A stretch of DNA of 64,000 bases from Effrenium voratum (Eukaryota > Sar > Dinophyceae > Suessiales > Symbiodiniaceae): contig CAUJNA010000569.1 of assembly GCA_963377175.1 (NCBI GenBank), positions 476,884-540,883 of the forward strand. The letters are read 5' to 3'. The notes beneath the pieces are model-generated. The model was given only the letters and a program-made list of their open reading frames with translations. It had not been told where the DNA came from and ran no database searches. This document shows, in pieces, positions 1-64,000 of this stretch. The translations under genes and the position numbers were made by a program. Numbering within the stretch: the stretch's first letter is position 1; each line of letters begins with the position of its first letter.

Positions 1-560
1 TCCTCGGCAGCGGCATGTTGCGGCAGCCCCATAGAGCTTCACTCTAGAGCCTTGCTCCAAAGACCAAGGTGGTAATCTGACACAGCAGGCTGCGGCCGGA
101 TTTACACGCTGACGCGACACAGCCGGCCACGGGGAACCCAGCCCGTCAGTTCCAACACTTCCAGTCCCTGCGTGTCCTGTCATTTCCTTTCACTGAAGCC
201 CCTGCAGCAGTTATGTTTCCATCTCCAATTTTCCCCTCCAGTCCACCCACTTTCCATCAGTTTCCATCAAATAATTCATGGAACATGGGTGCAGCAATTG
301 TAGGAAATGGCTGGAACATGAACGGATGGACTGTTGATGGAACATTGATGGAAAATGGATGGAAAATCATGGACAATGCGTGGACAATCATGGAAAATGG
401 GAAATGATGGCAGCTTGTGGTAGTGGGTGGAACATTGCTGGGGCATGGATGCATAATGTGTGAAAGGGATGGAACTGGTGAAGAATGGACGGAAGATGGA
501 TGGACAATTGTGGATGCTTCCCTTTGATGTCTCCCGTCCTGTCACATCAATTTCCTACAT
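1..560. repeat. dispersed repeat, inverted copy at the right end
   Basis: The reverse complement of bases 1-120 aligns with 63430-63551 over its length with few mismatches; both share a CTCTAGAG core, CCTTGGTC and a GTGTCGCGTCAGCG end. From about 130 the text changes to a GGAAATGAA-type repeat (in reverse here) also seen near 20.77 kb and 63.1-63.4 kb. Bases 290-500 are short imperfect repeats of ATGGA, ATGGAAAATGG and GGACAATCATGG, which keep several frames open by chance. I see no gene. Confidence 0.7.
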
Positions 561-1165
561 TTGAACTCTGTCATTTGTTTCATGGCCCTTGAGTCGCTTC
601 ATGTCATCTTGCTCAAAGTTGCCCGCGGGGCGCTTCCACGTCATTTGCTTTTCCGGCCATGAAAAAGTCCAGGTAGCCCGCGGGGCGCTTTGAAGTTGCC
701 ATGGAAGTTTGTCTACAGCGCGCCAGAGCGTAGCTCAGGCAGCGCCTGCCTACCCGACACAGAGTCGGTTTGCGTATGAAGCCGACGGAGGCCGAACAGT
801 TGACCTCGCGCTGCGCAGCGTTGCTGTGCATTTGGAAAGCGCTGTGTTAGCGCGGCAGAGCATAGCTTCGGCAGCGCCTTTCTTTCCGACGCAGCGTCGG
901 CTTTCCACAAGCAAGCGTGACTGCAGGAGGGCGCAGAGCGTAGCTCAGCGCGAAAGACATGTGTGCAATTCCGCTCTAAATTTTGCGCGATAGCGAACTT
1001 GACGAGACCGCTTTTGCCAAATGAAGTCACGCAAGCAAGCGACCGCAGCGCACAGCTCCGCGCGAAAGACATGTATAGGGGGCTCCAGGCGCTTGCCGCA
1101 CTCAATTTGAAGAGAGCGCTCGTGCCAAATGAAGCCGAGGAAAGCCGAGTGAAGCCAGGATCCTG
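561..1165. repeat. GC-rich degenerate repeat block
   Basis: This stretch has two copies of GCCCGCGGGGCGCTT (near 622 and 677) and several diverged copies of a GCGC-AGAGC-TAGCT-GGCAGCGCCT unit (about 720-760, 850-880, 930-950). Open frames occur on both strands but look like by-products of GC-rich repetition. No protein family is recognised. Confidence 0.5.
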
Positions 1166-1505
1166 AGCATGGATGATAAGCATCACTACGCATCCCCAGC
1201 ATCCCTAGCATGATAAGCATCGCCACGCATCCCCAGCATCCCTAGCAGAATGATGATACACCACTACGCATCCCCGGCATGTCCAGCAGCGATGATGACG
1301 CATCTCCAGCACCGATCAGAATGATGATGGTAATCATCACTACGCATCCCCGGCATCTCCAGTAGCGATGATGATAATCATGCCTACGCATCGCTTGCGT
1401 GTCAAGCCAGGTCTAACGGGATAAGCATCACTACGCATCCCTAGCATCCCTAGCAGTGATGATGATAACCATCACTACGCATCCCCGGCATCTCCGGCTC
1501 AACGA
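1166..1505. repeat. GATGAT / ACGCATCC satellite, left copy
   Basis: Repeated CACTACGCATCCCCAGCATC and GATGATGATAATCATCAC blocks. Near 1355-1425 it carries the composite TCTCCAG-AGCGATGATGATAATCATG-CTACGCATCGCTTGC-TGTCAAGCC. The reverse complement of that composite is nearly identical to 62040-62110, so the same higher-order repeat lies at both ends of the window in opposite orientation. Confidence 0.8.
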
Positions 1506-2009
1506 AGAAAGCAACGCAACGGATAAGGCGACACAAACTTATAATTCTGATGATAAGACAAATATTATAGGGGGTCTTCTAACGCAATGTACTCATTAGT
1601 AACATCTTGTGGCCTAGCAAGTGCCATAGTGAGTTGGTTGAATACAAATGTGAATGAAGAAGTTGAGGTAAACACATCGCCTCCTCCTCCCTGTTAGCGT
1701 CCATAGTTGTCCGCCTATCACTGTTAATAGTTCTTCAACGTGTACTGTTAGCCCATCATTAGAAGAAAATGCTAGTTGTGAAATAGCGCCCCCGACTGAC
1801 ATTCCTGTTCCTACTAATGCCTGAAAGTGAATATGAAGATAAGGCAAAAGGAAAACAAAGGTTTAAACTGAAGTAGCATGAAAGAAGCAAATATAAAACA
1901 ACCATGCAAATTGAATAATACTTTCAAGATAGTACATGTACCAGTAGAGCCGGCAAAGCCGGTGGGCGGAAGTTTCCAACATATAAAAACTATAGCTCTC
2001 TTTCTCTTT
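1506..2009. other. unique AT-rich spacer
   Basis: About 500 bp without strong repetition or a recognisable gene. Open frames are short and resemble nothing known to me. Confidence 0.4.
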
Positions 2010-3440
2010 GTTTTCTTGACTCCTTTCTCCGTCATTCTTCCTTTCTTCCTTTCTTCCTTTCTCTCCTTCCTTCCTCCCTTCTTTCCTTCTTTCTATCAGT
2101 CTTTTCTTTCTCTCTTTCTTTCGTCTGCTTGTCTATCTATCTTTCTCTACCTATCTATACCTAACTACCTATCTATCTATCTCTCGTGTTATCTATCTAT
2201 CTGCTTATCTATCTAGCTATCTATCTCTCAATCTATCTTCTTTATCTATCTCTCTATCTATCTATCCATCTCTCTATATCCCTCTATCTCTGTCTCTCTC
2301 TTTCTCTATCTGTTTATCTATATATCTATCTATTTACTTCTCTATCTATGTATCTATTTATCTATCTATTTATTTGCCTATCTATCTATCTATCTATTTC
2401 TCTTTCCATCTACCTATTTTTTTATATCTCTATCTCTCTTTCTATATATTTATCTATTTATCTCTCTATCTATCTATCTATCTATCTATCTTCTGTTTGT
2501 TTATCTATCTAACTATTTATCTTTCCATCTATCTCTCTATCTCTCTTTCTTTCTATCTTTCTATCTATCTTTCTTTCTATTTATTTATGTCTCTATCTCT
2601 TTTCTCTATCTCTTTTCTCTATCTATCTTTCTTTCTATCCATCTCTCCATCTATCTCCCGCGTATCTATCTATCTATCTATCGGTTTTTCTTTCTATCTA
2701 TCTCTATGTCTCTCTATGTATCCCTCTGTCTACCTGTCTGTCTCTCTCTGTCTATCTATCTCTCTATCTCATTATCTCACGTGTATTTATCCATCTCTTT
2801 ATCTCTCTATCTATCTAAATATTTATCCGTATCTATAGATCTACCTATCTATCCATCTCTTCATCTACCTCTCTATCTCATTCTCTCTACCTATCTATCT
2901 ATGTATCTACCTCTCTATCTATTTATCTATTTATCTATCTATCTATCTGCATTTATTTCTCTATCTATCTACTTATCTATCGATCTCTCTCTCTCTCTAT
3001 TTCTGTTTCTATCTATTTATCTATCTCTCTATCTAATCTATTTGTCTATCTATCTATCGATCTGTTTCTTCGTTTATCTATCTATTTGTTTATCTCTCTA
3101 TCTATCTATCTCTCTGTCTATCTATCTATCCCTATCTTTATTTATTTCTCTGTCTATCTTTCTGCTTATCTATCTCCTTTTTCTTTCTATTTGTCTATCT
3201 CTCTATCTCTCTCTCTCGCTATCTCTCTCTCTCTATCTATCTATCTCTCTCTCTATCTATCTATCTATTTCTCTATCTTTTTATTTCTCTTTCTCTCTCG
3301 TCTATTTATCTATCTATCTCGCTCTCTCTCTCTCCTTCTCTTTATCTATCTATCTATCTCTTTCTCTATCTCTTTCTATTTATCTCTCTAGCTATCTCTC
3401 TATCTGTCTATTGATCTATCTATCTATCCATCTACTTAAA
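2010..3440. repeat. (TCTA/TCTT)n microsatellite, 1.4 kb
   Basis: An almost pure pyrimidine-biased tract of TCTA, TCTT and TCTC units. The long Leu/Ser/Tyr-rich open frames here (up to 257 codons, all of the form YLSIYLS) exist because a 4-bp repeat without stop codons is open in every phase on this strand. They are not genes. Confidence 0.95.
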
Positions 3441-3737
3441 AGTTGCGATTTTCAATCCCTGAAAGTTGACTTCACTTAAAAGTTGCGATTTTCGAGCCCC
3501 AGCTGCGAAAGTGGACTTCATGTACTACTTTCGTACTTAAAAGTTGCGATTTCCAAGCCCCAAGCTGCGAAAGTGGACGTCGCGTACTACTTTCGTACTT
3601 AAAAGTTGCGATTTTCGAGCCGTACTACTTTCGTACTTAAAAGTTGCGACCAGCCGCCAGCGGACTTCGCGTACTACTTTCGTACTTAAAAGTTGCGATT
3701 TCGAGCCCCGGCTGCGAAAGTGGACTTCACGTTCGAC
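3441..3737. repeat. minisatellite, unit about 61 bp
   Basis: Five copies starting with ACTTAAAAGTTGCGATTT, followed by CGAGCCCC-GCTGCGAAAGTGGACTTC and ending GTACTACTTTCGT; two copies are internally shortened. Copies begin near 3475, 3536, 3597 and 3636, with the last at about 3685. Confidence 0.85.
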
Positions 3738-3877
3738 TTCGCGTAGTTGACCTTGCGAAAGTCCTGCGCGTGCCACGGAATCTTTACTTGACCCTGCGAA
3801 AGTGCTGCACCTGCCACGAATTCTGCACTTGACCTTGCGAAAGTGTTGCGCCTGCCATGAATTTTGCACTTGACCTT
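3738..3877. repeat. minisatellite, unit about 44 bp, cut by the assembly gap
   Basis: Three copies of a unit running CTTGACC-TGCGAAAGTG-TGC-CCTGCCACGAATT-TGCA; the array runs into the N block, so its true length is unknown. Related CTGCGCCTGCCACGAATTTT sequence occurs near 55.7-55.86 kb. Confidence 0.8.
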
Positions 3878-3977
3878 NNNNNNNNNNNNNNNNNNNNNNN
3901 NNNNNNNNNNNNNNNNNNNNNNNNNNNNNNNNNNNNNNNNNNNNNNNNNNNNNNNNNNNNNNNNNNNNNNNNNNNNN
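3878..3977. other. assembly gap of 100 N
   Basis: Exactly 100 N between a minisatellite and coding-like sequence. A round length suggests a fixed-size scaffolding gap, so neighbouring sequence may not be truly adjacent. Confidence 0.98.
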
Positions 3978-5110
3978 GCAACATAAAGAAACGCAGTGGG
4001 AGTCTATTAGCAATGCTGTTAGTGTTCAGAAACTGGTAGTGATGAGGAGCGACCTTGCGTTTAATACTTTTACAGATGGTGAGGTTATGAATACCTTGGC
4101 TGCTTCAAAATTGAAAGTGCTGAACTAGTTGATGAGGACACCGAAGATGATGAGACTATTGATGAGGATCTGACCGACGCGAACCATCACATAAGCATTC
4201 GTCACAGACACATTCAAACCGAACCCAACCCACATTATTTCACATGAAAATGAGTGCTCGGTTAACACATTGATGGAGCACTACGCAGATTCATTGATGA
4301 GACACAAGAGAACCAAAAACAAGAACCTAACCAGAGAGAAGATATTGGAAACCATCAACAAAAGTGACGAAGACTTCAAGAACTACGGCGCATCAATTCA
4401 TCAAATGGATGCTGCTTTTTCAACCGTTTGACATCAAAGCAAGAATGTATGATATTGACAGCAAGTTGGTTTACAGACACGACCGACATGGCAGTAGATG
4501 AAGAAGAAGCAAAAACATCAACGAAGAAATGCTTCTTAAGTTTAACAAAAACAGTTGTGTGAAAACTAAAAGAGTTCTTATATTCAAGTTGATGCCCGGG
4601 TTTTGAATGAATGCCGAACAGTTGTAGCGCACGTCAAACTGCAAGGCATTTTCAGATGGAGGAAGCAAGTTTAATCACATACCACTTTAAAATTTGATGT
4701 ATGGAAGCCTTACAGTCACACATGCGACTTTGACAGGTTTAACAATTACACAGTAAATTTTGCGCTCAAGCAAATCAGGGAAACATCTTTTTCAACAAAA
4801 GTTTCAACCCCTGTAGATGAGGCACTGCGTCACAAAAAAACTATGGAGGCAGATTGCATGTTTTAGATGATGAAGAACCAGAGAGCATGATAAGTGCAAT
4901 TTGGCACACATAAAAGGCACCCGCCCCTTTGGGAGTAGTTCGAATAATGAGAACAACTATAAGTAGACAAATAGGAGCAAATCCTTCTTTGAAGAAGTAG
5001 AACACCTTCAGAACAGTTACTGTAACAGCAGTTGTACTGAGTGGCAGCTGCTGAATGATGAGTGGAGTACTGAACTCTATAGAGATGGGAGACCATACTT
5101 TCAACACACA
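3978..5110 (+). pseudogene. broken, AT-richer coding-like region, unrecognised
   Basis: Plus-strand reading gives several protein-like stretches separated by frameshifts and stops. A run near 4230-4430 is rich in charged residues. A 60-codon run at about 4689-4863 contains C-D-F-D-R-F-N-N-Y and ends at a TAG. Another run lies near 4850-5110. Base composition resembles the virus-like element at 11.5-17.8 kb more than the GC-rich flanks, so this could be another part of that element (for example a structural gene), but I do not recognise the family. The minus-strand open frame at 4841-5554 looks like a shadow. Confidence 0.4.
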
Positions 5111-7079
5111 AGCGGCAGCATGGAATTCCCAGAAGTTGGTACTGATCACAAGGTTGAAGAAACGGGTGAGGAAAGGCAACAAGGTGGTGAGCCTGGACAA
5201 GGAGGAGGGTCGCCGTTTGAAGAGGGGAGGTGTTTGCCAACATTTTGGAGGAAAGCGCAAAGGTGTCCAGGGCAGTGGGGACGGGCCCCTTTGCTGGGAG
5301 TCAGCCTTTCGTGGCGCAACGGCGGACGGAGACGAGGCGTTGACACAAGCGGACACTGAGGTTGAGGTGGCTTGGAGAACGGCGAGCGAGTTGTGGCGGA
5401 CGGTTTCGCAAAGTTGGCCGGGATTTGGACACGTAAGGATGGCCGTTGGGCAAAGAAAACACCAAAGGGAAGATCGTGATGGAAAATGAACAGGCGACAG
5501 TAGGCGGGCCTGAAAGTTTGAGGAAGATGGGCAGGGAAACTGAGCCGCCCGCAACAGGACGAAGCCATTCGGCAGCTTAGGGCCGGTCTTTTGGCCGAGC
5601 TAGGGTTAGGATCAATGTAGATGCGTGATGGCGACTAAATGGACCGCTATGCAACTTGGCAGTTGGTCTTCGTGCTGAGGCGCTGCGGGTGTGGGATGAT
5701 GGAACGAATGCGAAATCTGCAGAGTGGTGACGACGGAGGTACCCTTGTTGCCAGCTGGAGGTGAAAAGAGAAGAGGTTGGCGCCTCTCGGACTCGGAGAA
5801 TGAAGAGGTGACGCCGGGGCCGCCTTGAACAGAAGCGCATCCGCACGCGGAAGTACGCGAATGGGTCAAGTGGGCCAGGAGGAGTGGGTGTTCGCGGATC
5901 AGAAAGTCCGGCGTCACCTTTGCGGGCAGATGCAGGAGAACACGTTCAAGGGGGGCTTGAGCATGTGGTAGTTTGGATGTAGCCGGCACACCTGATAGGG
6001 GCGCCATCCAAAGCGCCTGTTCTGCACAAGTAAAATTGTGGTGTAGTTGCTCAGCGAGTAATGCCTTTATCATAGCAAACCCATCTAGTTGGAAGCCTCA
6101 GGGAACCTACAGTTCTTGGGAGGTTGATGAACTCGCGCCTCTAACATGTTTAACATGCTCGGGAACTGGCAAGACCCCCAGGTATTTGGAGAGTCAGTTC
6201 CAATTCATGCTTTGCCTTTTGGATTGTTCGCGAGATAAATACGCAGCCCTCCTAGTAGTGTAGAAACCCTTTTCAAGGGAAATGCAAATCTTGTTGCAAC
6301 CCATTGCTATTAGGAGGCTTAATCCTGGCTTGTCGCAAAATATGGGAACCTTATTTCATTTGAGGCGGTTCGCCTTTGGTTCAGCAAGTGGCATGACCCA
6401 CTGGGGCGAAGCGCGGCGCCCGACACCCGTGTCTGCTTGAAGCTCCTGCGCCGCGAGACTCGAGTCACCTAGCGCGGAAAGAGCGATATTGTTGCTCTTG
6501 GTGTGCATGTTTCGAGTTGTTGATGTTAGAGAGCTTGCGCCTCCTTCATTCCGAGAACGATGCGAAGGGTTCCAGCTTGTCAGCACTCAACATAGCACTA
6601 CTCACAGTATCAACATAGCCTTGCTTTACTGCATAATGCAACATAGACTTGCTGCATAGCACATCTCTAAATGGCTTTGCTGCGGAGCGCATTTCGACCT
6701 CTGACCTGCGCAGCCTTGCTTTGCGCAGCACTCTGCTCAGCTCTGCCTTGCACATCCACTGCTCTTCTCTGCGCAGCTGCTCAATCGAGCAGCCTCGCTT
6801 CTTCGCGCAAAGCGCTTCTTTACTATGCGTGTCAAAGCGCGCGTGCTGTGGATGCCCGCTGGCCGACGAACCCGGGATTGTGTTTCTTAAAGGCCCTTCG
6901 AAGCGCTCTTGCAGCGGTTTCCGACTTCCCTTGTGAATTGTCTGCAACCTTTGCGTGTCCAAGCACATATGTTGCGATGCCGTGCCAAAAAAATGTATGT
7001 TTTGAGGAGTAAGAAGGTTGGTTCGAACCCTTTACTCTGACTAAGCCTGAGCACCTTATTCTTGCGGACCCGGCTTTTT
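5111..7079. other. GC-rich region without a recognised gene
   Basis: Open frames on both strands are common because of base composition, but none has a recognisable motif. Bases 6650-6830 repeat short GCGCAGC and CTCTGC words and resemble the block at 561-1165. Confidence 0.4.
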
Positions 7080-9780
7080 AACGTATTTGGATAATACTCT
7101 AGGATTTCCGAAGACTTACGATAAAATATCTTATTTAGTGTCTAATTTGAAATATTTTATGATATTTTTTGAGATGGATGGACGCTTATTCGATGGGTTT
7201 TGTATAATTTATGTCGTCGTTTTTTGCAGATATATTGGGGTATTGAATTTTTAGACGGTCCGGGATTGTGATGGTATTGTTTTTAATATTTTTGAATTGG
7301 AAAAATAAATATTTTTTGATGTTTAAGTAATGGATGATTAGAATATATGATTATAGATTATATATTGGTATATTATGATGGATTTTAAGGATTTTGCTGG
7401 TTATTTGATTGAATTGAATTCGGTAAAATAAATATTATTATTTTTAAAATATGATATTGTAAAATTAATTATGTATTATGAAGTAATAATGTTTTACTTA
7501 AAAAATATTATTTTTAAATATTTTATTGTATTATTATTTTAAATAATATATTATATTTATTTTATTAGAATTTATTAATATTTTTTTAATGATTGTAATA
7601 TATTTTATGTAAAATTGTTTATATTTAAAATGTTTTTGTATTTGTTATAAATATTATATATATGAATGGATTGTTTGAGGTTAATATTTTATATATGTAT
7701 TTGTTGTTTTTTATTTAAATACTTATTTTTTTTTGTATTTAGAAATTATTTTTAAATAATTTTAATGAATAATATTTTATTTAAAATTGAATTTAGTTTA
7801 TTTTTTTATTTTTATAAATATAATTAATTATATTTATTTATATTTTTTTTTAATTATTATTTATTATAAATTATATTTAATAACATATTTAATTTTAACA
7901 ATTTAAATTATTTATAATTATTTAAATAAAATTATATTTTATATTATAGTTTTTTATTTTTTTATACCAAATTTTATTTTATATGATATGGTGGTGTTTT
8001 TGTTGATTATTTCTCTTAGTTTGTGTTTAGTGGAGTTGTTGTTGTTTTTTTTATTATGAGGAATTAATATTTTTTGGATCGAGATTTTTTATATGTTTGG
8101 TTTGGGTTTCGTTTTCGGAGCGAGGTGATATAATTTTCGTGCTTGAGTGGTGTTGGGCTGTGGGTGGGCGAGATTTTATTTCCTGATTTTGTTTTGTGGT
8201 TAATGATTTGAATTGAAAATTTGGATTAAATTACTTATTGTATTATAGATTATAAATCTTTTTGTGTTGGGCTAGGTCCCGAGGCAAGGGCTGAACCCTA
8301 TTTTGTTATTATTTTTTTTGAATATATTTTATTATTAATTTATATTTTCTTATTTAAATAAAGATTTATAATATTATTTTTGCAAAGAAAATAAAAAATT
8401 AAAAAAATACATTTATATTTAAAATAAATTATTATATTCCTTTAAAAAAATAAAAATATTTTTAAATAGATTTTTTAATAAAAATTAACCCCTATAATAT
8501 ATTCGAAAAACCAAAATAATCGGATTTTTTATTCAAAAATATAATTACTAACTTCTATCTCTAAATTATTTAAATTTAAAATAATCCAATTTATATAAAT
8601 TAAAAATATTATATATATATCTAATATATGTTCCAAATTCTATCATCATTATTTTAATTTTTCGATAATATATAAACAAAACCCATAAATTTTATAAATT
8701 CATAATAATTAATCTACATAATATTAATTAATTCAAAAAGCTTTAATCTATACAATAACAATTTCAATCAAACAACCAAATAAACCGGCAAACAAATTGA
8801 AAACAATAAATAAATACAAAAATACAAAAGACAAAGACAATTAGATTAACAAACACACAGAAACACAAATAAACAAAAAAAAAAATATACAAATTTTGTA
8901 AATATAAAAACAATCATATATTAATACGACGAACAAATTTCATATTTTTTTTTTTATAAATAAAAAAATATAATATTTCGGAACAAAATTTTATATTAAG
9001 CAAAATCCAAAATAAAAATTCAAAATCACAATTATATATTTTCTCAATATATTCAAAATTCATTTTTTTATACATTTACTCAATCTATTTATTTCTACAT
9101 CTATAAATATAAAATATTTAAAAAATCAATAATAAAAAAATCAAAACAATTAAAAATAAACCAATCATATATTATTAAATTTATAAAATCAATCTTTATA
9201 TAAATTTATTATAATATATATATAAAAATCAATTAATTTCATTTAAATTATTATCCAAAAACACCACTAATTACAAAAAAGAATCTTATATCCTAAACTC
9301 TTATAAGACAAATACAATATTTCAACCAAAAAAATAAAAAACAAATATTTTCATAACATCATCTTTAAAAGCTAAACTAAAAAGATTTTTCAAAAAAAAT
9401 AACAAAAACACAATTCCAATTTTAAAATAAACCATTCAACTCTTCTAAAAATTATATGTTGTTCCTATATAAATCTTTAAATCAAATCATATAATATATC
9501 CAAAAGTCGTCGAACCAAAACTAAAAATCATTTATATTATATCCGAATAATCTATATTAATATCCTCTATCACCACATTATTCAAATTTAAAACGATATA
9601 ACCTACACAATTTACAACATAATATATTCTTAAAATATTATATATATCTAAACACAATATCCTCTAATTTCAATCAGAATTATCTTAATTCTTTCAATAA
9701 CAAAAAACGGGTCCTAAATGTTATAAACTCATAAATTTATACAGGTTAACCTATATATACAATATCAACTACAAACAAAT
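7080..9780. other. AT-rich island with a C-depleted left arm and G-depleted right arm
   Basis: A 2.7 kb island of extreme AT content flanked by GC-rich DNA. By hand count on the plus strand, 7501-7800 has 24 G and 1 C, while 9001-9240 has 0 G and 27 C. The bias builds up gradually from 7080, stays G-over-C through 8101-8220 (about 38 G to 9 C), switches near 8270-8400, then stays C-over-G to 9780. A short patch at 8268-8305 with normal C and G marks the hinge. There are no open frames above background. See findings for interpretations. Confidence 0.9.
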
Positions 9781-10338
9781 AAATAGACAAACCGACAAAC
9801 CAACAAACAGACAGACAAACAAACAAAAAGACAGAGACAAAAACACAAAAGACAGAGACAGAGACAAACAGACACACAGACACACAGACACACAGACACA
9901 CAGACACACAGACACACAGACACACAGACACACAGACACACAGACACACAGACACACAGACACACAGACACACAGACACACAGACACACAGACACACAGA
10001 CACACAGACACACAGACACACAGACACACAGACACACAGACACACAGACACACACACACGGACACACACACACGGACACACACACACGACACACGGACAC
10101 ACGGACACACAGACACACGGACACACGGACACACAGACACACAGACACACAGACACACAGACACACAGACACACAGACACACAGACACACAGACACACAG
10201 ACACACAGACACACAGACACACAGACACACAGACACACAGACGAACAGACACAGACACAGACACAGACACAGACACAGACACAGACACACACACAGACAC
10301 AGACACAGACACAGCCACAGACACAGACACAGACAGAC

Positions 10339-10409
<71 letters not shown>

Positions 10410-10495
10410 GATACAGAAAACAGATACCAGAGACCAACAGACAAACAAAAACAGAGAAAGACACCGACAGAAAGACAGAGACAAAAAGAGACACA
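9781..10495. repeat. (CAGACACA)n and (CAGA)n array, nearly free of T
   Basis: About 700 bp made of A, C and G on the plus strand with very few T. The core is a regular 8-bp CAGACACA repeat from about 9870 to 10235, flanked by GACACA and GACA variants. Minus-strand open frames of up to 305 codons (Val/Cys/Ser/Leu-rich) are repeat artefacts, since no phase contains a stop. Confidence 0.95.
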
Positions 10496-11524
10496 CCTCC
10501 GGACATGCCACAGGCTTCGCGCACGTGCACACGTCCGACTCCGCGCCCGAGAGCCGTGATGCAGACTGCAAGAACGCGCGTGCGAGCTCTTGGCTGCGCG
10601 TGCCCCAGTTGCACGCGGCCGCTGGCCGCTTGTCCCCTGGCGCCCTTGCTCCCAGTGGAGCGAGCCAGTGGGAAACGGTTTGTCACGCGCCTGTCTCGGC
10701 GTTGCCCCGTCGCTCTCCTTGCCGGCTGTGTTCTGCCCCGTGGCTAGGAGGTGGTTGCAGGTGTTCGGCAGCCCTCCTTGGACTGGGCACCCGGGTTGCT
10801 AGTGGCCCGGTTTGGATTGGTAGTTTGGTTTCCCATTCAACTTCAACATGATCCAGGGGTTCAATCCCCAAACCACCAGTCCAAACCAGCAGTTAGGGGT
10901 AACTTGAGGCGGGTGCCAAAAACGGGGCAAACTCTCAAGACGCACTGAGGGCCGGGCTGGTTGCGATAAGGTCACACCAAAGAGTCAGTGAAAGGCGGTC
11001 GCCTGAGCAAGGTGAGAACAGATACGCGCGCTGTTGGCCTGAAAAGGTCTATCCACGCAGTTGTTGCAAGCGCAAGCGAAAACGCGATCGACCAGAAAAC
11101 ATCCTGGGTGCAAGCAAAGCCGAGCTGATTTCGTCCAAAGCATTGGGAAAAAACACCACTGGTCGCAACAATCGGCCGCGGCTCACAGCTTCTCGCATCG
11201 CCAAACTCTCGGAAGATGGGCCAAGATTTTAGCCAACATTGCTTCGGACAGTCAGATATATGCCCCGACTCTTTATTTGGAAGACACAACGGCTTCGTTC
11301 AAAGCCCGGACCATTTTTCTGAAATATCCTGGACTAGCGGGGGCCCGCTGCTTTCCAGCAGCGTGCGAGATGAAGCCCATGGCAGGAGACAGAGCATGAA
11401 GTAAAAACAGATTCCAATTTAACAGTTATAAACAGATATGCACGATTATACTCACAGAGACAGAAATAGGCAGACCGAGCAAGTGCTTGACAAAAAACGG
11501 TTTCGGAATATTTCGAGAAAATAA
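10496..11524. other. no recognised gene
   Basis: GC-rich to about 11.3 kb, then composition falls toward that of the virus-like element. Open frames are under 113 codons and unrecognised. Confidence 0.4.
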
Positions 11525-12000
11525 ATGACTACGCGACAAGAAGTCATCCACGCCGTCCATTCAATCCGAAGCAGGAGCAAGTCGCCCGAAGGAATAGCAA
11601 GAGGCAGTGAATGGACGAGGGGACACATGGAAACAAGAAGCAGGGGAAGAAGCCCAGAAAGCACAAACACCGAAAGTAGCCGAGGCAAGAAGAAAAAACT
11701 ACTTAAAGAGAAAACGCCATTATAAAGTAAAAGTGGCAGGAATGTTCAGAAACGGCAATAGAAAACAGAGAATCACGAATGACGAACTTGATATGATGGT
11801 TGAACTCACGCAAGCGAAAAACGACTTAGTCTTGCAGAGGATAAGCGAACAGAACCAGCTGTCAAGCGAGGACAGCGAGAAGCCCGTGAGGTGGAAGGAC
11901 GACCGCAAGACCTACCACCAGAACTACTACTACGAAACCCTAAAGCAGTCTGACACTTGCGAGGACTGATTTCAAGCAAGTCCAACCTGTCCAAGCACAA
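11525..12000 (+). pseudogene. unknown basic protein with a zinc-finger-like C terminus, frameshifted
   Basis: Two overlapping open frames (11525-11725 and 11607-11969) look like one basic, Ser/Arg/Lys-rich protein. The second continues into a hydrophilic segment and ends D-T-C-E-D. Just past a frameshift the sequence reads S-K-S-N-L-S-K-H-K-K-S-K-V-C, which resembles a C2H2-type finger (C-E-D followed by L-x2-H). Position immediately before the polymerase and shared base composition suggest it belongs to the same element. Whether it is a separate gene or the start of the polymerase reading frame is unclear. Confidence 0.4.
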
Positions 12001-12250
12001 GAAAAGCAAGGTATGCAATAGACAGAAAACGTCAAAAAACCCACTACTCTGCCTGAAAACATTTAATAAGATTAATACGGTCATTTTCAACCCGAAACCC
12101 ATTTTCTCCAACAGCCAACCCCAGCCCAAAAAACTACTTAAAAGAGAAATTGCATATACCATATAGAGGAAAATCAAGGATTTCATCTTAAACAGCCAAC
12201 AAGGCGAACTAAAACAAAAGAAGGGAGGCAACCACAAAAAGTCAAAATAG

Positions 12251-15200
12251 GTGGTAAGACCTACAGATCTGATAAGCGTAACCCAATTTCAAAGGTGTTG
12301 TAAAGGAAACAAGGAGCGACGGATACAGAAAGCACAGTCTTTTAATGAAATGTGCTATTTTTCTCAAACTAACGAGGGGCAGACCCTTACAGGATTAAAC
12401 CAGAAGCAACGACTGGCAGAACTCCTCAACACCCCGAACATGAAAATAATCGTGAAAGTGGGTTTGTTGTTTAATAACCCTAACAATGAAGAAGTGAGGC
12501 GAAGGCTGAGAAGCAGGAGATACAACATTCACAACCCTGACGAGTTAAACGGGACGTTTGAAAACGCCGCTTGCGACATAGAGGTTCAAATTGAAATAAC
12601 CGAATATGTTCAATCAGGGTTGGTTCTCCTTCAGGTTGAGAGGCTGGTCATCAGTTATGATAGATATAACCCTACACGAGGAGCTTCGCTTATTCCATTA
12701 CCCGACTGGGTAGCAAACAAGAAGGCGTGCATCAAGATCAAAAATGAAGACCAGTTATGTTTCAAATATTCTGTTCAATGTGGGTTTTAGGAGATTTACA
12801 AAAATACAATCCCTGCTACATGTATCATTACAAAAATAGTGTCAATGATGCTTTTATCAAATGGGCTAATATAGGCTTTCCAGTCGGTAATGTTCATCAA
12901 TCCTGACACTGACAGTAAAACTTTGTTTGTTACACAAAAGAAGTAGCAACCCGCAAGCACTGCGCAAAATAGATTTGCTGAAATTGACTAATAACCCTAA
13001 GTCACACTATGTGTTCATCAAAAAGATGTGATAAGTTGATGAGAGGACAAACCAACAAAGCAAGTAGAAAAACTTTTACAACAACACGAAGAACAGGGAT
13101 GTCTAGCAGTTGAGGGACAAAAATAGAATTCCAAAGCAGGTGAAACAATTGCATTCAAAAACCATTTCAAGAAACTTAGGCTCCATTCGTAATCTATGCC
13201 GACTTTGAATGTTTGACCGTGCCCACTGATGTTAAAAGCAGATCTGCAAAAGCGAAAACAAGCTCGTATCAGAATCACCGTCCGTGTGGTTTTATGATTT
13301 TTGCGGTCAATGCCATAACTGGAAGCAGTGAACCTTACTTTTACAGAGGTGAAGATTGCATGGACAATCTCATTGACAAAACAATAAAGTTAGAGAGGAT
13401 GTCTTAGAGAAAATGAAGCAGGAAAAAGACTGTATTGAAACTGAGAAGGACTGGGAGGACTTCAATAGTGCCACCAAGTGTTTCATTTGTGGAAACAAAT
13501 TTGAGGAAGGGGAAAAGAGATGCTGGGACCGCTGCCAGTTCAAAGGTAAATATAGAGGTTGTGCTCACGAAGCGTGTCATCTACGATTTAGTACGAGAGA
13601 TCATAAATCCCGGTGTTTCTTCATAACCTTAAAACTACGATGCTCGCCTAACCATTAACAAGGCACACAAACTGAACAAGAAGACTGAAATAGAATGTGT
13701 CGCTCAGAACAGCGAGAAGTTCATCACCTTCGGGTTTCAAAATCTTTGCTTCAAACACAGTTTCAGGTTCTTATCATCTTCTTTGGATAAAACTAGTTAA
13801 ATTGCGAAAATTCGGGAGTGCTTCAGACACGACCAAAGCACTCGCTTCGCGAAGTCATAAAATGCGTGAGAATTAGAACAACTTCAGATACAGCGTTAGA
13901 ACCCATGTTAAAACCGATGAAGATTTGGATTTATTGACCGATAAGGGTATTTATCCCTACGACTACTTTGATGACCTTGAAAGGTTACTACCACCTAAAG
14001 AAGCGCTTTGTAGTAAATTGAATGAAGCAAATGTCAGTGATAAAGACTACGAGCGAGCCTTGAAGGCCTGGAAGCACTTCGGCATCAGGACGCTTGCGCG
14101 GTATCACGACCTTTACTTACGCACGGACGCATTCTTACTGACCGATGTGATTGAAAACTTTAGGGACTTGTGTGTGGAATACTACGGTTTAGACCCCGCT
14201 TCCTAATTTCGCGTTTGATGCGATGCTTTTAAAAACTGGGGTTGAAATAGAACAATTGCACGACCAAGACATGTATGAAATGATTGAGAAAGGTATGCGA
14301 GGTGGAGTGTGTCAAGTTAGTCAAAAATTAGCAGTGAGTTGCGAATAACAAGTATATGGATGCAACATACGACCGTTCAAAACCGAATATTCGTATAAAC
14401 TACTTAGATGCGAATAATTGGTATGGTCTAGCAATGTCTCAAAAATTGCCTTTAAAGAATATCAAAGCAAAGTCCCTGGTATTGAAAATTGGGACGAGCG
14501 AGACGAGCTCGGTTATATCTTAGAAGTTGACTTAGAATATCCAACGGAACTACACGACTACCATTCGGAATGCCGACTGGCACCTGAAATTATGAATGTA
14601 AAATCTGACATGCTTTCTGAGTCCACAAAATCTATTCTGGTAAAGCACCGAAGGATGAAAAGGCCAACAAACTCATATTAAACCTTCAAGACAAATAAAA
14701 TATGCAGTTCATATGAAAACTTTACAGTCTTACCCAAAAATGGACTAAAGGTTTAACGAACTGTCAGAAGAATGCAATTCCAACAACGAGCGTGGATAAG
14801 ACCGTGGATTGATTTTATATAACACGGTTCAAAAGAAAGGAAGCGAAGAGTGATTTTCAGAAAGAACTCTACAAACTCATGTATAATAGTGATAATGAAG
14901 AAGGATATGAAAAGTGTGTGAATATCCCAACATTCAAAAACAGATTCAGAATAAATGAAAATCTTGTAGGGGTGGAGAAGACTAAAGCGAAACGGGAGTT
15001 GGATAAACCAGTTTTCTTAGCAATGACTTTTTTGGCTTAAGTAAATTACACATGCATCAGATCTACTACGATGTTCTTAAGAATAAATAGAATGAACACA
15101 TTAAACTAGTAGATACTGGTACTGATTGTTATGTAATACAAACTTTCACCGATGACGTACACAAGGACTTCAAAGAGTTAGACCAATAAATGGGCTTTAG

Positions 15201-15593
15201 CGAATATCCTGCTGAACACCGTTGCCATGACAAAACAAACACGAAAGTCTTTTGCAAGTTTCAACATTAATTAAGCGGAAAAGTAGTAGCGTCATTCATG
15301 GGACTAAGACCCAAATCATACGCTTTTATCGTTCATGGAGAGCAGGAAGATCACGGGAAATCAAAAGGTGTAGTAAAGCATAAAGTCAAGAAGGAGTTGA
15401 ACTAAAAATCAGACGAAGAAACATTAGCTGAACAAAGCCTGACATTACTTTCAATTACATACGAAGTAGTAGCCATCAAATCTTCTCATAAACACAAGCA
15501 AAGTCCGCATTGAGTAATTATTCCAGTAAAAGGTTTTACCAAGATGCTTACACATCACTACCTTACGGGCACTACACACTCAAACACCCCTAA
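12251..15593 (+). pseudogene. protein-primed family B DNA polymerase of Polinton/Maverick type, decayed
   Basis: Polymerase that would copy the element's own linear DNA from a protein primer. Reading across frames gives the family order: N-terminal segment (12251-12789) ending in N-E-D-Q-L-C-F-K-Y-S-V-Q-C-G; exonuclease motif I Y-A-D-F-E (DFE at 13201-13209); a C-x2-C and G-K-Y-R-G-C-A-H insert like endonuclease VII (13479-13580); Exo II region (from 13750); an intact block 13925-14206 containing Y-P-Y-D-Y, W-K-H-F-G and D-L-Y-L-R-T-D; motif A Y-L-D-A-N-N-W-Y-G (14401-14427); motif B region from 14849; motif C V-D-T-G-T-D-C (15109-15129); C terminus ending P-Y-G-H-Y-T-L-K-H-P then TAA at 15591. 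The span of about 1,110 codons is near full length. At least eight frame changes and several stops break it. Exo II has His (13756-13758) where Asp is expected, and motif C has Gly (15118-15120) for its first Asp. It is dead. The family call is strong; Polinton versus other pPolB viruses is less certain. Confidence 0.88.
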
Positions 15594-15607
15594 AGAAACG
15601 ATAAATA

Positions 15608-16162
15608 ATGTTATTAATGGATACTACTAGGTATAAGAACGGTTCGATATACAAAATCACTGACATAGGTTATAACAAATAATATATCGGAAGCACCTGC
15701 GAGAGTTTAAGTCAGAGAATGACAAGACACAAGAGCAATTACAAGCTACATCAAACTCAATAGTATGGAAGGATGGCATCATTTGAACTGTTCGATGAAT
15801 TCGGTTTGGAAATTTGAAAAATTCAATTTCCTGAAAGTTACCCGTGCAATGGTAAAGAAGAATTACAAAGACAAGCAGGACACCATTTAAGCAGAACTGA
15901 CTGTGTGAATAAGCGAGTCACGGGAAGACCAGCAATAGAATACCGACAACAAACAGAAGTTAAAGAACATAGGAAGCAGTATAACAAAGAATATAGAGCA
16001 CTCAACCGTGACAAACTACATGAGTATGATAAAGCGAAATATGAAAGGAATAAGGAAGAAATAGGCAAGAAGGTAGAATGTAATGTGTGCCATCAACTAA
16101 AATGTCAGTCAAATAAAACAAATGTCAATGCAGAAAATGAAAATATTAACATCTATCGTTAG
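15608..16162 (+). pseudogene. GIY-YIG endonuclease, three in-frame stops
   Basis: A single reading frame of about 185 codons with no frameshift. It starts at one of two ATGs (15608 or 15617), followed by N-G-S-I-Y-K-I-T-D (the GIY half) and then Y-I-G-S-T-C-E-S-L (the YIG half). It continues through H-K-S-N-Y-K, E-S-Y-P-C-N, a C-V-N-K turn and a Lys/Glu/Tyr-rich helical tail of the Y-N-K-E-Y-R type, ending V-E-C-N-V-C-H. This layout matches GIY-YIG nucleases of large and Polinton-like viruses, with homing or repair roles. Stops at 15680 (TAA, directly before the YIG motif), 15761 (TAG) and 15815 (TGA) break it. It lies 14 bp after the polymerase stop and 2 bp before the methyltransferase frame, the tight spacing expected of a compact viral genome. 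Confidence 0.85.
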
Positions 16163-16164
16163 AG

Positions 16165-16714
16165 TTGAAAAACGCCGATACTATTTGTGATATTCTTGAA
16201 TGGGACTATACTCAGTTTGAGAGAAACCACCTTCAAGTAATCTGGGCATCCCCTCCATGCACTGAATACAGCAGGGCAAAAACAACGGGTGTCCGCAAGT
16301 TTGAGTATGCTAGTAGTATTGTTTTAAAAACTTTGGAGGCAATAAAGTATTGTAATTGTCAATGCTGGATAATAGAAAACACCGAAACTGGACTTTTGAA
16401 GGAAAAACCGTTTGTGAGTGGGTTGAAATACTCTGGTGTGGATTATTTGTAAATATGGGTTTAATTACAGGACACGGACTAGGCTTTGGACTAACATAAT
16501 TACATGGAAACCTGGACCATGATGTAAAAGGGATTGTGGCAAGGTTAGGAAAGGGAAGCTTATGGAAACCCATCAACGCTTCCCACCAAAAACTAAGGCG
16601 GAATGGGGTGATAATCCTATCGTTCATACACAAGAAGACCAATACAAAATCCTAGCTGACTTGATAAGAAAATATTTGTTGGTCTCGTTCCCTAAACCCT
16701 TCTCCCTGCTTTAG
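16165..16714 (+). pseudogene. viral-type cytosine-C5 DNA methyltransferase, 5'-truncated and frameshifted
   Basis: The first part (16165-16449) has W-A-S-P-P-C-T-E-Y-S-R-A-K-T, the Pro-Cys catalytic motif IV of C5 methyltransferases, followed about 50 codons later by W-I-I-E-N-T-E-T-G, motif VI. The frame then shifts: from about 16452 another frame reads K-Y-G-F-N-Y-R-T-R-T-R-L-W-T-N-I, the motif VIII region, then a TGA at 16520 and C-K-R-D-C-G-K-V, ending at TAG 16712. Motif I (the cofactor-binding F-x-G-x-G) is missing; the sequence opens at the D-I-L-E-W-D-Y segment normally some 50 residues in, directly after the GIY-YIG stop. A small deletion at this junction would explain it. The likely ancestral role is methylating the element's own DNA. 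Confidence 0.82.
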
Positions 16715-17212
16715 GGAGTTCAGATTCCCTACCGTGGGGAGTTCAGAGCCCCTACCTTGGAGTTGGAAAGCTCAGAACCCCTACCGTGGGGAGTTTAGAG
16801 TGGTCTTTTGTGGGTGTTGGTGAGCCACATTAAACTGTTTTTACCCGTCAAGCTCCTTGTGTCCGTTCACAACCGAGGCTACTGAATGACACAGCCAGTG
16901 TTAATGAAACTGAATATGAAACAAATCGAAGAACTGTTTATGCAAATTAGTTAGTTGAAATATGATTAAACATGATCACCTTTTAGAACCTTTCAGTATA
17001 CTACAATTATAACCCTGACACAAATTTTCAATGACTAAACCATACCAAAAACCACATAAACACAGATTTACATAAAACATAATATGGTTGTAAAAAAGTA
17101 ATGCTGAATGAATGAATGACTGAAGCGAAACTGAAAAATTAATATGGTGAATTCTTTAAATGCAATCGATGTGTTTATGGGAAAACTATTGATGGCTTCC
17201 GTTGTGTAAAAA
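16715..17212. repeat. short tandem repeat and AT-rich spacer
   Basis: Bases 16715-16805 hold about four imperfect copies of a unit of roughly 30 bp, GGGGAGTTCAGA-CCCCTACC(G/T)T. The rest, to 17212, is AT-rich without a clear gene, though 17140-17210 reads like an upstream extension of the next frame broken by stops. Confidence 0.55.
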
Positions 17213-17842
17213 GTGGTTTGTTGTGAGTGTAGACGAAAAGTAAATTTCATAGGTAAAATCAACGCCCAGACCCTGACCCCAAACCAAAAACCACGGGGAT
17301 TGGAGGAAGGTACAACACCACCTCTCATTTTCAAAGCGCACGAAGCAATTGAAGCGACACAGAGGTCTTACGAGGCGTTGGCCGCTGACTTCTACAATGT
17401 GTGTACAACAACTTCTGAAAATACTATGTTTACTGTAAAGTGTTGCAAAGTTTTGAAAAATGAAAAAGTAAGTGGACTGCTTGAAAACCCTACTGAAAAC
17501 AACACAAACAAATAGTCTTTTGAACAACTGACTGCTCCAATGTATGCGGTAAATAATGCTTGTAGTCGTATAGGTTTAAAAAACAGGTTTTCAAAACAAC
17601 TGTCAAAATATTTCATCAAGGCAAGTTTTTTGAACAAGGTAAAGGGGGAGAATAGAAAAATAAAAAATGAAATGTTTATGCTGCTTCAAAACGATTCTTT
17701 GACCCCTACTAAAACCACAATAAAAATGAGTAAGGTGGGATGGAGGGTTGAAAAAACACAAAAAGTGATTAAGGTAACCGGACCAGTTTTGTATTCATTT
17801 TTTGGCCCTCCCCCCACGACCATCACAACCAGTTGTAATTGA
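17213..17842 (+). pseudogene. unknown protein of the virus-like element, one in-frame stop
   Basis: Two open stretches (17213-17512 and 17516-17842) share one frame and are separated by a single TAG at 17513. Together they would encode about 210 residues. The N terminus has C-C-E-C-R-R-K, and just upstream a C-N-R-C pair can be read in another frame, so a small zinc-binding site is possible. The rest is Lys/Asn/Thr-rich with no motif I know. Base composition and strand match the polymerase block, so I place it in the same element. Confidence 0.5.
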
Positions 17843-20759
17843 GGCCCCAACGCCTAACTCAAGCCTTTCGGCCGTTCTCAGCAAGCTGAGGTAAGAGAAA
17901 ACTTCAGCCTAGCTCCAAGGAGCTAGCTTTCGTGAAAATGTGACCAAGTCATTTTTGAAGTTTGCAGCACACGCGGCTCCGCTACCATCTGAAAATACAA
18001 AGATCGATACCGAGGTATATCTGCAAAGTCAACTCACAAGAAACTATCACAAATCTCTTCAAGATATCAACGTGATATACGCTTCAAGTTGTTGATTCAC
18101 AAATGATCTGAATCTCTTGCTGCCTGCGCTTCAAGGTCTGTACGCAAGGATTCCTGCAGGCGAACGCACTCACGATTGCGCAAAGGTGGCTCAATGTGGA
18201 GGGTTCCTCACATCCAAGGGCCTATCAAATGACCTAAAGTCTCGAAATGGTGGGTCCTTGCGCCAAACATGCAATCGGAGCGAAAATGTTCTCACGCAAG
18301 CAACAAAACCACAAATGGCCACTTGCCACTCAACTGTCTGTACATGGGTGTAGACTTTCCACACATAGCACATCTCTCTCATCAATTTCCGCAAATTCTT
18401 GCCATTTGTCCAGACAAACCAAGCCTGTTGACACGACGCGCGCAGGCCGTTTGAGCTGGGTTATGGAAACTATCATTGGGGGTAACTTGCGCCAAATCAA
18501 ATCCCGTTTCCCCGAACAAATCTGTGTGGGCCTTTGTTGGTCACGGTCAACCCTAAATCTGTTCCACCTTTTTGTTGGATTATGTGTGATTGAAGCGCCC
18601 TTGCATCTATACCGGTTCCACAATCTTGGTCCCGTTGCCCGCTTACGAGGAATCCACACGGCGTCCCCGTCGTGGTGCGCTTCTAGCCGCAGCTCCGATC
18701 CTTCCACTGGGGCCGTGAAGCACAGCACCCCCTGAGCCGAGATCCGACTCTGCTGGATACAATGAAAGTACTCTCTGCCTCCCAAAATGAAAGGACTAAC
18801 ACAATGCTTGTTCTGGCTTGGAAATCTCCGGACACAGCTAGGTTCCAACCCTTCGACCGCCCAGCAACACCCCACGCCACCATCCCTACTCAGGAGAAAT
18901 ACTTTCGAGACACGAAGAGAGGCGTTTGATAGCGCGTTCGATCACATTTTAGAAGGTCATACCGACCCCGACCTAGAAACATTTCTGTCGTGGCCATTGG
19001 CTACTTTTCACGGCCAAATGGTTGCAGCGCTGCGCTTTTACGCTTTCATGTCTTTCGTCCACTTCGCACTTTTCATGGCTTGCCCACGCATTGTCACGGC
19101 CACTTGGCCTTTGTCGGCTTTTCTTCTCAGGGCCAAAACGTTTCTCGTTTCCAAACGCCTGTTCCACCCAAAATTCGGTCAAACTCACCTCGATCTCTGC
19201 AAACAACTTCAATCCCTGAAGCCACTGATTTCCTTACAAGTCTGTTGCATGCGTGCTCCGGCAACAAGTTGCCGAGAGCACGCAGGTGCCCGAAACACAC
19301 ACCACGCATTTTCCCACGCTGCAAGCAAGCTCAAATTCCAACTCTGAAGCTTGTCGGAGGCTGCTCTCTGCAGCTCAAGCGCTTGCAGCGGAAGCCCCCT
19401 TCACACGCTCCAGTCGTGCCGTTGCGACGACGGCCTTCGCTTCCAGCTCCTCAGTGATTCTAACGAGATGGGCTGGCGTGCTTCGGCTGCCCCAGCCACT
19501 GGCGGGAGCCTCAAGCTTTGGGCTGCCCTGCCAGTCCTTGGTGGGAGCCGTACTTCGTCGGCCCGTCTCTTTGTCAACCTCTGTGCGTTCACTTGTCACA
19601 TCCATCTGTCACAGGCTCTGTTGCACCGGCAGGTTCTGGGCGCCTCGGCTTTGTGTCTGTCAGATCGGTCCGGCACACATTTCTGTCACAGGCTGTCGAT
19701 GCACGGGCGCGCAAATGGCGCATCGCCACAAAGCAGTACCCCAACGCCAAACCAACTACCCACAACCAACACCAGGCCAGTATGAACTACGAAGCCACCC
19801 AGTACAAATGACCATGAAGCCATTACTAAGGCACCACAAAGCAACGATAAACCAATACTAGCCAAGACTAAGCCACTACTAAAGCAGCACAAAGCAGCGC
19901 TCAACCAAAACGAACCAAACCTAAGCCAGCATGAAACTTGGGCCTTGAATTTATTTACCCGTTTTCTTCCCCAAAATTTTGTTGTTTGGGGGTGGCTTTG
20001 CAAACCAGTGACCCACGCTGGGCCACATCCGTTGAGCACACCACTCGAACCAGCGCAGTCACAAAGTGGTGCGCTGTTCAGCGCTTTCCTCGCGTTGCTC
20101 CTTTTGGGCGTGCTACGCTTGCCTCGTTTTGCAGGTCAACAGGACAAGGACGGCGTCGTAACAAAAGCGGCACAGATTGCCCAGGCCTGCCATTCTGCCA
20201 TATGGATTCGGACATCCGCCCCTTCCTGCCTGCCCTCGCGGCTCCGCCCCTGGAGCCGTGACAAGGTGCACCTCACCGAACAGCTCCGCGTCAAACCACG
20301 GCCTTGGCTTTGCAGTGAAGGGGTGGCGCAAAGGGAGCTGGGTCCCATACACAGAGACAGCCCTTGGGCGCGTTTGTGTTGAGATGTTGCTTGGATGCGA
20401 GGCTGCTGGACAACGGGCTCTGAAGAGAAGGCATGGTGCACATGGAGCTGAGTTTCCCCATAAGTTTTCCTCTGCGCCTCGCCAACATTCCCCTGCAGCG
20501 CTCAAAGAGACAACGGTTTGACTGCGCGTACGCGATCCCACGAGTCGTCACTGCTGCCTTTGCTTGTTACACAAGCTGGTCAGCGGGACCTACCAGGACA
20601 GCACACTGCCAAAGGTGTTTTTACACCGCCAACAAAGGCAGCTACTTCGCGCGGACGGCCCTGCTAACTTGCTCAGCGAACCGGCCTCAAGCCTCGTTCT
20701 AAAAGGTTTCTATGCAACGGTTGGCGCCGCGCAGGGAACTGAAGGGAAATGGACGAAGG
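17843..20759. other. no recognised gene
   Basis: Composition returns to the GC-rich genomic average just after 17.85 kb, marking the right limit of the element. Open frames on both strands reach 217 codons but overlap one another, with no motif on either strand. No terminal inverted repeat of the element is evident. Confidence 0.45.
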
Positions 20760-20880
20760 GAAGCTGAAGGGACTCAAGGAACATGAGCAGATGAAAGGAA
20801 GTGAAATGAGATGAAGGAAATCAAGCAATTGACGTGCAATGAAGGAAAATGAAAGGAAACCAAAACCACTACATGAGTCA
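20760..20880. repeat. GGAAATGAA-type repeat
   Basis: Irregular AATGAAAGGAAA and GGAAGTGAAATGAGATG words, the same family as 63110-63420 and, in reverse, 130-200. Confidence 0.6.
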
Positions 20881-21454
20881 GCCACGGAAACCAGACTCCA
20901 AAACTTGAAGAGGCTCCGCTCCGACTTTTGGAGCCGTTCCTGAATTTGAGCCACATCAGTGGCCAAGGCAGTGCCTATTGCCTCTGCGGTCATCCTGGGC
21001 GAACCGGTGATTGGCGGCGGCGTGGTCAGGGGCCGGGGTTGCGGGGCAAGAAAATGCAACAGGGATGGAACCACCATCATTCTAGACGACTTGTCAAGTC
21101 CCCCACTGCGATGCCAAGCAGACAGGCAACTCGTGTCCATAGACGACTGGCGCAGGCGCAAAGTTTGATTGCAGGTATAAGGCCCCTGGCATTGGTAACA
21201 AAGGGGCCACTTAGAACAAGCAGCGCGATGCCATGCGCCTTGCCCGGCTGCAACGGTACCTTCAGCTGCCGACGCCGGCCCAGCGGCGGGTGGCTGAAGT
21301 CGAAGTGGAATAGAATACCTGAACAAAGCCAGTGATGCTCAGAAGGAGGATCGGTTCCGTCGAACGGAGGCTTTTCCTTTGATGTGTCCATTGGTTTGCT
21401 TTTAGCCGCTCACCCCAACGTCAAGGAGGGTGGTGGGTACCCCGAAAACCAAAC

Positions 21455-21775
21455 ACAAACACACGCGCAAGCACATGCGCGCGCACGCGGAAACGCAGAC
21501 GCGCAGGCACGCGCAAGCCCGCAGGCACGCGCACAAATCACCCACACGCGCACGCACACACGCCGAAACCAAGCAACACCAAAACACAACAATGCAAAAC
21601 AATACAGCGGGACCTAAAACGCATATGCGCATGTACACGCGCACACACACACACACAGCGCACATGCGCACGCGCACACTGCGCACTGCGCACACACACA
21701 CACAAACAAGCTCGCACACAAAGCACACGCACATGCGCACGCGCGCGCAAGCAAACGCACGCCGAAAACACATCT
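21455..21775. repeat. CA/CGCA-rich simple repeat
   Basis: Alternating purine-pyrimidine tract of CACA, CGCA and CGCG words on the plus strand. Long Thr/His/Arg- or Cys/Val/Ala-rich open frames on both strands are artefacts of the repeat. Confidence 0.85.
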
Positions 21776-24630
21776 GACTATCGGGTTGCAAAACACCTCG
21801 TTTGTCCCGTTCAGACCGGTGTCACCTATGCCCTTGTTGACAGGGGTCCAGAAACAGGGTTCACCATTTCGTGAAACCAGTAAGGATTGGTGACACACGC
21901 TGGCTCCGCTTGAAACCGCGCATAAGACGGCGCCTAGCCCTAGTCTCAGTGACTAGGTTAGGAGTTGGGGCGTCTACTGGCTCTTGGCCGCGTCGTCGAG
22001 CTCCTGCGTTTTGAAAACCGCTGCGCGAACCATTGGTGTGTGTGTTTTTTGCAAGTTCCATTAAGCCGCTAACATTTTAGGAAACTCGCAGAATGTTTAT
22101 GTTTGATTGCTTCTGTATTTCATATTTTTTTTAGGAGAAAATACGCCGAACCTTTTCTATCGGACCAACTCTACCATTTCATCTGGCATGGGAAGGAATG
22201 ACAACCTTGATCCTTGACTTCACACGGCCCAGCGCACGGCCAAGAAACTCAGTTCTGGGAGCATTGTGTATTGATCTCCGTCCAGAAGATTTGCTTCCAA
22301 AAGACATCGAGAGAACTCACCTGTAAATCCAAGCAGGGCCAACACTACTTAAGTGAAGTGCCTCGCCAACCATATCCCAGAACACAACACATGTCTGACA
22401 AACCTCATGCGCGCCTGCTTCCCTGCTTGCCTCCCAAATCCAGTCAGTCTTGCCTCAGAGGTCTCCGAAGTGAACGTTAGCAGACCTCCGACACGGCGCA
22501 ACTCCCTCAATCCCCTCCATCCCATACGTATGCCCCTGATGACAAACAAGCGCATCTTCCCGAATCGTCTATGAAGTCACCCATCACACCGCCTTTTCAG
22601 ATTGCGCTGACTCTCCAGCGAGGCAAGCACGCCCAACACATCATCCTTTTCCTGCCAGGTTTGAAATTTACAGAGGTTTGCGCCAGGAAGCACTGCCTCG
22701 ATAATGAGAAAAGGAAGGCATGCCAAAAACAGAAGCTATGCCAGGATCCTCCATGTCACATAGCTACAGTACTGCAGCACTGGTCTAAAACTTAGTTTGG
22801 GCTCGGCTCAGCCACTGTTCCACGACACCAAAGCCCATGGTCGGCGCACAAAGGGAGCGCTGTAAGTGCTTAGAGGCTGCGATCAGGAACACGGCCCGTA
22901 AGGTTCCACCTGAATGACATCTGATGGAACGCAGCGAGTTTGCATCACGCTCCCAGCCAACTGCCCAATAGACCTATTTCTTCCCGCAGGATCTGAAACA
23001 CAATGCTCCGTGGCCTGTCTATCCGCTTCTTGCCTTTGGCGACAGCAGCTCGATTGACTGTTGGTTGTCATAACTCTGCAGCAGCCTCCACGACTTGTGT
23101 AGCGCGTGTAGCAGATTAGCGTACCAACAGGACGAACAATTGACATGTCATTTCAACTTGATTCCCGACCAGGGAGATCATAGCGGGAGCAAGACATGAT
23201 CTGCGAAGTCTTTGCAACTTGCGGCCCTAGCCTCGCCGAACGAAGCAAGGGTCATCATCATCTTTCGGAATGGGTTCCAGGGTGAATTGTTTTGATCCAC
23301 CGTAACATCTGAAGAAAAGGTGAGCGCTGCATATCCCCCCTGTTTTTCCTGGCTGGATGCATTTTGCCAGGGAAACGTAACACGCCTAACGAACTCAATG
23401 CGCACAGTTTCAGGGCATCTGCGAAGCTCCCCAAGAGCCATCGAGCTGCCCGTGTCACTGGCCCGGCTATACCCAACCCTTCGAGCTTCAAGCCCCGCAC
23501 CCAGCGTGTGAACTGTCATGTCTTCACACCAGCCCATCAAGTGAAACCTCATAGCTTTACAACGCTCAGTCATGCTCCACCTTCTGCACATCCGTGGGAA
23601 ATCCCTCTCGCTGCTGCGCCACGATCCCTGGCGCTCGGAGCCGGCCAAAACCTCTTCCAAGCACAAGAGCAATAACAAGGCCGATCCGTCCGCCAGGAAG
23701 CGAAGAAGGCGCACCCCAACTTGCCGCAAAACTTGCCAACATTTGATATTGTAGAATGTCCCCTGGACAAAAGCAGTCGCGGGAATTCGTGACGAGGCAC
23801 AAACACCATAAATGTGTGTGTGTCTGCTATCCCCGCCCCGTTAAGAGGTACATTTTCTTCGGGAGACGTGCCAAAATGTAAGATTACATTTTGGATGCTG
23901 ATGGACCTATCAGCAAGGTACCTCGCACATAACCAAGTTACACTTTCATGAACTTGCCCCCATCCTCAATGCCTTCAAAAGCCTCTGCGCACGCGCCACA
24001 TCTGCCCCACCCAACTTGCATTTTGCAACACCTCCGCCCCCGTTCCCACCCCATCAAGCTTCCCAGGGCAATCCTTGAACATGTCCGCCAACTGTTGTTG
24101 TTGGGGGGAAGGGAGGGTGAGACCAAGTAAGTTTCGACGTGCCCAAATGTCCCGGCGGGGGGGGGGGGGGGAAATTTGCTAAATTCATGTTCAAACGTCC
24201 CCCCTTTTTTTGGGCCCTAAAGGGGTGGACATTATCCATGAAATCGTTCGAGGCATTGTTGGAGATTTCTCGGTTCCAATAGCCAAAAATTGAATATGGA
24301 ATTTGAAATTTGAAATCGAATTGCTTGGGGAGCCGTGGGATATCCAGTAACTGTAGGGCGCACACTTAGTAAACGCGCGCATTTGCTGATAGGGGGAGGG
24401 CAGCGCAGTTTGACCAGAAAAGGCCCATGAAACTGACATCTGCCGGTGCAAAAGGGCAAAACTCAATCCGCGCCGAGGAACCACCACCAGCGGGCACAAT
24501 CAAGTCGGGAAAGCAACATGTCATTGCTGCGAACGGCGTAGTGCAAGTTAAAAGCGCGGCCGTGGGTGGGGTGAAGGATAGAAAAACAGCAAAAGAAGCG
24601 CAAGGCAAGCGAAAGCAATCACGCAAGCAC
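21776..24630. other. no recognised gene; G15 run
   Basis: Mixed-composition DNA without a supported gene. A run of 15 G lies at 24157-24171. The phrase GACGTGCC(C)AAATGT occurs near 23865 and 24137. Confidence 0.4.
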
Positions 24631-24899
24631 ACACACACACACACACTTCAACTTATCTGCGTGAATCCACATACATCGGCACAGCAAGATGCCCCGTGTC
24701 CGTGGAAACTTCTTCGCACTCCAAGTCTCGCAGGCGCCTGGCCACAGGAAGTAGCCCCTGGGGTGCATCGTGTGGTCTTTGCTGCCTGGTTGGGGCGGTC
24801 TCAGTCCTGAAGCCAGCTTCGGGTCCACGCCAAGGAGCGAAAACATCCCGGGGACAAGTTCGCATGTAGAAGAGAGAGAGTGTTTGCCAACGAATAAGC

Positions 24900-25170
24900 A
24901 AACAGCAAAACCTTAAAACATAAACCTACATATGTGTGAGGGTGTGTGTGCCTGTCTGTCTCTCCGTCTGTCTGCCGGTCTGCGTGCCTGCCTGTCTGTC
25001 TCTCTTTGTCTGTCTGCCTGTATGTATGTAAGTGAATAAGTATGTGTATCTGCGCATGTGTGTATGTGAGTGTCTATGTGTGTAACTTGTATGTGTGTGT
25101 GTATGCATGCACGCACGGGTCTAAGTATCTATGCGCCTATGTATATTTACATACGTATATATATTTATAC
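24900..25170. repeat. GTCTGTCT and TGTATGTG microsatellites
   Basis: CTGTCTGTCTGCC repeats at 24950-25025 grade into TGTGTATGTG repeats up to 25170. A similar TGTGTATCTGCG/TATGTGTG tract occurs at 26600-26850. Confidence 0.8.
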
Positions 25171-25727
25171 GCGCAGCCCGCCATGATCTACATTTGTTGT
25201 GTCATCCCTGCTTGTGTTCTATCACATCTGCCAATCCAAAATAACTGCCCCATCTGCAAGTCCTTGACAGTCATGTGTCGAAATAGGTCCTGTGCCACCT
25301 GCGGGCTTGATCCAGATTAAACCCCTTCCAATTACATCCTGCTGGAACTATTTGATACTTGAAAAGGCCCCCATGCAAAAACAGAAAAGTCACCTCGTTA
25401 TTTCTTCCGATGTTCATCGATTTTCTGTTCATCGATTTTCTGTTCAAGTTCTAACTAAAAAGTCGTTTTAATGAGGCAAACTCAAGTCAACCCCGTTCTG
25501 TGTTATTTCTGACCTTATCATAGGTTGAATCGAAAACCTTTTGGAAATGGATCCTGAGCAAATTTTCCCATATTGAACTCTATTGAAACAAAATGTTAAC
25601 ATGGAAATCATGGTTGGAAAGGGGTTTCTTTTTTTATCCCACTCGAACAGGAATTCCACAAACTGTTTGTTTCATTAACTTGTGTTCAACTATTTTGCAA
25701 TCGGAGTCCTATTGGCAAAAGGATCGT

Positions 25728-25935
25728 CTAATGAGACTCATTAGAGCCCCTATCAACAAAAACCTTGTAAGGCTTCTTTTTAGGTTTAGGACTAGCCTTA
25801 CGAGGGGCCCGGAGCTGCGCAGGAAGAAGCCTTACAAGAAGCTTTACAATGCCTGGCAAGAAGCGTTCAGGAGCTTTACAAGGAACCTTGTAATGAGCTT
25901 TATCAGGAGCCTTATGAGGCTCGAATCAAGAGTTT
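25728..25935. repeat. cluster of short palindromes with CTTACAAG words
   Basis: CTAATGAG-A-CTCATTAG at 25728-25744 is a perfect inverted repeat. Nearby are CCTT-GT-AAGG, TACAAGG-AA-CCTTGTA and AGCC-TTATGA-GGCT, as well as facing GGCTTCTT and AAGAAGCC. The AGGAGCTTTACAA word repeats in diverged form through the block. No gene is recognised. Confidence 0.6.
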
Positions 25936-28160
25936 AAAGCCTCTTCAAATCGAAATGCAAATGCAATTCCGCCCTTCTTGAACTCTATTTGCAATTGAGG
26001 TCACTGACTGCGCTGATAAACGCGTTCAGCAAAGATGTCCTTTCATGGCAGCATTGCCTGTCCAAACCTGCGTTATAATGATGCTGTAGCGCAGTGGAAC
26101 AGAATGAAGGATGCCTTTCAGCGCTTTCGATGAGCCGCAATGTCATACAATGGGGAGACATATGATCCAAAAACTCAAAAACAAAAATACTCGCAAAAAC
26201 AAGGAAAACCAAACAATCTCTGACTTGAAAACCCAAAAGCTGAGGGAGTTAAAGAACACAACATGTTAGACTGAAACCAAACATTCTCCCTCAGAGATGC
26301 GTGCTAAACTTTTTGGCCTTCGAGTTTTTTGGTTCTGGGTTTCCCTCAGCTTGTTTGGCTTTATGTGTTTAAAGCTTGCGTGTATAAAAAACGCCGTCCA
26401 GTTCAAAGTGGAACGCGCCAGAAACCCGACTTCGGTCAAGAGTTTTTACGCACGCTCGTGAATCTGCAACTTAAATATAGGTACACTACTCAAACAAGAA
26501 ACTGCGACACCAGGCAGCCTAGCATTGTGTATTTTTAACACACGCGGAATATTTGAAAAGACTTCAAGAAGAGGTAGGTCATGGGGGGATAACGATATAG
26601 CTATTTATAGATATGTGTATAAATATGTCTATGAGCTTGTGTACCCACGCATCTATGTGTGAATGTGTGTGCTCGCATGTACGCATGGATCTAAGTATCT
26701 TTGTATCTGCGCGTAGCTGAAAGCACGGCTATGTCACTATGCGACGACGTTTGTAAGTGTGCAGGCGTGTGTGTACGTATGTGTGTGTAAGTTGAAAGTA
26801 TGTGGGTATGTCCGTCTGTAGGTACGCATGTACGTATGTGTCGGGAGGACGAACAACTTTTCTTGTGTCCTGTAAGTGATGATCAGGATACAGAAGTCCT
26901 CTCCTACGTTGGTAGGAACAACACAACTGATTGTAATGCCAGCCGGTATTGAACCAGGAACTGCTCGTTTGCTCAGTTGGGCCTGCAGTTGAAAGCGAAT
27001 CGTACGGAACGGCTGTGCCAAGAAACAGCTTGAAAGCCGAAGGGCCACCCTCAAGCCATGACCGTAGATAGGGTACAGTCAGAGGTTCATCATCGGGCCG
27101 CACCATCGCAGCATTTGGTCACCCAGCATTCTCGTGTCATGCGTCTGATGCTATGCTATTTTCCATTGACTCACTGAAGCCCCCAAGGTTGGGATTCGAA
27201 GTCAAGCAATTCAATCCCATCCACTGACGTGAGACATAGCAGCCCTGTACGCATTCTGAAACTCACTGGCTGAGTGGATGGCCCAAAAAGAGTCCAAACT
27301 CTACATTTACCACTAAAACCTGGAGCTACCTTTGGGCCCTTTTTTTCCGTACCACTTTTTTCCGCCCGGTTTCTTGAGAAACGCTTGCCTTTTTATCCAA
27401 TGAAATTTCTGCTCGTTTTTTCCATTAAAAATCGAAGTGCTCGTTTATTTTGGGAAAGTACATGCAAGTGGCTCAACCATCGACACCACGTACGTTTGGT
27501 GTCCAAAACAGTGCTATAGGTGCTAACCATGACCCTAGGCAGTCCACTCAAACAGGGAACTGCCTTTCGGTTCCCACGTCCCGGGCGCAGCATTTTTTCA
27601 CTTCTTCCAGAGCCGTTGCTTTCGCCACTGTCGGCGGTAGTGCAACAGAGTCCGCTGAGTTGTTGTCAAAGCTGTGCTCAGCGCATGTGTCCTCCTGCTG
27701 GTGCGGGAAACCTGCAGCGCCAACATTATATGAGATAGATATACACCCATGCATCGATTGCTCTTTGCAGGTTTGAACCATGCACGCGTGAAAAGCAGCC
27801 AAGAAACCCGGCCAATGAAATCTTCATCTTGCCATGTTGCATAACCTGAACAAGGTAGCAGGCAACAAAACAGCTATCAAGAATTTCTCACACAAACTGA
27901 GGCATGGTCTTCGTGGAGAAAGCACCCATGTGCCACTAGATGGAATTTGGTCACTCATCCACAGCGTGACGCACGCGTGATAGGGAATTACTTTTTTGTT
28001 GTTTCAAACAAAGCCCAACACTTTAAAATGAGTAAGGCCTTTGCAATCCGAGGCTGGCGCTGGATTTCTTGTTGCATGTGAAGCTTTGGAAGCACTGGGA
28101 ACAAAGCCCAGTTTTTAGCTGCTGCGTACGCAGATAGGGCACCGTAACCCTCCTGAGCTC
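25936..28160. other. no recognised gene; microsatellite at 26.6-26.85 kb
   Basis: Apart from the TGTG/TATG tract, no clear repeat or gene is seen. Bases 27310-27430 share CCTGGAGCTACC-TTGGGCC and AAGTGCTCGTTT words with 43390-43530 (in reverse), so both probably carry the same dispersed repeat. Confidence 0.4.
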
Positions 28161-28259
28161 TTCATTGCGCGCACACACACGCACGTGCGCACACAGCACA
28201 CACAGCCAACTGAATCGCCCCGGGCCACCTATATGAAGGCCAAGGTACTGTCATGTTCT

Positions 28260-28385
28260 GGCTTGCCTGCACACATGTCGCTGCCTCAGCCTTGGAGAGC
28301 CACATCGCAGAGTTGATACCTCGGAAATACGTGCTGATCGATTCCAGCGTGAAGCGCAGAACGTTGGCAGGCGCTTCCTGAGGCG
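28260..28385 (-). CDS. possible exon, unrecognised
   Basis: A minus-strand open stretch with ordinary protein composition (contains L-E-S-I-S-T-Y-F-R-G-I-N-S) sits between repeats. It is called from composition and from being on the same strand as the other exon candidates to its right. Exact splice sites are not determined. Confidence 0.35.
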
Positions 28386-28409
28386 CGGGAAAGTGGCATG
28401 CGCGTGACA

Positions 28410-28830
28410 TTCATACATGAGTGGCATTCCTGAGTGGCAGACATGGGCGGCATGCATGAGTGGCATTCATGGTGGCATGCATGACATGCATGTGTGAGTG
28501 GCATGCGTGTGTGAGTGGCATGCATGAGTGGCCTGCATGACTGGCATGCATGAGTGGCATGCATGAGAGTGGCATGCATGAGTGGCATGCATGAGTGGCA
28601 TGCATGAGAGCGGCATGCATGTGTGAGTGGCATGCATGAGAGTGGCATGCATGAGTGGCATGCATGAGTGGCATGCATGAGTGGCATGCGTGAGCGGCAT
28701 GCATGAGAGTGGCATGCATGAGTGGCATTCATGAGTGGCACGCGTGAGTGTGCGCTCATGTCATGCGTGGGTGGTGTGTCTGGATTCGTTTGGATGTGTG
28801 AAGCATGCATGCACACATGCAGACTCATGC
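28410..28830. repeat. minisatellite GTGGCATGCATGA
   Basis: Some 25 copies of a 13-14 bp unit GCATGCATGAGTG, each containing the self-complementary core TGCATGCA or GCATGC. Open frames of the M-P-L-M-H-A-T-H-A-C type on the minus strand are artefacts. It probably fills an intron of the minus-strand gene. Confidence 0.9.
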
Positions 28831-29099
28831 ATTCTATTTTTGAACTCCACACCGCAGGTGCATCATTCTGAGCAGGCGGCGTGATTAGCAAAAGGAGGCC
28901 GGGATTGCACAAGCCAGGAGCCAGTCGCTCAAGACAGTGTTGTCAAACGCTTTGCCACCCCCGGCAGGGAACACTTGCAACCTGACACTAGGGCGCGGGT
29001 TGACGTTCCCATGGAACATAATGCATCAGCACACAACTCACTGACCAAAATCATGGACGTGAATCAATAACACACACACACACACACGCAGTCCACATC

Positions 29100-29300
29100 A
29101 ACTTGCATTCTGTGCAGCAACGAAGCGAGCTGGCCTTGAATGTCCTTTTCAAGTCAAACTCCGCGAGGGACGTGTGGATTTTGTTGGTGCTCCTCCAGTC
29201 ATCAAAATGCGCATGCGCCCTGTGCAGACGGTCAGGTATATTGTCGCCGCCAAAGTAATTGAACCGGCAGCTCAGCAGTACCTTGAACGGAATGACATGC
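29100..29300 (-). CDS. probable exon with H-F-D-D-W-R...N-K-I-H-T-S motif
   Basis: Minus-strand reading gives F-N-Y-F-G-G-D-N, then H-F-D-D-W-R-S-T-N-K-I-H-T-S-L-A-E-F, then R-T-F-K-A. The pattern of a short helix, W-(K/R), (N/H)-K-I-x-(T/C)-S and F resembles a domain I recall near the C terminus of an expanded family of dinoflagellate proteins of unknown function. No catalytic motif is visible. A CA microsatellite lies beside it at 29070. Confidence 0.5.
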
Positions 29301-29512
29301 GCAACAACCATATGCCTCATGCTTGCAAAATAACAAGGCTCAACCCCCTAAAATGGCCCTCAATACTATTCAACGGTCTTGTTTGCTCAACCCAGTTTGT
29401 AAGGTTTTAAAACGGCTCTACACAATGGGTGTATCAAACCTGTGGCGTGTCCCCCTCTTCTCTATTAATGACAAACAAACAGCTGAAAAAAACAACAGGA
29501 AACAACCGTGTG

Positions 29513-29725
29513 CTAACATTTAGCTTCAAGACGATGGCGCTCGTCACAAATCTTTTGCCCACCCCCAAATGCCATGTGTGCATTTGGTCTGGCGGGCTTT
29601 GTTGCGCATGTGCCCCAGGCAGGAAGAATAGGGAAGGGCGCCAGCGCTTGTAGGGATCTGGGCCAGGCCGAGTGCTTCGCCAGGAAGCTCCACAGCTCGT
29701 ATCCCACCACGCTTGCGGACAACAA
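29513..29725 (-). CDS. probable exon, unrecognised
   Basis: A 70-codon minus-strand open stretch with balanced composition (contains Y-E-L-W-S-F-L-A-K-H and G-G-G-Q-K-I-C-D-E). It is more protein-like than the competing frame. It lies 0.2 kb upstream, in transcription order, of the exon at 29.1-29.3 kb. Splice sites were not resolved. Confidence 0.4.
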   Translation of the reverse strand: MLSASVVGYELWSFLAKHSAWPRSLQALAPFPILPAWGTCATKPARPNAHMAFGGGQKICDERHRLEAKC

Positions 29726-30025
29726 CTGAATTTAATAACAAGTAGCTTGAGCACGAGCAGACTGGCCTCCCCACTGCAGAACTGACAAAGCCTTTTGGAT
29801 GAAAATCCTGTGGCCAAGGAATGGCATTTTCCTGAGAAACGGCAGGCCCGTCAGTCACATTTGCATGGCGCCTAATGCAAACAGGGCGCTTACAAACGGC
29901 CAGTCACCCTTTATCCCTGCCATCATGCCGGGTGACCTGGGCACGCACAAGCAAGCGTAAGCATAGCAAGGGTCATGCGTGAACAGTCCATGCATGGGTG
30001 CATACAGGGTGCGCTCACACCTTCT

Positions 30026-30390
30026 TCATACATGCGGCGCAGGTCTTGCGTGATGGTAGTCCTGGATCTGGTGGAAAGTGGTTTCTGAGGCATAGCGGGC
30101 GGCAGGGATCACTGCAGTCAGATAGCGACTGAGGTATGTGTGTCCACCTGTTTCCTGCATCACTGACTGCCAGGAGCACACCATAATTGCTCGTTTGGCC
30201 GCTCCACGCCCCTCGTCGCCATGTCTGCAGACCACGCGGCTTCGTCACGCAGAGGCCGTCCCAGAAGCGGAATGCCATTTGTTTGCTCAAAAACAGTCTT
30301 TACCCATGAGGACGGCAGGCACACAGGCCATGGAACTTCATCCTGAATGGCTCCAAAACGAGCCAACACATCGATGTGCGAGATGTCCAC
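30026..30390 (-). CDS. probable two exons, unrecognised
   Basis: On the minus strand, 30390-30240 reads H-I-D-V-L-A-R-F-G-A-I-Q-D-E-V-P-W-P and then V-K-T-V-F-E-Q-T-N-G. A second frame at 30235-30035 reads R-A-I-M-V-C-S-W-Q-S-V and T-Y-L-S-R-Y-L-T-A-V-I-P-A-A-R-Y. The frame change between them suggests a short intron near 30.2 kb. This resembles internal parts of dinoflagellate proteins of unknown function; no domain is assigned. Confidence 0.45.
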
Positions 30391-30739
30391 TGGAAGTGTT
30401 AACCCCCAGCGGTGTATAAGCCTGTAAAGATTTCTGGAAGGGTGGCTCTTCCAGCTGGAGATCTGGCGAAGGAGTTTGCTCGTGCCTCAAGCATAGGTTT
30501 GGGACATGCATGATATCAATGATATCAGCTTCATGACGCAAGCATATAGGTCAGCTTCAAGTCACTTCCGTCTTTCAGGACCACGTGCGATGATATCTTT
30601 GCCGCGCTGATGACACGCCTCGCAGTGTCAGCCTCGGCTGCTTCATCAACACGGTTGCAACAGTTTTGAGTTTCGGGGGCTGTCAGCAAATGGGTCCCCA
30701 TTGCAGCTTGGCCCGGATTTCACGCACCTGCGAAGGTTG

Positions 30740-31080
30740 GCCTGGCAACAGTCATGCATGCATGCATGCGCACATGCATAAATGAAATGGCATGCATGCA
30801 CACATGCATGGGTGTCATGCATGGTTTTGACAAGTGATAATGTTCACGCAAACATGCATGAGTGAATGCCATGCATGCACACATGTGGGTTTCATGCATG
30901 GTTTCACATTTGAAAATGTTTCTGCAGGCATGCATGAGCGAATGGCATGAATGCACACATGTGGGTTTCATGCATGATTTCACAACTGAAAATGTTTATG
31001 CATGCATGCATGAATGAAATGGCATGCATGCATGCTCACACGCACTTCTCCAGTCATGCAGGATTGCACATGCATGATTG
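30740..31080. repeat. minisatellite, unit about 75-80 bp, TGCATGCA-based
   Basis: About four imperfect copies of GGGTTTCATGCATG-TTTCACA-(T/C)TGAAAATGTTT followed by GCATGCATGAGTGAATGGCATG. Likely intronic. Confidence 0.8.
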
Positions 31081-31126
31081 CTGCAGCTCGTGAGTGAAAC
31101 TACACGTGAGTGGCGGCGGCCTCAGT

Positions 31127-31339
31127 TCACAGTCGGTCACAGCTCAGCCAAACATCGTGCAGCCTAAGAACCCCGGTTTCATACCCTTCGAGCATGGACT
31201 CCAAGATGACACCGTCATCAAACTTCCGTTTCAAACCTGCCAGGATGCAGCAAGTAATTTTACATACATTCATGGCCAGCATGGCCTCTATCTTTTTTGC
31301 GTTTCGTTGATTTTCTGCCTTGGAGGTCGAACAAATCAT
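31127..31339 (-). CDS. probable exon, unrecognised
   Basis: A minus-strand stretch of 70 codons reading N-A-K-K-I-E-A-M-L-A-M-N-V and G-L-K-R-K-F-D-D-G-V-I-L-E-S-M-L-E-G-Y has ordinary globular composition and no repeat content. No family recognised. Confidence 0.45.
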   Translation of the reverse strand: MICSTSKAENQRNAKKIEAMLAMNVCKITCCILAGLKRKFDDGVILESMLEGYETGVLRLHDVWLSCDRL

Positions 31340-31969
31340 TTGCTACACTCAGGTCTGAGGAGACCGCACCCTCAGCTTCCTCCTCTGGGTCCACACCTGC
31401 GCGGACAGGCAGGCAGCATCAGTTCAAGGGCCAACATATTTGGAATGTCTTTGCAGCAAGGCATGCATGAACTCCCATCTTGGATTGCAGCATGCGGCCA
31501 ACAAGTATCGACGCGTGAGATGCGATGCATGCAGATATCTACTCAGAATCGCTGGCAGATGGCTCTTTCTTCGCCTTTTTCCTGAGTGGCCAGCGATGCA
31601 GTGTCTAGGTTCATTCGCGGATATTGGCAAAGCAAAACTTAATTAGATGCATTGGCAGAACAACAGCTAGGTCTTGCTATTGTAAAACACCAAGGTACTT
31701 CGGTTGCGGGCTTGAGTCATTTTTCTCCTTCTTTGTTTTTTCACTTTGGCGTCTTTCGCATCTTTAGCCTTGCGCTTCTTTAAAGCAGCTTCTTCAGCCG
31801 AAACCGGGGCGCGCCATGACCTCAAACGGAACCCTCACGCGCGCAGAACAAGATCCCCACACTGTACGGCCCCGGCTTTGCTCTCGTCAAGTAGTGGTTC
31901 ATTTGCACATCATGTTTGCTCAGCTGCACGAACATTGCAGCACAGCGTTCCGCTGCTGCCTGAGGGCAC

Positions 31970-32140
31970 TAGCGCATCCAAGAAGCACACACGTAAACAA
32001 AAAAAGTACTAAAGCCAAGCTTCTGAGACGGAGCCGCTGTCATGGCCTTCCCTTGAAGCTCAATGAGCACTTTGTTGATGCCGCGCATCTCAGCAAGTGG
32101 CTTGCCAATGCCATCCGACAACCTTAGGGTGAACCCTAGC
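31970..32140 (-). CDS. probable exon, unrecognised
   Basis: The minus strand reads L-R-L-S-D-G-I-G-K-P-L-A-E-M-R-G-I-N-K-V and onward through Q-G-K-A-M-T-A-A-P. Amphipathic, protein-like and not repetitive. No family recognised. Confidence 0.4.
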
Positions 32141-32269
32141 CACATCACGCAAAAAAACAACAACTTCAAGCATGATCAATCAACATCCAAAGCCAAACCA
32201 GGTCTAGGACTCCTTGGCCCTCTTGTCGGTCGCCACGTGCTCCTCCAGCTTGTCCTGCAAGTCGATTGC

Positions 32270-32665
32270 GTGAGTCATGCGTGCGTGTTCAAACATGTTG
32301 GTGTGCGCTCATGAATGCCATGCATGTCATGCATGTGGGTCCTGAATGCGTGAGTCAGTTCAAACATGCTCATGCATGTCACGCGTGTGGGTCCTGAATG
32401 CGTGAGTCATGCGTGCGTGTTCAATCATGTTGGTGTGCGCTCATGCATGGCATGCATGTCATGCATGTGGGTCCTGAATGCGTGAGTCACACATGTGTGT
32501 TCAAGCATGTTGGTGCGTGTTCATGCATGTCATGCATGTGGGTCCTGAATGCACGAGTCATGCATGCATGTTCAAACATGTTGGTGCGTGCTCATGCATG
32601 TAATGAATGTTGGCGCATGTTCAAACATGTTGGTGCATGTTCATGCATGAATGCGTGTGCACATG
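32270..32665. repeat. minisatellite, GTGGGTCCTGAATGCGTGAGTC unit
   Basis: Irregular units of 50-80 bp; GTGGGTCCTGAATGC occurs near 32335, 32388, 32468 and 32538, with CATGTTGGTG-(T/C)GCTCATGCATG between. Likely intronic. Confidence 0.85.
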
Positions 32666-32684
32666 GGCCGTGATTCCTTGCAGG

Positions 32685-32810
32685 TGGCCGCGGAATCGAT
32701 CTTCCTCCCCAGCACCAAGAGGTACGCGGGCAGCACCGAAAAAGGACTGGTGTTCTCGGAGATGGTCGGAAATGACAACTTTTCCGGAGGCCCCTTCCTA
32801 AGTGCAAATA
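32685..32810 (-). CDS. probable exon, unrecognised
   Basis: After a minus-strand CACTTAG acceptor followed by G, the sequence reads K-G-P-P-E-K-L-S-F-P-T-I-S-E-N, then V-L-P-A-Y-L-L-V-L-G-R-K-I-D-S-A. The AG-then-G acceptor matches those of the well-resolved gene at 37-39 kb. Confidence 0.5.
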
Positions 32811-33045
32811 TGGGACAAACATGCATTTAGCAAGGCAAACTCAAGACCCGGGCATTTTCGCAGCAGGCAGGTTGCCTGCCTTGCTCAGCAGAGGACGGGC
32901 CAGGCACAGCTGCAGCAGACGGTTCAGCATCTATGCCGTGCCAGTCCATGATGGTGCCCGCACTGTCCTGACCAGGCGTGATTCACGCATGTGCTTCGTG
33001 CTTCACACACATGTCGATGTTTGAAATATGTTGATTGCAAAACAG

Positions 33046-33215
33046 CCCCGACCTCCACTTCGCCACTTGCAGTTTGGCGAAAGCCCACCCCAGATTCTTC
33101 CAGGCGCTTTCTTGCTTTTTCAACATCCAGTTCCACAAACTCGCCTTTGCTGATCGGGTCCGTGATGATTTTGTTTTCCGCTTTTGCCCATGTCCACACG
33201 TTCTCGATCATGGTA
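33046..33215 (-). CDS. probable exon, unrecognised
   Basis: The minus strand reads M-I-E-N-V-W-T-W-A-K-A-E-N-K-I-I-T-D-P, then F-V-E-L-D-V-E-K-A-R-K-R-L-E-E-S-G-V-G-F. Charged and helical, with clean coding composition. A plausible donor GT follows near 33046. No family recognised. Confidence 0.5.
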
Positions 33216-33599
33216 CTTGGCCACGAACACACATATATGTTTGCTGATGTTTCTCAAACTAAGTACAATGAATGCAGGAAAAGGCACTCATCGTAGTGGT
33301 ACATGTTCTTCAGCTGCAGCTTCGAGACCGGCTTCGCGGTGGTCTTTCCTTTGGCGAACCTCATGCCACCTCCGCACCTGCACTTAAACTTCTTTGAAAT
33401 TTCCATGCTCGAAAAACATAGCTTTCAGCTTTTCACCTTAGTAAGCCCATCCCACGCCCGCCGAAGCAAGCAACACTGGCCAAGCCAACTGCTGATTCAC
33501 GTACTGGTCAAATAGGCAGCCCAAGCGCATGCACGTCAGGAAAGCAGGTAGGCAGCCAAGGCAAACATAGGCGAGCAAACAAACGTACAAGCAAAGAAA

Positions 33600-34400
33600 C
33601 AGATGAACAAGCACACGAACGAAAAAGCAAACCACACCAAACTAAACAAAACCTAAATAGCTAACAAGCACCAAACAACAGATCAACAAGCGCAAAAAGA
33701 GACACACACACAACAGATAGTGACACAGAGAAACCGACCGACACAAACACACACACACACACCATCAAGCCGACAAACAAAACAAGCAGGCCAACAGTAC
33801 ACACACACACCAAAAGAGAAACAACGTGAAGTGCTGCTCACCTCACATATTTACGAAATGTAGCCGGGGCGCAGCCCCAGAAATTGAGGCTGCAGTGCAA
33901 GAGCATCTCACATGAGCAACAAAATGGGTTGCCGCTTGAAAGCATGTGTGCAAACAACCAACCGACCAACCAAGTCAAGCAAACAAGCAAGCCAGCATAC
34001 AAACAAACAAGCAAACAAGCAAGATAGAGCAAGCAAACCAGCACACACAAAAAAAACTGTATATAACAAACACAAACAAACACAAACAAACAACAAACAC
34101 AATCAGACAAACAGACAAACGAACCAAACAAACAAACTAACAATTAAACATAACAAACAAGCAAAACAAATTAACAAACAAATAAACAAACAAACACAAA
34201 CAAACAAACAATCAAACAAACAAACAAACAAACAAACACACACACATGCGCGCACACACATTAACAAGCAAGCCACCCAGCCAGCAAGCAAGCAAACAAA
34301 CACACCAGCAAAAAGCCCGAACTATTGCGAACACACAAACACCAAACAAGCAAACAAACAATCCCGAGCACGCACACACATGCAATCTAAAGCAGCCACA
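33600..34400. repeat. AAAC/CAAA simple-sequence region
   Basis: Dominated by AACAAACA, ACACAC and GCAAGCAA words on the plus strand, densest at 33950-34330. Long Gln/Thr/Lys/Asn open frames (plus) and Cys/Leu/Val/Phe frames (minus) are artefacts. Confidence 0.85.
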
Positions 34401-34449
34401 TATACTGAACGCAGGCCCGTGCACATCCAAACATAACCAAGCAGCGGCC

Positions 34450-34700
34450 ATCCTTATTTTCCCACATGTCCAGAACTTCCCTCGAAGCTTTGGATGGGCC
34501 TCCGTTTCGAGGCTTCACGTATCGCCGGATCCTCAGCACGCATGTGCGTGATGCAATTGCTAGTAGGTGACGCGCATGCTGCACAGTGAAATGTTCAGTC
34601 ACAGGTCTGCCAGTCCGTACTTCTTGGGCCTTGGCTTTGCATGAATTGCCCTGACTTGCGTAGGCCCGCGTGTTGAGGGCATCACTCAGGTGCCACATTG
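34450..34700 (-). CDS. probable exon, unrecognised
   Basis: The minus strand reads M-W-H-L-S-D-A-L-N-T-R-A-Y-A, then G-R-P-V-T-E-H-F-T-V-Q-H-A-R-H-L-L-A, then R-R-Y-V-K-P-R-N-G-G-P-S-K-A-S. The last segment resembles the K-P-K-x-D-G-S-x-K-V pattern I recall in dinoflagellate proteins of unknown function. It sits on the same strand as the coiled-coil exon upstream. Confidence 0.5.
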
Positions 34701-34989
34701 TCTGGCTGCATTGCATTGACCTGAATCCACATCACGATGGCAGGAACTGCACATGACAGAAGCCACTGAGCGACTGGTGCACCACCACTCTTTTCCTGAT
34801 TATCAGTGGGCGCCTGCCACGAGCACATGCAGAAAGAGTTGCAGTCACACGTGTGTCACTGCCTCAGGTTTGCGAACAGCTGGTTTGCTTTCTGCATTGG
34901 CCTACGTGGCACAGAAGCAAGTTCACAGTTGTTCACATGCGTGACCTGGCTCACCTCAGGCATCTCCAGCTGGCGACTGACTTAGAAGC

Positions 34990-35270
34990 ACCATCATGGT
35001 GCAGAGCAAGCGTTTTCAAAGGCCCAGACTCTGAGGGCGTGTGGCCCGACCGCCTTTCATCACACAGAACCATGATCATGCATGGTGCAGAGCAAGCGCT
35101 TTCAAAGGCCCAGACTCTGAGGGCGTGTGGCCCGACCGCCTTTCATCACACAGAATCATGATCATGTGCCAAGCAAGCGCTTTCAAAGACCCAGGCTCTG
35201 AGGGCGTGTGCTCCGGCTGCCTGTCATCAAACTGCTTGGGCAAGCATTTTCAAAGACCCAGACCCCAACG
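34990..35270. repeat. tandem repeat, unit about 86 bp, four copies
   Basis: Units start with CAAGCG(C/T)TTTCAAAG-CCCAGACTCTGAGGGCGTGTG and end in CATCACACAGAA-CATGATCATG. The first two are nearly identical; the third and fourth are progressively truncated and diverged. The period is not a multiple of three, so the plus-strand open frames through it are unlikely to be genes. It lies just downstream of the coiled-coil exon on the minus strand, so probably in an intron. Confidence 0.85.
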
Positions 35271-35353
35271 TTGTCTTGGTTGGTGTGGGTTCCGGATAGG
35301 CCTGCCAATGTCACACATTGCACACACTACTGCACACACACACAACTAGGTAC

Positions 35354-35806
35354 CTCGGTGGCATCCAAGACGGGGAAGCTAAGCATCCTCCTGACTCCAG
35401 AAGGCGCGACACTCATGGATTCCCCCTGGTGCTGCACTTGCGTGCCCTGGGCAATATCTCTAGGCGTCACAGGCGCAGGCACATATTGCCACCTGGCTAG
35501 CTCATCTTTCACATCCTGCAACTCATCTTCCAAAAGCGCCAACCTGTAGGTTTTCTCCGCAATGCGACGGCCAAGAAGTTTGCGATGACCATGTAGCTCA
35601 TCAGAGCGCTCTGCAGTTTGCACCACGTTCAGCTCGTGCATCACTTTTGTTTTCTCATCATTAAGTTTGACCAGCTCCACGCGCAGAACGTCTCGCTTCG
35701 CACTCAGCACCGAAACTGCTTCCTGTAGTTCTCTCTCTTCTGCTCGCAGCGAGTCCTCGATCTGCGTCTCACTAGCCGCTTGAGTTTCCTGCTTCGCTAT
35801 CGTTGC
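35354..35806 (-). CDS. coiled-coil exon, 151 codons
   Basis: A clean minus-strand exon: acceptor CTGAG precedes GCAACG at 35806, and GT at 35353 follows the last codon GAG. It encodes an acidic N-terminal part, then a long heptad-type coil with E-E-R-E-L-Q-E-A-V, R-D-V-L-R-V-E-L-V-K-L-N, R-R-I-A-E-K-T-Y-R-L-A-L-L and D-E-L-Q-D-V-K-D-E-L. It ends in a Pro/Gln-rich tail. No catalytic motif is visible, so oligomerisation is the likely role. It may belong to the same transcription unit as the methyltransferase-like gene 2 kb upstream on this strand, but I could not join them. Confidence 0.65.
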
Positions 35807-36994
35807 CTCAGGATAGAACAAATGTGTGGTACATGCATGCATGAGTCATGAGTGCCTTGTTTGCCTGTCATGCGTGCATGCATGCATGCATGTCATGCAT
35901 GGATGGCATGTGTGGCGCAGCATTGACACGATGCTGCATGTAATCAAAGGTCCCTACCGCAGCTTTCCGTTCGCCATCATGCACACCCTGCACACATTAC
36001 ATGTGAACAACACTCATGCATGCATGGTGTCAGGTCCTCGGGAGTGCCCAAGTCGTGCTTTGACGCAACACCGGCCTGACAAGCATAGCAGACTATGAAG
36101 CACCCGCGGGCACAGCATGCATAGACACTAGCTCACACACGCATGTCCCTGGCATCATGTTCCTCATCGTGCTGCGGAGTTTGAACTCACACAGCACGCA
36201 TGACATCAAGGAACACAGTCCTCAACTTTCTTCTCCGCGCTAGAGCCCACGTCCTGCGCCGCACAGCTGCAACATATGATAACATCATGAAACATGGAAC
36301 GCAGTCCGTCTTTACGTATCCAGCAAAACCTGTGTCCTCTCGGCTCATCAGGCTACACTTGCAAAACCCTACACTAATGGTCCTTGCCAGCGCTAGTAGC
36401 AGCATGAGCAGGCTCCTGAGAAAATGGAAGGGTCGTAGTCACAAATGATCAAACATTAACAACTCAAACTTAACAAGCCCTGCGTCTTTCAAACCGACTC
36501 CACCCTGTTGGTTTCCACCCTTAAGAGAGCTTAGGGGTAACAACGACACGGGCATATGCAAAAGCACATGCTGCATGCGGATTGCTTTATAATTGTTCAC
36601 ACCAGCGCCATGCATGAACACGCACAGCAGTCCTTGCCCGCGCCCTTCCCAGGCTCTTCTACACGTGCCTCATTGTCGCCAACAACAAAGGTGAAACACG
36701 GTCAGAAACAGTACAGCAGCCACCCCAAGACATGCAGCCGCGGTCCTTTGGCGTTGCAGGCACACCACAGCACAAGTCCTGCAGGCAGCCGGCCATCAGT
36801 CAGTGCAAGAAAATCACACATTGTCCTTAGAATCAGATTCACCCCAGGGCTTCGGCACAGTGCCCGGCAAGAAGGCACCCTTTGACTGCGCTTCATGAAA
36901 TTGACCTCGCGCACATGTCAGCCATGTGTTGGCACGACACACATGCATGCATGGTAAGTGCATGTATAGCGAGCCTGCAGCTCAGCCCGAGTCA

Positions 36995-37195
36995 TTACGT
37001 TGCAGCTCCCGAATTCGGTTCATCTTCTCCTGGCGAAAGAGGCCACTTGCTGGTTTGACAGCACCCACAGAAACCATCACGTTGCAAGTCCTGGATTTGG
37101 CGATCCAGCTCCACACGGTCCATGCTTGCAGTCGTGTTGGCCCGCATCAAACCTAGACCGTCACCTAAGGTGCTAGACGACATCTGAGCACGCCT
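36995..37195 (-). CDS. probable exon(s), coiled
   Basis: The minus strand reads R-A-Q-M-S-S-S-T-L-G-D-G-L-G-L-M-R-A-N-T, then D-R-V-E-L-D-R-Q-I-Q-D-L-Q-R-D, a short coil. A GT donor after D-L-Q-R-D-G followed by a CGCCAG acceptor is possible near 37065-37030. It lies 150 bp after the last resolved exon of the methyltransferase-like gene and is a candidate continuation of it. Confidence 0.45.
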   Translation of the reverse strand, partial: RRAQMSSSTLGDGLGLMRANTTASMDRVELDRQIQDLQRDGFCGCCQTSKWPLSPGEDEPNSGAAT

Positions 37196-37339
37196 AGCCC
37201 AAACCACCAGCTGGTAGCCAATAGTTGCACATGTCACACAACAACTCACGTGTCAGGGGATCAACAATTTCTCAAGTAGAGAAATGAGCAGATTTTTTTT
37301 GGCGCCCGTTTGCCATTTTTTGCGGACATTGCATGGTTA

Positions 37340-38813
37340 ATTAGCATTTGGCGACATTGCAGCGTATTCTTGCCACACAGGCTCGCTGACCTGAACCAAG
37401 TCGCGGAGTTGCTGGTGGAATTGCATCATCGAATTTTCCCAAGAGGCTGGGACAGTGGTGCGAGGGTGACTCATCAAGTAATCAAACACTTGCAGCATGC
37501 GAGCATCTTCCCAAGGATCGTTCAAGGGAAGAGCATCGAAGATCTCCTTGTCTGAGAGCCCAGCATCCACAGCAGGCTTGGACCTGGGAGGGAGACAACA
37601 GGGCAACCAGGCAAAGACATGCACACTATATGACCGGCCTTAATGGATAAATCACTTCCTTATCATCGGCGAGCCATAATTGAAGGAGCTTCTCGCCGAA
37701 CTTCGGAGGATAAGCCCTGACAATTTAGGCGAGGCAAGCATAGCGGCGGTAGATTTCCGGGGGCCAGGCTGCGTGCTTTTGAGGGCACGGGTGCCAGTCC
37801 ATTTCTTCCCTTTCCGGCCTTGCACGAAGCAATAGCACGCAACAAGCCAGGCACACACTGAAACAACTCACAAGTTGAACTGGGACTGGCACATGCAGTT
37901 TTCACGGTGGTCAGCTCAGCACGTTTGGCTTTGGTCAATTTGCCAGCATCCAGCCCAGCAATTGACGGCCAGGTAGATCTGCATGTAAGCCGCTTTGGCG
38001 ACCCGCATCCGTACAATTGCATCCACCATGAGGTTTTATACACCTAGGCTGCAACGGCCAAGCAAAAGCTAGACACCGCAAGGCAGAAGTGACCGAACTC
38101 CAATGGTATGTTGTTGGTAAGTGTTTCACTGCGCAACTGAGCCCTGGCACATGCGCCACACAGTTCTCAAGCCATTGCCACCTCTGCGAAGAGAAGAAAA
38201 GCGATTGGGAAGGCTGCTCCACCACAAACAGCGCCCTGACTGCCATTGTGCAAACGCACAACAGCACCAACCTTGGATAGGGTTCCAGAACAAAGTTTGA
38301 ACTGTGACGGTTGGTTTCATTTCAAGGCTACTGAATTCAAGCAGGAAGCCGGGCGCACATGACGTTTCCGCTGGTCACGGAACTGTGCCCCGCCCCACAC
38401 CAGTTCAAAGCATTTCGCATGCTCGTGCCACGTGCAGGGAGCCCCCAACTTGAGCAGTCAGGTGCCATAAGCACTATGGCATATGGAGCAGCCATCAAAC
38501 AGCCAAAGGCTGCCAGCCTGATCCAGTATGTTGCGTTTTCAAGCATTGCAAACACATGTGCGCACAAACTACAAGTATAATGCTGAGGTTCTCGCACAAA
38601 GCCAATTGGGCTGTTGACATCATGGCTTTCGGATATCTTTATATCAAGTCTGCCAGTGCGGAACCCTCTCCTCTTCCTGAGTGCAGCTTTGTAGTAATGA
38701 GTGAAGTTTGTCATTGCGCCAAGGTGCCACTCTCTGTGGGCAGCACCTTGCCCCGAAAATAATTCCAGGAATTGCCATTCGTTGTTGGGATCCCAGGTGA
38801 AGCGAGAGTTCCA
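37340..38813 (-). CDS. cytosine-C5 methyltransferase-like protein, eight exons
   Basis: Exons on the minus strand: 38813-38720, 38665-38596, 38517-38350, 38271-38130, 38043-37872, 37818-37770, 37716-37639 and 37583 to about 37340. They join in frame at all seven junctions. Visible C5-methyltransferase marks are motif I F-L-E-L-F-S-G-Q-G (38771-38745), motif IV A-P-D-C-S-S-W-G with the catalytic-type Cys (about 38465-38442), motif VI V-V-E-Q-P (about 38225) and a motif VIII-like P-K-R-L-T (about 37985). The C-terminal exons add W-T-G-T-R-A-L-K-S-T-Q and an acidic helical segment (last exon includes D-P-W-E-D-A-R-M-L-Q). The P-D-C-S-S-W form replaces the usual P-P-C-Q; I recall it from expanded dinoflagellate proteins, so DNA methylation activity is not assured. 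The 5' start is unresolved; an acceptor precedes 38813, so more exons should lie to the right. The gene is apparently intact where resolved. Confidence 0.75.
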
Positions 38814-38879
38814 CTGCATAAGTAGAACCTTAGGCATGCGTGAGCAGCTTGCCAGCACATTTCACACCTGTGAGAGTGG

Positions 38880-39215
38880 CGTCCATGAGGGGGGACAAAC
38901 TGACCACATGCATGACAAATAGACCGCACGCACATGTGTGACCACATGCCATGTGAACACACATGTGTGATTGCATGAGTGGGCACATGTGTGTCCGCGT
39001 GAGTGACCAACTTGCATGTGTGATCACGTGGGTAACCGCATGACCACATGAGTGACCAATTTGCACACATGACCGCATGAGTGACCACATACATGAGTGA
39101 CCACATACATGAATGGGTGACCACAAAAGTAACCGCATGAGTGACCAACTGCATGCGTGACCACATGAGTGACATGTGTGACCACGTGAGTGACCGACTT
39201 GCACACCTGGGTGAA
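38880..39215. repeat. minisatellite GTGACCACATGA
   Basis: Some 20 imperfect copies of a 12-13 bp GTGACC(A/G)CATGA unit with ACTTGCA interruptions. It lies directly upstream (minus strand) of the first resolved methyltransferase-like exon, so probably in the preceding intron. Confidence 0.85.
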
Positions 39216-39389
39216 TAGATTCCTGAGCCATCAAGAAGAGCACTGAGGCCCGCGCAATGGCAATCAAGACCTGCGCAATTAATGGAAATGGCGCAGGCCA
39301 ACACAAGACAACACCACGCCATAAGGGGCATGCTTCACAGACACCGACAAACCAAGCAAAAACAATAGTATCATGCATGATACTTTGCG

Positions 39390-39560
39390 AAATGTTCGTA
39401 GTACTTGGCGCATGTCAAACATGCACCGTCACTTGATATTGCTTGGCCTGCCTTAGGCGCGTGGCAGTCGATGAGGGCACGCATCAACGATCCACACTCG
39501 TGCATGACCATGGCTATGAGAGCCCCAAAATTAGTTGATAGGAAACTTGGAAAGCCACAA
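39390..39560 (-). CDS. possible exon
   Basis: The minus strand reads F-L-S-T-N-F-G-A-L-I-A-M-V-M-H-E-C, then A-L-I-D-C-H-A-P-K-A-G-Q-A and C-L-T-C-A-K-Y-Y-E-H-F. It is protein-like and not repetitive. It could be an upstream exon of the methyltransferase-like gene, but no junction was resolved. Confidence 0.35.
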
Positions 39561-39889
39561 TGAACTATCTTGCATGCGTTTAACAAACATGCGTGTCGGT
39601 CATGCGTCATGTCAGCTACACGAGCCAAAGTCATTCTCGAACATCAAGGATACACACGATCAAACTCAATTTGACCTTGCAGTGATCATGAGTGCCACCA
39701 AGCCAATGCGTTGCCAGCCTTGCTGAAGTGCGCCGATCGCCCACATGGGACATGGTACCTGCAAAAAGCTTCGATCACACAGTGCGTCATGAGAAAGCAG
39801 ACATGGCAAGTGCAATCAAAACATGTGTGGACTTGCCACTGATCGATCTTTTTTTCTGCCCATCACAGTTCTGGTCGATCAGCAGCCGC

Positions 39890-40225
39890 AGCGACGCGTG
39901 GCCTGCAGGACAGTAGCAATGGAACCATGCATGCATCAAGACCAATCACTCACAATCGACTGCACACATGTGCGCACACACTGCAAACACACACGCAGCA
40001 CCTGGTGGCTAGCGGGTGTACTGCTTGGCCTGCAGGACAGTGACTGCATGCACACTCTCACACACACACACACACGCTACAAACCCACATGCATTGCCTG
40101 ATGGCTAGCAAGTGCGTTGCTTTGCCTGCAGGCCAGTGACTCACACACACACACACACGCGTTGCAAACACATGCGCGTTGCCTGGCGGTTAAAAGGCGC
40201 CACGCGTGGCCTGCAGGACAGTGAC
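39890..40225. repeat. tandem repeat with TGGCCTGCAGGACAGTGAC, about 85-125 bp spacing
   Basis: Four copies of the GGCCTGCAGG phrase (39900, 40027, about 40123, 40208), each followed by CAGT and most by CACACACACAC, then CAAAC-CACATGC and (C/T)TGG-GGCTAGC. Likely intronic. Confidence 0.8.
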
Positions 40226-40484
40226 CAGCAGTGGAACCATGTTGCAAGATCCAAACGACAGTACATGCGTTGGGTCCGTAGCTTGGCGGCTACCAGCCTC
40301 GAGGACAGATCAGCATGCAACAACAGTTCACACATGTGCGTAAGCAATGACTATCACACTGTATACATATGCATGCGCACACACATGCACACGCAAATGG
40401 CCCGAGCCTTTCCATGTGCATGAGCACATCCATGCCGGGTAAATCGGCGGTGGGGGAGGTGTTGGAGGCCGTGCCGGCATGGGA

Positions 40485-40605
40485 GGTCCTTCTGCTGGTC
40501 CATCTTCTGCTGGTCCATGTTCTGCTCGTCCATCTTCTGCTCGTCCATCTTCTGCTCGTCCATCTGCTCATCCACCTTCTGCTGCCCCGCTGCCGACACC
40601 CGGTC
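40485..40605 (-). CDS. exon with 15-bp coding repeat (M-D-E-Q-K)
   Basis: After a minus-strand TTCAG acceptor at 40606, the exon reads D-R-V-S-A-A-G-Q-Q-K-V-D-E-Q, then five to six copies of M-D-(E/Q)-Q-(K/N) from a 15-bp unit. Because 15 is divisible by 3, each frame is itself periodic; one alternative frame runs into a Pro-rich stretch (P-P-T-P-P-P-P-P). The exon starts in phase with the exon at 40667-40779, giving A-N then D-R-V at the join. Confidence 0.5.
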
Positions 40606-40666
40606 CTGAATAGGGAGGAATCTAGCTAGACACCCCCCAAGGTCTGACACACGCATGCATTTGAAC

Positions 40667-40779
40667 ATTAGCCACCAAGCACGGCGCCAGCTCTTGCCGC
40701 ATCCCAATCAGCTCATCCAGCTCCTCCCGCAATTGCAGGAGCTGCTCAGTCTGCATATCCTTAGGCCGATCCCCGTCTC
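40667..40779 (-). CDS. coiled-coil exon
   Basis: Minus-strand exon between a CTCAAG acceptor (40780) followed by G and a GT donor (40666-40665). It reads D-G-D-R-P-K-D-M-Q-T, then Q-L-L-Q-L-R-E-E-L-D-E-L-I-G-M-R-Q-E-L, a short coil. It splices in phase 0 to the repeat-bearing exon at 40485-40605 over an intron of about 60 bp. Confidence 0.6.
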
Positions 40780-41129
40780 CTTGAGACACGGCACGCAAAC
40801 ATACATCCATGATTGTCCACGCACGCATGCTGCCACGCCCGGTCCTGCTGGGGTTGCAGGGGCTGAGACTTTCTCACCACTCATGCATGGGCTGTCACCT
40901 GCCATGACCAATTGTTATCAACCCGCCATGTGTTGCTGATGCGCCTTCGCAGGCTGGTCGAGGAGGAGGCGTTGCAGCCTCAGCACCTGAGCAGGGCAAA
41001 CATGGGCAGGCTCATGCATGGGTGTGGATACAAGCGCACGACTGGGCACTGACTCAAGGTCGGCTTCCTCGCCTTCAATCTCTCACCCATGTCACATGCC
41101 CATGCGCACACATGCATTCATGCATGGCA

Positions 41130-41625
41130 TCAACTGATCACTCACTCATGCATGGTTGTCCCTGCACGCGAGTGCACATGCATGCACGCATGCATGCATG
41201 CATGAATTGACAAACACGCATGACGATCCTTGCTCTCACGCACTCATGCTGGTTTAGTCTTGCAGCATGCATGCATGAAAAGGCACATGCATGCATGAGT
41301 GGAATGCATGCGTGAACAACAATGCGTGAGATGGCATGTGTGCATGAATGGAATTGCATGCGTGAACAACAATGCGTGAGATGGCATGCGTGCATGAGTG
41401 GAATTGCATGCGTGAACAACAATGCGTGCACAACAATGCGTGAGATGGCATGCGTGCATGAGTGGAATTGCGCGCGTGAACATGCAACAATGCGTGAGAT
41501 GGCATGCGTGCATGAGTGGAATGGTGAACATGAATGAAATGGCATGCGTGCGTGAGTGGAATGGTGAACATGAATGAACACTATGCTTGAAATTGCATGC
41601 ATGTATGAGTGAAATTGGCATGCGT
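41130..41625. repeat. minisatellite, unit about 50-60 bp, GCATGCGTG-based
   Basis: Five to six copies of AATGCGTGAGATGGCATGCGTGCATGAGTGGAATTGCATGCGTGAACAAC with internal duplications. Open frames are repeat artefacts (H-A-I-S-R-I-V on minus). Confidence 0.9.
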
Positions 41626-41689
41626 GAATGTAATGGGCTGACTACCATGCCTGTGCCAGGCGGCGATGGCATCGATGTTGCAGCCGCAT

Positions 41690-41800
41690 CACCTGGCCAA
41701 GGCATGTGGCTGTGGGTAGCCTAGGGCACATGAGATGAGTTCAAGGCTTGGGGCCGGCTCAGGCAGTGCATGCCTCTCTATCAGATCTCCGTCACCTGCC
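41690..41800 (-). CDS. possible exon
   Basis: The minus strand reads A-G-D-G-D-L-I-E-R-H-A-L-P-E-P-A-P-S-L-E, then L-I-S-C-A-L-G-Y. Non-repetitive and protein-like. A neighbouring stretch near 42000-41950 reads A-D-E-G-S-S-D-E-L-E-S-S-G-D-F. Both are candidates only. Confidence 0.35.
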
Positions 41801-42489
41801 AACACTATAACCCTGCACACACGCATGAGTGCACTCACCCTCACGTGTCGAGAAGCCAGGCCTGCAATGGACTCTTCTTCCTGGGCAAGGGCACCATGCA
41901 TGCGTTGCTTCAAACATGCATGTGTATTACGTCTAGGTGCGAAATCCCCAGAGGACTCAAGTTCATCGCTACTGCTTCCTTCATCGGCGCCTGCGCTTAC
42001 ACATATGTATATCGTACAGGGTCCTGCATGCTTCAGGCCAGGCCTGGGAGGCTCACATCGGCCAAGCCATAGATCCTGCGAATCTCAACGATGCTTGGAC
42101 GATGCGGCCTCCTGCTCGCAAAAGTGCATGAGCATGCTAAGCATGCGTTGGTGTATGCATGTGTGGGATGCGTGCGTGACCCATGCGTGATTGACTGTTA
42201 GCATGCCGAGGTGATTGGCCACCCTGCTGAACAAGCTGATGAGCCGCTTCAGCAGTCTCGCGTGCATTTGCGCCCTGATGCCTGCAGGTGGAAATGACGA
42301 GCCCGCTCCAGCACACGCACACGTACATACGTACATGCAACGCGCACACACACACACGCATCCATATTAAATCACGCGCGCACGCATCAGCAAGTGACAC
42401 ATCATCCTGGATGCAATATTAACAAACTCCGTGCAGAGGCAACGTCAACATGAGCATGAATAAACACTAGCTACCCGAGCACACATGCT

Positions 42490-42930
42490 TACACCGAGCT
42501 GCTGCAAACCTTCTCTGTGCGAGACAAAGCCATGGAGAAGAACTGAAACACCGCGCTGTTGAGCACGCTGGTTGCCGGCCGCATGCCCAAATGCTGGATT
42601 GCGAGCCCAACCTGGTAGTAGCAAACCTTACGTAGGCAAAGGCGCGCGCGCAAAAACGGTAACACGACTGCACGCTTGTCTAACGACATGCAACTGCCAC
42701 ACTGCAAGGCTGGCTTAAGACACGCGTGCCAGATCAGAGCGACACACGTTGCGAAAAGGCAAGCAGCTGCGGTTAATCTTACACCTCTGCGGAAGGCGAA
42801 GAAGCGCGTGCCGGCATCCCAGCAGCTTCACCTCCTCAATCTGCGCCCAGGACGCAGCGAGGGAAGCAGCCTGTTCCAGCATGGCCATGGCTTTAACACG
42901 CACAGCTTCAAGCGTGACACTCATAGAACT
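42490..42930 (-). CDS. possible two exons, unrecognised
   Basis: The minus strand at 42920-42720 reads V-R-V-K-A-M-A-M-L-E-Q-A-A-S-L-A-A, then W-A-Q-I-E-E-V-K-L-L. At about 42640-42490 it reads V-C-Y-Y-Q-V-G-L-A-I-Q-H-L-G-M-R-P, then V-F-Q-F-F-S-M-A-L-S. Both look like coding sequence without repeats; the second may be membrane-associated. No family recognised. Confidence 0.4.
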
Positions 42931-43006
42931 TGTAAGGAGCCAGCAGCCGCAGCCAACAAACACATGCACCACAGACCAATGGTGCATGACCATGCGTGCG
43001 TGACCA

Positions 43007-43061
43007 TGCGTGACCATGAGTGTGCAAATGCGTGGTTGCAGTGCACACTCATGGTCACGCA
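43007..43061. repeat. perfect 20-bp inverted repeat
   Basis: TGCGTGACCATGAGTGTGCA at 43007-43026 is exactly reverse-complementary to 43042-43061, with a 15-bp loop. It lies in a CATGCGTG-rich stretch but is longer than those repeats explain. Confidence 0.9.
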
Positions 43062-43149
43062 TAAAGCCCCTTTCCACAACACAAGACCTCACATGCGTGG
43101 GGGAGGGGGGGGGCGCAAGATCAACGACCCAGGCACCTGGCACATAATT

Positions 43150-43920
43150 AGCGCATGCCCTCTAGCAGTGGAAACATAAACAAGAAACTGCCTGCCTTGA
43201 GGCTTTGACCAAAAATGTTGTTGATGCCCTCGCGGGACACGTAGCCAAGCCACTGCACTCCTAGAAAAGCCCCAGGCCACAACAGCACACACGTTTGACA
43301 CTGTCCTTGCTTGTCTGCCATGGCTGCACAGGCACTATGTACAACGTGAGCCAAAAAGCAATGGATCATGCCAACCAGGCCTACATCGAAAAAAGTGCTC
43401 GAAAAAAACGCTCGTTTTAAAAAACACTCGTTTGGTGGAGTCAAGCCTAAATGCGTACCACCTTCTTTTTTTATATACGAGACCTGGGGTGGTACACATT
43501 TTTCTGGCCCAAGGGTAGCTCCAGGAATGGTCTTCCCAAAAAGTTTACAGTTCATGAACTCAGGAAGTGAGGAAAAGGAAATCGTTGCAAAGAAATCATT
43601 CTTGTTGTCCGCAAGAATGATTTCATGAAATCGCATTGAGTGCGCCGCCCCGCCGCCACTGAAATACACTTCCAGAGTACAAATTAGGTGACAACATCCC
43701 ACTGAGCAGAATGGTGACACCGAATGCTGCCGCAAACTGACATCTAAGCAATGGGAATTGAAACCAGGACATGATCATCTCGATGTTACACTTCATGTCA
43801 TCTGGGTGTCCGAACATGTAGACCATGCAACTAGGTAGAAATGCGGGCAACTGTCGGCAGCACATGAGTACTAAATTCCACGTAGATTGGTTCTGGAACT
43901 GCACACATTCTGCCACGAGC
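43150..43920 (-). CDS. possible exons of a hydrophobic protein, plus dispersed repeat
   Basis: Minus-strand stretches 43350-43180 (I-H-C-F-L-A-H-V-V-H-S, then G-V-Q-W-L-G-Y-V-S-R-E-G-I-N-N) and 43860-43640 (M-I-M-S-W-F-Q-F-P-L-L, A-F-G-V-T-I-L-L-S-G-M) are hydrophobic and protein-like. Bases 43390-43530 between them share words with 27310-27430 and look like a dispersed repeat with poly-A and poly-T stretches. Exon limits are unresolved. Confidence 0.35.
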
Positions 43921-44059
43921 GCGCGGGATTAGATTGCAACGGCACTCGTGATAGCTTGGCGCAAGCACAATGCCAAGCAATATAAATTCATTGGGTTGGC
44001 CCGGCCAGTAATTGTAGAGCACGGCGGCCTTTATCTGGCAATGAAAAACAATGTGCTCT

Positions 44060-45100
44060 GAGGTTCATGCTTCTCCTCACCGAAGAAACCAACCTCTTCG
44101 TCTTGCATTGCTTCATGGTGAACACACTACCATCGCTCGCTGCCGCTTCATCGGCCATTTCATCCTTGTCAACGTTCTCCTACGCCAACTGGTTCCGAAT
44201 TCTCCCGCGCCTCTTTTGCAGTGTCCTGAACATCGTCACGTCGCCTTGTCGGTGGTTGATCTTCTTCACCGGGACCAACGTGGAATACAAACTTGCCGAT
44301 CAACACAAATTCGCACCCGCACTTCGGGGCATCAATTTGGCGCACGATGGCGCGTTCTGCAAGTAAGCGGACGGTCATCTTCCTCAGTGACCGCTGTGCA
44401 TGTTCTTCACTCGGTATCCAAGTTCTTCAGGTCGATGTCGCTCGTCAACTGACATCACTCCCCTTTGAAGATTCCAAGAATGCTGCCGGGTCGTACAAAA
44501 ATGATATTTCATCATGTTTGATTGCGTTCTCGAAGCCAGCTGAAGGGAATAGGCGAGAATGCAACCATCGTCCCCTTCGAGGTCACACCAGCATCGTACG
44601 CCGCAAGGCTGCTAGGAACATGTACACCGACGTCAGAATGACTGAAGCACGCCTTCGTATCAACATTGTTGGCGTCCCTTCGGGGGTGTACTCCGAAAAG
44701 GATGGCCAATCTCGAAGAACTTCCGTCGCCGCCGGGCACGACCGCGGCTGGCTATCCCTTGCAGATGCTGAGTGCATGTGACATGGTACGCGCCGTTGAC
44801 CTGGTCACCCATCCTTGCATTGGTGCGATTGCGCAACGCGTGGGGCGTGCGCAAAGTCGGAATGTCCCGTAGTGGCTCTGACGCGCCACAGTTGAACCCT
44901 CGTCGACTTCAGCTCTCATACAAGCTAATAGCTGATGCCTTCATTGATCTTCACCGCAAGGATTTGATACCTCGTCCTCCTTCTGCCACTGCTTTGGCGC
45001 ATCACCAACTCAATGATTGCGCTGTACCTCTCTTGTGGGTTGATTGTCCTGTCTTCGATCTCTCATCCCCAACATCCCAATGTAGGGGACTTGCGTAGTG
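44060..45100 (+). pseudogene. coding-like plus-strand region, unrecognised
   Basis: Plus-strand frames such as 44290-44366, 44590-44780 (T-D-V-R-M-T-E-A-R-L-R-I-N-I-V-G-V-P) and 44770-44870 look like protein but change frame repeatedly. Overlapping minus-strand frames make the strand uncertain. I do not recognise a family. Confidence 0.3.
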
Positions 45101-45294
45101 CCTTCGAGACATCCCTCTGCGTATAGTCAGACGTCATTATGGCCGAATCACCAAATCCTGGATCCAGAGAATCGGTCGTGCGGCAGGGAACGCTACGGGC
45201 ACACCCGGTCAAGTGCGTGACGGGGAAGATCCTCCGCTTTTCGCTGACAAATCAGGGGTTCCCACGGTTGTGGCAACATTGATGGTGCAGTTCC

Positions 45295-45480
45295 CTGAGG
45301 GTCCGATATTGAAAAACATCAATTGCTATTGGTCCCGATTATATTCTTAAAGACTGATCTGATAACCAATACTGGGTATTGATCAGCTTTTCAATACTGC
45401 AATGAGAATTAAGACCAATACCAGATTGGTCAGGATTGACAAAAATCGATACTATTATTGGTCAGGATTGGTCCTGCAGT
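45295..45480. repeat. AT-rich segment with ATTGGTC(A/C) words
   Basis: Several direct and inverted copies of TTGGTCAGGATTG, ACCAATAC and TATTGGTC in 190 bp, including facing copies near 45375 and 45420. Confidence 0.55.
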
Positions 45481-45969
45481 CTTGGTCTGCATTTCTTATT
45501 TGCTGCCAGCTTTTGGGTTCAAAGCAATATAGAGCTTCAGTTGCTGTTTGTACGTGCTTGAAAGAAAGCATTTTTGTGATCTGTTCAGCCTCCACCTGCA
45601 AGATGCTTGAAAGGAGCTGGCAAAGGTGGAGTTCGAAGACAGCTGGTTATGACAGTTGAGCATAACCAGTTGTCTTTAAAGCTTTTGATTTAGGAATATG
45701 TTCTTCCTGTAAAAACAGACAAGCAAGTAGCAGCAAGGGTATGGCTGCTAATGATTTTTTGTGACGAGATTGGTGGCCACCAGCTCAGGAGAAATTGCTG
45801 CCAGCCAGCTGAAAGCCTGCGTTTTACTGCGCGCAGAGGCCTGCAATGAAGGCCCATACAAGCATGACTTGTGGGCAGGAAGGCAAGCCAGCAAATTTGT
45901 TTGTTCGCTTGCCCATTGGAGGAGGCTTGTGAGAGAGCCTGAAAGGAAAAGGCAGGCGATGTTAAGACA

Positions 45970-47390
45970 TAAGGCTTGAAATAAAGCTTCACCAATGGGT
46001 GCTGGTAGTGTGCCCAGCTCTTTGTGCCTGAGCTATACATATAGAATGGTTCAAAGCAGAAGCAGCATGCAGAACACAATGCGAAAAAAGAAGCTCATAG
46101 AATTCAATCAATTTGTCCACGTTCAATTTAAACTAACCTTTGTAAAACATTATTGAACATAATAGGTTCATACATACATATATATAATACTACACTGGCA
46201 ACATACCCAGGCAGCATAGGAAAAATGTGAAAACAAGGATGTTATAACATTGAACTGCTTTTTAAAGATTCAATTTAAACCAACCTTTGTAAAACAAATG
46301 CATGTGTGTATCACACATATATATGAGAATAATACACTGGTAGCATACCCACACATGCATGTTTACATAGGAATGCACTAGAACATGCTATGTGCGTGCA
46401 TCAGCAGCCTGAGGCTCAAACTTGACTGTGGGGCTTGCAATACAGCCATGTCTTGGAACAGAGGTAAGTGGGCTGGCAAGACGCAGGCTGGAAGTGGCTT
46501 GAAACAAAGCCACACAATTGGGGTTCCATGGGACTTGAAACAAAGCCCAGTAAAGAACCAGGCCAAAGTTCACCAGCAAAGCTGAAGAAGCTAATGAAGC
46601 TCAAAGGGCTATACAAAAAGAGGGCCAACAGCAAAAAAACAAGAACAAGGTTCACTGGGAAAAGGTGCCTGAAGAGAAAAGCGGGGCTTGAGACAACGCC
46701 AGGCCAAGACAAAGGAAAAGGGGGGCTTGAGACAAAGCCAGACAATTCCAAAGACCAAGCAAACACAGGCACAGCCAAGAAAGAGCAAGACAAAGGCCTG
46801 GAAGAAGGCATGTTGCTTGGAAGGTGGAGAAAGATGAAGCGAATGGAAGCTGAGTCATTGCAGTTGACGGAGCAAAGCAAGACAGAGAGACTGCAACTAG
46901 AGGAGCTGCATCTCCAACAGCAAAAACAGCCCCTGGGTGCTTTTTTGGCAGAGAAGGCAGCATGGCTTGAGCAATGGGAGAAAGCCAAGACCTGAAGGCT
47001 GAGCCTGACAAAAGCATGTGACTTGCAGCAAGGCAGGTGCTTGAAGCAAAGCAACGAATGGGTGCTTGAAATAAAGCCATGTACATAGCTGGATAGCAGG
47101 CGAAGAACTCGTGAGTAAACACATGCTAACGCATGCGCGTAGCATAATTTTGGCACGGTGCATGGTTTTCGTGTGAGTTAAGGTCTCCAGCATTTTGGGG
47201 TAGCATTTGCATGTCTTGCATGTTGTATCTGCAGCCTTTGTTGTTCAAGTCAAGCTGGTAGTGAAAGGGTTTGAAATACAGCTTGCGACTACTTATGGGA
47301 TGGTGGCAGGAACGGCAGGAATGGAACTGGCAAGAAAATGAATACCTGGGCGGCCAAGGAAGTGCAGGGCTTGAAAGAAAGCGAAAGCCT
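45970..47390. repeat. scattered GGCTTGAAACAAAGCC hairpin repeats
   Basis: At least eight copies or variants of GGCTTGAAACAAAGCC lie at about 45973, 46496, 46531, 46684, 46724, 47038, 47061 and 47367. Most can pair GGCTT or GCTT with AAGCC or AAGC around a loop of about 6 nt. They are unevenly spaced, unlike a tandem array. In one frame they put G-L-E-T-K-P into the open frame 46468-46995 (175 codons, Lys/Glu-rich); I doubt that this is a real protein. Bases 46110-46380 contain an imperfect direct duplication of about 140 bp beginning CAATTTAAAC-AACCTTTGTAAAAC. Confidence 0.65.
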
Positions 47391-47689
47391 TCTTTCAGGC
47401 CCGTTTCCTTTATCTCCTGCACAGCAGGTTCAGCATCTCTCTGTGCCTTTGTGCCCAACCTGCTTTTCCTCTGCTCTCCTGCTGGCAGGGGTCAAAGTTT
47501 GGCTGCCCTGGCCTTTCATCAGTTTTCCCTTTCCCTTTCCCTTTCGCTTGCGGTGGAGACGGACACATGGAATTGATATCTTCTTCTCGAGCTCGGCTAA
47601 AGGTCCTGCCACAAGCAAAAGCAACAGAGCACTTGCGTAAACTTGCAGACTGCGCCTTGTAGCGTTACGGCCGGCACATCCTCGCATAG

Positions 47690-47945
47690 CAACGCAGACA
47701 CACGCCGCGCCAAATTGGCAAGCGTCAGCAAAGGTGCCCGTTTGGCCCTCTGTCACCCGGCACAGCTCCAGAAAATCCTCAGTGTTTGAGCCGGCAGTAG
47801 CTTGGTCATTCAGGGCCTTCATCTCTGCCGTGTCCAGCGCGCCGCGTGCTCCCAAGATGGCCATGGCTTTGCTCCATGCGCCCAACGCCGCTCCATTCTG
47901 GAACAAGAACCGTGTGAGAACTTTGCCCCAACTTACCAATGCTGG
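47690..47945 (-). CDS. probable exon, unrecognised
   Basis: The minus strand reads W-G-K-V-L-T-R-F-L-F-Q-N-G-A-A-L-G-A-W, then A-L-D-T-A-E-M-K-A-L-N-D-Q-A-T-A, then D-F-L-E-L-C-R-V-T-E-G-Q-T-G-T-F. It is helical and well balanced, with no repeat content. No family recognised. It would be far upstream of the methyltransferase-like gene on the same strand. Confidence 0.45.
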
Positions 47946-48289
47946 CTGCACAGTGGAGTTGGTGCTTATGGTTCGCAGATTGGTGCTCACATGTGAACGA
48001 CCGGCGGCCGTCATTCCAATGCCGCTGGCAACAACTTCTGGGCCTTGCGTTCACTCAGCTCCAGCAGCACTGTAATGAACTGGCCGGGTTCGTGAACTGT
48101 TTCCAGGACAAGGCTCCTATGCATCAACCAAGTTTTTCGAGGAGAGCCCGACAGGTGCAGGGACGATGCGAACAACTCTTACGAGCTAATGGTTTGGCTG
48201 GGGACCCGACTCACCCAGGCTTTACTTCCAGGACAAGTCTTTCTGGAAACCGCTCAGAAAAAAAACATTGGAGCTCGGACCCCACCTAA

Positions 48290-48520
48290 CGATGCAACAA
48301 GATGATAAGCACACCTGCTTGACTGTAACCAGGAAACCACCAAGCCAGGAAGCCCCTCTGCGATTGGCGAAACGGCTCTTGTTGATGGGACCCAAAGCAA
48401 CTCTTATTAGATTATACAGCCACTGAACATGTGCCGAAACATGGCCATGACCGTGTGTCATTGTTGCAATCACCACATTGAGCACCAGAGCCGCCATTCC
48501 GTAATGTTGCTGGGAGTTCG
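48290..48520 (-). CDS. possible exon, unrecognised
   Basis: The minus strand reads H-Y-G-M-A-A-L-V-L-N-V-V-I-A-T-M-T-H, then H-V-Q-W-L-Y-N-L-I-R-V-A-L-G-P-I-N-K-S. Partly hydrophobic and protein-like. Splice sites were not resolved. Confidence 0.35.
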
Positions 48521-48699
48521 CCACGCACGCAGAGTGTCCAGCAGCACCGAAACCTTTTGCTTGAACGGGTCGGAATCGTTGTTCAAGGCGTAGTGGAGGC
48601 GAGGCTGTGTCGTCAAAGAAGAAATGGATGGGCCATGTCTGTAGCACGTGTTGCTTCGGTGAGCGATGGTCTTGATGCTATCAGCACCCTTCTGCTACA

Positions 48700-49080
48700 C
48701 GGCGCTGCCTCTCAGGGATCTACACCAAGCTCAAAATGGGCCAGGCGATGAACGCAATGGCTGCGCAGGTGAAATTCCTTATGAACAACGCACAGCTGCC
48801 CGTTGATAATTTTGGTCCAAGGGTTGACCATAATGAAGAAGATCAGTGTCTGGGAAAGATACCGTCGCAAGATCACGACCACCGTCGTGTAGGTTGAACG
48901 ATCTAAGGACGAACGTATGGTCAATGCGCACCTGCGCAAAAACAACAGCGAATGGCTGCAAGTGTACGCAAATGTCTCAGTCACAGAAGGGCGCCAAGAC
49001 GCAGATGCACGGATAGTCAAGCTAGCTGACCGAATGAAGCCTGAGACGTTCGATGCGTCGTGTGTCACGGAGTGGTCAAG
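48700..49080 (+). pseudogene. coding-like remnant, unrecognised
   Basis: Plus-strand frames read A-M-N-A-M-A-A-Q-V-K-F-L-M-N-N-A-Q-L near 48745-48800 and, after frame changes, W-L-Q-V-Y-A-N-V-S-V-T-E-G-R near 48950-49000. This looks like a decayed gene or retroelement segment. I cannot assign it. Confidence 0.3.
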
Positions 49081-49089
49081 GAGTAGAAC

Positions 49090-49515
49090 AATTGCGGTTA
49101 CCCTGGGTTGGCCTCTCCGAATGAAGAATTCGATGAATGCCGCTAAGACATTCCAAGCTCACTTGCGCGAGCAATGTTGAGCAGACGTGTTTGAGCGCTC
49201 GCCTGAGTCCTCGTGACACAGATCGTGGACTCTGGCCATCCACCTAGACGCTCCAAGGTTGCACACAGGACACCATTTTAAAACAAACTGCAGCAGACGT
49301 CGCTGTTGGCAACGGCAGCATCATTTAACGAATCGCATCGTGTTTTGGCAAGAGCGCAAGCGGCGTCAGACGGCTTCGTTTGTAGAATCGTTGCGCAAAG
49401 GAGCCTCTAGGGGGGTTATCCTGGGTTGGCTGCTCCGAATGAAGAATTCGACCAATGCCACTAAGGCACGAGGCTGACCTGCGAGCAAGGTTGGACAGAC
49501 GTGTTTGAACAAGTC
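49090..49515. repeat. pair of direct repeats of about 105 bp, 319 bp apart
   Basis: The phrase TTA(C/T)CCTGGGTTGG-CTCCGAATGAAGAATTCGA-CAATGCC-CTAAG occurs at 49098-49147 and 49417-49466. Each copy is followed by GCGAGCAA-GTTG-(A/G)CAGACGTGTTTGA. The sequence between is unrelated. Confidence 0.75.
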
Positions 49516-50189
49516 TGTGCTCCGGAGTCATTCGGTGGAGATCAACGATCGTCGTGAGAACAATGGCCGTCCACATGTGGGTATCAATGCATGAATGCGT
49601 TGTTCAGCATGAAGGGCAACGGGTTGTCAACCCGGAGTTCGATTTAAGGAAGATTCCAAGCATGCCGGTGAAGTCCAATGCTGTGAAGGGGGCCGCTATC
49701 GTCACTATCAACAATGCTGCGCAGCGCAACGGGGCGATTTGGGCACCCGCAAACACAAATTCACAGAGGAATGCAAGGGCGCGGGAGTCATAGTGGCACT
49801 AAGCGCCTTGACACCTCGGACACAGCTCGTCAGACTTATTCCGGCGATATTTTGCTGAATGCTCTTGATTTGTTAGCCTGGGGAGACTTGTGTGCGAGGC
49901 TAGTGTAAAGCCTGTTCAGCACACTGCTATAGCAAGACTTTTCTCGATTTGGTGGCACTGTGACGAACAAGGGCGGGATCTTGCACACATTCGGGAGAGG
50001 TCCGGGCAAGCAGGCACGCCTGCAGACAGGGTTGAACGTGCTTCATGTAAGTTTCATGAGCGGAACATGACCGTGAAAATCCGTGAATGTCCCATGAACC
50101 CGCTTCTCGAGAGCGGTAATGTCCACGTGGGATTTATAAATGCACCTGCAAGAAAGACAAATGGGGGGCCCAAAAATATTAGTAAATGC

Positions 50190-50530
50190 ACCTAGAATAA
50201 AGACAAGCACCCACCACCCCTGGAATAAAGTCTTGATGCATTGGCCCCCCTGAAAAAAGCAACTCCCTAATTGCAGTTGCCTCTTAGCTAACCAACTGGC
50301 CAAATTCAAAACCAATCCCAGGTGATACTGGTGAAGCTTTCTGCTTTCTTCCCAAAATCCAAACTGCGGACCTTGCCAAACTCAAGTTTTCTTACATGTC
50401 TCTTGTTTAAAAACTGCCCACCATCAAACCCACAAAGGGGGTAGTACTTCAGCCCCCCAAATTTTAAGCCCAAGACTTTATTCCAGGGGCCCCTATAATA
50501 AAGTCTTGATGCATTGCCCCCCTGGAAACA
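50190..50530. repeat. duplicated AATAAAGTCTTGATGCATTG segment
   Basis: The phrase AATAAAGTCTTGATGCATTG(G)CCCCCCTG occurs near 50224 and 50500, each time after a C/A-rich run. CCAGG-AATAAAG-type variants occur near 50193 and 50480. No gene is seen. Confidence 0.65.
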
Positions 50531-50800
50531 TCTCAAAAGGAAGCTCCAGCAATACTAAATCAAATGGAAACTCAAGTCTGCCAATACTAAATCAAATGGA
50601 AACTCAGCGCCAAATCTCAAAAGGAAGCTCCAGCAATACTAAATCAAATGGAAACTCAGTTCCAAATCTCAAAGGGAAGCTCCAGCAATACTAAATCAAA
50701 TGGAAACCCAGTTCCAAATCTCAAAAGGAAGCTCCACCAATACTAAATCAAATGGAAACTCAAGTCTGCCAATACTAAATCAAATGGAAACTCACTTGAA
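50530..50800. repeat. composite minisatellite of about 52-bp and 30-bp units
   Basis: Long units AATCTCAAA(A/G)GGAAGCTCCA(G/C)CAATACTAAATCAAATGGAAACTCAG alternate with short units GTCTGCCAATACTAAATCAAATGGAAACTCA; all share CAATACTAAATCAAATGGAAAC. About four long and two short units are present. Confidence 0.9.
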
Positions 50801-50840
50801 CTGGATCTCAACATACTATTCCAGGTGGCCCCATCGTTGA

Positions 50841-50854
50841 GGGGGGGGGGGGGG
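50841..50854. repeat. G14 run
   Basis: Fourteen consecutive G, followed by ACCCCCG. It could form a G-quadruplex-like structure and is prone to sequencing error. Confidence 0.9.
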
Positions 50855-51129
50855 ACCCCCGTTTACTAATCCCAGGTGGACATTAGGTCCACATCAAGCG
50901 TGATCAAATGGAGCTGTTACAGGAGACCTCAAAAGACAACCTGGTACAGGGTCGAGGTCGACTATGGCAATGCTACAATACGCAGCATGGATGCGATGGT
51001 TTCTTGGGACGGTGAGGCAGACAGCGAAGAGAAGCTTGGTGACCGGGTTGGAGATGTTGATCGGTCCCATTTCCAAGAACCACCCATCTTGGGCGATGTT
51101 AAACTACACATTATGGATTTGCTCTATCA

Positions 51130-51660
51130 CGTTTCGTTTTGTGTTACCCGTATTTTCTCTCCAAATTTACGCTTGTTTCCCTATATGTCACTCTTATGCT
51201 ACTTTTATCAGTCTTGTTTTTCCTATAAAAGTTGCTCTATTTTGTCCAAAACTTACTCCTATTTTCTTCAAAATGTACTCTTATTTTCTTTAACTTTATT
51301 CTTATTATCTTGAAATTTTACTCTTTCATTATTTCCTAAAGTGTACGCTTATCTTCTCCAAACGGTGCTCTTATGTCTGTAAATGGTACTCTCATTGTCT
51401 CAAAATGTTACCCTTATTTTTACCAACGCTTCCCGTTATGTGTTCAACATGCCATTCTCTATTGTCTGCACACGCTACTCATGCTTTCTCTTAATTTTGC
51501 CATTGGGCTCTTGCAAAGTTGCTTTTAGCTTCTCTTGTTTAACACTTAGTGTTGTCTATGTTAACTCTTTCCGTTCGCTTTTTATGATGTTCAGTCTCGT
51601 TTTCCAAAATTTAGTTATTGCCTTCTCACCAAACGTAAGTCTTATCTTCCCTAAAGTTCA
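51130..51660. repeat. degenerate tandem array, about 25-bp pyrimidine-rich unit
   Basis: Roughly 18 diverged copies of a unit close to AAAATGTTACTCTTATTTTCTCC (visible at 51265, 51290, 51317, 51345, 51372 and 51398). The unit has decayed toward the right end. The 262-codon open frame across 51383-52171 is largely this array and is probably not a gene. Confidence 0.7.
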
Positions 51661-51979
51661 GACTCAAGCGCTGTTTGATGCGCACCCAGACACGTACCAT
51701 TGCAGAAAATTGTGGCAGGGTCTGCTTGATGCGTTCGGCCCCGCAGAAGGGGCGTTTCGGCTTTTTTTTTTTGCGTCGAACATGTCGCCCCTATCGGGCA
51801 AACAGTTGGCCCTTCCTTCTCCGGCAAAAAAGATTGCCCTTATCTGGCCACGGGTAGGGGGTCCGGGAGCGAGGAGGTGTCCAAAATTTGCGCGTTTACT
51901 GCCGCGCAGCGTTCGCAAGCGTTCGTTTATGGCCGCGAGCGTCGCGCTTGGGTTTCCCTGGGGGCTGATTAGATCACAA

Positions 51980-52150
51980 GTTAATTCGGACATACAACTC
52001 GACCTCATTCACGGACAGTCGCGGCTTCGCGGGACAATTGCGGCCAGAGATGCTTCTCACGGATTTTTGCGGCCGTTTCACGGATTTTCACGGTCATATT
52101 CCGGATTGTTGCGGCTTTTTCACGGATTTTCACGGCTATATTTCGCCCAT
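51980..52150. repeat. CACGGATTTTCACGG repeats
   Basis: Three copies of TGCGG-TTTCACGGATTTTCACGG-(T/C)-ATATT lie at 52050-52145. A reverse-complement copy, GAACATGACCGTGAAAATCCGTGAA, lies at 50063-50087, 2 kb away. Confidence 0.75.
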
Positions 52151-52254
52151 GGGATTCTCATGGCCGCGTGAATTTTTGAGTCGTTTGGCCGAAAGGGTCT
52201 CCAAGCGCATGAACTCCGCTCAAGTCTGTCTCCAGGTCCCGAGAGAGGCGCAGT

Positions 52255-52365
52255 GTTAACGACACTCCTGAGAGACGCTACTCGGCCCTTCTGACCAACT
52301 CTTCTGAGCAAACACTTCTAGATCGACACTTCTGATCGACACTTCTGAGCGACACTTGTGGGAAA
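52255..52365. repeat. GACACTTCTGA short tandem repeat
   Basis: Six diverged copies of CGACACTTCTGA(G/T) within 110 bp, followed by the 38-bp direct repeat described near 52391. Confidence 0.7.
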
Positions 52366-52778
52366 CGTCTCCCGCAGCGTCTCTTAGTCTCAAAACGCGC
52401 ACCGCGCCACAGCGAGAGCGATTCGACCGCACCAAAGTGCGCAGATCTCGTGTTGCGGCCGCGCGCAAGAGAACAATGAGAGACGATGGCGAGATGAAGC
52501 TCCTTGTCTCCAAGATACTGAAGCGAGCACAGTAGAACGCATACAGGGAAATCCATGCTTCGCCGTGATGTAGTTGTCGAGCCTGAATCCAGAAGGTTCT
52601 GCCTCGCCCGATGTTAAGAGTGCCAATACGCGCGTCAATCTCCTGACGTAGGACTCCCACGTCGAAGCGTACACGTTCGGCTTGGCCTCAATCACTTCGT
52701 AACCGGCCGCCCTTTCTCACCAACCTGGCCCAAGATTCGGGCTCATCTCGGTGAATCGAAGCCTGAACAGCTGTACTG

Positions 52779-53700
52779 ATGACCCGATACTCTGTCTCTG
52801 ATACTGCTTGCCCATGGAATCAGGTCGAGCAAAGTGGGGTCCGTAATGCGCTGAAGGTGAAGGGTATCGGTCTCCTTGCCCTCGCTGATGACTGCTACTC
52901 GTTTGGTCCTAGGGGTCATAACTACAGCCATCTTGTGCGAGTGTTGGATGCAGTTGGGCCTGGACTCTTTGGCATGTGCCTCAATGGCGGCGGCATGTAT
53001 GCACAGTGGCCTGGTTTTGATGTGCGGTCGGCTGACTACCTTCAGCACCTTGCCTTAGCCCTGGCGTGCCAGGACCTTGTGGCACTCATGCGGGCCACCG
53101 CAGCTGAGCACATCCCCCGCATGATCTCTGAAGCCTCCTGGTTAGCCGACTCGGCGGGGGACTGCCCCCTTCTTCTTGAGATGAAGGCAGATCCCAATGA
53201 CGCTGCTGACGCCTTCGTGCAAAGATCCTTGCGGGGGCTCATGGACATTAGAGCATTTAAGGCCACCGCCCTTGGCCGTGCTGCCTCTGGGTACGTCCAG
53301 GCACGTTTGGTGCAGCTCCCAGTTGCCCAGACACTGGACTTCCTATGGTTTCAGGCCCTTGCCAGCGTGTCTGCCCTCCGTAATTTTGCGTTCAAAGATG
53401 GCGTGACGGCTTGGAGTGAGCATTACAATGCCATCCAGCCAGGCATCAACATGTTTTCTGTCCATTTTGCAAATCGGGCCCCGTGGTGCCAGCACGTGAT
53501 TGGGCAGAGCCGACGCATCGAGACCAACCTCCCTGATGGCACTGAGGTCTCCCTTGCTCTTAGGTTGCATGGTGGATCTGTCAAGTACATTAAAGACCCC
53601 TTGATCACGCATCTTGATCTGGTTGATGAACGCGGCTTCACGCTCCTGCCTGAGCTCAGCTCTATCCGGGCCGCACCGTCCGATTTCGTGCAGCAAGGAC
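52779..53700 (+). CDS. SF1 helicase-like protein, N-terminal part
   Basis: A long clean plus-strand frame (start ATG 52779; the frame stays open to 53804). It encodes an N-terminal domain with L-L-A-L-A-D-D-C-Y, F-G-P-R-G-H-N-Y-S-H-L, Y-A-Q-W-P-G-F-D-V-R-S-A-D-Y-L, then V-T-A-W-S-E-H-Y-N and A-P-W-C-Q-H-V, ending near R-L-H-G-G-S-V-K-Y-I. This layout precedes the ATPase core in a helicase family I associate with dinoflagellates. Coding evidence fades after about 53690, where the opposite strand becomes the better frame (see the Walker A piece). Strand and order suggest this is the 5' part of the gene whose later motifs are at 54.4 kb. Confidence 0.65.
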
Positions 53701-54170
53701 CCCAATGTGATAGCGACACAGCAGGAATCAGTGGTCCGCAAGAATTGGGACCGCGTTTCAAACGCCACATCGAGGTCGGTGACCTGATCGTGGTCACGAC
53801 CTAGCAGCCTGGGGAATTGTTGGCAGACCTCCTCCGGGGCATCACGGAGCAGCGACTGAATGTTGCGCGAAAATTCCTGCAGGGGCAGGTTTGGCTCGGC
53901 TACACCGAGTAGCCTGGTAAGCATAATCAGGACCGCACTGCCACAGTAAGTTTTGCCGGTGCCAAAGAGTCCCTGGATACCGAACGTGACTCGTTGGGTG
54001 GCCAAGGCATGATAAATGCCAAGTAGGACACTAAGGAAATGGCCGTCAGGGCCAACACTGAGGCGCAGCACTGCAAGCAAGTACGTTGGGCCACACTGTA
54101 GGAGTCGATGCCAGCCCTGCTCATTTCCGCCCTGCCAAGACGTCTCAAGGGGGCGAACCATGAGTTGCAG
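53690..54170 (-). pseudogene. SF1 helicase segment with Walker A, on the opposite strand
   Basis: The minus strand from 54161 reads T-Y-L-L-A-V-L-R-L, then F-G-I-Q-G-L-F-G-T-G-K-T-Y-C-G-S at about 53978-53930, a clear Walker A P-loop. It continues through L-L-R-D-A-P-E-E-V and D-H-D-Q-V-T-D-L-D-V-A-F-E-T to C-V-A-I-T-L-G-S-L-L near 53690, the type of sequence expected just before the Walker B motif. The plus strand here is full of stops. Reading N-terminal (plus), this piece (minus) and DEAQQ (plus) restores the order of a single SF1 helicase, so I infer an internal inversion of about 0.5 kb. An assembly error is the alternative. Confidence 0.65.
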
Positions 54171-54199
54171 GTCGGCCTACTCGGCCGGCGCGGGAGGGG

Positions 54200-54937
54200 C
54201 TCTCACAGGTGCCGGAAGCTGGTCCAAGTGTAACCAAGTGGGGTGCGCAGGGCTTTGGCAAGCAGGTCCAGAGCCTGCTCAATGTTCCTAGCATGTTCAA
54301 TGAAGTCCGTGCGTGGGGCCAGGCGACCGCGGTAGGCGTCCCCCGAAGGCAGCCCCAGAATGGAAGGGATGCGATCCGAGTGCGCACTAAGCAAGAAATG
54401 CCACATGCTGACCCCATGTTTCGTCGGCCGGTGTCCAGTTTCCTCGGGAGCGTCGATCTCCTGTTGGTTGACGAGGCGCAGCAGGCCGGCCAAGCAGCCT
54501 ATGTGGTGGTTCACGGTGCAGTGCCCCGCTCTGCCCTGACCGTTCACATTGGCGATGACCGCCAGACCAGAGGTGCCTCGGGAAATGACCCAGTTCGTGC
54601 AGAGGTTCTACAGCGTCTAGGGCATAAGCGAGTCGCCTTACATGGCCTCAATGACCTATTCGTGCCACAGGACTTCTTGGCCCGTGCGACTGAGCAACTT
54701 ACCGGCACCCGGCCGGCATCGGACCATCCCGCCCTGCTTGGCATAGGCTACCTCGCCCACGCGGGAACACGCCTCCCACCTCCAGCTGATTTTGTGCGCA
54801 GCGCAAATGGCCTGTCTAGCCAGGGCAAGCCGGGGCTCAACCTTGTACTCCCTAGCAGCCTTCGCGTATCCCCCACGTGTGGTACCCGCACCTGTTGCAT
54901 GAGGATGGTGAGACGAGGTCTTGTCGTTCCTAAATGA
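54200..54937 (+). CDS. SF1 helicase-like protein, Walker B part
   Basis: Plus-strand frame with V-D-L-L-L-V-D-E-A-Q-Q-A-G (Walker B, motif II; the DEAQQ Asp codon is at 54470) and, about 25 residues later, V-H-I-G-D-D-R-Q-T-R-G (motif III; GDDRQ at 54551-54565). The D-E-A-Q-Q box with G-D-x-x-Q-T is typical of UvrD/Pif1/Upf1-like SF1 helicases. The later motifs IV-VI are not clear. The frame ends at 54937, and coding-like sequence continues in other frames to about 55460 (F-L-N-D-N-G-Q-L-V-L-Y-G at 54924; R-P-L-S-W-M-G-Y-K-L-F-L-G-Y in another frame near 55250). Introns or decay would account for the changes. Confidence 0.7.
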   Translation, partial: LSQVPEAGPSVTKWGAQGFGKQVQSLLNVPSMFNEVRAWGQATAVGVPRRQPQNGRDAIRVRTKQEMPHADPMFRRPVSSFLGSVDLLLVDEAQQAGQAAYVVVHGAVPRSALTVHIGDDRQTRGASGNDPVRAEVLQRLGHKRVALHGLNDLFVPQDFLARATEQLTGTRPASDHPALLGIGYLAHAGTRLPPPADFVRSANGLSSQGKPGLNLVLPSSLRVSPTCGTRTCCMRMVRRGLVVPK

Positions 54938-55464
54938 CAATGGTCAGCTTGTGCTCTATGGTCGCCCGGGTACCTTTCCTGTTGGCAATGCATGGGATGC
55001 GTCTGATGCGGTCCACTGCGGCGAAATTAGCCTGGAGCCGGTCTCTGGCATGGTGTTCTTTGGTGCCGCCACATGCATGGCACACAGCGAGGATCTTCGT
55101 GAAGGGGCACCATGGCCTGCTTTGCCTCGTCTTTGGCGTACGCCTGAATGCCTCCAAACGCAGCGCTTTGATGCAACGCCATCGGCTCGGCCCCCGGCTG
55201 CACGCACTCCCGAGGCCCCCTCTTCCAAACGACAGAGAGGCCTACCGCCCACTCAGCTGGATGGGGTACAAGCTCTTCCTTGGCTACATGCGGCAGCTGC
55301 GGAGGGACCCCTCTCAGGGTGCCCCTGGCCCCGAGAGGGAGGTCGTCAAACCTCCACCTGGGGGCTGCTATTCCTCTAAGTCCGTGCATCAATGTACGGA
55401 CCGGAGGAATAGGTTTTTGGCACGGATTTGCACGGTTTTGCGCTGCAAAATGCTATTACTCTAG
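54938..55464 (+). CDS. possible 3' continuation of the helicase
   Basis: Two overlapping plus-strand frames (54921-55379 and 54934-55464) both look partly protein-like. They may be consecutive exons joined by a short intron that I could not place. No helicase motif is identifiable, so the assignment rests on position alone. Confidence 0.35.
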
Positions 55465-55619
55465 GGCCTACCTGGCCCTGGAGGTCGGTCATCAGCTTTT
55501 TTTTAACACCGGAGAGTCTGGTCAGGGACTTCAGGTCCGCAGCCTCCGTTGATGCCTTCGGCATGGATTTCGCCTCAGGCAGCCGTGGCTTCGGCTCCGG
55601 ACATGGTTTGCCATTTAGG

Positions 55620-55865
55620 GTTCACTACGCGCGCTCAAAATGCACACCGCGTCACAGCAAGAGCGATTCGACCTACTCAGAGTGACGTGCCTGCCACGAA
55701 ATCTGCATCCAAGCTCGAAAGTTCTGCGCCTGCCACGAATTTTGCACGAACAGCTCCAAAGCACAATTCGAGCCCGAAGCTTTAAAGAACTGCGCCTGTC
55801 CCGCACAGTAAGCTTTTCACGAACTCAGAACCTTCCAAAGCACTGCGCGTGTCACGACTTCTGAC
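55620..55865. repeat. repeat related to 3.7 kb and 52.4 kb
   Basis: TCAAAATGCACACCGCGTCACAGCAAGAGCGATTCGAC at 55635-55672 matches 52391-52428 in 33-34 of 38 bases, so the helicase region lies between direct repeats. The following CTGC(G/A)C(C/G)TG(C/T)CACGAATTTTGCA copies resemble the minisatellite at 3738-3877. Confidence 0.75.
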
Positions 55866-56099
55866 TTTGACACAGTCGAGAGACGCGGCCAAAATTAGCA
55901 CGGGACTGTGGCCCCAGAGTGATCTCGAGATTTTGACAAAACGAGCCGATTGAACGACGGGGCCAACGGACATAACGCCCGCGCAAACACTGGCGCGCGC
56001 CTGCCAAGCCAAACGCTTCAAAGCGATCGGCCCTGAAACGCAAACCCCAATGGCACGGCAATGCGAACATCATAATTACTCAGAAAGCACAAGAGACCT

Positions 56100-56260
56100 C
56101 ATTTCAAGAAGAAAGTCTTCTTTTCAGCAAGAGACATTTGAAAAATAAGGGCTATAGTCCTTAAGTTTGTGGAAAAGACTTGAAATAAGAACTGTAGTCT
56201 TCGAATAAGGCCTACAAAGTTTTGCAAGAATAAGGACTATACTCTCTGTTTTAGGTGCAC
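56100..56260. repeat. ATAAGGACTATAGTCCTT-type repeat
   Basis: Four diverged copies of AATAAG(G/A)(G/A)CTATAGTC(C/T)T, separated by AAAGACTTGAAA and AGTTTTGCAAG words. GGGCTATAGTCC and GGACTATACTC are near-palindromic. Confidence 0.6.
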
Positions 56261-57760
56261 AAACTACCGGCCTTAATTAAGGACTTTTGTTTCTGTTGCT
56301 CGAGCAAGTTTTGACATGTGAGCCACTTCTCCTTTGCAGGAGGAACGTCCAGCTGGGGCTCCGGCAAGCCATCTGGGAAGCATGGCAATCCTTGCGTCGA
56401 GCTTTGCCGGGCTGGCCGGCAACGTGACGACATAGCCGCCGGGCACTGGCTTGCGCATTCGCTTTGCTCGTGTGGCCTTGTTCTCGAAGATGCTCTTGGC
56501 TGCGAGCAGCAAGTGTCGCTGCTTTGTGCCTGTTGCGTCGGCCCTGTCTTCGGGCTTGCGGGAATTGCCAGAACGCACACGGTTGGCCCTGACGGATGTC
56601 GCAGTCCAATTTCGATGGACTGCAGGCGAGTCTGGTCGCTCTGCAAGAGGCCCCGCAAAAAGCAAGGCAGCGCAACAATTGCGGCGCTGGACGTTTTGCC
56701 CTGCTGAGCTTGAGCAAGCAGTGGTCTCGCACCGGTGCCGCGGTGCCTAAAGTTGAATGCGTGCGCCGGATCTGGCGCGGTGCGCTTGCCAAACCTGGTG
56801 TCCAAACGCTGCGCGGGTGGTTCAACACTTGTGTTTTCCGCATCCTTTTAGATCTTCAGGGCGCAAATGCCACGCTTTAAGCTACAACTGCCTACAAGAA
56901 ACTCAACTTACCAAAGTCTTAGCTTACCCTTTAAACAGGGGGCACCACCTTGTAACAAAACAAACAAAAAGACACAGAAATAAAGAGCCGAAGTCACAAA
57001 CAAACAAACAAAGAGGTGCAGAAACATAAGCACACAAACACGAGAGAGAGAGAGAGGCAGAAAAACGAAGACAACCGACAGCACTCCGACCAGTAAGAAA
57101 AAGTAAGCACACAAGTTGGACATGTGATGGAATTGCTAGGAGTCCTTCTCGAAGCGACTCGTCGTTCATGTGAGTGTCGATCTGCCAGAAAAGCGGCACG
57201 CTGACCTTGGCAACTCTCCGACCACAACACAAGTGTCGCCCGAAAGGGAATAGTGCTGGGGTGTCGAAGATGCATCAAGAGTTCTCTTTTGTCATTTGCC
57301 ATTGTTCAACCATGCTTGGTGGCTGGGCTGCACCTCCTCTCCCAACCCGCCCCCCCGCCCCTGCTTCTTTGTGACGCGCGCCTTCTCCTTTCTGTGCTTG
57401 CAGACCATTGACCGTTAGGCAGCCAGTTAGTATCGTGTAACTATTGGCTTCTTCCACCAAAATTACGCGGGGCGATCGTTTTGCGGCATGCGGGCAACGG
57501 CAAGCGGGTTTCCCGTGAGGCTTTCCACGCTGATGTGTCAGCTTTTGCTGCGCAGCTGCAGTACGCTGCCTTGAACGTGGCCGCAGCCGCATGTTCGGCT
57601 TGACCTTGTGCCCAAGCACGCGGCTGCGTGTTGTTGCATAAAGATGGTAGGGGGAGGGGGGAAGGTGAGGGGGAGGGCTCAACCTTAAAGAGAAAGTGTC
57701 CACTATTCTATGGTGCTCTGTCTATCTCAGATCCCTTGATGTACGCCGAATGGATGTACT
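56261..57760. other. no recognised gene
   Basis: GC-rich, with overlapping open frames on both strands (up to 188 codons) that share no clear motif. Bases 56960-57100 are AAAC/GAGA-rich. I do not support a gene here. Confidence 0.4.
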
Positions 57761-57769
57761 GATCAACAG

Positions 57770-58228
57770 ATGTCGTTGCTGAATAGTCGTGCAAACAGTA
57801 ATTCACAGAGCACACGCCGCAAGGGTTTTCACAAGTGCATGCATTGCTTCATTGAAGGTAAAAAGAGATGGGCCCTTGAGCCAAAGTTGCAAGCGAGATT
57901 TGAGATTGTGTGGGGTTCAATGACTGCAACATACATACACGAAACACACAAATTTCTTTTGAACCCCCAGATCGTATTCCTGCATTGTGCTCATCAGGAT
58001 AAGCTTGGCTCAGCTCTGTATGCTGCAGCCTTCAAAGTGGTACGCCGGAACCATTCAAAGTTTGAATCAATTGACCGGAGACACTTTTGTGACGCGATTG
58101 GGTTGTTCATCCGGCAACTGGCAAAGTTTATTCTAAGTGCAACACTTGTTGTCCTCGAAATCGCACACGTGATCGTAAAGCAAAAGAGGACCCAGGTGTA
58201 CCTAAAATGTTGCATCTTCTTTGCTTGA
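57770..58228 (+). CDS. possible gene or exon, 152 codons, unrecognised
   Basis: The frame opens with a Ser/Asn/Arg-rich start, then K-C-M-H-C-F-I-E-G-K-K-R-W, F-E-I-V-W-G-S-M-T-A-T-Y-I-H-E, and a C-terminal helical part F-I-R-Q-L-A-K-F-I-L-S-A-T-L-V-V-L that could be a membrane segment. The overlapping minus frame is less protein-like. No family known. Confidence 0.35.
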   Translation: MSLLNSRANSNSQSTRRKGFHKCMHCFIEGKKRWALEPKLQARFEIVWGSMTATYIHETHKFLLNPQIVFLHCAHQDKLGSALYAAAFKVVRRNHSKFESIDRRHFCDAIGLFIRQLAKFILSATLVVLEIAHVIVKQKRTQVYLKCCIFFA

Positions 58229-58619
58229 TGATTGAAACAACCCATTCTCGCACTGCGTGAAAATAGTCTTGCGCACGAACAGGTTGATATCGCAATAAGA
58301 CTAGTCTTGTCATTCATGACGTCAATCGAACTGACTCATTGGGGACAACGGTTGCTCGGGCATATCGTGGTGCCGCTTCGGGGCGTGCCGAATTTGAATT
58401 CCTTTCTTGCTCAGTATCGCCACTTGTGTTTGGACTCATGGTAGCTGCTTTGGGACGCTGCTCCGGAATAGTCTACCCAGGATTGATGATCTGGTTCCTC
58501 CATCCGTAAAAAGTCGTTGACCTTGTTGTTGCGCTACTTCTGCGATCCGGAGTTGCATGTTGCATTGATGAACATCTCGCATGAATCTCTCCGCTGAGGA
58601 AACCTGAGTTGTCGATTTC

Positions 58620-60300
58620 GAACTTGCTCTGGTCGTCAGGCTTCATCGAGCCCCGTTCCTATTGTCGGAACGCTTGTTGGTCTTCTGTCTTTCCCCAGCC
58701 AAATACAAATGTGACAGCGCAATCTGGATAGGTTCGGCCCCAGTCGGAACGAGTCTTCGTGTGCTCCATGATCCAATCAGGGCGGCCAATGAGTCGCAAT
58801 GCGGCAGCGTCATTCCACGACTGTTGAAGAAGCTTGATGGCACATAAGAGAAGACCATTGTCTGGACGATAAGCCTGCTGATATGTTCACGGCCTTGTTT
58901 CCTTCTTGCGGTGGTGGTATTTGGTGACGACCGGCAGGATGTGACCCTGAATGTCCTTCTCCACGGATCCATCATAGTCCTGGTCGGGATAAGTCTCGGG
59001 GGTGTTGCCGTGGAAGTCATTTTCTCCTCAATGCGGATGGTGACAATCTCCTTATTCTTCCCTCAGGCCTTGATGGAGGTGCGCGGGGGCAACCGGTGCT
59101 CCCGGCGATAGTCCTTCGTGAGCCGTGAACATGTAGTCTCCTTTGGACGCCAAGCAATCTGAGGTCGGAAGGTTGTGTTCAGGATCGTGTCACCGCTGGT
59201 GCCAAGGTAACATCTGAAAACTCCGAACGTTGTTCTCCAGTACTTGGACCTGTCGGAAATGTATCGTGCCAAGAGTTCAACTCTGGCGTCATGGTTGCCA
59301 CGAACAAAGCAAGCGATGGGCCGAGCAGCCCAATACTTCAAGACGATGCCCTTGTATCCGTTGTGAATGAACATCTGACCAAGTTCCTTCAGATTCCTTC
59401 AAGAATGAGTCTGCTTCCTTGACGCGCGCTGTTGCGTAGCAGCATCTTCATCAGAGGTTGGTGGCGGATTGGCATGTTTTCGGCTCTGTGTCACTCAGCT
59501 GCGGATTTTAGCATGGTGGAGGATCATCCTGGCTGTGATCTGGAAGGGGCTTGTTGGTTGGTTGACCGTGACAAGGATCTCAGCAGGATCGTCGTCCTTT
59601 CTCAGGTCCTTGATTCCCGTTGAAATCTTGATCAGTGTCCTGACTCCTGCTGTCTTCCCCTGAACTCTTCCACGGATGGATATTCGCCCGGTTTCTGGTA
59701 GTGGAACTCCTCCTCATCTTGTTGACGGATTGAACTACACGTGCAAGGAAATCAATTTCGAACGCGTTGAGATTTTGGATTCCTCCTGTGCTTCTCCATC
59801 AGTTCGAGGAAACTCTCCTTGGTGTCTTGGAATGCTTTCATGGCCTGTCGCTTGTTCATTTCTCTGCAAAGAGTAACGGCTTTGGAGCAGTGATGAATTC
59901 CTGGAGACTCTGTTCGTCATGGCAGCTGACGTGGACTGCTCTGATCGGATGCAATGGATTCGTCGCCATGATCAGAGGACTCGGATCCGTGGCGTGTCTC
60001 GTCTGATTTTTGTCTCCGTGACATGATGGAAGAAGTGCTGAGCGAACTCTTCAATCTTGGTGATGTGTTCTTCCACGTCTTCTTGTTTGAACCTTGGCTG
60101 CAGGAACCTGCGTCCTTGCTGAAAACGATTGCCGTTGGCAAAGTATGCTGCGACGATGTTCGGAGGAGGACCGATGTTTCTGTGAGTGAGCGCCGTCCGT
60201 TCTCGTTCTCCAGTCATTTTTATGGTGCGATGGTTGTCGGGAGTGAATGCAAGGGTGATCGTCGCGTCTCTTCCGGCTGGCGCATGCCGCAAAGCGGATG
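58620..60300 (-). pseudogene. minus-strand coding-like region, unrecognised
   Basis: Minus-strand stretches that look coding are 60180-60000 (N-I-V-A-A-Y-F-A-N-G-N-R-F, then E-D-V-E-E-H-I-T-K-I-E-E-F-A-Q-H-F), about 59860-59760 (M-N-K-R-Q-A-M-K-A-F-Q-D-T-K-E-S-F-L-E-L) and 59374-59070 (G-I-V-L-K-Y-W-A-A-R-P-I-A-C-F-V-R-G-N-H, then S-K-Y-W-R-T-T-F-G-V-F). Frame changes separate them. The pattern might be a retroelement gag-like protein or a multi-exon gene. I cannot identify it. Confidence 0.35.
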
Positions 60301-60344
60301 CGGAAGACTGCTGACGCGCCGAAGCTGGATTGGGGGGTAGGCAG

Positions 60345-60960
60345 GCAGTTATAGTTAGTTAGTTAGTTGGTTGGTTAGTTAGCTAGTTAGTTTAGTTAGT
60401 TAGTTAGTTAGTTAGATAGTCAGTTGGTTAGTTGGTTTGTCTGGAGAAAAGTACATCACGCGCGGGATTGGGTTACGCGACACCTGAAACACAAAAAGGT
60501 ACGCGGGAGGGGGATTGTGTCTGGAACACGGGAGCGCCTGACATGCGGGGGCCTGACGCGCAGAGGCTGGAGGACCAGGGGGGGTAGGTGATTAGTTTAT
60601 TAGTTCGGAAGTTGGCTCGTTAGTTGGTCAGTTCGTTCAGCAAATCAGTTCGTTGTTAGTTAGTTGGCTGGTTGGCGGAGGAAAAGGGGGGAAAGTGTTT
60701 GACGCGTGGGAAGGAGGTGCAGCGTTGGAAAATTGCGCATGACGTGCGTGATCGGATCGGGGGCACCTGACGCGCGGGAGCGGTATCTGACGCGCGGGCT
60801 TGTGAGAGAGGGGAGTGCCGTTTGTTCGAGCGTGGAGGCTTTAGTTGTTCGGGCCCACGCCCAGGAACGCCGGGATCGCGCGGAGCTAGCTAGCTAGTTA
60901 GCTAGTTGGCTAGTTAGCTAGAAACCTAGCTCTAGTTAGTTGACTAATCATTAAATTGCC
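60345..60960. repeat. TTAGTTAG/CTAGTTAG simple repeats in two blocks
   Basis: (GTTA)n at 60347-60440 and GTTAGTTGG/GCTAGTTA at 60590-60665 and 60885-60980. The intervening GC-rich DNA repeats CTGACGCG(C)GGG and ACACGCGGGATCGG words. This is a 4-bp repeat, not the dinoflagellate telomere unit. Confidence 0.85.
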
Positions 60961-61154
60961 TATTCCGTTGTTAGCTAGTTGCGTAGTTGCCGCACGAAAT
61001 GGAGGGGCAGTACTTGACGGGATCGGGTTGGGCGGCACCTGACACGCGAAACGTTCGGCGCAGCTTTGCGGGATTGCGCGTGACACGCGGGATCGGATAG
61101 GGTGCCTGACGCAATGGGAAAGAACCTGACGGGCGGGGAGGTTTTGTGGTTAGA

Positions 61155-61310
61155 GTCAGTCAGTCAGTCAGTCAGTCAGTCAGACAGTCAGTCAGTCAGT
61201 CAGTCAGTCAGTCAGTCAGTCCAGTCAGTCAGTCAGTCAGTCAGTCAGTCCAGTCAGGCAGTCAGTCACACAGTCAGTCAGTCAGTCACTCACTCAGTCA
61301 GGCGGCCAAC
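61155..61310. repeat. (CAGT)n microsatellite
   Basis: About 35 CAGT/CAGA units with two single-base slips. The S-Q-S-V-S-Q-S-V open frames are artefacts. Confidence 0.95.
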
Positions 61311-61389
61311 AAGGTTGGTTGCTTGGTTGGTTGGTTGCGCGAAAGTACACCATGCATTCCCACTTGGATGAAACTCATGCTGACTACCA

Positions 61390-62740
61390 TTGCATGGCTC
61401 AATATGATAAAAGGTGCAGGCGATGCGTAGTCATGTTTATCATTATCGCTGCTGGAGATGCCGGGGATGCGTAGTGATGGTTATTATCATTGCTGCTAGG
61501 GATGCTAGAGATTCGTAGTGATGCTTATCATGCACGTTCAAGTCTTTTCTATATACATTTCAAGTGTTCCGTTAGACCCCCGGCTTGACATGCAAGCGAC
61601 GCATAGTCATGGCTAAAATCATCATCATCTCTGCTGGAGATGCCGGGGATGCGTAGCGATGATTATCATCATCATTATGATCGGTGCTGGAGATGCTGGG
61701 GATGCGTAGTGATGATTGTCATCGTCGCTGCTGGACATGCCGGGGATGCGTAGTGATGGTTATCATTGAATCATCATTCTGCTAGGGGTGCTGGGGATGC
61801 GTGGCGATGCCTATCATGCATCCTCATGATCCTCGTGATGATTCGCCTGATTCGTCTCTCAGATCTTCTCTGTATACATTTCAAGTGTCCCGTTACCCGG
61901 CTTGGCATGCAAGCGATGCGTAGTCAATCATCATCCGGGATGCGTAGTGATAGTTATCATCATCGCTGCTGGAGATGCCGGGGATGCGTAGTGATGCTCA
62001 TCATCCACCCTTGTTATCGTCGTCAAATATACATCTCAAGGGTCCTGCTACACCCGGCTTGACATGCAAGCGATGCGTAGGCATGATTATCATCATCGCT
62101 GCTGGAGATGTTTGGTTGCGGCGATGCGGGGGGCGCCCCGCTACTCTGTTGCGAAGCCTCGATGGCAGGCCGCACAGTTGACGGCTCGTGTGTTCCGACA
62201 ACGATGATAGCGAAGATAGGTGACGATGATGACGATGATACTAAGATTGATGATCACCGTCCTGCAGCATTCATGGGGAGGAGATTTCGACTGTAAGGAT
62301 AACTATCATCAAGCGTCCTCCAGCCAAGGATAACTATCATGAAGCGTCCTCCAGCATTCATGGCAAGGACATTTCGAGTCATGACGACTATCATCGTTCT
62401 ACCAAGACTGTCAAATAAGAGATGATGATTACCGTGATGATAACGATGATAAGCATGAAGACCAAAGAAAGAAAGGGACGATGAGGACCGTCATGATGAT
62501 GACTATGATGAACCATGAGGATTCGCGCGCGTGCGAAGGAAACCATCCTTGCAGAATTTTGGCGTTTGGTTGCGGCGAGGCGGGGGCCGCCCCGCAACGC
62601 GTAGTGATGATTACCATCATCATCATGATCGTTGCTGGAGATGCTGGGGATGCGAGTGATGATTGGCATCATCGCTGCTGGACATGCCGGGGATGCGTTC
62701 TCATCATAGCTGCTAGGGATGCTGAATGATTGTGCGAACT
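61390..62740. repeat. GATGAT / GGGGATGCGTAG satellite, right copy
   Basis: Repeats of GCTGGAGATGCCGGGGATGC, GTAGTGATG-TTATCATCATC and CCCGGCTTG(A/G)CATGCAAGCGATGCG; the last occurs near 61582, 61900 and 62053. The array is the reverse complement of 1166-1505. Inserts at 62110-62180 and 62560-62610 share GTTTGGTTGCGGCGA-GCGGGGG. Confidence 0.85.
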
Positions 62741-63100
62741 GCCTTTCAGATGTTTGTTGATGCTTGAGCGCGAGCCCGTTATTTCATTCAAAATTCCCAA
62801 GGGGTTGGCGGCAGAATGTGGCAGCCCTTGAATCCGCCGGACGTGATCGGGCCGCAGGCCAAGCCCGCAGGGCTTACCTTCAGGTATAAGGCCGTCCGCC
62901 CCACGCCGCCGACCATGCTCCGACCATGCGCATACGTTTTGTGCTGGGCCCGCCCTTATATTGGGCGAAGGATTTGCGTTTTGGTTTAGGCGATTTTTGT
63001 AGCATCTCCCCGCGGCGTCCAAAACGAGCGTTTTTAGGGGGTGCCTAATACTGGACAACACCCCCAGCAATGCCAGCATCATCCCGGATGATGCGGATGA
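62741..63100. other. no recognised gene
   Basis: GC-rich spacer ending in AAAACGAGCGTTTTTAGGGGGTGCC. Nothing recognised. Confidence 0.4.
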
Positions 63101-63109
63101 TGCTATGCG

Positions 63110-63551
63110 TGCTCACAATGCGAAACAAGGGGCTGAAGGGGAAATGCAAGGAAACAGGAGTGACTGGAAGTGAACGAAATGAAAGTCAAAGGAATTGCAC
63201 GAAAATGAAGAGGGCACTGGAGAGAAACCGAGATGCAGGAAAATGCAAGGGCAGAACGTGAAGGGAACCGGACAGCGGGAACCAAAAGGGAAAGGAATGC
63301 GAAAAAAGGAGTTTTCAAGGACATGAAGGGAGCTGAAACGGCAGTGAAGTGGAAGGAAGTGAAGGGACATGCCAGGAAACTGTCAGGGAAGACATGCAAA
63401 GGAAGTGAAGTGGTGCCTGGTGGGCGGCAGTGTCGCGTCAGCGCTTAAATCCGGCCGCGGCCAACTGGCCGAACGGCTGTGTTGGATTACCCCCTTGGTC
63501 CTTTGGAGCATGGCTCTAGAGCCAAGCTCTATAGTGCCGCAACGTGCCGCC
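63110..63551. repeat. GGAAGTGAA-type repeat and inverted partner of bases 1-120
   Basis: Bases 63110-63420 are irregular AAGGAAATGAAGTG words. Bases 63430-63551 pair with 1-120 as an inverted repeat (GTGTCGCGTCAGCG, AAATCCGGCCGC, CCTTGGTC-TTTGGAGCA-GGCTCTAGAG, GCCGCAAC-TGCCGC). Confidence 0.75.
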
Positions 63552-63829
63552 AGACCTGTGCATGTCGAGGATGCGGCCGGGGGTCCGTGAAAGGAAAGTG
63601 ATGAGCATCACCTGCATCATCTGCTTCTGGCGGGTGCGTTTTTGGGCTTGTTTTCGGGTCCGGTTCCGGGTCTGCAGCCTCGGGCTTGTGGGCCTGCGGG
63701 CTTGTCCCGGTGATGCGGGTGCACTCTCAGCGCTCCGCAGATTTGAAACACCGGAAAAACACGCGAAAATGAAGAGATTTGGCTGCACAAAACCAAGAAA
63801 AACCAATGCTTTTTGCGTGGCAGCTGGGC

Positions 63830-64000
63830 CAGGCATGCGTGCGTGCGTGTGCATGCGTGCGTGGGCGCATGCGGGCGTGCGGGCATGTGTGCGCGCATGG
63901 GTGCGTGCGTGCATGCGTGCGCGCGTGCGCGCGCGCCCGTGCGTCGTGCGTGCGTGCGTGTGTGCGCGCGCGCGCACGAGCACGCGCGTGCGCGCGGCGC
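63830..64000. repeat. (GTGC/GCGC)n alternating tract, runs off the window
   Basis: Strictly alternating purine-pyrimidine GTGCGTGCGTGT and GCGCGCGC words, a strong candidate for left-handed DNA. It continues past the window end. Confidence 0.9.

Follow-up and report, generated by a model that had tools for sequence, protein, structure and literature searches.

The AT-rich island at 7081-9780 of the window belongs to a recurrent class of loci in the Effrenium voratum genome, in which an arm poor in C is followed by an arm poor in G, with the same polarity at all scored loci. Copies of a LINE-like repeat lying at these loci have changed chiefly from C to T, and predominantly on the strand that enters the island centre 5' to 3'. 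The island is most likely a long-lived zone of strand-specific C-to-T hypermutation located where two convergent gene arrays meet, that is, at a boundary of the dinoTAD type, a reading to which a probability of about 0.6 was assigned. The window is the whole stretch of DNA that was analysed (64,000 nucleotides; C569, positions 476884-540883), and the features at its island are as follows.

7081..7981, plus strand: left arm, C-poor and T-rich, read as C-to-T change on the plus strand (composition, segmentation)
7982..8300, plus strand: 5'-truncated LINE-like copy (3' end), sense strand C-to-T mutated (repeat comparison)
8268..8305, plus strand: GC-rich 3' tail of the LINE-like copy, the hinge of normal composition (copy alignment)
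8306..9780, minus strand: right arm, G-poor and A-rich, read as C-to-T change on the minus strand (composition, segmentation)
9771..10459, no strand assigned: T-free 8-bp tandem repeat bounding the right arm (composition, repeat analysis)

Base composition of the island

Composition was profiled in 50 and 100 bp steps, and six segments were compared. The base counts given in a preliminary description of this DNA proved exact (p ≤ 7e-29): positions 7501-7800 contain 24 G and a single C where 74 are expected (binomial p = 1.5e-35), and positions 9001-9240 contain 27 C and no G where 57 G are expected (binomial p = 7e-29). The left arm up to the hinge (7081-8267) is A.30, C.03, G.15, T.52, and the right arm (8306-9780) is A.49, C.13, G.03, T.35. 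GC is.17-.24 across 7-10 kb of the window, a local minimum of the kind found at convergent gene-array boundaries. The purine fraction stays at.44-.56 in all six segments, as expected if transitions caused the change in composition.

The depletion had been described as affecting a single base in each half and as building gradually from both outer edges, and each statement holds for part of the island. Apparently only C was lost in 7081-7300 and 7981-8267, but in the left core (7301-7980) G is also down, to 8%, so that both strands have lost C there; this core and the right arm are reduced in C as well as G, and far more so in the expected base. At the left edge the change is gradual (C counts of 21, 9, 6 and 1 in successive 100-bp steps from 7001), whereas a gradient at the right edge is not clear (G counts of 2, 5, 1 and 8 per 100 bp over 9401-9800), and the T-free tandem repeat follows there. 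Segmentation placed the polarity flip near 8383 and detected no segment poor in both bases between the arms of the window's island.

The control was 94,580 bases of other DNA (positions 1-7080 and 10501-64000 of the window, plus loci L040-L043). The sole C-poor segment listed there has 67 unmasked bp, G-poor segments of more than 170 unmasked bp come solely from a TCTA repeat at 2.1-3.4 kb, and one segment of 261 bp is poor in both bases.

Tandem repeats with strand-skewed units lie outside both edges of the island, the TCTA repeat at 2035-3434 and the T-free repeat of the ACAAACAG type at 9771-10459. The arms were also compared as possible inverted or direct copies of each other, and this was rejected because their match scores were below the mean of block-shuffled controls. 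An RNA gene at the hinge was likewise rejected: searches of the window gave neither Rfam nor tRNA hits, and six loci gave no Rfam hit either.

Recurrence of the island at other loci

The sequence around the hinge (8000-8310) was used as a query against the window's own assembly (1,155,904,702 bases in 3,699 contigs), and at least 39 other places matched it with 71-80% identity. A first set was obtained by fetching 10 kb around the best 20 of these at least 39 matches. A second search, with the unmutated sequence of the copy at L017 as the query, gave 44 matches at 40 places, of which 20 were already in the first set; 11 of the remaining 20 places were fetched as a second set (L029-L039). Every island except the window's was therefore one located through the repeat.

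Judged from its sequence, the hinge repeat is a LINE-like retrotransposon. Its copies share a common 3' end and have varied 5' truncation points, so that coverage climbs steadily toward the 3' end, as in LINEs; one of five upstream pieces matched RVT_1 at E = 6.4e-4, below the curated cut-off, and the other four gave no match. The window's copy aligns over 7982-8251 and continues as a GC-rich tail to about 8300. The patch of normal composition previously placed at the hinge (8268-8305) is thus present, but it is the tail of this copy and stands short of the flip found by segmentation. Hairpin protection of the tail was considered and rejected: the window's tail retains 9 of 13 aligned template C, a count confounded by C-run context, gap placement and template construction.

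Four-state segmentation (normal, C-poor, G-poor, both poor) was applied to 32 loci, namely the 20 of the first set, the window and the 11 of the second set. Scoring required both arms to have at least 120 unmasked bp, and 20 of the 32 loci, including the window, qualified. The C-poor arm was to the left of the G-poor arm at all 20 (ordering score.80-1.0; p = 1.9e-6), so the skew flip that the preliminary description had proposed to look for at other AT-rich loci was found at these LINE-located loci. At the 12 unscored loci an arm was absent or short, or lay in an assembly gap or past the retrieved sequence; contrary pieces occur at two of them, with 56 bp of C-poor sequence right of the G-poor arm at L010 and 135 bp of G-poor sequence left of 42 bp of C-poor sequence at L034. 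At the other loci a segment poor in both bases usually lies between the two arms. When the 20 loci were aligned on the split point, GC went from about.5 to about.25 and GC skew from +.28 to -.30, a profile that is descriptive because the split point was picked to separate the arms.

All 11 second-set copies lie in or beside AT-rich segments. From these copies and the loci fetched first, it seems that the family inserts in or beside islands far above chance. A preference in LINE orientation was dropped as a candidate, since an island read from the opposite strand still shows its C-poor arm first, which makes orientation relative to polarity uninformative.

Substitutions in the LINE-like copies

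The copy at L017, the least mutated one, served as the reference; the DNA around it is mostly normal, and a C-poor segment of 128 bp is found at the 3' end of the copy. Relative to this reference, the copy in the window shows C>T at 25 of 38 C and G>A at 9 of 76 G, as well as T>C at 2%, A>G at 5% and, across 267 aligned columns, 8 transversions. The C-to-T change on the plus strand that had been proposed for the left arm is therefore seen directly against another copy of the repeat. The corresponding change on the minus strand in the right arm agrees with composition, with the arm order at other islands and with two LINE copies that lie centrally or to the right in theirs.

Pairwise comparisons summed over 20 copies gave 1,459 transitions and 519 transversions, the latter mostly from four poorly aligned copies (L014, L023, L026 and L027). 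Ancestral letters were reconstructed column by column, and a mixed C/T column was scored as C because T>C is rare. Relative to this ancestor, the 21 copies of the first set, the window's included, have C>T rates of.07-.76 and G>A rates of.01-.26. C>T exceeded G>A in all 21, a sign favoured by the query, which is itself C-to-T-mutated; in the second set, found with the unmutated L017 query, this was so in 8 of 11 copies, a count that is not significant by itself. At the 20 two-armed loci, C>T exceeded G>A in 17 of the 17 copies left of the island centre, and the bias was reversed in two of the three copies at or right of it, a comparison that is partly circular, since the LINE is part of the composition by which the centre was placed. 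The strand bias did not correlate with distance from the island centre (Spearman p =.25).

The rate of C>T on the antisense strand is fairly even between copy classes (.13-.20), and that on the sense strand ranges from.19 to.62. A purine before the C was preferred on the antisense strand (.191 vs.075 by site, p = 1e-11), but the same preference was not significant on the sense strand (.290 vs.258, p =.28), and WRC was only slightly favoured over SRC (.209 vs.176 and.297 vs.280). CpG sites were spared: their C>T rate was lower on the sense strand (.181 vs.303, p = 2.5e-5), and a smaller sparing was seen on the antisense strand (.088 vs.137, p =.04). The arms of the window's island contain 28 CpG and 12 GpC, compared with 2793 CpG and 4448 GpC elsewhere (p = 1.1e-4). 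Separately, YCG was much colder than RCG for C>T on the sense strand (.03 and.06 vs.20 and.29; balanced and mid classes of L009-L028 and the window).

In two related genomes about 70% of CG is methylated and less than 0.1% of CG is fully unmethylated, according to the available part of PMC5890265. If this methylation applies in E. voratum, methylated C would be protected, which simple hydrolysis does not predict. Sparing of CpG in a group reported as CG-hypermethylated is a constraint on the chemistry of the mutator.

Gene direction and flank skew

Domain boundaries in Symbiodinium microadriaticum lie where gene blocks converge, and GC is reduced by about 10% at convergent boundaries only (PMC8110479, seen in excerpt); dinoTAD boundaries in Breviolum minutum are likewise convergent array ends (PMC8110477, in excerpt). 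The association of Hi-C domain boundaries with convergent array ends and GC dips, which the preliminary description had mentioned, matches the first of these reports.

Among 499 candidate ORFs in the island flanks, 19 and one further ORF at L026 were run against Pfam and some against PDB sequences. A clearly recognised host gene was found at three other islands, and at all three it points inward. At L014 two eEF2 exons (E = 4.7e-8 and 2.2e-15) lie in order, the first covering about residues 588-630 and the second the C-terminus. The second stops 974 bp short of the LINE match, and the C-poor arm starts at -807. The other two are an inward 688-aa TauD/cucumopine-synthase-like ORF at L026 and an inward FkbM methyltransferase on the right side of L009 (E = 1.1e-18). 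At L015 the direction is also inward, but on a weak match.

Convergence of genes on the islands is therefore supported by these three islands and by the published boundaries, and is presumed at the window's island. Minus-strand exons at 28-48 kb had been described as pointing toward it, but none of the 20 window ORFs tried reached the Pfam cut-off, including the minus-strand ORFs at 35330-35845 and 38340-38861, the latter with no PDB relative (best E = 0.85). In the 20 kb further left, 10 ORFs included no recognised host gene, and the sole match was a copia-type integrase piece (E = 1.4e-4, below cut-off). Gene finding by coding composition yielded, on both strands, transposons or unidentified ORFs for the most part, and the dinoflagellate spliced leader had no match in 41 loci or in the window.

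A mild skew with the polarity of the islands extends into the flanks of normal composition. Left flanks had more T than A in 17 of 20 cases, and right flanks more A than T in 13 of 15 (left vs right p = 1.5e-4); GC skew was positive in 14 of 20 left flanks and negative in 10 of 15 right flanks (p =.013). In the window itself the left flank is T-poor, its TA skew of -.054 having the wrong sign.

Two further features of the window were noted. A low-GC stretch at 11598-17839 (plus strand) contains broken coding pieces whose motifs we take to resemble a Maverick/polinton-type polymerase; it had no polymerase family match in Pfam, PHROGs or NCBIfam and no viral-contig relative in one pattern scan, and it includes a DNA-methyltransferase-like piece at 16150-16449 (phrog_363, E = 2.5e-6). 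In B. minutum, dinoTAD boundaries are enriched in 5-hmU and in Mavericks, the latter being present at about 11% of boundaries (PMC11071213, in excerpt); given the Maverick enrichment, the position of this stretch beside the island may not be chance. At 53346-54934, open frames on opposite strands lie head to head (AAA_30, E =.05, below cut-off); they resemble two halves of one helicase, with a Walker A-like motif on the minus strand and a DEAQ-like motif on the plus strand, and the pair is perhaps a rearranged pseudogene.

Mechanism and alternative explanations

With flanking genes pointing inward, as at three other islands and presumably at the window's, the damaged strand is the non-template strand. 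Hypermutation is probably caused by deamination of this strand where it is exposed at convergent array ends. Polymerases arriving from both sides would slow, terminate or overrun at the array ends, leaving the displaced non-template strand single-stranded, and exposed C could then be deaminated by an enzyme or by chemistry combined with poor repair. Where the two opposing zones overlap, the centre would become poor in both C and G. Plain transcription-coupled deamination would not alone account for the restriction to a few kilobases, since the greater part of the array has normal composition. More tentatively, we advance the fuller proposal that convergent array ends of dinoflagellates are permanent zones of germline hypermutation. 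There, much as happens at immunoglobulin switch regions, an activity disfavouring methylated CpG would deaminate the non-template strand once it is displaced.

The polarity does not by itself single out transcription, since replication and break resection predict the same one. Islands could be sites of fork convergence at which one strand is exposed or miscopied. By analogy with bacteria, whose leading strand is reported to carry an excess of G and T (PMC3174206, in excerpt), converging forks would also give a G+T-rich strand entering the centre, and the flank skew fits equally well. Transcription is favoured by the link to convergent gene ends, both published and seen at three islands, although fork and gene direction may coincide, and we regard fork convergence as unlikely. 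Recurrent double-strand breaks at the centre, followed by resection and deamination of the exposed 3' strands on both sides, would also give zones of a few kilobases and a central overlap, but the mild skew reaching into flanks of normal composition makes this quite improbable.

The repeat itself might have directed the change, through a mutator spreading from the LINE that is RIP-like or acts through CH methylation of transposon 3' ends. The location of all 11 second-set copies is in keeping with this, as is the enrichment of CH methylation at transposon 3' ends in Symbiodinium (PMC5890265, in excerpt). However, the copy at L011 is hardly mutated (C>T.10, G>A.02) and has a C-poor arm upstream and a strongly AT-rich stretch downstream, and that at L035 (C>T.10, G>A.04) adjoins a series of C-poor, both-poor and G-poor segments. 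Hardly mutated copies within heavily mutated arms indicate that the island is older than the LINE; these sequences are most simply explained if LINEs inserted into pre-existing islands. Older copies have the same strand bias at higher levels, which indicates that the mutation process continued after insertion. Moreover, the L017 copy is nearly unmutated in mostly normal DNA, and the change is strand-biased and spares CpG, unlike the decay of methylated C, so a mutator directed by the retrotransposon is very improbable. Finally, a low-complexity AT expansion, an AT-rich insert or an assembly artefact would agree with an AT-rich island bearing tandem repeats on both outer sides but hardly merits consideration, given the base substitutions in the LINE comparison, the identical arm order at 20 of 20 loci, the steady purine fraction and arms that do not match each other above block-shuffled controls.

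Significance

How dinoTAD boundaries form is an open question (PMC8110477, in excerpt), and the GC dip there has been interpreted as suggesting that the genome encodes the boundary (PMC8110479, in excerpt). A polarised C-to-T signature would make the dip a consequence of opposing strand exposure, and array convergence would become readable from DNA sequence alone. The LINE copies provide an internal reference by which the rate, strand and context of the mutator are measurable without strain data. If hypermutation at convergent array ends is true, the AT-rich boundary is a by-product of transcription and not an encoded element; it would be a strand-resolved, datable record of array collision, with the LINE family that repeatedly lands there as a clock.

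Comparison with known systems

No earlier description of such islands was found among the listed matches in open-licence papers. The word "skew" is absent from the texts of PMC8110479, PMC8110477 and PMC11071213, and "deamination" and "mutation" are absent from the text of PMC11071213; PMC11453091 is a review (in excerpt). Like the boundaries described in parts of the Symbiodinium and Breviolum reports, the islands are AT-rich dips, and three of them have inward-pointing genes. The published Symbiodinium dip is an average of about 10%, whereas single islands here have about 15-25% GC and are polarised by strand on both sides, with a substitution spectrum that has been measured.

Strand-coordinated deamination is known from animal AID at switch regions and from APOBEC clusters. 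The islands share with these C-to-T change coordinated on one exposed strand, a purine before C on the antisense strand and the sparing of methylated-type CpG, but the RC preference is weak, being non-significant on the sense strand (p =.28), and the island is a feature of an algal germline genome. Fungal RIP introduces many C-to-T changes by which repeats become AT-rich, as the island repeats have; in the islands, however, the change is strand-biased and extends from the repeat into host DNA on both sides, and is thus neither confined to repeats nor alike on both strands. At trypanosomatid strand-switch regions a mild skew change runs across whole arrays. There, as at the islands, the sign of the skew changes where arrays meet, but the skew of the islands is extreme and limited to a few kilobases.
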